Shown piece by piece: positions 1 to 33,878 of a stretch of 33,878 nt of DNA (its first letter is position 1; every line of letters starts with the position of its first letter). The stretch covers positions 1 through 33,878 of the forward strand of contig CAIWTA010000048.1 of assembly GCA_903915465.1 (NCBI GenBank). The letters are read 5' to 3'. A program made the position numbers and the translations under genes. Origin of the DNA: an uncultured Bacteroidales bacterium. Its GTDB lineage: Bacteria; Bacteroidota; Bacteroidia; Bacteroidales; FEN-979. The notes under the pieces are model-generated. The model saw only the letters and a program-made list of their open reading frames with translations, searched no databases and was not told the DNA's origin.

Positions 1-159
1 TCCGCAACTCACACATCGCATGGTTTAAAGGTCACCTCGCAGCGGATCGACATGATGAACAAGCTCAATTCCACTTGGGCGAAGTTGAATATTGTTGATT
101 TGAAGGATATGCAGGGTTGCGCGATGGGAACCAGGGTGGAAATGATCATCCCGTTTTAA
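1..159 (+). CDS. C-terminal end of a sensor histidine kinase (partial, cut by window edge)
   Basis: The frame is open from base 1 to a TAA at 157-159 and gives 52 residues ending in GTRVEMIIPF. This resembles the end of an ATP-binding domain from LytS/YehU-type sensor kinases of Bacteroidetes. The segment SHGLKVTSQRIDMMNKLN fits the G2 glycine box followed by the usual 'RI..LN' helix, and GT(R/K)VE(M/V).IPF is the typical last strand. The rest of the protein, including any sensor region and the phosphorylated histidine, lies outside the window, so its signal is unknown. A decayed copy of this tail lies at 3630-3740. The assignment rests on the tail alone. Confidence 0.6.
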   Translation, partial: SATHTSHGLKVTSQRIDMMNKLNSTWAKLNIVDLKDMQGCAMGTRVEMIIPF

Positions 160-351
160 TATCTTTTCGGGAAAATTTCAGGGCTAAACAAAAACTGGAT
201 GCACAAAATTTCCATCAATATACTCCGGAATTTTTCTTTGTATTGATCGCGTCCAGGGATGCACTATTTATTGTCGAAAACAATTCCATTACTATCTATT
301 ACTGATATAATGTAGGTTATAATACTCATACTGGTAGCAACCAGATTGCCT

Positions 352-383
352 GTTGTATTTTAATTTAAACTTGTGTAACTTTC
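352..383 (+). promoter_or_regulatory. Possible Bacteroidetes-type promoter for the secreted protein gene at 410
   Basis: GTTG at 352-355 and TAACTTTC at 376-383, 20 nt apart, approximate the -33 TTTG and -7 TAnnTTTG consensus, with one mismatch in each. Transcription would start near 390, just before the ATG at 410. This argues against the in-frame TTG at 353 as the start codon. The rest of 160-409 shows no coding or structural signal. Confidence 0.3.
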
Positions 384-409
384 GAAGACCATTTCAGTGC
401 AAGAATTCA

Positions 410-1813
410 ATGAAGAAAACAGATGCCATTAACTGCATACAAAGCCTAATCCTTGTCTTCATATTTACACATCAGTTCTGCATGGCGCAGACTATCCAAA
501 TCAAAGGAACGGTCAGGAACGAACTCACCTCTCAGATTATACCCGGAGCCAATATCAGGATTTACAACACAACCCTGGGCGCTCCGACCGATAAAGATGG
601 CAACTTTACTTTGTCGCTTTCCAAACTTCCTGTCACTATTGTCGTCAGTTGCATTGGTTATGAACGAGCCCTGTACGACATCCTGGAGAAATCAGCCAAC
701 CCGCTCAGAATATTGCTTCGTCCTGTCACCTATGTTTTGAAGGAGGTAGAAATATCCCCGGTCAGCCATTCCGCAGTGTTTGAGGATAAAACCTATTCTG
801 TGCTCGATTATGAAATGATGGATGACCATGTTCTTCTTCTTGTTTTTCGCAATGTGGTAAAGAGTGCAGGGATGTTGCTGCTCAGCAGGACAGGAGATAC
901 ACTGGCTGTTTCCGATCTGCCCGATCTTCCACCGGAAATGCTCCGCCGGGATTTTCTTTCCAATGTCCATTATTATGCAAAATCCGGACAGACATACCAG
1001 TGTTACTACAACCCGGAACATCAAAGCCTCGATTTTTTACATCCGGTTTCCACCGATTCGCTGGAAAAATATGTCATGCCATACTTATTCAGGATTTCCG
1101 GACGCCTCTATTTCCAGGAGAAGGTATTGAACGGATTTGGGACCTCCATTGCATACTACTGCAAGGATGGAGGAAAACGCTACATCAGGAATTGCATGAA
1201 TGACAAAAAAATATCGGAATACCGGGATGACATGTCATTCTACCTCAAGTGGAACGGCGCCATCGGGACCTATGTTTTTCCAGAGGATGACATAGAAAGA
1301 GAGGACAGGTTTGACTTTTCAAAATCCCTGATCGAAGGAGGGGCGTATGGTAAAAACGAAGCCAGGGCCCACCAGTTCGAATTCTTCAACATGATCTACC
1401 CGCTATTCAAACTCACCGAAGACACTATAGCCTTTTTCAACTTCGGGAGCGACCGTCTCGAGCTGCTCGATCCCGACGGCATGGTGATTTCTAGCGCTCC
1501 CATCAGTTTTCACAAGGGCTCCATCGGTATCAACCCGCTTACAAAGAGTGACCGTGCCGAAAATGACGGCTGGCGTTGGGGAACAAAGATTCTGGTCGAT
1601 GGAGCATCCCATGACTTGTTTACAGTGTTCCTGAGAAATGGGATGGTCATGATCAGGAAGATCGATCTCAAAACTGGGAAGCTGGGTGTTGCTACCATCA
1701 TTCCATACATCTTCCCCGAAAAAATTAAACTCTACAACAACGAAGCCTTTTTCCTGTGTAAAGAGGGCGGGAACAATGAAAATTGGAAATTATTGAAATG
1801 CTACATCCGATGA
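410..1813 (+). CDS. Secreted protein with N-terminal carboxypeptidase-like regulatory domain, function unknown
   Basis: The protein has 467 residues. The ATG at 410 is chosen because it begins a clear signal peptide, MKKTDAINCIQSLILVFIFT then HQFCMAQ, with cleavage probably after MAQ; an in-frame TTG at 353 would place 19 odd residues before it. Residues about 28-115 form a CarboxypepD_reg-like beta-sandwich (GTVRNELTSQIIPGANIRI, then DKDGNFTLSLSKLP, then CIGYE), a module common on Bacteroidetes envelope proteins. The remaining 350 residues have many hydrophobic and aromatic beta strands and may form a propeller-like fold, but I recognise no enzyme motif. The next gene starts 26 nt downstream and has the same N-terminal module, so the two are probably cotranscribed. 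Their place after a kinase tail suggests an envelope role but gives no function. Confidence 0.7.
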   Translation: MKKTDAINCIQSLILVFIFTHQFCMAQTIQIKGTVRNELTSQIIPGANIRIYNTTLGAPTDKDGNFTLSLSKLPVTIVVSCIGYERALYDILEKSANPLRILLRPVTYVLKEVEISPVSHSAVFEDKTYSVLDYEMMDDHVLLLVFRNVVKSAGMLLLSRTGDTLAVSDLPDLPPEMLRRDFLSNVHYYAKSGQTYQCYYNPEHQSLDFLHPVSTDSLEKYVMPYLFRISGRLYFQEKVLNGFGTSIAYYCKDGGKRYIRNCMNDKKISEYRDDMSFYLKWNGAIGTYVFPEDDIEREDRFDFSKSLIEGGAYGKNEARAHQFEFFNMIYPLFKLTEDTIAFFNFGSDRLELLDPDGMVISSAPISFHKGSIGINPLTKSDRAENDGWRWGTKILVDGASHDLFTVFLRNGMVMIRKIDLKTGKLGVATIIPYIFPEKIKLYNNEAFFLCKEGGNNENWKLLKCYIR

Positions 1814-1839
1814 CATGCACCCTGAAGTGTTATAGAAGA

Positions 1840-3624
1840 ATGAAGACCATTGGTTTAGCTTCCATTTTGTCTGTTTTTTCCCTCTGTTCCTTTTCCCAAA
1901 CTGTTGTCCAGGGTTCGGTTAAGGATGCAGAGACAAATGAAGAACTTCCCTGGTGCAGCATCTCGGTGAAAGGAACCGGAAAAGGCGCCATTACCAACAG
2001 CGAGGGGACCTTTGTAATAACTGTCAATTTACATGCAGACACGTTGCTTTTCTCCTATGTCGGGTATAAGACCATGGAGTTGGCTTCATCCGTGGTATTT
2101 CGGAAAAGAACGGTACTCTTGGAAAGAACGGGCATCCAACTGGAGGAATTAACCGTTCATGCCGACAATGATTACCTCTACGATATCCTCGAAAAGTGCA
2201 GGAAGAACATCCTGAAAAATAAACATTATCAGGTGGCAAAGGTATATTATGGCATCGAAACCCAAACAGAGGAGCAGCCGATCGAATTGCTGGAGTGCTA
2301 TTATAACGGTTATATTGAGGGATTATCCATCAAAAATCTGGTGTTCAGAAACGGCAGGACCGGATTGGCAGAGCTCGATCAGAGGTATTTTCTAACCCTG
2401 AACTCTTCGAAGGCCATCAGCCAGGTTGACCTGGTACGTCAGGATCCTGATTACCCTTTCATCCCCTTACAATTCGCCAAAAAGAGGCTTAAAAAGATAT
2501 TCAGGCTATCTATGGAACCCGGCGAAAAGGGTTTGTACCATATAGGTTTTCAGCCATGGGAGGAGATTCGAAATCACTTCTCAGGGGAAATGTGGATTGA
2601 CAGAATAACCTTTGCCTTGGTGAAAATTGATTTAACGATCGACAACGCTGCCCGTTATCCCTTTGTCCCAATGTTTAAGGAGGATCGCCTTGGCAATGTG
2701 GATATAAAAATCAGCCACACATATAAAAATGATGGTTCTTTTATTGCGCCTGACCACATAAATTTCAGCTACCATGTCAGTTATAAAAGTATCAGAAATA
2801 ACGTGGATCTAACGATGTCGTCGGTCATTCAAAGGGAGATTTCAACCCATGGTGTGCTCAGTTTTTATGACTACAACGATCCCTTTATCATTCCCCGTTT
2901 TGATTATGATGTCAATTATGATGATTACAGGAAAATGTCAGTCATCCCGTTTAATAAAGTCTTTTGGGATAATAACAATACGCTGGTCCTCACAGAAGAG
3001 CAAAAGGAGAGCATTGGGTTTTTTGCGGATAACGGGCTGCTTGTTAATTTCGAAGAGGGAAGATATGGGAAGGACTTTCTTCAACTTACGCATTATGATT
3101 CTTCTCTTTATCAGAACTGCTATACATTCTGGGATTCCGTCAAACGATTTTCACTGAACAGGAGTTTGCCCCAGAACAAGATTTACTCACAGAGACAGAT
3201 CAACAGCAGTATTTTGACCGATCAGTACAATCTGGACAACCTGGAGGTTCAGTTGCTGCTCGATGTTACCCGGGCCGACAATAGATATTACTATAAATCC
3301 TATACTGTTTTTGATGAAAAAAAATCACATTTTCATCTTCCTGACGAACCAGAAACCAAGGCCTTCCTGAATATTTTTTTTGATCTCTGTGAAATCGAAC
3401 GTAGGAAAATGGAACACGCCCTCGATACTTCAACTTATTCGGGAACACAAATTGACTCCATCTACTATTCCGCCATTGGAAACATGAAGAAAATTACCTC
3501 AAAATACCTCCAGGAGGCGAAATTGGGAAAGAATAAGCGAGCTATGTTGAGTTGGAATGCTGCAGTATTGCGCAATCTTGGGATCGATAATTTGAAGATA
3601 TTTCAGGAAAAAGAAGAAAAATAG
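1840..3624 (+). CDS. Secreted carboxypeptidase-like regulatory domain protein, function unknown
   Basis: The protein has 594 residues. The ATG at 1840 begins the signal peptide MKTIGLASILSVFSLCSFSQ; the open frame extends upstream to 1783 but only through sequence that overlaps the previous gene. Residues about 21-105 are a CarboxypepD_reg-like domain (VQGSVKDAETNEELPWCSIS, NSEGTFVI, FSYVGYKTMEL). The long C-terminal part begins DNDYLYDILEKCRKNILKNK, resembling the region after the regulatory domain in DUF5686-type Bacteroidetes outer-membrane-associated proteins, but I cannot place it in that family with certainty. No transmembrane segment or catalytic motif is visible. It lies 26 nt behind a gene of the same architecture and is followed at once by a decayed kinase tail. 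Confidence 0.7.
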   Translation: MKTIGLASILSVFSLCSFSQTVVQGSVKDAETNEELPWCSISVKGTGKGAITNSEGTFVITVNLHADTLLFSYVGYKTMELASSVVFRKRTVLLERTGIQLEELTVHADNDYLYDILEKCRKNILKNKHYQVAKVYYGIETQTEEQPIELLECYYNGYIEGLSIKNLVFRNGRTGLAELDQRYFLTLNSSKAISQVDLVRQDPDYPFIPLQFAKKRLKKIFRLSMEPGEKGLYHIGFQPWEEIRNHFSGEMWIDRITFALVKIDLTIDNAARYPFVPMFKEDRLGNVDIKISHTYKNDGSFIAPDHINFSYHVSYKSIRNNVDLTMSSVIQREISTHGVLSFYDYNDPFIIPRFDYDVNYDDYRKMSVIPFNKVFWDNNNTLVLTEEQKESIGFFADNGLLVNFEEGRYGKDFLQLTHYDSSLYQNCYTFWDSVKRFSLNRSLPQNKIYSQRQINSSILTDQYNLDNLEVQLLLDVTRADNRYYYKSYTVFDEKKSHFHLPDEPETKAFLNIFFDLCEIERRKMEHALDTSTYSGTQIDSIYYSAIGNMKKITSKYLQEAKLGKNKRAMLSWNAAVLRNLGIDNLKIFQEKEEK

Positions 3625-3629
3625 TGGAG

Positions 3630-3740
3630 TGTTGTTGACGTGCAAGATGAGCAGAGTATTGTTTTGGGAACCATGTTGGAATCCCGTTTTAGTAACTTTT
3701 TAGAATATTTCAGGACGAAAAGAAAAACTCCCCACCGGCA
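3630..3740 (+). pseudogene. Decayed copy of a histidine-kinase C-terminal tail
   Basis: This stretch aligns with 99-205 at the left edge, covering the last ~20 codons of the kinase and about 45 nt past its stop. Shared blocks include TGGGAACCA, TCCCGTTTTA and ATTTCAGG. Read in the matching frame it gives VVDVQDEQSIVLGTMLE, against IVDLKDMQGCAMGTRVE in the intact copy. A 7-nt deletion after GGAA then shifts the frame and removes the stop. It is therefore a relic of a paralogous kinase tail and not a gene. Confidence 0.55.
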
Positions 3741-3802
3741 TTTTCAAATGGTGAAATGTTAAAATGCAAAATGGCGAAACAGTTTTCACCATTTCGCCAT
3801 TT
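3738..3802. repeat. Nested inverted repeats in a gene-free gap
   Basis: Three perfect inverted pairs interleave here. AAATGGTGAAA (3746-3756) pairs with TTTCACCATTT (3784-3794). AAATGGCGAAA (3769-3779) pairs with TTTCGCCATTT (3792-3802). GCATTTT (3738-3744) pairs with AAAATGC (3761-3767). The order A-B-A'-B' means the two 11-bp stems exclude each other or form a pseudoknot. It lies between the converging secreted-protein gene and tRNA-Met, so a terminator role or a REP-like intergenic repeat are both possible. No clean T-run follows on either strand. Confidence 0.55.
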
Positions 3803-3822
3803 CAGATTTCGCAATTGTCTTG

Positions 3823-3896
3823 TAGCGTGATCGAGAATTGAACTCGAGACCTCCGGGTTATGAATCCGACGCTCTAACCATCTGAGCTACCACGCC
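3823..3896 (-). tRNA. tRNA-Met (anticodon CAT), probably elongator
   Basis: Read on the minus strand, the sequence folds as a cloverleaf. The acceptor GGCGTGG pairs with TCACGCT (G-T wobbles at both ends) and is followed by discriminator A. The D stem is GCTC/GAGC. The anticodon loop TTCATAA carries CAT. The T arm CTCGAGTTCAATTCTCGAT... carries GTTCAAT. No CCA is encoded. The anticodon stem lacks the three G-C pairs of initiator tRNA, so an elongator tRNA-Met, or a tRNA-Ile modified with lysidine, is more likely. The exact ends could shift by one base. Confidence 0.93.
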
Positions 3897-3909
3897 ATTT
3901 TTGGGAGTG

Positions 3910-3917
3910 CAAAGATA
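3910..3917 (-). promoter_or_regulatory. -7 element before tRNA-Met
   Basis: The minus strand reads TATCTTTG, a full match to the Bacteroidetes -7 consensus TAnnTTTG, ending 13 nt before the first base of the tRNA. No TTTG is visible at the expected -33 distance. Confidence 0.5.
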
Positions 3918-3955
3918 GAAAAATCTGTAAATGAATTTTCATTCTTTGATTTTTT

Positions 3956-5314
3956 TTAACAAATCCAGATTGTCTTGATATTTACAAATTCTTTAATACC
4001 ATATTCCGATAGCTCCCTTCCATAACCTGATTTTTTTATCCCTCCGAAAGGTAATCTCGGATCAGACTTTGTCAATCCATTCACAAAAACCGCACCAGTA
4101 TTGATCTTCCGGGCAACAGCTTCCCCTCTCTTCAAATCTTTTGTCCATACGCTTCCACCAAGACCAAAAATTGAATCATTGGCCACGATGACAGCCTCCT
4201 CTTCATCTTTTACAGGAATAATTGCCACCACAGGACCAAAAGTCTCCTGATCGTAGACCGGAAACCCTTTCCTTACTTCAGTAAGGATTGTAGGCAGATA
4301 ATAATAACCATCCCTATTTGGTCTTTTACCACCGAGTATAAGGCGAGCTCCCTTCCGGATTGATTCCTGAACCTGTGCATCTATTTCATCCACCAGGTCC
4401 TTTCTTGCCATTGGACCAACATTGGTAGCTATTTCGAGCGGATCACCAATGACAAGGGATTCAAGAGCTACCTTAATTTTTTCTTCAAACTCTTTCACCC
4501 TTGATTCGACAACAATAAACCGTTTTGCTGCAATACAACTTTGTCCCTGGTTGATCATGCGGGCAGTCACTGCTATCTGCACGGCTTTGTCCATATCAGC
4601 ATCTTCCAGAACAATGAAGGAATCTGACCCGCCTAACTCCAGAACGGTCTTTTTAATATGTTTTCCTGCCGTACCTGCAACCTGGATACCGGCTGATTCA
4701 CTTCCTGTGAGCGTTACAGCCATGATATGCGGATGCGCGATGACGGGTTCGACATCCTTTGAGGGTATCATTAGTGTCCTGAAAATATTTTCCGGAAACC
4801 CTGCATCACGAAAGATAGACTCAATAGCCAGTGCACATCCCGGAACATTTGATGAATGCTTCAGTACAGCAGCATTACCTGCCATCATGGTTGGCGCGGC
4901 GAACCGGAATACCTGCCAGAAAGGGAAATTCCATGGCATCACTGCAAGAATAACCCCCAATGGTTGGAATACAACGAGACTTCGTGAGGCATCAGAGGCG
5001 AGAATTTGATCTTTTAGCAGGTTTCCCGATTCTTTTGCAAAAAACTCACAGGCATTGGCACATTTCTCGATTTCAGCCTGGGATTCACGCAGGATCTTTC
5101 CCATCTCTGTTGTCATCAGACGGGCATAAAAATCTTTATTGGTCCTCAGGATATTCGCAGCTTTACTGAAAAGTTCACCGCGGTAAGCAAAGGATGTTTC
5201 CTTCCAGGATTGCCATTCTTGCTGAACCTTCTCAAGGATTTTGTTTACTTCGGAAGAAGTGTGTTCAGGATAGTTTTTCAGCACTTCACATGTTGCCGGA
5301 TTTAGACTTTGCAT
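3956..5314 (-). CDS. NAD(P)-dependent aldehyde dehydrogenase, succinate-semialdehyde type
   Basis: A 452-residue member of the aldehyde dehydrogenase superfamily, full length for the short YneI/Sad-like succinate-semialdehyde dehydrogenases that begin with NPAT. It should oxidise an aldehyde to the acid with NAD(P)+. Active-site features are complete: N129 in MPWNFPFWQ (oxyanion), K152 in AAVLKHSS (cofactor), E226 in VLELGGSDSF (general base) and nucleophile C260 in NQGQSCIAAKR. The C-terminal LPFGGIKKSGYGRELSEYG motif is present. The natural substrate cannot be read from the sequence; succinate semialdehyde is inferred from family resemblance. It lies 11 nt downstream of uvrA on the same strand and is probably cotranscribed with it. 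Its stop lies 59 nt from the tRNA-Met gene. Confidence 0.9.
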   Translation of the reverse strand: MQSLNPATCEVLKNYPEHTSSEVNKILEKVQQEWQSWKETSFAYRGELFSKAANILRTNKDFYARLMTTEMGKILRESQAEIEKCANACEFFAKESGNLLKDQILASDASRSLVVFQPLGVILAVMPWNFPFWQVFRFAAPTMMAGNAAVLKHSSNVPGCALAIESIFRDAGFPENIFRTLMIPSKDVEPVIAHPHIMAVTLTGSESAGIQVAGTAGKHIKKTVLELGGSDSFIVLEDADMDKAVQIAVTARMINQGQSCIAAKRFIVVESRVKEFEEKIKVALESLVIGDPLEIATNVGPMARKDLVDEIDAQVQESIRKGARLILGGKRPNRDGYYYLPTILTEVRKGFPVYDQETFGPVVAIIPVKDEEEAVIVANDSIFGLGGSVWTKDLKRGEAVARKINTGAVFVNGLTKSDPRLPFGGIKKSGYGRELSEYGIKEFVNIKTIWIC

Positions 5315-5325
5315 AACTGCGGATT

Positions 5326-8148
5326 TTATTTCATTAATTTCTCTTTTAGAAATGATCCTGTATATGAATCGCTAAACATCGCCAGATCCTCCGGTGTTCC
5401 TTCAAAGACGACATTCCCGCCGTTTTCACCACCTTCTTTACCCAAATCTATGACCCAATCTGCAGATTTGATTACCTCCATGTTATGCTCAATCACAAGA
5501 ACAGAATGGCCAATATTTATTAGAGATTCAAAAGATATTAGTAATTTATGGATGTCGTGAAAATGCAAACCTGTTGTAGGTTCATCAAAAATGAAAAGTG
5601 TTGGTTTTTCATTCGTTCCTTTAGCCAGAAAGAAGGCCAGTTTTATGCGTTGAGCCTCTCCACCACTGAGCGTACTGGAGGATTGACCCATTTTGAGATA
5701 GCCTAACCCCACATCCTGAAGAGGCTTTAGCCTGGCAACGATCCGCTTTTCGGATGATGATGGTTTTGTTTCGTGACCGAAAAACCCGATTGCCTCTTCA
5801 ATTGTCATCTCCAGGATATCGACAATACTTTTCTCCCGGATCTTTACATCCAGCACTTCTTCTTTAAATCTTTTCCCTTTGCAGTTTTCACAAGTAAGAA
5901 AAATATCAGCCATGAACTGCATCTCAATCTTTACAACTCCTTCTCCTTCACATTCCTCGCAACGGCCACCTTCAATATTAAACGAGAAGTAACCTGGTTT
6001 ATACCCTCGCACTTTCGACAATTGGTGCTCAGCATATAGGTTCCTGATTTCGTCAAAAGCTTTGATATAAGTGGCCGGGTTTGACCGTGAAGAACGACCG
6101 ATCGGGTTCTGATCAACCAACTCTATGGCTCCAATCCTGTCATAGTCACCTTCAAGACGATCAAATTTACCGGTACTCTCCGAATATCCATCGAACATTT
6201 TTTTCAGCGAAGTGTAAAGAATTTTTTTGATAAGAGAAGTTTTTCCAGATCCACTGACGCCTGAAATTGCCGTAAATATATTTAGCGGGATCTTGACATT
6301 GATTGATTTTAAATTGTTCTCTCTCGCACCTTTTATCTCAATAAATTCTTTCCATTTTCTTCTTTTATTTGGATGTATGATACTTATTTTCCTGGAAAGA
6401 TATTTACCAGTAAGATTGTCATTGTCCTTCAACAATTCCGTGAATGAACCTTCAAAGACAACTTCCCCTCCATGTTGCCCTGCCAAAGGACCAATATCGA
6501 TGATACGGTCTGCCACACGAATGATTTCTTCATCGTGTTCAACTACTATTACGGTATTACCGAGATCCCTTAACCGAAGAAGCACTTTAATTAGCCGATG
6601 CGTATCTCTCGGATGAAGGCCAATACTAGGTTCATCAAGTATGTACATCGAACCAACAAGATTACTTCCTAATGCAGTAGAAAGGTTGATTCTTTGAGAT
6701 TCGCCTCCAGAAAGCGAAGCAGAGAGGCGATTCAGTGTAAGATAACCAAGTCCGACATCATCCAGCACTTCAAGACGGTTACTGATTTCCTTTATTAATC
6801 GGTTGGATAATGACCTTTCATAGGTTGTAAGCTCCAGTGAAGCAAAATATCCTATCAGAGAATTTACAGGAATTAAAACAAGCTCATTGATAGACTTTCC
6901 ATTGATTTTTACATAACCGGCATCTTTCCGAAGTCGAGTGCCTTTACATTCCGGACAGGTTGTCTTTCCTCTGTATCGCGACATCATTACCCGATATTGG
7001 ACCTTATAATTCTGATGTTCTACAAATTCAAAAAACTCATTGAGGCCGTGAAAAAATTCATTCCCTGTCCATAACAGTTCTATTTGCTCAGACGTTAGTT
7101 CATAAATCGGTTTGTGGATTGGGAAATCAAACTTATATGCATTCATAACAAGTTCGTTCTTCCATTCTCCCATTTTTTCTCCCCGCCAACTGGCTATAGC
7201 ATCTTCAAAGATGGAAAGATTCTTGTTTGGCATTACGAGATCTTCATCAATTCCGATGACGGTTCCAAATCCTTCACATGTTTTACAGGCGCCGTATGGA
7301 TTATTAAAAGCGAAAAGATTTGTCGATGGTTCTTCAAACTGGATACCATCTGCTTCATATCTGTTTGAAAAAAAAATCCTTCTTTTTGGTTCGCCGGAGA
7401 ATTCTAACATACAATCTCCATGACTCTCGTAAAATGCAGTCTGAACAGAATCTGTTATTCTTCCGGCCAGATCATTATCCTTATGATGAACTGTTAACCT
7501 ATCAACCAACAAATAAATCTCTTTATCGAAGCATTTAGTTTCATGGTCTATTTCGTCAATTCTAAGAGTTTCGCTACCTATCATGACGCGTGTAAATCCT
7601 TGCTGCATCAGCAGATTGCATTTGGCTTTCAAATCACCACGTTTGTCTGTAAGAGGAATAGGGGAGAAGATGTTGACCGGAGTATTTTCAGGTAGAGTAA
7701 GAATGAAGTCAGCTACATCGCTGATGCTATCACGTTTCACTAAATTTCCGGATACCGGGGAATAGGTTTTCCCAACTCTGGCAAAAAGCAGCTTTAAGTA
7801 TTCATAAATTTCTGTTGAAGTTCCAACTGTAGACCGGGGGTTTGAAGAGTAAACTTTTTGTTCGATTGCAATCGCAGGAGCAATTCCCTTAATATAATCA
7901 ACATCTGGCTTGCTCATGCGACCCAGAAATTGACGTGCATAAGCGCTCAGACTTTCTACATAACGTCTCTGTCCTTCTGCATATAAAGTGTCAAATGCAA
8001 GGGATGATTTGCCTGAACCTGAGAGCCCGGTAATCACGACAAACTTATTCCGGGGTATTGCAATACTGATATTCTTAAGATTATTGACTCGTGCTCCTTT
8101 TATTATGATAAAATCTCTCGGGTCAAGAAGGTCAACATTATTCGCCAT
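5326..8148 (-). CDS. uvrA: Excinuclease ABC subunit A
   Basis: A 940-residue UvrA, the damage-sensing ATPase of nucleotide excision repair, which works with UvrB in the cytoplasm. The ATG at 8148 ([10 protein letters not shown]) is preferred over an in-frame TTG two codons upstream. The first Walker A is [10 protein letters not shown] at residues 41-50, followed by the UvrA signature [21 protein letters not shown]. Zinc-binding cysteines are visible in [10 protein letters not shown] and in the C-terminal CEECEGEG...CENCKGKRF. The second Walker A is [13 protein letters not shown] signatures are [17 protein letters not shown] and [18 protein letters not shown], and Walker B motifs are [13 protein letters not shown] and [13 protein letters not shown]. 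All parts are intact. Many Bacteroidetes carry two uvrA paralogues; which one this is cannot be told here. Confidence 0.97.
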
Positions 8149-8176
8149 TTTCAATAGGTCCAGCTCAGAAAGGCCT

Positions 8177-8184
8177 CAAAATTA
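8177..8184 (-). promoter_or_regulatory. -7 element for uvrA
   Basis: The minus strand reads TAATTTTG, a full match to TAnnTTTG, about 28 nt before the uvrA ATG at 8148. No TTTG is seen at the -33 distance. Confidence 0.45.
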
Positions 8185-8193
8185 GAATAAAAA

Positions 8194-8224
8194 TTTGCAT
8201 ATTCGATTTTTTTGTTTATTTTTG
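8194..8224 (+). promoter_or_regulatory. Consensus Bacteroidetes promoter for the sigma factor gene
   Basis: TTTG at 8194-8197 and TATTTTTG at 8217-8224 are separated by exactly 19 nt, a full match to the published Bacteroidetes primary-sigma promoter (TTTG-N19-TAnnTTTG). Transcription should start near 8232, leaving a leader of about 100 nt before the ATG at 8333. Confidence 0.75.
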
Positions 8225-8302
8225 CTGTACAAATTCTCTAACCCGCACGCTAATCTTAATCGTGCATAAATCATAGGAGGCTGGCTATCGAGTAAACATC
8301 TA

Positions 8303-8328
8303 CCTTTTTTGTAATCTAAAAAAGGAGG
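8303..8328 (+). promoter_or_regulatory. Hairpin overlapping an unusually strong Shine-Dalgarno
   Basis: AAGGAGG at 8322-8328 lies 4 nt before the ATG at 8333 and is far closer to the classical Shine-Dalgarno than is usual in Bacteroidetes. CCTTTTTT (8303-8310) and AAAAAAGG (8318-8325) form an 8-bp stem with a 7-nt loop that would cover the first half of that site. Whether the mostly A-U stem forms in vivo is an inference. Confidence 0.45.
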
Positions 8329-8332
8329 CACA

Positions 8333-8920
8333 ATGAACAGCCACTCGCTCGTTACCGATCAGGAATTGATTGGACGATACATAGCCGGAAATCAATCAAG
8401 TTTAGAAAAGTTGATCCACCGCCATAAGAATCGCGTTTTTGCATATATTCTTATGATTGTCAAAGATAAAGAGTTAGCCGAGGATCTTTTCCAGGATACA
8501 TTTATCAAGGTTATTAACACGATTCGATCAGGAGCTTATAAGGAAGAAGGAAAATTCATCCAATGGGTGATGCGCATTGCTCATAACCTGATCATTGATT
8601 ATTTCCGTAAAGCAAAAAGAATTCCGATTGTTGAAAACAAGGATGAGTACGACATTTTTGAGAAAGTCCGCATTCCCGTTGAATCTGTGGAAGAAAGGTT
8701 AATTACTGAACAGATTCATCATGATGTTAAAAAACTTATCGAATACCTCCCTCAGGAACAAAAAGAGGTTCTGATAATGAGGCATTATGGTGATATGAGC
8801 TTTAAAGATATTGCTGAAGCTACAAATGTCAGTATTAATACTGCCCTTGGGCGAATGAGGTATGCACTGATTAACCTGCGGAAACTGGTAAACGAAAACG
8901 AAATCATTTTATCCCACTAA
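8333..8920 (+). CDS. ECF-like sigma-70 family RNA polymerase sigma factor
   Basis: A 195-residue sigma factor with only regions 2 and 4. Region 2 spans about 20-95: LIHRHKNRVFAYILMIVKD, the core-binding AEDLFQDTFIKV, then W-V-M-R-I-A-H-N-L-I-I-D-Y-F-R-K. Region 4 spans about 135-190: LPQEQKEVLIMRHYGDMSFKDIAEATNVSINTALGRMRYALINLRK, a helix-turn-helix that reads the -35 element. The start is set by AAGGAGG 4 nt upstream. It has its own consensus promoter and is divergent from uvrA. No anti-sigma factor with a membrane segment follows; the next gene is a 66-residue soluble protein. The absence of a FecR-type partner points to a general regulatory role more than to polysaccharide or iron uptake, but the regulon cannot be read here. 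Confidence 0.93.
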   Translation: MNSHSLVTDQELIGRYIAGNQSSLEKLIHRHKNRVFAYILMIVKDKELAEDLFQDTFIKVINTIRSGAYKEEGKFIQWVMRIAHNLIIDYFRKAKRIPIVENKDEYDIFEKVRIPVESVEERLITEQIHHDVKKLIEYLPQEQKEVLIMRHYGDMSFKDIAEATNVSINTALGRMRYALINLRKLVNENEIILSH

Positions 8921-9057
8921 AGACGATATTTCCCTTTCTAATTCTGGTCGTAAAAATAAAGGTATAAACTTGTAACTTTATTTTTCATTTTCTGAAATAA
9001 TTTGTGTTCTTTTCTCGTTTGGTAAACAGGAATCAACGTAATATTAATTCTTTGCCT

Positions 9058-9258
9058 ATGAGGAAAGCTACTACTCTCTGTTCATTTTCATCATCGTGTC
9101 ACCCTCGAAAAACCAGAAGGAAAATCATTCAGACCAAACTTGATAGACGCGATGATACACCAAGCGAATATATTATCAGGAACATCCTGAACTATTCCAG
9201 AGCGTTATCAATAATAAAAACACAAGACGCAGGATACTTAACAATGGTGATGAACTAA
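9058..9258 (+). CDS. Small conserved-looking protein after the sigma factor gene
   Basis: 66 residues from the ATG at 9058. The N-terminal half is basic and serine-rich (MRKATTLCSFSSSCHPRKTRRK). The C-terminal half, PSEYIIRNILNYSRALSIIKTQDAGYLTMVMN, resembles a short motif I recall from small Bacteroidetes proteins of the form 'PS..TI..ILN(Y/F)(S/A)(R/K)AL.V......G...(M/V).LN'; this is recollection, not a search. The frame ends in TAA two bases before a strong terminator, as expected for the last gene of a transcript begun at the sigma gene. There is no signal peptide or membrane segment. It could bind the sigma factor or be unrelated to it; no function is claimed. Confidence 0.55.
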   Translation: MRKATTLCSFSSSCHPRKTRRKIIQTKLDRRDDTPSEYIIRNILNYSRALSIIKTQDAGYLTMVMN

Positions 9259-9260
9259 AT

Positions 9261-9289
9261 AAAAAACCCCGCCGGTGGCGGGGTTTTTT
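9261..9289. terminator. Bidirectional rho-independent terminator
   Basis: AAAAAACCCCGCC (9261-9273) and GGCGGGGTTTTTT (9277-9289) form a perfect 13-bp stem with a GGT loop and a T-run on both strands. It separates the converging small-protein gene (ends 9258) and rplS (ends 9291) and can stop transcription from either side. Confidence 0.95.
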
Positions 9290-9290
9290 A

Positions 9291-9647
9291 TTATACTCTT
9301 TCTTCTTTAATACGGGCTTTTTTACCTCGTAATTTCCTAAGATAAAAAATACGTGCTCGCCTAACGACGCCTCTTTTGTTAACTTCAATTTTGTCAATAA
9401 AAGGAGAGAAAATCGGAAAAATCCTTTCGACTCCAATGTTCCCGGAGATTTTCCGGACAGTAAAAGTTTCATTCACTCCTTTACCGGAGCGTTGAAGAAC
9501 AACACCTTGGTAATTTTGGATCCTTTCTTTATTACCTTCCTTAATTTTATAATGAACAGTAACAGTATCGCCGGCTTTAAAAACAGGCATCTCGATTTTC
9601 TGGACAAAACTATCTTCAATAAACTTGATGACTTCCTGGCGATTCAT
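9291..9647 (-). CDS. rplS: 50S ribosomal protein L19
   Basis: 118 residues from the ATG at 9647 ([14 protein letters not shown]); a TTG six codons upstream is not preferred. Family features are clear: [33 protein letters not shown] in the SH3-like barrel, [29 protein letters not shown], then the basic tail [21 protein letters not shown]19 sits at the 30S-50S interface. It lies 102 nt downstream of trmD, the order known from the rpsP-rimM-trmD-rplS cluster of many bacteria, although rpsP and rimM are absent here. A TAnnTTTG element in the gap suggests it can also be transcribed on its own. Confidence 0.97.
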
Positions 9648-9686
9648 AACATAAAAATTTAACAAAAATTTTCACTAAAAGGAGTG

Positions 9687-9694
9687 CAAATATA
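9687..9694 (-). promoter_or_regulatory. -7 element before rplS
   Basis: The minus strand reads TATATTTG, a full match to TAnnTTTG, 39 nt before the rplS ATG. The -33 position does not carry TTTG. It would give rplS a promoter separate from the long upstream transcript. Confidence 0.45.
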
Positions 9695-9749
9695 CCAAAT
9701 AATTTGATTCAGAAAGAAGTTTTGAGATTATTTTAAAAGATTTCCTGGA

Positions 9750-10427
9750 TCATTTGCCCAAAAGCCCCGGTCGACGCTGACTTGTACGCTCCAACGATTT
9801 TTCATATCGCCACTTGGCAATCTCCTTATCATTACCGGAAAGTAAAATATCGGGAACTTTCCACCCACGAAACTCAGCAGGACGTGTGTAAACGGGAGGG
9901 GACAAAAGATTATCCTGGAAAGAATCTGATAATGCAGATGTTTCATCATTCAATACACCGGGTATCAGCCGAACTGTAGCATCTGTTAAAGCAGCAGCAG
10001 CCAACTCGCCACCAGACAAAACATAATCGCCAATGGAGATTTCCATGGTGATGAAATGTTCCCTTATTCGCTCGTCAATACCTTTATAATGGCCACATAT
10101 AATCAGCAGATTGTGCATTAATGAAAGCTGATTCGCTAACCCCTGCGTGAGAAGTTCCCCATCAGGGCTCATATAAATAACTTCATCATAGGAAGTTTTT
10201 GATTGCAGACTTTCGATGCAGTTTGCAATCGGTTCAATCATCATCACCATGCCGGCTTTTCCTCCAAAAGGGTAGTCATCCACATTTTTATGTTTGGATG
10301 TAGAATAGTCACGAATGTTATGGAGTCTGATTTTAACAAGCTCCTTTTCCTGCGCTCTTCTGAGAATGGAAAGGCTCAACGGGCCATCGAACATTTCGGG
10401 AAAGAGTGTTAGTATATCTATTTGCAT
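9750..10427 (-). CDS. trmD: tRNA (guanine-37-N1)-methyltransferase
   Basis: 225 residues, the normal length for TrmD, which uses S-adenosylmethionine to methylate G37 next to the anticodon and so guards against frameshifting. It starts [18 protein letters not shown]. The knotted SPOUT core is seen in [34 protein letters not shown] and [28 protein letters not shown], which together form the cofactor pocket. The C-terminal part has the usual [22 protein letters not shown] motif. The ATG lies 3 nt past the stop of the MBL-fold gene, so the two are translated from one message. Confidence 0.97.
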
Positions 10428-10430
10428 GGT

Positions 10431-11216
10431 TCAAATTATGATCTTTAGCCCGTCATAAGCTAATTTAACAGGTTCCGGAAGTCGTAGGTTCACTTCCTCA
10501 TGAAGACCGACAAAATGACTAAGATGCGTGAGGTAGGCCGCCTCGGGTTTCAATTCGTTCAATAGTTCAACAGCTTCATTGACGGAAAAATGGGAAACAT
10601 GTTTGGAATTCCTTAAAGCGTTTAATACAATTACTTTGGAACCACGAATTTTCTCCTTTTCTTCTTCGGAGATGTAACTGGCATCTGTAATATACGTGAA
10701 ATCCCCGATTCGAAATCCGGTTACAGGTAGTTTCTCATGTAAGACCTTGATGGGAATGAATTCCACATCGAATACAGTGAAAGGATCAGTGTTGATGAGA
10801 TGAATTGTAAGTTGCGGGGCTCCAAAGTAACGGGATTCTGAAAAAATATAAGGGAATTCAGTGACAATAGCATCGATCACCTGATCCGAACCATAAATAT
10901 CGATTTTTTTATTGAGGACATAGTTGAAAGCTCTGACATCATCAAGCCCGGCAATGTGATCCCTATGTTCATGAGTGAAAATCACGGCATCCAGATCCCC
11001 CACATTTTCTCTCAGCATTTGGCTTCGAAAATCGGGTCCACAGTCTATCACAAACGTTCTGAAATTGACCTCGATCATAATGGAAGTTCTCAGCCTCTTA
11101 TCCTTGGAATTAGTTGAAACACAAACCGGGCAATCGCATGTAATGACTGGAACACCAATAGATGTACCGGTACCAAGAAAGGTAACTTTCATCCGGTTTG
11201 CTGAAACTTTGCTCAT
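10431..11216 (-). CDS. MBL-fold metal-dependent hydrolase (PhnP/RNase Z-like group)
   Basis: 261 residues with the metallo-beta-lactamase fold. The metal-binding motif is FTHEHRDHIAGLDDVRAF (HxHxDH), with an upstream DCGPDF and downstream YITDASYIS and LTHLSHF carrying further ligands. The N-terminal GTGTSIGVPVITCDCPVC, with clustered cysteines, matches the PhnP-like subgroup of phosphodiesterases. The start is the ATG at 11216, 24 nt past the ribF stop; a second ATG eight codons in (11192, MKVTFLGTG) matches the usual start of the family equally well. The substrate is unknown; a cyclic phosphate or nucleotide phosphodiester is an inference from the family. It sits between ribF and trmD. Confidence 0.88.
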   Translation of the reverse strand: MSKVSANRMKVTFLGTGTSIGVPVITCDCPVCVSTNSKDKRLRTSIMIEVNFRTFVIDCGPDFRSQMLRENVGDLDAVIFTHEHRDHIAGLDDVRAFNYVLNKKIDIYGSDQVIDAIVTEFPYIFSESRYFGAPQLTIHLINTDPFTVFDVEFIPIKVLHEKLPVTGFRIGDFTYITDASYISEEEKEKIRGSKVIVLNALRNSKHVSHFSVNEAVELLNELKPEAAYLTHLSHFVGLHEEVNLRLPEPVKLAYDGLKIII

Positions 11217-11240
11217 CCTGTGTTTTACGAGGTGTTGTTA

Positions 11241-12197
11241 TTAAAAAATAAGTTCATCAACCTGTACGCGGTCGATCTGTAACTGTTTTTGCAGTTCCTC
11301 TAAAGTCTGAAAAGGTTTCTCTTCACGAATGAACTTGTGAAAATGCACTGTTGCGGTTGTTCCGGAAAGAATTTCCGGTCTGTCAAATAAATAGTACTCT
11401 ACCACTGCGTCAATAGAAGAGTTTCCGCTTTTTTTAATAAAGCACATTCCCCGGAAATCATTCTTATCATCCTTAACACTCACTGCATATACGCCATTTG
11501 GTGGGAGGAGTTTGTTCTCTTCCTCAATTTTAACACCAAAGCTCGGAAATCCAATCTCCTTTAATTTAGGATTTACCTCATGGATCAATCCCATAATAAT
11601 ATAATGATGATCAAGATATGCATTGGCTTTCTGTATATTTCCTTCCAATAAGGATTTTCTGATCTTTGTGGAACTTACGGATTCATTCTGGATATCCTGT
11701 TCCGGTATTTCTTCAACTTCAAACCCATATTCCTGGCCCAGGTTACGCAGTTCCTCATAATCTCCTTCACGGTTATGGCCAAAATGATGGTTAAATCCTA
11801 CAACGATTCTTCCAGCATGAAGTTTGTTCAGAAGAATATTTTTGACAAAATCTATTGATGTGGTTCTAGCGAATTCCAGTGTAAACTCCACAATAATCAG
11901 GTTGTCAAGCCCTGCCTTCCGAAGTAATTCAATCTTTTCCCTTTGAGAATTAATCAAATAAAGCTCTTTCCCTGAGGTTTCCGGATAGAGAACTTTTCGG
12001 GGATGAGGATGAAAGGTTATCAACACAGTTTCGCCTCCCGACTCCTGTGCAAGTTTTTTTAATCTCTGAAGAATTACTTTATGACCAATATGAACCCCAT
12101 CGAATGAACCTGTAGTAATAACAGCATTACGAATGGAGCCCGCTGCTTCAAAATCTTTAAATATTTTCACTGAATTGTACTTACTTGTAACGTTCAT
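11241..12197 (-). CDS. ribF: Bifunctional riboflavin kinase / FAD synthetase
   Basis: 318 residues making FMN and then FAD from riboflavin and ATP. The N-terminal nucleotidyltransferase domain (about 1-185) carries TTGSFDGVHIGHKVIL, ITFHPHPRKVL, VGFNHHFGHNREGDYE and SSTKIRKSLLEG. The C-terminal kinase domain carries EIGFPSFGVKIEEENKLLPPNGVYAV, a slightly altered form of the usual GFPTANI motif. The ATG at 12197 overlaps the last 17 nt of rex; a TTG at 12212 would extend it by five codons and is less likely. Its coupling to rex and the hydrogenase genes may reflect flavin demand, since each HydB subunit binds FMN, but it could equally be a housekeeping run-on. Confidence 0.94.
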   Translation of the reverse strand: MNVTSKYNSVKIFKDFEAAGSIRNAVITTGSFDGVHIGHKVILQRLKKLAQESGGETVLITFHPHPRKVLYPETSGKELYLINSQREKIELLRKAGLDNLIIVEFTLEFARTTSIDFVKNILLNKLHAGRIVVGFNHHFGHNREGDYEELRNLGQEYGFEVEEIPEQDIQNESVSSTKIRKSLLEGNIQKANAYLDHHYIIMGLIHEVNPKLKEIGFPSFGVKIEEENKLLPPNGVYAVSVKDDKNDFRGMCFIKKSGNSSIDAVVEYYLFDRPEILSGTTATVHFHKFIREEKPFQTLEELQKQLQIDRVQVDELIF

Positions 12198-12822
12198 CAA
12201 TCTTTTTGGCAAAAAATGCCACTTTTTCCAGAGAGGTGATCATGTCGTATTCTTCCAAATAAACGTAGGGAGAAACATTTAATGATTTTGGAGAATAATT
12301 CAGAATCCCTTTGATTCCGGCAACAACAAGAGTTTCTGCGATTGCCGGGGCCTGTTCTGCTGGAACAGTTATGATTCCGATGGAGATATTTTCATTTTTA
12401 ATGATTTCCGTGAGACGGTTCACATGGTAGCATGGAACACCATCATAAATCCGGTCAATTTTGTCAGGATTCAAGTCAAAAGCTGCAACGATCATAAGTT
12501 TCGTTCTTTTTCCCTTGAGATAGCTGATGATAGCCTTGCCCAGATTCCCTAATCCAACTACTGCAACCCGCTGCCCCTTCTCTGTATCGATAATCTTCCC
12601 GATCAATTCAATCAACTCCTTAATATCGTAGCCTTTTCTAAGGTTTCCAGAATACCCGATCAGCATCAGATCACGGCGGACCTGAACAGGAGTAATATGC
12701 AGCATTTGCGCTATTTCATGCGAAAAAACATGGGTCTTTTCTTTTGACTGAATCAGCAACAATGCTCTCCGATACTGGCTTAACCGCTCTACGGTCTTAT
12801 GCGGCAACTGCTTTATGTACAT
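12181..12822 (-). CDS. rex: Redox-sensing transcriptional repressor Rex
   Basis: 213 residues, full length for Rex, a dimer that binds DNA when NADH/NAD+ is low and lets go when NADH rises. The N-terminal winged helix (about 5-80) has FSHEIAQMLHITPVQVRRDLMLIGYSG and KGYDIKELI, the segments that contact the operator. The Rossmann domain has VVGLGNLGKAI at 88-98, AAFDLNPDKI and GIITVPAEQAPAIAETLVVAGIKGILNYSP; the C-terminal swapped helix is YDMITSLEKVAFFAKKI. The start ATG shares one base with the stop of the receiver-kinase gene (TAATG), so translation is coupled. Rex-like operators occur before both hydrogenase operons, including the one this gene belongs to, so feedback on its own synthesis is likely. 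Confidence 0.97.
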   Translation of the reverse strand: MYIKQLPHKTVERLSQYRRALLLIQSKEKTHVFSHEIAQMLHITPVQVRRDLMLIGYSGNLRKGYDIKELIELIGKIIDTEKGQRVAVVGLGNLGKAIISYLKGKRTKLMIVAAFDLNPDKIDRIYDGVPCYHVNRLTEIIKNENISIGIITVPAEQAPAIAETLVVAGIKGILNYSPKSLNVSPYVYLEEYDMITSLEKVAFFAKKIDERYK

Positions 12823-13946
12823 TATTTCTCTTTTAGTAAAGTGACAGTAAAAGTACTTCCTTCATCAGGTTCACTTGAGACTACAATAAATCCGCCATAG
12901 TTTTCGGCCAATTTTCTCACAATCGACAATCCCAGTCCGCTTCCGGTGATGTTTTTTGTCTTTTCATTTTTTATCCTGACGAAATCCTGAAATAACTTTT
13001 CCATTTCTGTTTTCGTCATCCCTATTCCGGAATCAATAACCTCAATCTTGATTTTATCTTCTTCTTCAGTAATATTACAATCAACCGTGCCACCTTCGTT
13101 ATTATATTTAATAGCGTTTGAGATCAGGTTATTAAAAATAATTTCAATTTCATTTGAATCTGCTTTCATTATTACTTTCTCGGGGCCCCGAAGTTTGATG
13201 GTGATATCGCGTTGAATGGAATAGGGCTGAATGGTATCAATTGCAGTATGTGCAATACCCATAATATCGGTTTCAGCAATATTCCGCTGAGCTTTTCCAC
13301 TTTCCACTTTTGTCAGGTCAAGAAGATCAAGGATGATCGTTCGCATACCCTTTATTCTTTCAAGTGAACGATCGATAATTACATCATAATCCTCGATCTT
13401 GTCTCCAAGCTGACGCTCTTTCGTCATTCGTAAATACCCTTCAATAGCATTTAATGGCGACTTTAGTTCATGAGAAAGCACAGAAAGAAACTGAAACCGG
13501 ATTTGCTTGCCTGTATCCTTCAGAGTCTGTGTCATTTTTTTGAGGAACAGACGTTTGGTGATATTTTCTATCGAAGCTTTGAGTTCCTGGGGTGTGAAAG
13601 GTTTTGGGATAAAATCAAAAGCACCGTAATTAGTGGCTTTTACTGCAAGTTCAAGAGATGCATATGAAGTTATCATAACAACAATGATTTTGAATTGTTT
13701 CTTTCTGATGTACTCCAGCACTTCGATCCCCTGAATTCCCGGAAGTTTGTTGTCGAGCAACAAAATATCAGGAATATTATGTTCAATAATATCAATTCCG
13801 GCCTCTCCTGTGGAAGCTTCTAACACTTCGAAGTTAAAAGCTTCTTCCATGAACGGATAATCCACCCTGAAGTTCCGTAATATCCTGCTGACCCCGCTGC
13901 GGATGCCAGGTTCATCATCAACCACCAATATTTTTAATGTCGACAT
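12822..13946 (-). CDS. Receiver-histidine kinase hybrid without sensor or DNA-binding domain
   Basis: 374 residues. The receiver domain spans 1-125 with acidic pocket D10/D11, phospho-acceptor D65 in LLLDNKLPG, and K115 in PKPFT. A linker leads to the HisKA domain with H159 in SVLSHELKSPLNAIEG. The ATPase domain has NNLISNAIKYN, DSGIGM and the G2 box GSGLGLSIV. There is no transmembrane segment, so it is cytoplasmic. The receiver-first order suggests it is itself a phosphorelay target that then controls its own kinase output. It is 46 nt behind the lone receiver gene and overlaps rex by one base. The upstream hydrogenase-kinase fusion is an obvious candidate donor, but pairing is an inference. 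Confidence 0.92.
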   Translation of the reverse strand: MSTLKILVVDDEPGIRSGVSRILRNFRVDYPFMEEAFNFEVLEASTGEAGIDIIEHNIPDILLLDNKLPGIQGIEVLEYIRKKQFKIIVVMITSYASLELAVKATNYGAFDFIPKPFTPQELKASIENITKRLFLKKMTQTLKDTGKQIRFQFLSVLSHELKSPLNAIEGYLRMTKERQLGDKIEDYDVIIDRSLERIKGMRTIILDLLDLTKVESGKAQRNIAETDIMGIAHTAIDTIQPYSIQRDITIKLRGPEKVIMKADSNEIEIIFNNLISNAIKYNNEGGTVDCNITEEEDKIKIEVIDSGIGMTKTEMEKLFQDFVRIKNEKTKNITGSGLGLSIVRKLAENYGGFIVVSSEPDEGSTFTVTLLKEK

Positions 13947-13962
13947 AATCCAATTCTAAGTT

Positions 13963-13970
13963 CAAAATTA
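13963..13970 (-). promoter_or_regulatory. -7 element before the receiver-kinase/rex genes
   Basis: The minus strand reads TAATTTTG, a full match to TAnnTTTG, 16 nt before the ATG at 13946. No clear -33 TTTG. It could give the receiver-kinase, rex and ribF transcription independent of the hydrogenase promoter. Confidence 0.35.
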
Positions 13971-13992
13971 ATACGAATTATACCCATTTGTG

Positions 13993-14400
13993 CTAACTTG
14001 GTTGTTTTTCTGATAATAATCTTTCTATTTCAGTTTTTAAAAGGTCTGAACGGATCCCTTTATCAAGGAAAAGGTCAGCCCGGATCCATTTACGGTTATT
14101 CTCGTCATTGATATCGAAAGTGATACCGGTTTCCGCGGCAACAGCGGTCGCAATAATAACAGGAACATCGGGATATTTTTTCTTCATTTTATAACTGAGA
14201 ATAAACCCACTGTCTTCATTTTCCATCATAAGGTCAAGGATGGCAAGATCAGGTTTGGTTTTCTCCAGGATCAACTCAGCTTCTTTTTGACTCTCGGCAG
14301 TAATTGTTTTGTATCCGAATTTTTCCAGTTTTAATTGTGTCTGAAATAAATAATCAATATCATCATCCACGATTAAAATAGTTTTGTTTCCCGGTTTCAT
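13993..14400 (-). CDS. Stand-alone response regulator receiver
   Basis: 135 residues made of one receiver domain: ILIVDDDIDYL with D12/D13, phospho-acceptor D56 in LAILDLMME, and a lysine in FLDKGI at the place of the conserved K. No output domain follows. A stretch after the fourth strand, GITFDINDENNRKWIRADLF, is longer than in classical CheY proteins and resembles receivers found near anaerobic metabolic kinases. It lies 50 nt after the hydrogenase-kinase fusion and 46 nt before the receiver-kinase hybrid, the position expected for a phosphate carrier between the two. The direction of transfer is an inference. Confidence 0.9.
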   Translation of the reverse strand: MKPGNKTILIVDDDIDYLFQTQLKLEKFGYKTITAESQKEAELILEKTKPDLAILDLMMENEDSGFILSYKMKKKYPDVPVIIATAVAAETGITFDINDENNRKWIRADLFLDKGIRSDLLKTEIERLLSEKQPS

Positions 14401-14450
14401 ATTATGAGGATTATAAGATTATGTTAGTTGAATATAGGAATTTCCTTTCG

Positions 14451-16460
14451 TTAATTTTGTAATTTCAATCCGCGGGGAATTGTGATCTTAAATGAAGTTC
14501 CTGTTGTCCCTTTTGAAGGATCAGCATTAGAAGTCACATTAATCTTGCCTCTGTGCATTTTGACAATCCCATAAATAAGCGGTAATCCCAATCCTGTACC
14601 TTTTCCCATTTCTTTTGTAGTAAAAAATGGCGTAAAGATTTTATTCATATTTTCTTTGGAAATCCCAAATCCTGTATCAGAAACGATAAAGATTACCTCG
14701 TCTTCATTACCTTCAACACTTACGCGTAAATCGCCACCATTTGGCATCGATTCTACTGAATTTTTTTCCAGGTTAGTCAAAACCTGCATCATCTGGTCTA
14801 TATCAAGTTTTGCAATAGGATCAGTTATTCTTGGTTCAAACACAATGTTGATATTGTCAGGTTTGAGAATAGAATTCAGGCTGTGTTGTGTAAAGTTCAC
14901 AACATCTGTTTCCGAAAGATTGACCTGATTTTTTCGGGCAAAATTCAGTAACCCGCTCACAATTTTTTTACACCGTTCTGCTTGTTCCACAATCAGCTGA
15001 AGATCTTCCCGCAACGGTTCTCCCTCAGGCGCTTCATCCATCAGGATATTACTGTACATTGTAATTACGCCTAATGGATTGTTTAGTTCATGAGCGATTC
15101 CTGCTGAAAGTTGGCCCATATGTGCCAACTTTTCTGATTGTTTTAATGCTGCTTTGGCTGATGCTAATTTTTCGTTTGAGATATTCAGATTTTGAATAGA
15201 GTCATGAAGTTTTTCGATTGCATAGGGAAGACACATCTCAGTCTCTGCCAAACCTGCAACAATGGCAATAGCATGCTCCATGCACGTATCATAGCCGCAT
15301 GCACCACAATTTAAATGATCCTGGGCGGTATATTTTCCCATCGAATGAAGAACAGTCAATATTTTTTCCTCAGGAGGAGTATCGAACCTCCTGTCTTCGG
15401 GTTCAAAATGTTGAGAAAGGTCGATGTGGCTAAATTCGGTCATATCTTTTTCCCACTGTGTGCGGTCAAGATTTTGAAGTTTTTTACGGACATATTGACC
15501 AATCAATGCACTCCTGGCATATTTTTTTCCTCCGGGCGTTGTTCCTGGCCCCATTATACATCCTTCACAACAGAGCAATTCCAGATGTTTGTTTCGGATA
15601 TAACCTTCTTCAAACTCCTTGACGGCTTCTTTAAAGTTGATACGTCCATCAGCAATGACTGTTCTTTCTTCAGGGATTTCTTCACGGCTGTTACTGGTAA
15701 GGAATAATCCACGGCTGACAGGAAAGATTGCCCCTTTCCCGCTATGTGGTTGGTCAAAGTCAGAGAGCTCTGTATTACTGGGATGAATGTCTTTGAGTTC
15801 AAACATTTCCCGTAATTCTAAAAAAGTCATTACTTCATCTGTTTCGTCAGATTCTGCTTTCTTTGCAAAGCAGGGACCGATGAAGACTATTTTAAGATTA
15901 TCACCATGTTTCTTATGTAATATGCGGCACATTGCAACCATCGGTGAAACAATAGGAGCAAGGGAACTGACTATTTCGGGATGGTAATGCCGGATAAAAT
16001 AGGTAACTGCTGGACAATCCGAGGAGATATCACCAGAATACCCAATTGTATTCATCCTTTTCTCGTATTCTTTTGCGACAATATCAGCTCCAAAAGCGAC
16101 TTCTGTGACATAATCAAAACCCAACTTCCGGATCATCCCAACAAGAACCCTGTGATCTGGAATCTCTGTAAATTCAGCCGGGAAGCTCGGAGCAATACAG
16201 GCTGCAATTTTGTGTTCGGAATTTAACAGTGAAAAAACTTCGTCAACTGATCGCAAGGAAATTTTCGCTCCCTGGCTGCATACTTTGACACAGTTTCCAC
16301 ATCCGATACAACGGTCGTTGACCACTTCAGCCTGGCCGTTGATAATCTTGATTGCCTTAACAGGGCATTCCCTAAGGCAAGTATAACAGACCCTGCAACG
16401 GTCCTTTAAAGTATATACAAGTTGGCGATGGAATGATTGGCTCATAATACTCGTTATCAT
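14451..16460 (-). CDS. [FeFe]-hydrogenase-like sensor fused to a histidine kinase
   Basis: 669 residues with parts in this order. Two [4Fe-4S] ferredoxin motifs: C22/C25/C28/C32 and C51/C54/C57/C61. A hydrogenase large-subunit-like domain keeps all four H-cluster cysteines: C149 in SSDCPAV, C197 in GPCFAKK, and C297/C301 in CCEGCIMGPGTTPGG. An Fe-S domain with C385/C388/C393/C410 follows. Then come a coiled linker, HisKA with H457 in AHELNNPLGV, and an ATPase domain with DTGFGI and GKGTGLGLPLIYGIV. Asp replaces the proton-relay cysteine of catalytic enzymes (TSCCP becomes SSDCP), as in sensory group C [FeFe] proteins. The start ATG overlaps the hydA1 stop (ATGA, 16457-16460); an ATG five codons in (16445) is the alternative. 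It probably senses H2 or redox state and passes phosphate to the receivers downstream. Confidence 0.93.
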   Translation of the reverse strand: MITSIMSQSFHRQLVYTLKDRCRVCYTCLRECPVKAIKIINGQAEVVNDRCIGCGNCVKVCSQGAKISLRSVDEVFSLLNSEHKIAACIAPSFPAEFTEIPDHRVLVGMIRKLGFDYVTEVAFGADIVAKEYEKRMNTIGYSGDISSDCPAVTYFIRHYHPEIVSSLAPIVSPMVAMCRILHKKHGDNLKIVFIGPCFAKKAESDETDEVMTFLELREMFELKDIHPSNTELSDFDQPHSGKGAIFPVSRGLFLTSNSREEIPEERTVIADGRINFKEAVKEFEEGYIRNKHLELLCCEGCIMGPGTTPGGKKYARSALIGQYVRKKLQNLDRTQWEKDMTEFSHIDLSQHFEPEDRRFDTPPEEKILTVLHSMGKYTAQDHLNCGACGYDTCMEHAIAIVAGLAETEMCLPYAIEKLHDSIQNLNISNEKLASAKAALKQSEKLAHMGQLSAGIAHELNNPLGVITMYSNILMDEAPEGEPLREDLQLIVEQAERCKKIVSGLLNFARKNQVNLSETDVVNFTQHSLNSILKPDNINIVFEPRITDPIAKLDIDQMMQVLTNLEKNSVESMPNGGDLRVSVEGNEDEVIFIVSDTGFGISKENMNKIFTPFFTTKEMGKGTGLGLPLIYGIVKMHRGKINVTSNADPSKGTTGTSFKITIPRGLKLQN

Positions 16461-18163
16461 GCAATAAAATTGTGGAGGATATTGATTCCTAAACTATTTT
16501 CATTCTTGTCAAGGATTTTCTCATAAAGGGAAAGAATAGCTGGATTTTTGTGAGCAACCTTGATCAATTCTTCTTCATCTGCTTCGTAGAGTGCCTTCAT
16601 CCTGGATTTTAAAGATTTTTCATCAGTTCCTATCCGCTGACCTCCGCCGTTGATACATCCATATGGGCAAGCCATCACTTCTACTAAATGAATGTTGTTT
16701 CTTCCAAACTCAATCTCTTTAAGCAACTGTATAGCATTAGAAAGGCCGCTTACGGAAACAAAGCCAATGCTCATTTTTCCAATTTTCATCCGGATCTCTT
16801 TCCGTGTTTTTAATCCCCTGGTTTCTGAAACCTTAGCAGGGCTCAAATCTTGTCCTGTTAACTTGCAGTGTAGCGTTCTGAATACGCTTTCAGAGACACC
16901 ACCGGAAACGCCAAAGAGTTTCCCGGCAGATCCTCTCATCCCATAGGGCTGTTCTGAAGTATCTGGTTCAAGCGTGGAAAAGTCAATTCCAAAATGTCGG
17001 ATCATCTTAACTAATTCACGGGTTGTTATAACTGCATCAACATCCCTGGTACCGCAATCGGCTACTACACTTTTCTCCGCTTCATGTTTCTTTGCTGTAC
17101 AAGGCATCACAGCGACAGAAAAAACCTTTTTTGATGATGAATTCTCACTTTCAGTATAAAACCTTTTAATCATCATACCCATCATTTGCTGCGGGGTTTT
17201 ACTTGTTGCCAGATGCTTTTTCAGATCCGGTCTGGCTTGTTCAATATAGTTAACCCATGCCGGGCAACAACTGGTAAAAAGAGGAAACTTCTCTTTGTTA
17301 TTAATCCTTTGGACCAACTCCTCCGACAATTCCATAATTGTTAAATCAGCTCCGAGGGAAGTGTCAAAGACCTGTTTAAATCCCATTTTTTGTAAAGCTG
17401 TCCATAGTAAATTCAGGACATCTTTCCCAGCTTTTATGCCGATATCTTCTGAAACTGAAGCCTGTACAGCAGGGGAAACCTGAATAACCGGGTAGAATTG
17501 TGGATTGTTCATAGCTTCGAGGACAATATTGTAACTGGATTTTTCTTTCAAAGCACCAGTAGGACAAACCATAATGCATTGTCCGCATTTTACACACGAC
17601 TGCGTATTTAATCCTCTATTATTTTGTGTTCCGATTGAGCTCTTATTTCCTCTTCCAATTATTTCAATAGCCCCGACTCCAATTGTTTCATTGCATATAC
17701 GGATACAGCGTTCACATAGTATGCATTTTGCAGGATCTCTTTCAATCGATGGGCAGCTTCTGTCGATGATGATTGATGGCTTTCTGCTCCTGTATTTCCT
17801 TTCCGTAATATTCAACTCATCCGATAAGGTTTGAAGTTCACATGCACCCATCCTGCTGCAATAGAGACAATCGTCAGGGTGTGCTGCCAATAATAACTCA
17901 ACCAATGTTTTTCTGGCTTTGAGCACGCGTGGTGAATGCGAATATATCTTCATCCATTCTTCGACAGGATGAGAGCAGGCTGTGACAAGGTTCTCCATTC
18001 CTTCAACTTCTACAACGCACATCCTGCATGATCCGGTGGGAGTGAAGCCGTTTAAGTGGCAAAGGGTAGGAACTTTAATTCCATTCCGGTTAAGGATTGA
18101 TAAAATTGTCTCACCACTTTTTGCTGCGACTTTTTGATTATTTATTTCAACCGTAAACACCAT
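16457..18163 (-). CDS. hydA: [FeFe] hydrogenase catalytic subunit HydA (NuoG-like), copy 1
   Basis: 568 residues, the catalytic subunit of an NADH-linked, probably electron-bifurcating [FeFe] hydrogenase. Cofactor sites in order: [2Fe-2S] C35/C46/C49/C63; His-Cys3 [4Fe-4S] H95/C99/C102/C108 with GACELQ; two [4Fe-4S] sites C147/C150/C153/C157 and C190/C193/C196/C200. The H-cluster motifs are TSCCPAW (C299 proton relay, C300 ligand), MPCTAKK (C355) and EVMACPYGCINGGGQR (C499/C503). All ligands are present. The last motif departs from the common ACPGGCIGGGGQP at three places (Y, N, R). It is cytoplasmic, with no signal peptide or Tat motif. It lies 6 nt from hydB1 and overlaps the sensor-kinase gene by 4 nt. 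Bifurcation is inferred from the three-subunit set. Confidence 0.96.
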   Translation of the reverse strand: MVFTVEINNQKVAAKSGETILSILNRNGIKVPTLCHLNGFTPTGSCRMCVVEVEGMENLVTACSHPVEEWMKIYSHSPRVLKARKTLVELLLAAHPDDCLYCSRMGACELQTLSDELNITERKYRSRKPSIIIDRSCPSIERDPAKCILCERCIRICNETIGVGAIEIIGRGNKSSIGTQNNRGLNTQSCVKCGQCIMVCPTGALKEKSSYNIVLEAMNNPQFYPVIQVSPAVQASVSEDIGIKAGKDVLNLLWTALQKMGFKQVFDTSLGADLTIMELSEELVQRINNKEKFPLFTSCCPAWVNYIEQARPDLKKHLATSKTPQQMMGMMIKRFYTESENSSSKKVFSVAVMPCTAKKHEAEKSVVADCGTRDVDAVITTRELVKMIRHFGIDFSTLEPDTSEQPYGMRGSAGKLFGVSGGVSESVFRTLHCKLTGQDLSPAKVSETRGLKTRKEIRMKIGKMSIGFVSVSGLSNAIQLLKEIEFGRNNIHLVEVMACPYGCINGGGQRIGTDEKSLKSRMKALYEADEEELIKVAHKNPAILSLYEKILDKNENSLGINILHNFIA

Positions 18164-18169
18164 ATCCGT

Positions 18170-20119
18170 TTATTTTATAATGATCGCATTAAATTTGCAA
18201 CTTTCAAAACAAATTCCGCAGCCGTTACATTTTTTCTCAATAATAAAATGAGGGGATTTGATGATTCCGATGATGGCATGTTCAGGACATTTTTTCTGGC
18301 ACACATTGCATCCGTTGCATGCATCAACTTCGATACAGAATGTTCTTAATTCCCGGCAAACACCTGCTGCACATCGACGGTCGAAGATATGTTCTTCAAA
18401 TTCTTCGCGGAACCACTTTAATGAGCTCAGCACAGGATTTGCGGCATTCTGGCCAAGTCCGCACAATGAAGTCTCGGTTATGACTTGTGCAAGATTTTCC
18501 AGTTGAACGATTCCTTTGAACCGCTCAAGCGTTTCATGGGAAGTATCTTCTTTTGGCCTTTTTGTAGTGCTTTCAAGGATTTCAAGAATACGCCGTGTAC
18601 CCTCGCGACAGGGAATGCACTTTCCACAACTTTCTTTCTGGAGGAACTCCATAAAATATCTGGAAAGACTGACCATGCAAACATTTTCATCAAGGACCAC
18701 CAATCCTCCAGATCCAATTGAAGCTCCAACCGCATTCATAGTCTCATAACCGACTTCAACATCCAACTCAGATTCTGGAATACAGATTCCAAGGGGACCT
18801 CCAATCTGGATTGCTTTGAGTTTCTTGCTATCCTTTACTCCACCACCTAATTCAGTTATGATAGTGGAAAGCTTAATTCCCATGGGTACTTCAATGAATC
18901 CGCTATGTTGAATTTTTCCGGTCAATGAAAACAATTTTGTTCCTTTGCTGTTTTTGGAACCAGTGGCTTTGAACCAGGCAGGTCCGTGTTCAAGAATTGA
19001 AGGGATATTGGCGAGAGTTTCCACATTATTTACTACCGTGGGGCGGTTAAATAATCCAGATTCAGCAGGAAAGGGTGGTTTTGCAGTAGGTATTCCTCGT
19101 TTTCCAAGAAGACTGGCAATAAGGGCAGTCTCTTCTCCACAAACAAAAGCACCTGCACTTTGGCGGATCGTGATATTCAAATTAAATCCACTGCCAAAAA
19201 TGTTTTGCCCAAGAATCTCACATCTTTTAGCTTCCAGAATGGCCTGTTCAAGAAGAATTAAAGCCCTGGAATAATCAGATCGGATGAATATATATGCATT
19301 GCTTGCTCCAATAGCATAAGAAGCAATCGCAATACCTTCAAGCAACATGTGTGGGTTTCCTTCTATCAGCGCACGCTCCATAAAAGCACCTGGATCGCTT
19401 TCTTCAGCATTGCAAATTAAATATTTTTGTTCACCTGCAGTCTCTAATGCTACTTTCCACTTTTTCCCGGTGGGGTAACCGCCGCCGCCTCTTCCACGTA
19501 ACTCACTTTGTACGATTATATCGCAAACTTTTTCAGCAGTATAATTTGTTACAGTTTTGTAAAAGGATTTATACCCACCTTTTGCAAGGAAATCTACAAT
19601 CGAAAATGGTGAAATTAGTCCTGCATCTTTCAAAAGAATTCGGGACTGAAGTGAAAAATAAGGCAATTGCTCAATTACAGGAACATTGGCCCAGTTTTCA
19701 GTCAGGTTTGCAGGGTATTGACCTAAAACGTCTTCAGATATAATGGTTTTATTTAATGCAGATTGAAGATGCTCCTCTACTTTTTCAGCAGTGACCTGAC
19801 GAAATGAAACCCTTGCTTTTCCTGGAATCTGAACGTCCATCAAAGGTTCTTCAGAACATAATCCGATACAACCCACTTCTACAATTTCTGCCGAAATCCC
19901 GTTTTCTTTAATAAAGCGCTGTACAGCTTGCAATGTCTCATAAGAACCTGCAGCGAGTCCACAGGAACCAGTTCCAACATAAATTACCGGAACTGTAACA
20001 TTCTTCCTGGTAAGAAGTTGTAGCCGCTCACGCTCTTCCTTATTATATTCTCCGATTGAGTTTTTTAGCACCCGCTCGATCAGAAAAGTCGTTACTTCGA
20101 AAATAAGGGTATTATCCAT
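18170..20119 (-). CDS. hydB: HydB-type NADH/FMN subunit with fused N-terminal thioredoxin-like [2Fe-2S] domain, copy 1
   Basis: 649 residues, the flavin subunit that exchanges electrons with NAD(H). Residues about 43-120 are a thioredoxin-like ferredoxin domain with C53 in GTGSCGLAAG and C84/C88 in VGCIGLCSEEP. The NuoF core follows: SELRGRGGGGYPTGKKW for NADH, NAEESDPGAFMERALIEG for FMN, then an SLBB region and ESCGKCIPCREGTRR with its [4Fe-4S] site. Two C-terminal [4Fe-4S] ferredoxin motifs end the protein (CNGCNVCQKKCP and CNGCGICFESCK). The flavin motif reads NAEES where NADE(G/S) is usual. The domain order matches HydB of bifurcating hydrogenases such as that of Thermotoga. It lies 16 nt after hydC1 and 6 nt before hydA1. 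In the second operon the first domain is a separate gene. Confidence 0.95.
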   Translation of the reverse strand: MDNTLIFEVTTFLIERVLKNSIGEYNKEERERLQLLTRKNVTVPVIYVGTGSCGLAAGSYETLQAVQRFIKENGISAEIVEVGCIGLCSEEPLMDVQIPGKARVSFRQVTAEKVEEHLQSALNKTIISEDVLGQYPANLTENWANVPVIEQLPYFSLQSRILLKDAGLISPFSIVDFLAKGGYKSFYKTVTNYTAEKVCDIIVQSELRGRGGGGYPTGKKWKVALETAGEQKYLICNAEESDPGAFMERALIEGNPHMLLEGIAIASYAIGASNAYIFIRSDYSRALILLEQAILEAKRCEILGQNIFGSGFNLNITIRQSAGAFVCGEETALIASLLGKRGIPTAKPPFPAESGLFNRPTVVNNVETLANIPSILEHGPAWFKATGSKNSKGTKLFSLTGKIQHSGFIEVPMGIKLSTIITELGGGVKDSKKLKAIQIGGPLGICIPESELDVEVGYETMNAVGASIGSGGLVVLDENVCMVSLSRYFMEFLQKESCGKCIPCREGTRRILEILESTTKRPKEDTSHETLERFKGIVQLENLAQVITETSLCGLGQNAANPVLSSLKWFREEFEEHIFDRRCAAGVCRELRTFCIEVDACNGCNVCQKKCPEHAIIGIIKSPHFIIEKKCNGCGICFESCKFNAIIIK

Positions 20120-20135
20120 GGAAATCGGATTTGTT

Positions 20136-20585
20136 TTATATAGAAGACAGGATTTTATGAATATTCTCTTTAGATAATTGGGAATGATAGTTCCCGTTTA
20201 TTGACATCACAGGGGATTTGCTACATGCACCAAGACAAGAAACTACTTCAATACTGAACTTACCGTCACGTGTTGTTTGACCGGCTTTAATCTGAAGTTT
20301 TTTTTCAATCTCTGTAAGCAAGGCTAAGGACTGATTTACCTGGCAAGTTGTTCCCTTGCAAACCTTTATATGAAAACTTCCTTTCTTATGAAAATGAAAC
20401 TGATCATAAAACGTAGCTACACCATAGACCTGATTAATGGGCACGTTCAAATGCTTACTTACGAATAAAAGGGAATCACCAGACAAATACCCCAGTTCTT
20501 TTTGAATCTCCTGCAAAACAGGAATCAGGTTTTCCTTATTATTCAAAGGGTATTTTACGAGTATACCATCAATAACCTCTTCCAT
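20136..20585 (-). CDS. hydC: HydC, NuoE-like [2Fe-2S] subunit, copy 1
   Basis: 149 residues, the small thioredoxin-like iron-sulfur subunit of HydABC hydrogenases, homologous to NuoE of complex I. An N-terminal helical bundle (LIPVLQEIQKELGYLS...VYGVATFYDQF) is followed by the [2Fe-2S] domain with C76 and C81 in VCKGTTCQ and C117 and C121 in VVSCLGACSKSP. All four ligands are present. It is the first gene of the operon. A TAnnTTTG element lies about 33 nt before its ATG, with a double Rex-like operator further upstream. It has no signal peptide and should act in the cytoplasm with HydA and HydB. Confidence 0.95.
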   Translation of the reverse strand: MEEVIDGILVKYPLNNKENLIPVLQEIQKELGYLSGDSLLFVSKHLNVPINQVYGVATFYDQFHFHKKGSFHIKVCKGTTCQVNQSLALLTEIEKKLQIKAGQTTRDGKFSIEVVSCLGACSKSPVMSINGNYHSQLSKENIHKILSSI

Positions 20586-20617
20586 AATACTTGGTCCAAA
20601 ACAATAGATTTATCTTA

Positions 20618-20625
20618 CAAAAATA
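20618..20625 (-). promoter_or_regulatory. -7 element for the hydC1 operon
   Basis: The minus strand reads TATTTTTG, a full match to TAnnTTTG. Transcription would start near 20611, about 26 nt before the hydC1 ATG. No TTTG is found at -33. The Rex-like block begins 30 nt upstream, the same distance as in the second hydrogenase operon. Confidence 0.5.
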
Positions 20626-20655
20626 ATGAAAATATGTTTGCGTTGAATAGTTTAT

Positions 20656-20690
20656 TTGTGAATATATTAGCATTGTTAATTTATGCACAG
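20656..20690. promoter_or_regulatory. Two abutting Rex-like operators in the hydC1 / sensor divergent region
   Basis: TTGTGAATATATTAGCAT (20656-20673) and TTGTTAATTTATGCACAG (20673-20690) share one base. They match the Rex consensus TTGTGAANNNNTTCACAA at 11 of 14 fixed positions each. Aligned without gaps to 28473-28507, 25 of 35 bases agree, including an unbroken 10-base run CATTGTTAAT. The block lies between hydC1 and the divergent sensor gene, so Rex could act on both. Confidence 0.55.
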
Positions 20691-20745
20691 CTGAAATTAA
20701 TTCAAAATTTGTAAAATAATTGGAATTTTGTAGTTCCTTTTTCCA

Positions 20746-20753
20746 TAATTTTG
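20746..20753 (+). promoter_or_regulatory. -7 element for the hydrogenase-like sensor / phosphatase genes
   Basis: TAATTTTG is a full match to TAnnTTTG and gives a leader of about 90 nt before the ATG at 20851. No well-placed TTTG lies upstream. Confidence 0.4.
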
Positions 20754-20850
20754 GAGAAGCGACAGGAATTGCAACAACCTGAATGTTATCGCAAGAATCT
20801 CATTATATTCAGTTCGTGGCAAGAAAACATGAACAATTGAACTTTAATTG

Positions 20851-22719
20851 ATGGAACCACTTTTTAAAATAATTACACAAAAATGCATCAAGTGCTACGC
20901 TTGTGTACGAATTTGTCCGGTGAAAGCCATTAAAGTAGATGAAAACACAGAATCTCCTTCTATCGTTCCAGAAAGATGTATAGGATGCGGGAGTTGTTTT
21001 AGAGCATGCTCTCCTGCTGCGATTATCTACAGAAGTTCCATTGACGAAACTAAAACCCTTTTGCAATCCAGTAATAATGTTGTTGCTATTTGTGATCCTT
21101 CTATTTCGGGAGAATTTCACGACATTACAGATTACAGGAAGTTTGTTGAAATGATTAAGCAGTTGGGTTTCGCAAAAGTTGCTGAAGTCTCTTTTGGAGT
21201 GGATTTAGTTGCAAGAAAGTATCAGGAACTTTTTGAGAATTTTCATGGGAAGTATTTCATTACTTCAATTTGCCCGGCTGTTGTTGCATTTATTGAAAAG
21301 TATTATCCCGACCTGATAACTAATTTAGCTCCAATTGTCAGTCCAATGATTGCGACAACTAAAGCTATCCACAAAAAATATGGGAAGGATGTAAAAATCG
21401 TTTTTATTGGCCCCTGTATCGCGACAAAAGAGGAAGCGCTAAGGTTTGAAGGCGATGCCAAAGTGGATTCTGTTCTGACCTTCATCGAGCTTCGCCAATT
21501 GTTCTCTGAGTTCAATATCCGTGAAAGCCAGCTTGAGTTTTCAGAGTTCGATCCTCCGGTAGGATATAAGGGGTCTTTATACCCTTTAAGCAATGGCATC
21601 CTTCAGGCTGCAAATCTCAGCGAAGACCTTCTTACAGGCAGCATAATAACAACAGAAGGACGAAACAATATGCTTGATGCTGTTAAAGAGTTCTCATCCA
21701 GGATTGAATTGATCAAAAGGCATTTCAACATTTTCTATAACGAAGGTTGCCTGATGGGACCTGGTACTTCGCCAGGTGGTGAGAAATTTCTCAGAAGGAC
21801 ATTAGTCACTGAATATGACAATAAACGGTTGATGCAGTTTGATAATATAATCTGGGATCAGGAAATGGATTTTTTCTCTGCACTTGATCTTTCAAGGCAA
21901 TTTATTCCCGATGATCAGCGATTACCTGTTCCTGGAGAAGAAGTCATTAAAGAAATTCTGTTAAGGATTGGCAAAGAAGCGGAAATTGTCAACGAGATAG
22001 GTTGTGAATCATGTGGGTATAGTTCATGCAGGGAATTTGCTGTGGCAATTGCTCAGGGTTTAGCAACTACTGATATGTGCCATATCTACAGTACCCAAAA
22101 CCGGCAGGATTACATTAAATCTTTGCGTGCCGCCAATGAAAAGTTGGCAAAAACACAGGCTGCGCTGAAAATGTCAGAGGAAAAGACAAAAATAGAGCAG
22201 GAAGTAGAACGAGAAGCCTCTGCTACGATGTCTGCTATGTTGCAAAAATTAGTTTCAGGAGTTGTTATTGTTGATGAACATTTGAAAATTACTCAATCCA
22301 ATAAAGCATTTGTGAAAATTGTTGGGGAAGATGCTGTGCTTGTTGATGAGGTCATCCCTGGTCTTATCGGGGCAGACCTGAAAAGCCTTCTGCCTGTTTC
22401 TTTTTACAAACTTTTCTCCTATGTGCTTACTTCAGGTGAAGATATTCTTAACAGGGATGTGCAATACAAGGATAACACATTAAGCATTTCAGTCTTCACC
22501 ATTCGGAAAAATAAATTTGTTGGCGGAATCTTTCGGGACATGTACACGCCGGAAGTCAGAAAAGAACAGATTATTCGAAGGCTTACAGAAGCTACGGATG
22601 AAAATTTTGAGATGGTTCAAAAAATAGCATCCTTATTAGGTGAAGGCGCTGCTAAAACAGAGAAAATATTGAAAAGCGTAATTGAATCACATCAATCATC
22701 TCAAAAGAAAAATATCTGA
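20851..22719 (+). CDS. [FeFe]-hydrogenase-like sensor with C-terminal PAS-like domain
   Basis: 622 residues from the ATG at 20851 (a TTG precedes it directly). Two [4Fe-4S] motifs: C12/C15/C18/C22 and C43/C46/C49/C53. The H-cluster domain has C141 in TSICPAV, C189 in GPCIATK and C300 in NEGCLMGPGTSPGG. The position that should hold the third ligand (C in CxxGC) is Y296, so one H-cluster ligand is missing, and the proton-relay cysteine is Ile. An Fe-S domain has C385/C388/C393/C410. A coiled segment (430-460) leads to a PAS-like domain at about 462-570 (VVIVDEHLKITQSNKAFVKI). There is no kinase or other output domain; the next gene, which it overlaps, is a PP2C-type phosphatase. It resembles HydS-type group C proteins. 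Whether it still binds H2 is uncertain. Confidence 0.9.
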   Translation: MEPLFKIITQKCIKCYACVRICPVKAIKVDENTESPSIVPERCIGCGSCFRACSPAAIIYRSSIDETKTLLQSSNNVVAICDPSISGEFHDITDYRKFVEMIKQLGFAKVAEVSFGVDLVARKYQELFENFHGKYFITSICPAVVAFIEKYYPDLITNLAPIVSPMIATTKAIHKKYGKDVKIVFIGPCIATKEEALRFEGDAKVDSVLTFIELRQLFSEFNIRESQLEFSEFDPPVGYKGSLYPLSNGILQAANLSEDLLTGSIITTEGRNNMLDAVKEFSSRIELIKRHFNIFYNEGCLMGPGTSPGGEKFLRRTLVTEYDNKRLMQFDNIIWDQEMDFFSALDLSRQFIPDDQRLPVPGEEVIKEILLRIGKEAEIVNEIGCESCGYSSCREFAVAIAQGLATTDMCHIYSTQNRQDYIKSLRAANEKLAKTQAALKMSEEKTKIEQEVEREASATMSAMLQKLVSGVVIVDEHLKITQSNKAFVKIVGEDAVLVDEVIPGLIGADLKSLLPVSFYKLFSYVLTSGEDILNRDVQYKDNTLSISVFTIRKNKFVGGIFRDMYTPEVRKEQIIRRLTEATDENFEMVQKIASLLGEGAAKTEKILKSVIESHQSSQKKNI

Positions 22720-23908
22720 TCCCGTGGGTGGAGACTTTTATATTGAAGTTAATTGCCAGCAAAGAAATCATTCTGATGAACGCGTATGCGGAGATGTTTT
22801 TCTTTCTAAGAGGATAAAGGAAGAAGGTCGGCTAATTGTAGTCCTTTCTGATGGCATTGGACATGGAATCAAGGCAAACCTGCTTGCCACAATGACAGCC
22901 ACATTGGCAGTAAATTTTACAGAGGAACATAAAAACATTGAGAAAATTGCCGAAATAATTATGAATACGCTGCCAGTTGACAGTATAAAAGGTACTAATT
23001 ATTCGACATTTACCATCATTGAAATGGATGCAGAAGGGGAAGTTAAAATCCTGGAATACGAAAATCCCAGAACGTTGATTTTAAGAGGTCCACGTTCATT
23101 TGTACCTGAATGGAATGGAGTTTTACTCGACTCGGAAAAGCATTTTGAGAAGGAAGTTTTAGGATGTTCTTTCAAGCCCGTCAAGGAAGACAGGATCATT
23201 TTCTGTACGGATGGTGTCAATCAGTCGGGTTTAGGAACTGAGAAATATCCGGTTGGATGGGGAGAAGAAAATCTTGAGCAATTTGTCCTTAATATAGTTA
23301 AAGAGGAACCTGATATTTCTGCAACAAAACTTTCGTCAAAGGTTATTGGCAGAAGCAATGCCAATGATAATTTTTTCCCGAAAGACGATATGAGTTGTGG
23401 GGTTATTTATTTCCGGGAACCGAGGAAACTTCTGATTTGTACCGGCCCACCACAAGTTGAACTGGATGATCCTGTGTTTACAAAAATATTTGAAGAATTT
23501 CCTGGCATAAAGATAATTTGCGGTGCAACAACGGCTGATATAATTGCCCGTGAACTGAATAAAAAGATCATTGATTCCAATGTGATTTCTGATACTGAGC
23601 TACCTCCTGTTGCACATATGGCTGGAGTTGAGATAATTACTGAGGGGATTCTCACCTTGAGCAGAGTCAGTGAGATATTGAAAGGATATACTCAAACAAC
23701 GAGCCTGGGGAAGGGCCCGGCCGATGAAATCGTCAGGAGAATTCTTGATTCTGACGAAATTCATTTTCTTACGGGAACAAAGATCAATATTGCACACCAG
23801 GATCCGACACTTCCGGTTGAACTGGAATTGCGCAGGACTGTAATTCACAGGATAGCACGGGTACTGGATGAAAAGTTTCTGAAGGAAGTGGAAATGAAGT
23901 TTTTTTGA
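22682..23908 (+). CDS. SpoIIE/PP2C-family serine phosphatase with an uncharacterised C-terminal domain
   Basis: 408 residues if translation starts at TTG 22682, inside the end of the sensor gene; GTG at 22724 would give 394 and keeps the whole domain. No ATG is available before residue 71. The phosphatase domain spans about 15-245 with metal-binding aspartates D38 (VCGDVF), D57 (VLSDGIGHG), D177 (CTDGVN) and D235/D236 (KDDMSCG). It should remove phosphate from serine or threonine of a partner. Residues about 248-408 form a second domain, starting PRKLLICTGPP and containing HMAGVEIITEGILTLSRVSE, which I do not recognise. The overlap implies production in step with the hydrogenase-like sensor, which probably controls it through its PAS-like domain. 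No anti-anti-sigma (STAS) partner is encoded nearby, so its target is unknown. Confidence 0.85.
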   Translation: MNHINHLKRKISDPVGGDFYIEVNCQQRNHSDERVCGDVFLSKRIKEEGRLIVVLSDGIGHGIKANLLATMTATLAVNFTEEHKNIEKIAEIIMNTLPVDSIKGTNYSTFTIIEMDAEGEVKILEYENPRTLILRGPRSFVPEWNGVLLDSEKHFEKEVLGCSFKPVKEDRIIFCTDGVNQSGLGTEKYPVGWGEENLEQFVLNIVKEEPDISATKLSSKVIGRSNANDNFFPKDDMSCGVIYFREPRKLLICTGPPQVELDDPVFTKIFEEFPGIKIICGATTADIIARELNKKIIDSNVISDTELPPVAHMAGVEIITEGILTLSRVSEILKGYTQTTSLGKGPADEIVRRILDSDEIHFLTGTKINIAHQDPTLPVELELRRTVIHRIARVLDEKFLKEVEMKFF

Positions 23909-23947
23909 CCTGGCAGAAAGGCTTTCTCGTAACTCTCACTTTTATTT

Positions 23948-23983
23948 AAATAGCCCGCAGATAATCATATCTACGGGCTATTT
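23948..23983. terminator. Bidirectional terminator between converging phosphatase and hydC2
   Basis: AAATAGCCCG (23948-23957) pairs with CGGGCTATTT (23974-23983); after one mismatch the stem continues with AGAT/ATCT, leaving a 6-nt loop. It lies between the stops of the phosphatase gene (23908) and hydC2 (24012). Confidence 0.8.
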
Positions 23984-24011
23984 GACCAAAAATTAATCAA
24001 AATTTATAAAC

Positions 24012-24491
24012 CTAACTGTTATATTCCGCCACTATTTCTTTAACTCCTTCAGGAGATACACGTCCATATACTTTTTCACCAACCATTACAACCGGTGCAA
24101 GGCCACAAGCGCCAACACAGCGAAGGCAACTCAGGGAAAACTTCCCGTCAGGTGTGGTTTCCCCAACCTGAACTTTCAAAACACGCTTGAATTCTTCCAG
24201 AACTTTCTCTGCTCCTCTTACATAGCAAGCTGTTCCAAGGCAAATTGAAATAGGGTGTTCACCTTTAGGAACCATTGTAAAAAAAGAATAAAATGTAACT
24301 ACACCATACACATGAGCGATAGAGAGGTTCAGCTCTTGGGCAATGGATTCCTGGACTTCAGCAGGGAGGTATCCGAAGATACCCTGAGCTTTATGGAGTA
24401 CATTGATGAGCTCACTTTTCTCATTATTAAATGATTTACAAACTTCTTTCAGCTCTTGTTTTTTCTTTTCAGATAATTTGATCTTTGCCAT
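24012..24491 (-). CDS. hydC: HydC, NuoE-like [2Fe-2S] subunit, copy 2
   Basis: 159 residues. The N-terminal helices (KSELINVLHKAQGIFGYLPAEVQESIAQELNLSIAHVYGVVTFYSFF) and the [2Fe-2S] domain with C84 and C89 in ICLGTACYV and C125 and C129 in LRCVGACGLAP are those of NuoE/HydC. C122 in the same segment is extra. This is the last gene of the second hydrogenase operon, 38 nt after hydA2, while copy 1 is the first gene of its operon. The two copies differ widely, so they are not a recent duplication. Confidence 0.95.
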   Translation of the reverse strand: MAKIKLSEKKKQELKEVCKSFNNEKSELINVLHKAQGIFGYLPAEVQESIAQELNLSIAHVYGVVTFYSFFTMVPKGEHPISICLGTACYVRGAEKVLEEFKRVLKVQVGETTPDGKFSLSCLRCVGACGLAPVVMVGEKVYGRVSPEGVKEIVAEYNS

Positions 24492-24529
24492 ATTATGATT
24501 TAATTTCTCAATTTCACCATTCGCTTTCT

Positions 24530-26317
24530 TTATTCTTCAACAAATACACTGGAGCTCCGGTCGAAATACTTGGTGTGCAATAAGTGGTGAGATTTTTCAC
24601 CTAAAGGTTTACCCAGGAATTCTTTATAAAGTTCGATGATGAAAGGATTTTCATGAGATTTCCGGATTGTTTTCCCATCATCCTCTTTGTATAATGCGGC
24701 TGCCCGCTGTTTTAATATCTCTGAATTTCCATGGTGGAAAGGTTGGCCTCCTCCACCAATGCAGCCGCCCGGACATGCCATGATTTCAATAGCATGGAAT
24801 TGGTTTCGACCTGCCTGGATATCCTCCAATAGCTTTCTTGCGTTTCCCAGACCATGGGCAATACCAATATTGATAGGAAGACCATCAAAATCGATGGTAG
24901 CATGACGGATGTTTTCGAACCCCCGTAATTCCTTAAAATCTACTTTCTCCAGTTTTTTTCCAGTAAAAAGTTCATAAGCAGTTCTGCAGGCAGCTTCAAT
25001 AACCCCACCTGTAGTACCGAATATGACACTTGCTCCTGTAGATTCACCCAATGGATTATCAAAACCTTCGTCTGGCAAGGAATTGAAATCGATGTTTGCT
25101 TGTTTAATTAATTGGGCAAGTTCACGTGTCGACAATGAGAAGTTCACATCGGGGTCGCCATTTACTTTAAATTCCTCACGCTGACATTCATATTTCTTTG
25201 CCAAACAAGGCATAATTGAAACCACGATAAGGTCTTTTCTGTCAATGCCAAGTTTCTTCCCAAAATATTCTTTTGCAATAGGGCCGAACATCTGCTGAGG
25301 TGACTTTGCAGTTGAAGGAATATCGCGCAGTTCAGGAAAATTGTGTTCAAAAAAATTGACCCATCCTGGGCAACAAGAAGTAAGGATGGGCAGGTTGGCG
25401 TTTTTGTCACCTTTAAGGTAACGGGTAAGGCGGTCGAGTAATTCACTCCCTTCTTCCATAATAGTCAAGTCAGCAGCAAAATCTGTGTCGAACACGTAAT
25501 CAAAGCCAAGTCTTCTGAGTGCTGCGGCCATCTTGCCTGTCACAAGGGTGCCTGGCATCAGCCCAAATTCTTCACCTAATGCAGCTCTGACGGCAGGTGC
25601 TGTTTGCACCACGACTGTCTTGGCGGGGTCAGCAAGAGCATTGATGACGTTGCGAGAGTGGTCAACTTCTGTCAGGGCACCGGTAGGACAAACTGAAACA
25701 CATTGTCCGCAATATGTGCACGGCGATTTTTCAAGATTCATCTCGAATGCCGGGGCTACCACTGCCATGAATCCTCTGTTGACGGCAGAAAGCGCACCAA
25801 CTGTCTGAACTTCATTACACATCAGTTCACATCTGCGGCACATGATGCATTTATCAATGTCGCGGATGATAGCAGGGGATGTGTCTTTGCGATAAGCAGA
25901 TTGTTCCCCTTGAAAAGGAATTTCCCGAACGCCAAGTTGTTGTGCCATGCTCTGCAATTCGCAACTTCCCGATTTAGCACAAGTAAGGCATTCGGCTGGA
26001 TGATCAGACAAAATAAGCTCCAGGACAGTTCTTCTTGCATTCAATACCCTTATAGAATGGGTGCTAATTATCATCCCATTTTCCACTCGTGTAGTACATG
26101 CAGGAGCCAGGTTGCGTCTGCCTTTTATCTCTACAACACAGATTCGGCAGCCGCCCGGCTTATTTTCAATGCCCATGTCCTTGAGTTCAAAAAAACACAA
26201 AGTAGGTATTTCAATACCAACGGTTTTGGCAGCCTTCAGTATTGAAGTATCTTTTTCGACTTCAAGAAGTTCCCCATCGATGGTCAGTTTTATCAATTCC
26301 ATTTTGTCTGTCTTCAT
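24530..26317 (-). CDS. hydA: [FeFe] hydrogenase catalytic subunit HydA (NuoG-like), copy 2
   Basis: 595 residues. Cofactor sites in order: [2Fe-2S] C41/C57/C60/C74; His-Cys3 site H106/C110/C113/C119 with GSCELQ; [4Fe-4S] C157/C160/C163/C167 and C200/C203/C206/C210. H-cluster motifs are standard: TSCCPGWV (C315 relay, C316), MPCLAKK (C371) and EIMACPGGCIGGGGQPFHHG (C515/C519). The C-terminal LLHTKYFDRS tail is typical of bifurcating HydA. The start ATG shares one base with the hydB2 stop (TAATG), which favours it over the ATG five codons in. This copy is the more canonical enzyme and probably evolves H2 from NADH and reduced ferredoxin, or the reverse; the physiological direction cannot be read from the sequence. 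Confidence 0.97.
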   Translation of the reverse strand: MKTDKMELIKLTIDGELLEVEKDTSILKAAKTVGIEIPTLCFFELKDMGIENKPGGCRICVVEIKGRRNLAPACTTRVENGMIISTHSIRVLNARRTVLELILSDHPAECLTCAKSGSCELQSMAQQLGVREIPFQGEQSAYRKDTSPAIIRDIDKCIMCRRCELMCNEVQTVGALSAVNRGFMAVVAPAFEMNLEKSPCTYCGQCVSVCPTGALTEVDHSRNVINALADPAKTVVVQTAPAVRAALGEEFGLMPGTLVTGKMAAALRRLGFDYVFDTDFAADLTIMEEGSELLDRLTRYLKGDKNANLPILTSCCPGWVNFFEHNFPELRDIPSTAKSPQQMFGPIAKEYFGKKLGIDRKDLIVVSIMPCLAKKYECQREEFKVNGDPDVNFSLSTRELAQLIKQANIDFNSLPDEGFDNPLGESTGASVIFGTTGGVIEAACRTAYELFTGKKLEKVDFKELRGFENIRHATIDFDGLPINIGIAHGLGNARKLLEDIQAGRNQFHAIEIMACPGGCIGGGGQPFHHGNSEILKQRAAALYKEDDGKTIRKSHENPFIIELYKEFLGKPLGEKSHHLLHTKYFDRSSSVFVEE

Positions 26318-27780
26318 TAATTAGTGAAAATTGCACTGAATTTGCATTTCTCCATACAGGCACCACATTTAATGCATTTTTCAGGATCGATGTAATGGGC
26401 CTGCTTGCGTTCGCCTGTAATAGCGTTAACAGGGCAATTCCTTGCACAGAGTGTACAGCCAATGCATTTTTCTTCATCAACGATGTAGGTCATCAGCGAT
26501 TTGCAAATGCTTGAACGGCATTTCTTGAAAGTCACATGTTCAAGATATTCCTCATAGAAATTTTCCATTGTCGAAAGAACAGGATTCGGGGAAGTCTGTC
26601 CCAAGCCGCAAAGAGAAGTATCTTTAATGACAGAGCTGAGATTCCTTAGTTTGTCGAGATCTTCCATTGTTCCATTACCCTGCGTAATTTTTTCAAGTAA
26701 CTCGTACAATCTTTTGTTTCCGATCCTGCAAGGAGAACATTTTCCACAGGATTCCTCTACAGTAAATTCCAGATAAAACTTTGCGATAGATACCATACAG
26801 TTATTTGAATCCATCACGATCATTCCTCCTGAACCCATCATAGAACCAGCTTCCAACAGATTATCATAGTCGATGGGCGTATCCAGATGTTTTGTCGTGA
26901 GACAGCCACCTGATGGTCCGCCTGTTTGTACAGCTTTAAATTCAGCGCCGTCCTGCATCCCACCACCAATGTCATAGATCACTTCCCTTAAGGTAGTTCC
27001 CATCGGGACTTCAATTAGCCCGACATTGTTGATTTTCCCAGCAAGGGCAAAAACTTTGGTTCCTTTTGATTTTTCTGTACCAATACGGGAGAACCATTCC
27101 CATCCTTTATTAATGATGACAGGAATATTTGCATAGGTCTCAACGTTGTTAACGTTTGTAGGCTTTCCCTGGTATCCTGATTCTGAGGGAAATGGAGGTT
27201 TCACGGTAGGTTCACCGCGCAGGCCTTCCATTGAATGAATCAATGCTGTTTCTTCTCCGCAAACAAATGCACCTGCTCCATAGCGAATCTCTATATCAAA
27301 GTCAAAGTCAGTTCCTAAAATATTTTCACCCAGGAATCCATATTCTTTAGCATGTTTAAGTGCAGTGAGAAGCCGGTCAATAGCCATTGGATATTCGGCA
27401 CGAATATAAACAAGTCCTTTGTTTGCCCCCGTGCAGTAGGCGTTTATTGCCATAGCCTCAATGACGGAATGCGGGTCGCCTTCCAGAACCGAGCGATCCA
27501 TAAATGCGCCTGGATCTCCTTCGTCAGCGTTACACACAACATATTTCTGATCGGCTTTAACCTTGCGAGTGATTTCCCATTTCAAACCTGTAGAAAAACC
27601 ACCACCACCACGTCCGCGAAGACCTGATTTTTTTATTATTTCTATGGCAGCTTCCGGGCTTAATGTAGTCAATACGGTTCCCAGTGCCTGGTAACCATCA
27701 CGGGCAAGATAATCTTCAATCTTTTCAGGATTTATTACCCCACAATTTCGTAATGCAATTCTTAATTGTTTTTGTGACAT
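26317..27780 (-). CDS. hydB: HydB-type NADH/FMN subunit without the N-terminal ferredoxin domain, copy 2
   Basis: 487 residues, a NuoF-like flavin subunit. It has GLRGRGGGGFSTGLKWE for NADH, the standard CNADEGDPGAFMDRSVLEGDPH for FMN, YGAGAFVCGEETALIHSMEG, the SLBB region near GGCLTTKHLDTP, and ESCGKCSPCRIGNKR with its [4Fe-4S] cluster. Two C-terminal ferredoxin motifs follow: CIGCTLCARNCP and CIKCGACMEKCK. About 150 residues present at the N-terminus of copy 1 are missing here and are supplied by the separate gene at 27795-28193, which lies 14 nt upstream. Its stop overlaps the hydA2 start by one base. Confidence 0.96.
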   Translation of the reverse strand: MSQKQLRIALRNCGVINPEKIEDYLARDGYQALGTVLTTLSPEAAIEIIKKSGLRGRGGGGFSTGLKWEITRKVKADQKYVVCNADEGDPGAFMDRSVLEGDPHSVIEAMAINAYCTGANKGLVYIRAEYPMAIDRLLTALKHAKEYGFLGENILGTDFDFDIEIRYGAGAFVCGEETALIHSMEGLRGEPTVKPPFPSESGYQGKPTNVNNVETYANIPVIINKGWEWFSRIGTEKSKGTKVFALAGKINNVGLIEVPMGTTLREVIYDIGGGMQDGAEFKAVQTGGPSGGCLTTKHLDTPIDYDNLLEAGSMMGSGGMIVMDSNNCMVSIAKFYLEFTVEESCGKCSPCRIGNKRLYELLEKITQGNGTMEDLDKLRNLSSVIKDTSLCGLGQTSPNPVLSTMENFYEEYLEHVTFKKCRSSICKSLMTYIVDEEKCIGCTLCARNCPVNAITGERKQAHYIDPEKCIKCGACMEKCKFSAIFTN

Positions 27781-27794
27781 CTTTTCTTCCTCTG

Positions 27795-28193
27795 CTAAAT
27801 GCTTTCGATGGTTTGATAATTTGAAGGAATGACACCTTCGATCAATTCACCTTTACGGATGTATCGTTCAATAATCTCATCGGCTTTTTTAGTGGTTACA
27901 TATCCGAAAGTGATTGGTTCCTTTCCAGGAATAGTCACTTCGATTGTAGGTTCAGCATAGCAATAACACATGCAGCCTGTTTGGGTCACCAGCGCTGGGA
28001 TGCTTCTTTTTTCCAATTCATCTCTCATGTATTCGAGCACAGCTCTCGCACCGGAAGCAACACCGCATGTGGCCATTGCAACTTTTATCTGAATAATACT
28101 ATCAGGGTGATTTTTATTGGATAGAGCAGACATCTTTGTTTTCAAATCCTGCCCGATCTTCTTCAATTCATCGAACGACTTCACCTTTGCCAT
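27795..28193 (-). CDS. Thioredoxin-like [2Fe-2S] ferredoxin subunit of the second hydrogenase
   Basis: 132 residues from the ATG at 28193 (MAKVKSFDELKKIGQD). The open frame continues upstream, but that part runs through an inserted repeat and is not coding. The cysteines lie in MATCGVASGARA and TGCMCYCYAEP, the pattern of the thioredoxin-like ferredoxin domain fused to HydB in copy 1 and of separate small ferredoxins next to NuoF-like genes. It probably carries a [2Fe-2S] cluster and forms part of the flavin subunit assembly. It is the first gene of the second operon, separated from its Rex-type operators by a MITE-like element. Confidence 0.9.
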   Translation of the reverse strand: MAKVKSFDELKKIGQDLKTKMSALSNKNHPDSIIQIKVAMATCGVASGARAVLEYMRDELEKRSIPALVTQTGCMCYCYAEPTIEVTIPGKEPITFGYVTTKKADEIIERYIRKGELIEGVIPSNYQTIESI

Positions 28194-28220
28194 AATCTTG
28201 TGATTTAATATTCTAAATAA

Positions 28221-28375
28221 GAGTCCACTCTGAAAAGTATCAATCCGTGAAAAGTGTTGGGCTAAAGCCCTATATTTCAGCGATTTGCCTAACCCCGACC
28301 TTAAGGTCGGGGTTATTGATAACCAATACGTTACTGGACTTTGGTCCAAGATATAATACTTTTTGGAGTGGGCTC
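28221..28375. mobile_element. MITE-like element in the hydrogenase leader
   Basis: The 155-bp element is bounded by GAGTCCACTCTGAAAAGTAT on the left and, inverted, GAGCCCACTCCAAAAAGTAT on the right (17 of 20 match). AAATAA stands directly outside both ends (28215-28220 and 28376-28381), a probable 6-bp target duplication. Inside are GGGCTAAAGCCC, a perfect 26-nt palindrome at 28290-28315 whose arms are TAACCCCGACC and its complement, and TGGAC...GTCCA. It encodes no transposase and would need one from elsewhere. It lies between the hydrogenase promoter and the first gene. Confidence 0.7.
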
Positions 28376-28434
28376 AAATAAAGTTCTTAAAGACTGCTGC
28401 ATTAAAAATACAGTACCAATTATTAATGTTGGAG

Positions 28435-28466
28435 CAAAAGTAAAGGTTTTAAAATTAGTGTGCAAG
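28435..28466 (-). promoter_or_regulatory. Probable promoter of the second hydrogenase operon
   Basis: On the minus strand CTTG (28463-28466) and TACTTTTG (28435-28442) are 20 nt apart; the second is a full match to TAnnTTTG and the first has one mismatch to TTTG. Transcription would start near 28428, giving a leader of about 235 nt that includes the MITE-like element. A weaker alternative, TTTG-N18-TAATCTTT, lies upstream and would place the Rex-like sites just downstream of its start. Confidence 0.45.
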
Positions 28467-28472
28467 AAATTT

Positions 28473-28507
28473 ATGTGAAAAAATTCACATTGTTAATAAA
28501 ATAACAG
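28473..28507. promoter_or_regulatory. Two abutting Rex operators before the second hydrogenase operon
   Basis: ATGTGAAAAAATTCACAT (28473-28490) has perfect 7-bp arms around a 4-nt centre and agrees with TTGTGAANNNNTTCACAA at all but the outermost base of each arm. TTGTTAATAAAATAACAG (28490-28507) shares one base with it and matches the related form TTGTTAANNNNTTAACAA at 12 of 14 positions. The rest of the gap, 28508-28633, is A/T-rich and holds nothing I can identify. Confidence 0.78.
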
Positions 28508-28633
28508 AAAAAGATTAATACTCTTGCAACAAATGCAAATTTTTATATAATAATAAACCTTGTAAGCTAAAGTATTATAATTAATTAGAAAAAACAGTTA
28601 ACAATGAGCAATCTTGCAGATACGGAAAAGTAG

Positions 28634-29359
28634 TTAAGCAGAAGAGAGGTTCTGTTCACTTTTCGGGTTGATCTTCATCCAGAAACCATTACCATGAATA
28701 TTAATGATCTCAATTGCAGGATCCTTTTTCAAATACTTGCGTAAGCGGGCAATAAAGACGTCCATGCTTCTGGTTGTAAAATAATCCTCATTCCCCCATA
28801 TTTTTATTAAGGCATCTTTGCGTGGAAGGATACCTGATTTGGCAATTAACATCATCTTTAGCAATTCAGCTTCCTTTGGAGACAAAATTTGCGTATGATT
28901 TTCAAACATTAAAGTTCTTAAACCTGGATTAAATTTGAATTTCCCAATTTCAAATTCTGATATGTCAATATCCTGACTTGGATTTCTTCTCAGAATTGCT
29001 TCAATTTTGCATAACAATACCTCAGAATCGAATGGTTTTGTCAGGTAATCGTCTGCCCCTATATGAAATCCTTCAAGAACATCTTCTTTAAGAGATTTTG
29101 CAGTAAGAAAAATCAATGGCATGTTTTCATTTTTTTTCTTGATCTCCCTGGCAAGTGTGAATCCATCCATCTCCGGCATCATAATATCGAGGATGCAAAG
29201 GTCAAATTTTTCGGAATTAAAGCATCCAAGACCTTGTTTCCCATCAGGTTTCAGAACAACTTCGTAGTCGGCTAATTCAAGGTATGACTTTAATATTGAC
29301 CCAAAATTAGGATCATCTTCGACCAATAAAATTTTCAGTTTGTGACTTATTTCTCCCAT
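28634..29359 (-). CDS. OmpR-family response regulator (RprY-like)
   Basis: 241 residues. The receiver has E14/D15/D16, phospho-acceptor D58 in LCILDIMMPEMDGF and a lysine in YLTKPF. The C-terminal winged helix (about 135-235) has LSPKEAELLKMMLIAKSGILPRKDALIKIWG, TTRSMDVFIARLRKYLKKDP and INIHGNGFWMKI, typical of OmpR/PhoB DNA-binding domains. It resembles RprY of Bacteroides. The sensor kinase gene lies 39 nt upstream on the same strand, so the two form a pair. A likely target is the divergent region at 31294-31378 with its five TTAAC repeats. Confidence 0.93.
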   Translation of the reverse strand: MGEISHKLKILLVEDDPNFGSILKSYLELADYEVVLKPDGKQGLGCFNSEKFDLCILDIMMPEMDGFTLAREIKKKNENMPLIFLTAKSLKEDVLEGFHIGADDYLTKPFDSEVLLCKIEAILRRNPSQDIDISEFEIGKFKFNPGLRTLMFENHTQILSPKEAELLKMMLIAKSGILPRKDALIKIWGNEDYFTTRSMDVFIARLRKYLKKDPAIEIINIHGNGFWMKINPKSEQNLSSA

Positions 29360-29398
29360 AATACCATTTCTTAGTTAAAAAAGTCCGGAAACTTTTCA

Positions 29399-31294
29399 TT
29401 AATCATCATTAACTTTTAAAGGTAGGGAGATTTCAAAAATGCTTCCCTTCCCTGGCTCACTATGTACATTGATCTCTCCTTTATGTGAAAGAACAATTGC
29501 CTTGGAATAGCTTAGCCCTAATCCAAACCCCTTCACATTATGGATATTTCCACTGGTTACCCGAAAAAATTTATCAAAAATTTTGTGGCGCGTATCAGTG
29601 TCCATGCCGATGCCTTTATCCTCAACAGTCAAAAGAATCTTTGCTCCGATATTTTTCGTCATTACCTTGATCTCTGGCTTACCTGATGAGTATTTATTTG
29701 CATTATCAAGAAGGTTGATGAGAACGTTTGAAAGATGCGTTTCATCTGCATTGACAATTGATTTTTCTGCCTTCAGGAAAAGCTCTAAATGGCCTTCCCG
29801 TGATTCTAACTGGAGTCGGAAATGGTTTGAGACCCTTTCAACAAGAGAATTCAAATCAACAGGTTGCATATTGAGCGCAAACTCACTGCTGTCAAGTAAT
29901 GCCATTTGCAGGATCTGTTCCACCCGTGTATTCATTCGGCTATTTTCTTCCCTGATCACCTTCGTATAAGATCTGATTATCTCAGGTTCTGCAATAACTT
30001 TCGGATTGTTTATAGAGTCTATTGCAATCGAAATAGTTGCCAGGGGCGTTTTAAACTCGTGGGTCATGTTATTAATGAAATCTGTCTTTATATCTGAAAT
30101 CTTTTTCTGTCGCAACATGATAAAAATACTCAGGATCGAAGTTATTGCAATGATTAGAGTAAACAGGATTGACCCCAGCATCAACCATGAAAGTGACCTG
30201 AGCAGTACATTTTTTTGCCCGGGGAAATATACGAGCAGCATGTCAGGTTTCTGAAAAAGGTCGTTTGGGAACAGAGAGATTCGATGCGGAGTAGAAAGAT
30301 ATTCATTTTTAAACGCTTTTGATTTTATTGGAAGAGGTTCAGATTTGCTGGAAGGAGACAGGATAGAAAATTCAAATGGGAGATCAATGTTTTTATCTGC
30401 AAATGATTTCTTGAGAATATTTTCCAAGTGGTTTTTGTCAATCCGACTCGTGATAGGTGAAGGTTTGTTTTCCAACTCCACGGCCATCTTATGAATGACA
30501 TCTTTTATCTTCTTTGCTTTTTTCGTGATTTTTCGCATATCATTCTGAATGGTCAAGGTCGTTTCATGAAGCTTTCCCGGTCTGCTTCTGATAATGATGT
30601 TGGTTTGATTTCCCCTTGGTACTCCTTTTTGAATTTTATGCTTTGATTTTGGATCTGTTACATGGGTAATGTCCTTTTGCAAATATCTTTGATGAAGGAA
30701 TTCTCTCTGAGGAGGTATGAGTAAATTCCCGGATTGGTATTGTTCTACCAAGGAATCAATTCTTCTCAAATCATTCTCATTTTTGTACTCGAGGAAGTAT
30801 TCATTGATGTCTTCAGGAATAATAAGAGTAAATGGGTGAACTCCCGAAACAAATGAATCAGTTTCATTGAAATCGCCATTCCACTGATAATTGAAAAAAA
30901 ATCCTTGATTATTGGTATTGTAGGAAAAAGGAAGGGGAGGTGGCGGAGGAGGCGGAGGCGGCGGAAAGCAGAAGTCTTCCTGTGAAAGCAGAGAATCAAG
31001 TTTAATATTGAGTGATAATATACTGTCATTGGAAAATGCCTGAACTAATGTACGAATACTATCTCCCATCATGTTGTTTCTCATGTAGATAATATCTTCT
31101 CTAGTTTCCAGTTTGTTCACAGCATCAGCAAGAGCTTCGTTGACACTCCTGTTAAATTGGGCTTCCTTCAGATTTATTGCATTCCTGATCCAGAGATACT
31201 GGACAGAGATAATTCCCAGTAGAGAAATTACGATCAGGCTAATGATGAGATTCAGGATTCTCTTTTTCACGGGTTCAAATGTATGAAAAACCAT
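29399..31294 (-). CDS. Membrane sensor histidine kinase with a proline-rich periplasmic domain (RprX-like)
   Basis: 631 residues. Transmembrane segments lie at about 13-36 and 370-394, enclosing a periplasmic domain of about 330 residues that contains ten consecutive prolines at 111-120. The kinase core has H412 in NNMTHEFKTPLATISIAIDS, N531 in LLDNANKYSSG, DKGIGM and GFGLGLSYSKAIV. The ATG at 31294 is used; a GTG eight codons in (31270), starting (M)KKRILNLIISL, is an equally natural start and would free the first TTAAC repeat from the coding region. The periplasmic domain is not one I recognise. It should phosphorylate the OmpR-type regulator encoded 39 nt downstream. The divergent gene encodes a secreted protein with nine consecutive prolines. 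Confidence 0.92.
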   Translation of the reverse strand: MVFHTFEPVKKRILNLIISLIVISLLGIISVQYLWIRNAINLKEAQFNRSVNEALADAVNKLETREDIIYMRNNMMGDSIRTLVQAFSNDSILSLNIKLDSLLSQEDFCFPPPPPPPPPPLPFSYNTNNQGFFFNYQWNGDFNETDSFVSGVHPFTLIIPEDINEYFLEYKNENDLRRIDSLVEQYQSGNLLIPPQREFLHQRYLQKDITHVTDPKSKHKIQKGVPRGNQTNIIIRSRPGKLHETTLTIQNDMRKITKKAKKIKDVIHKMAVELENKPSPITSRIDKNHLENILKKSFADKNIDLPFEFSILSPSSKSEPLPIKSKAFKNEYLSTPHRISLFPNDLFQKPDMLLVYFPGQKNVLLRSLSWLMLGSILFTLIIAITSILSIFIMLRQKKISDIKTDFINNMTHEFKTPLATISIAIDSINNPKVIAEPEIIRSYTKVIREENSRMNTRVEQILQMALLDSSEFALNMQPVDLNSLVERVSNHFRLQLESREGHLELFLKAEKSIVNADETHLSNVLINLLDNANKYSSGKPEIKVMTKNIGAKILLTVEDKGIGMDTDTRHKIFDKFFRVTSGNIHNVKGFGLGLSYSKAIVLSHKGEINVHSEPGKGSIFEISLPLKVNDD

Positions 31295-31348
31295 TAACCA
31301 TTAGGTGGTGATTAACATTTCATTAACCAACATTAACTTACCTTTAAC
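31294..31348. promoter_or_regulatory. Five TTAAC direct repeats, probable response-regulator operator
   Basis: TTAAC begins at 31294, 31312, 31323, 31333 and 31344. The last four are spaced 11, 10 and 11 bp, one helical turn apart, as expected for tandem binding of an OmpR-family regulator to one face of DNA. The block lies between the kinase gene and the divergent proline-rich gene. Confidence 0.6.
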
Positions 31349-31370
31349 TTCTAAAATCAACTATCCGGGT

Positions 31371-31378
31371 TAGATTTG
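31371..31378 (+). promoter_or_regulatory. -7 element for the proline-rich secreted protein gene
   Basis: TAGATTTG is a full match to TAnnTTTG. The -33 position has no TTTG; the last TTAAC repeat (31344-31348) occupies that place, which suits a promoter that needs an activator. Transcription would start near 31385, 16 nt before the ATG. Confidence 0.5.
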
Positions 31379-31400
31379 CAGAAACCAATTATTCAATCTT

Positions 31401-32222
31401 ATGAAAACAATCTCAGATCTTAACAAAATTGTATTTATTGCAACGCTGGTTGCAATGGCGATGATTTTTATCACAAATCCAGTATTTTCTCAGGATTCAT
31501 CAAAAAAACCGCATCCAAAAAAACAGATTAAAGTGGTTGTCCAAACGGATAAAAACGGACGATCACATATTCTTGATACTACAATTAACCTGAATGGGAG
31601 GATGGATGAGGCCAATCTGAGAAAAGTTATGAAGGAATATGATATCGATCTGGAAGGATTGGCTGATAATATGCAGGATATGGTTGTTCAAATCGATGAT
31701 ATGGATTTGCCGGATTCAGCCAAGGTTGATTCACTATGTAAAATGGTAAAGAAAATAAGAATTATCGGTCGAGAAGGCAATGGACCAATGTGTAAAAGGG
31801 GGCATGAAAGATCTCATTCCTACAAATTTGACTATTATTTTAATGAACCGGGAATCCCTGATTCACCGCCACCACCGCCACCACCTCCGCCAATCGGGGA
31901 TTTTGATTTTTTCGATAATGCTTCAGGTTTTGAACCATTGACAAGGAATTTTGAAGAAAAGGGCACTACTTTGTCCGATATCATTGGTGATATACCAATG
32001 GATATGGTAAAAAGTTATTCTATAAAAGAAACAAAGAATGGTAAAAAGATCGTGATCGAACTAAACAATTATCCGATTATTGAACGCCGGGACAAAGTCA
32101 TTATCATCCGTGAACCCGGTCAAAGAAGACCGAATGATCATTCCCGGAATCCTCATATGAGGAAGAAGATCATCATCAGGTCTGACGGGGGAGAACCAAA
32201 AGAAGAGAGCCCAAAGATGTGA
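31401..32222 (+). CDS. Secreted proline-rich protein, function unknown
   Basis: 273 residues with a signal peptide, IVFIATLVAMAMIFITNPVFSQ (about 10-31), probably cleaved near residue 30. The mature part is acidic and Met/Asp-rich (YDIDLEGLADNMQDMVVQIDD), has a stretch of nine prolines at 156-164, and ends in a basic segment (RRPNDHSRNPHMRKKIIIRSDG). I recognise no domain. It is divergent from the sensor kinase gene, whose periplasmic domain carries ten prolines and similar short acidic stretches. It could be a target or a ligand-side partner of that kinase; this is an inference from layout and composition. Its promoter looks activator-dependent. Confidence 0.75.
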   Translation: MKTISDLNKIVFIATLVAMAMIFITNPVFSQDSSKKPHPKKQIKVVVQTDKNGRSHILDTTINLNGRMDEANLRKVMKEYDIDLEGLADNMQDMVVQIDDMDLPDSAKVDSLCKMVKKIRIIGREGNGPMCKRGHERSHSYKFDYYFNEPGIPDSPPPPPPPPPIGDFDFFDNASGFEPLTRNFEEKGTTLSDIIGDIPMDMVKSYSIKETKNGKKIVIELNNYPIIERRDKVIIIREPGQRRPNDHSRNPHMRKKIIIRSDGGEPKEESPKM

Positions 32223-32274
32223 ATTTAGCCCGGGCTTCGGTTATTTCACGTCCGGAAAGTCTGGTTTGAGAGGT

Positions 32275-32862
32275 TTACCGGATATTTCTGAGATCTATAA
32301 CCGGAGAATCCTCCAAATCCAGCATTGCATTTATCATTACTGCATGTTTGAAAAGATGGAGATCATTTAATCTGATATCGGCAGGAAAGATGGAACCCCT
32401 GTTCATAAGAAATTGTCTCTTAACCCCGGAAAGTAAAGGATTTGCCGGGGTTAACCATTTTGACCCGTCCCAGAAGGCAATGTTGGCATAAGATGTATCT
32501 GTGATCTCTTTGTTTTTTATGATCAGAATATCCGAGTCGGGCGGACATCCACTTAAAAGTTTTTTAAAACAGGAGCGATCAAGGAACTTATAATTGTATT
32601 GGATCTCATTTGCTGTGACGATCTTTAAATGTTTAATCTTTCTTGGGATGTAAGGGGCAATTTCTATTTTTTCAATTTTTTCCTTATAAATAACCCGGGA
32701 TTTCTGCAAAGACTGTACATCAGCTTGTATTAAATCCTGTAAAGATAATTTTTCCGTTAAGCCCAGAAATTCGGATCGCGTACGATTCAGGCGATCTTCA
32801 TGCAGATCCAGGTTAACTGCTTTTCCTTGTAGGACCTTTATCGATTCAAAAAACAGGCACAT
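32275..32862 (-). CDS. pabC: Aminotransferase class IV, probable 4-amino-4-deoxychorismate lyase
   Basis: 195 residues from the ATG at 32862 (MCLFFESIKVLQGKAVNLDLHEDRLNRT), the typical opening of Bacteroidetes members; upstream ATGs in the same frame overlap pabB more deeply. It should use pyridoxal phosphate to split aminodeoxychorismate into p-aminobenzoate and pyruvate for folate synthesis. Visible features are the catalytic-lysine region YNYKFLDRSCFKKL, DILIIKNKEITDTSYANIAFWDG with the cofactor-binding Glu and Asn, and the phosphate-binding loop TPANPLLSGVKRQFL. The protein is shorter than E. coli PabC by about 70 residues. It overlaps pabB by 17 nt, which supports the assignment over other class IV aminotransferases. 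Confidence 0.85.
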   Translation of the reverse strand: MCLFFESIKVLQGKAVNLDLHEDRLNRTRSEFLGLTEKLSLQDLIQADVQSLQKSRVIYKEKIEKIEIAPYIPRKIKHLKIVTANEIQYNYKFLDRSCFKKLLSGCPPDSDILIIKNKEITDTSYANIAFWDGSKWLTPANPLLSGVKRQFLMNRGSIFPADIRLNDLHLFKHAVMINAMLDLEDSPVIDLRNIR

Positions 32863-33814
32863 AGACTTTTTCCACCATTTCATTATACTCGGAAAGAGCG
32901 TTGCTGAATGAAGTAATTCCTCCACCACTCTTATAAACAAGATGATTTTCTGTTTTTTCAATAAACCTGATCATCACACAACTATTGAGGTTTATTCCAT
33001 CGAAAAATCCGAAAACACCGGTGTAGAAACCTCTATCATATGCTTCAACGTGTTTTATGATCTCAACTGTTTTCTCTTTGGGAGCTCCCGTGGTTGAACC
33101 TGCAGGCAGAAGACGAAATAGGATGTCTCCGATTCTGCCAAAATAATCATGGTCAAGATCTCCACTGATTTCAGAACTGACTTGGATTAAATCATTGATA
33201 TTGGTTTTGATCCGGTCAATATACCTGAAACGCTCTACTCCGACATTTTTTGCAACCATACTCAGATCGTTGCGGATCAGATCTACGATGGTATAATGTT
33301 CTGCAAGTTCTTTTTTATCCGCTATTATTTTCTTCTCAGCGTTACTGATAGCAGCATTTATTGTACCTTTCATTGGAAATGAATAGATCTTGTTATTCTT
33401 TATCTGGATAAAAATTTCCGGGGAAAAAACCACAAATTGATCTTTATACAATAGTTTAAACTTTGCTTTGCTGTATAGAAATATTTCAAACAGAGAAAAA
33501 TTTGTTTCAATTTTTGTTGGACAAGTAAGGTTTAGTAGATACGTGTTTCCCTTATTTATTTGGTCGGAGACGAAAGAAAATTTCTCCAGATACTTCTCAT
33601 AAAGCATCGGAAATTTCTGAAAGATCAGTGACTGCTTGTTATTCCTGGATTCATTACAATTTGTGATACCATCGACATCATAAAGGATATCCATTCCAAT
33701 TTCTGCCGGTTGAAATACCTGGGGGTCATTCATTGCATAGTCTACAACGAAAAGAAAAGGTTTATTTTGGTCCCCCAAATGGTTCATTAAATCAATAGCT
33801 GTACTTTTATCCAT
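32846..33814 (-). CDS. pabB: Aminodeoxychorismate synthase component I
   Basis: 322 residues from the ATG at 33814 (MDKSTAIDLMNHLG), matching the short PabB form of Bacteroidetes; the open frame reaches a TTG at 33853, but that part is not conserved-looking. The enzyme converts chorismate and ammonia to 4-amino-4-deoxychorismate. Chorismate-binding motifs are PMKGTINAAI, HYTIVDLIRNDLSMVAKNVGVERF, LLPAGSTTGAPKEKTVEII, RGFYTGVFGFFDG and SCVMIRFIEK. PMKGT has lysine at the position that distinguishes PabB-type enzymes (PIKGT) from anthranilate synthase, and the following pabC gene agrees with this. The glutamine amidotransferase partner PabA is not fully in the window. Confidence 0.93.
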   Translation of the reverse strand: MDKSTAIDLMNHLGDQNKPFLFVVDYAMNDPQVFQPAEIGMDILYDVDGITNCNESRNNKQSLIFQKFPMLYEKYLEKFSFVSDQINKGNTYLLNLTCPTKIETNFSLFEIFLYSKAKFKLLYKDQFVVFSPEIFIQIKNNKIYSFPMKGTINAAISNAEKKIIADKKELAEHYTIVDLIRNDLSMVAKNVGVERFRYIDRIKTNINDLIQVSSEISGDLDHDYFGRIGDILFRLLPAGSTTGAPKEKTVEIIKHVEAYDRGFYTGVFGFFDGINLNSCVMIRFIEKTENHLVYKSGGGITSFSNALSEYNEMVEKVYVPVF

Positions 33815-33843
33815 CCAATAAATTCTTAACACCGGATACTGTA

Positions 33844-33878
33844 ATGATGCCAAATATCTTAATTATTGACAATAACGA
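33844..33878 (+). CDS. First codons of a gene cut by the right edge, possibly PabA/TrpG-type
   Basis: ATG ATG at 33844-33849 opens MMPNILIIDNN(D/E), the last codon being incomplete. Glutamine amidotransferases of the PabA/TrpG family begin (I/L)LIIDNYDSFTYNL, so this fits a PabA divergent from pabB. A response regulator (ILI(V/I)DDN(E/D)) would also fit apart from one residue. Only 29 nt separate it from pabB. The identity is a guess from 11 residues. Confidence 0.35.
   Translation, partial: MMPNILIIDNN

Follow-up and report, generated by a model that had tools for sequence, protein, structure and literature searches.

The closest described relatives of the protein reported here are the BfuT sensors. 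BfuT with a histidine-kinase domain is assigned to group C3 and lies beside bfuABC in BfuABC sub-type V; three Bacteroidota, including Perlabentimonas gracilis, are reported to have a second bfuT upstream of bfuC, the significance of which is called unclear (PMC11406978). On this account, a kinase fusion beside a bifurcating hydrogenase and the presence of two sensor genes in Bacteroidota are already described. HydDB lists a histidine kinase-linked group C1 and a phosphatase-linked group C3, both as putative (PMC5037454). We found no biochemistry of a kinase-fused sensor in the open-licence papers searched. For TamHydS, a sensory hydrogenase of group D (M2e), the C-terminal cluster was not reduced by H2 and the authors dispute a redox signal through it; a dimer predicted for TamHydS along its C-terminal helix scored low at the interface (PMC13104023). 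Deletion of hfsB, a PAS-type HydS homologue, increased the ethanol yield, partly with higher adhE expression (PMC5707799). In the regulatory [NiFe]-hydrogenases, a hydrogenase-type receptor, HoxBC, likewise drives a histidine kinase, HoxJ (PMC5707799, PMC8011034), although receptor and kinase are separate proteins there (PMC8011034). HoxJ also has a PAS-like part. The metal site of HoxBC is unrelated to that of [FeFe]-hydrogenase.

We analyzed a stretch of 33,878 nucleotides (the window; contig CAIWTA010000048.1) from an uncultured Bacteroidales bacterium, whose features are collected in Table 1. Its minus strand encodes, in this order, hydC, hydB, hydA, a fusion of an [FeFe]-hydrogenase-like sensor with a histidine kinase (HydS-HK), the receiver RR1, the receiver-kinase Rec-HK and rex. 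As in the kinase-bearing BfuT of group C3, the kinase is fused to an H-domain with hydCBA upstream, and the two sensor genes of the window are arranged as described for bfuT, one downstream of bfuA and the second upstream of bfuC. Two organisms named in PMC11406978 have homologues that align with HydS-HK, at 49% in Hydrogenedentota CSSed162cmA_463 (L106) and at 56% in P. gracilis M08_MB (L136). The latter locus has the layout of the window: a divergent PAS sensor, hydCBA, HydS-HK, RR1, Rec-HK and Rex. The terms "response regulator", "receiver" and "rex" are absent from the main text of PMC11406978, and in the available portion of that paper we found no discussion of three features described below: the linker, the missing L3 residue and the degeneration of the second sensor. 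These features, with the reassigned L3 ligand and an almost invariable Rec-HK, did not turn up in the literature searched, and we make no claim that they are unpublished.

Table 1. Features of the window, with positions counted from its first nucleotide
Feature	Position	Strand	Basis
hydC	20136..20585	minus	Pfam
hydB	18170..20119	minus	Pfam
hydA, group A catalytic subunit, bifurcating type (TSCCP, PCTAKK, ACPYGC)	16457..18163	minus	Pfam/NCBIfam, alignment
HydS-HK, [FeFe]-hydrogenase-like sensor and histidine kinase fusion	14451..16460	minus	ORF, 669 codons; probable start Met6 at 16443-16445
Two N-terminal [4Fe-4S] sites (C22, 25, 28, 32, 51, 54, 57, 61)	16278..16397	minus	Pfam Fer4 families
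H-domain, residues 83-304	15549..16214	minus	Fe_hyd_lg_C PF02906, 8.5e-42
L1 motif SSDCP: Asp148 at the proton-relay position, C149 predicted ligand	16011..16025	minus	alignment
L2 motif GPCFAKK: C197 predicted ligand, K200 equivalent to CpI K358, Gly195 replacing Met353	15858..15878	minus	alignment
L3 motif CCEGC: predicted ligands C298 and C301; C297 variable	15558..15572	minus	alignment
C-terminal cluster domain, Cx2Cx4Cx16C (C385, C388, C393, C410)	15228..15317	minus	PF04060, 2.2e-10
Predicted heptad signalling helix, residues 411-456, between C410 and H457	15093..15230	minus	spacing, alignment, model
HisKA (DHp), residues 447-510, phospho-acceptor H457	14931..15122	minus	PF00512, 9.9e-15
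HATPase_c, residues 552-662	14475..14807	minus	PF02518, 4e-22
RR1, single-domain receiver, no output domain found	13993..14400	minus	PF00072
Rec-HK, receiver-controlled histidine kinase, likely next step	12822..13946	minus	PF00072, PF00512, PF02518
Rex redox repressor	12181..12822	minus	NCBIfam Rex models, two above cut-off
Second, divergent sensor: H-domain-like, cluster domain and PAS, degenerate H-cluster pocket	20848..22719	plus	Pfam, alignment
SpoIIE-type phosphatase, probable partner of the PAS sensor	22682..23908	plus	PF07228, 6.6e-12

As the initial annotation had proposed, a hydrogenase-like sensor is fused directly to a complete kinase core in one reading frame. The Pfam domains run from ferredoxin-type clusters (residues 17–64) through the H-domain to an Fe-S domain (residues 382–411), which is followed by the kinase with H457; the annotated absence of a PAS domain between them also held, as none was detected at E ≤ 1e-3 in a Pfam search of the ORF. 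Each of the eight N-terminal ligand cysteines is present in all but one of 107 aligned rows, the exception being a gap, and the four cysteines of the C-terminal cluster domain are Cys in all 107 (both counts precede the removal of duplicates). The phospho-acceptor, in the motif HELNNP, is His in all 102 relatives. An AlphaFold2 model of HydS-HK (59 sequences) has a mean pLDDT of 87.4 and a pTM of 0.69. By VIA-align, model residues 7–355 superpose onto the solved [FeFe]-hydrogenase 8zqd_A with a Z of 38.6 and an rmsd of 2.4 for 341 aligned residues, which, together with the conservation across phyla, excludes a chance resemblance to [FeFe]-hydrogenase. The first structural match of the model other than hydrogenases is ZraS (9jfj_B), with a TM of 0.84 by target length for the kinase part.

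HydS-HK follows hydA of hydCBA, so that its annotated place in the hydrogenase operon stands, but the annotated 4-nt overlap with hydA hinges on the choice of Met1. At least 90% of 30 relatives retain Met6, which coincides with the beginnings of their chains and is the probable start; it lies 11 nt beyond the hydA stop and, thus, the overlap is likely an effect of start calling.

The fusion is widespread. In a scan of a genome collection with 577 confirmed matches, the kinase lies on the same ORF in 75 of the 80 best, which rules out a rare fusion or an assembly artefact; of the other five loci, four (L100, L103, L115 and L125) reach the contig or locus end and one (L142) encodes a PAS-type sensor. 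A kinase-type sensor match was present in 32 of 61 related genomes, own genome included (27 of the 37 listed under its family and 5 of the 24 listed under its order), and 30 sensor genes from these, window included, were recovered at full length. The 58 rows of one tree come from records with 18 phylum-level names, including Bacteroidota, Planctomycetota, Hydrogenedentota, Calditrichota, Myxococcota, Acidobacteriota, Elusimicrobiota, Lentisphaerota, Ignavibacteriota and Actinomycetota; as most are metagenome bins, individual phylum names may be wrong. A tblastn search against plasmids returned at least 5000 records, apparently mostly other kinases, in none of which a single region covered 80% of the query, and supplied reference HydS sequences from Ruminococcus albus, Monoglobus and Acetoanaerobium. 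The 102 kinase-fused relatives compared here are ORFs of at least 580 aa scoring above 250 bits, after removal of five duplicates (L074–L078), with thresholds of at least 600 aa and above 150 bits for rows from related genomes; the cut-off loci L100, L103 and L115, the distant L073 (26% identity) and split genes in G029 and G035 are excluded.

The distance from the last cluster ligand, C410, to H457 is 47 residues in 88 of the 102 relatives and 40 in the other 14, with no other length. One heptad separates the two. A tree from which the linker was left out requires three changes of length (bootstrap 5–95% range 3–4, with at least two changes forced by the starred branches) and, therefore, the seven-residue step seems to have arisen more than once. 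In 47-type linkers, the d positions (−39, −32, −25, −18, −11 and −4 relative to the His) are hydrophobic, with Ala included, at a frequency of 0.99–1.00, and the d series from −32 to −4 of the 40-type is hydrophobic at 0.93–1.00. The a positions −42 and −35 are also hydrophobic, and those nearest the kinase (−28, −21, −14 and −7) are polar (0–6% hydrophobic). Thus, the linker is not a uniform coiled coil. Structure prediction of the linker, suggested earlier as a check, gave a single continuous helix (residues 411–476) that starts right after the last cluster ligand and runs into the kinase. Its middle has a pLDDT of 55–62 in the monomer model, a coiled coil being beyond what a monomer can display. 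The initial annotation had the signal pass straight from metal cluster to kinase; direct coupling is backed by the 47/40 spacing and the modeled helix, whereas the polar a positions depart from a simple coiled-coil connection. The fixed linker and the predicted helix support mechanical coupling of the cluster domain to the kinase. They argue for a mechanical path and do not establish the redox state of the C-terminal cluster as the message.

The H-domain retains a complete set of candidate H-cluster residues, one of which had been assigned to the wrong cysteine. An alignment that includes the group A subunits encoded alongside reveals a one-residue deletion in loop L3 (ELLCCE-GC versus EVMACPxGC, or CxxC versus CxxxC). 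The column of CpI C499 is occupied by C298, which is Cys in all 102 relatives; the C297 column holds Cys in 68, Phe in 16, Ala in 9, Ser in 8 and Thr in 1. An alignment by phmmer to T. maritima HydA places C298 in the same column, with a weakly scoring segment. By alignment, the predicted H-cluster ligands of HydS-HK are C149, C197, C298 and C301: three of the four cysteines named in the initial annotation are retained, and C298 replaces C297. All four, and the CN-binding Lys (K200), are present in all 102 relatives, and HydG, HydE and HydF score over the cut-off on other contigs of the same genome. Loading of the H-cluster is therefore plausible, ligands alone being no proof of it. At six picked loci, all ten of the downstream ORFs that were chosen are HydE, HydF or HydG by NCBIfam, a hand selection and no survey.

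HydS-HK resembles TmHydS from Thermotoga maritima (group C, M2f) in its two N-terminal clusters, H-domain, C-terminal cluster, loss of the relay Cys and Gly at the M353 position (PMC8163306, PMC10055695). Compared by description, it differs in having a kinase, Asp at the relay and Leu at M497, where TmHydS has a PAS domain, Ala and Ser, respectively. With TamHydS, it shares the absence of PAS, Leu at M497 and the Cx2Cx4Cx16C cluster, a motif named for groups C and D (PMC8163306); TamHydS lacks the kinase fusion and has Ser at M353. The four H-cluster cysteines and the C-terminal cluster of group C are present in HydS-HK, without the PAS domain of M2f, and the M353 position is Gly in all 102 relatives rather than the Ser or Thr of group D (M2e).

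Asp148 at the proton-relay position, noted initially, is borne out by the alignment. This position is Asp in 51, Thr in 19, Ser in 17, Ala in 8, Pro in 5 and Asn in 2 of the 102 relatives, and Cys in none; Asp is, thus, not a hallmark of the kinase fusion. Asp occurs in members of the family and order to which the window belongs and in records labeled as Bacteroidota, other Bacteroidota rows having Ser, Ala, Pro or Asn, and by this distribution Asp is a Bacteroidota trait. Among published sensory sequences, 17% are reported to have Cys and about 43% Ala at the relay (PMC10055695). Engineered Cys-to-Asp variants of CpI and CrHydA1 retained 30–80% of H2 release, H2 uptake by the CrHydA1 variant falling to 1–2% (PMC6226526), and the same exchange biases three model enzymes towards H2 evolution (PMC9563086). 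As engineered Asp keeps H2 release, the proton site of HydS-HK is, by analogy, probably working but altered. The low uptake of the engineered variant speaks against a fast H2-oxidizing sensor.

HydS-HK is probably a soluble sensor kinase of the group C HydS type, in the BfuT/HK form, in which H2, or the H2/electron balance, would act via H457 on a Rec-HK/RR1 chain. The sequences establish its architecture, the conservation of its ligands and partners, the fixed linker and the presence of maturases. H2 is the likely signal; cluster loading, the direction of the switch, the dimer, the phosphate path and the target are likewise what we infer. In the proposed mechanism, H2 or the H2/electron balance would act on the H-cluster within residues 83–304, and a conformational change would travel from the H-domain to the C-terminal [4Fe-4S] domain, whose last ligand abuts the long helix. 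The paired helices would twist or zip in a fixed heptad register and set the autophosphorylation of H457, from which phosphate would pass to the receiver of the adjacent Rec-HK and/or to RR1. Rec-HK would relay the signal onwards to an unlinked effector, a route proposed because Rec-HK is the steadiest partner of the sensor and by analogy with the step from LvrA to LvrB (PMC13269768). The system would probably serve to adjust the bifurcating hydrogenase to the pressure of H2, alongside the NADH-sensing repressor Rex.

Redox sensing rather than H2 sensing, with electrons from ferredoxin or HydABC entering the N-terminal clusters and the H-cluster acting as a redox-poised switch, is the best of the alternatives, and we regard it as unlikely but of some weight. 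The eight conserved N-terminal ligand cysteines fit this arrangement, as does the adjoining Rex, Rex being an NADH/NAD sensor. The wide variation of the relay residue (D, T, S, A, P or N) also suggests that fast turnover is not under strict selection. However, the invariant [2Fe]-site ligand C301 and CN-binding K200 would be needless in a plain Fe-S sensor.

The neighbors of the sensor are largely constant. Of 96 loci with sufficient flanking sequence, at least 83 have hydA immediately upstream, the distance threshold having missed some (e.g. L112). A receiver protein adjoins the sensor in at least 76 of 87 loci, and Rec-HK lies downstream in 84 of 87, making it the steadiest neighbor. The layout of Rec-HK, with the receiver N-terminal to HisKA/HATPase as in LvrB, is the same in 83 aligned rows, window included. 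Among 61 loci for which both flanks were available, Rex was found in 41, on the downstream side in 33 and on the upstream side in 8, and not found in 20. Pfam detected no DNA-binding domain in RR1 or Rec-HK, Rex is the only DNA-binding output of the cassette, and no output regulator for the cassette was found in the open-licence literature searched, in part with this aim. RR1 covers only the first 83 of the 111 positions of the receiver model; beyond the conserved Thr, some residues particular to this stretch are partly conserved across 99 aligned receiver ORFs, that of the window among them. This tail is apparently longer than usual for a receiver. At three loci (L119, L135 and L153), the retrieved stretch contains the kinase-fused sensor and Rec-HK but no hydABC and, thus, the pair may be a functional unit.

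The two hydA genes of the window differ in conservation. In genomes of the same family, hydA of the sensor operon is less conserved than the adjoining sensor (49–66% versus 58–81% identity to the window proteins), and the relay Cys or CN-binding Lys is altered in 7 of 31 aligned hydA copies, window included (L044, L049, L050, L051, L056, L059 and L064), the window copy being canonical. A second hydA (24530–26317) is far more conserved (83–90% in loci showing it), with a further copy in L066 at 49%. Given the weak conservation and altered residues of the first, hydABC of the sensor operon cannot be taken as certainly the main enzyme. The second hydB-hydA-hydC set, with a response regulator bearing a Trans_reg_C domain and another histidine kinase next to it, occupies 24012–28349 and 28634–31294, both on the minus strand, and is also kept in L066. 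Contig C180 of the same genome (L001 and L002) has two more [FeFe]-hydrogenase genes in open frames of 603 and 1136 aa.

That hydA so often precedes the sensor, and that the sensor is the more conserved of the two where both are seen, could instead reflect docking of the H-domain on HydABC, the kinase then reporting assembly or turnover of the enzyme irrespective of the H2 level. We judge such contact control improbable, since the kinase and Rec-HK occur with no hydABC in the stretch retrieved at the three loci above. Sensing of H2 or of the H2/electron balance remains our preferred reading.

The divergent gene pair at 20848–23908 has the same layout as R. albus HydS with its SpoIIE neighbor. 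The PAS domain of this second sensor is weak in the window copy (E 0.016), and in an alignment of 14 members, including two clostridial references, PAS_8 matches 10 at E ≤ 0.05. We compared 44 sister sensors, the 46 unique PAS-side rows without the more distant type of L071 and L072. None has the Lys equivalent to CpI K358 (Ala in 19, Thr in 13, Ser in 9, Gln in 2 and Asn in 1), and the C499 equivalent is Cys in 14, Asp in 17, Asn in 10 and other residues in 3. The relay position is Asn in 39 of the 44 and Ile in the window copy. Both the Lys and the Cys are kept in the three clostridial references (R. albus, Monoglobus and Acetoanaerobium). R. albus HydS keeps the L3 CxxxC and the L2 Lys, whereas the window PAS sensor has neither; the L3 deletion is common to the PAS sister and the kinase form. 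In the tree, the PAS sensor nests among kinase-fused rows, which fall on one side in 0% of 200 bootstraps; however, a tree with all kinase-fused rows together is not rejected by the AU test (p 0.34). A separate kinase clade is thus permitted, and derivation of the PAS sensor from the kinase-fused one is not certain.

From these substitutions, the PAS/SpoIIE sister is possibly a pseudo-hydrogenase. A further, rather doubtful proposal is that the locus forms a two-arm H2 gauge. One arm would be the intact HydS-HK, its heptad-locked helix feeding a Rec-HK phosphorelay without a dedicated adjacent transcription factor; the other, a duplicated pseudo-hydrogenase, would serve as a reference or redox arm and not as a second H2 sensor, given its loss of the CN-binding Lys and, mostly, of the [4Fe-4S]H ligand. 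It is highly improbable that HydS-HK is itself a decayed hydrogenase without an H-cluster, a mere scaffold for the kinase, for although Asp replaces its relay Cys and its PAS sister has lost H-cluster residues, all of its predicted ligands are invariant, maturases are encoded in the genome and the Cys-to-Asp exchange leaves much of the H2 release of CpI and CrHydA1 intact (PMC6226526).

How sensory [FeFe]-hydrogenases transfer their signal has been approached mainly through TmHydS and TamHydS, both without a kinase, and a redox role of the C-terminal cluster has recently been challenged. HydS-HK carries the sensor and its predicted readout, autophosphorylation of H457, on one chain, and has a natural Asp at the site where engineered Asp in catalytic enzymes keeps H2 release. 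The register rule offers a sharp test, shifts of 7 residues in the linker against shifts of 1 to 6. As the family spans many phyla, the answer would be general.
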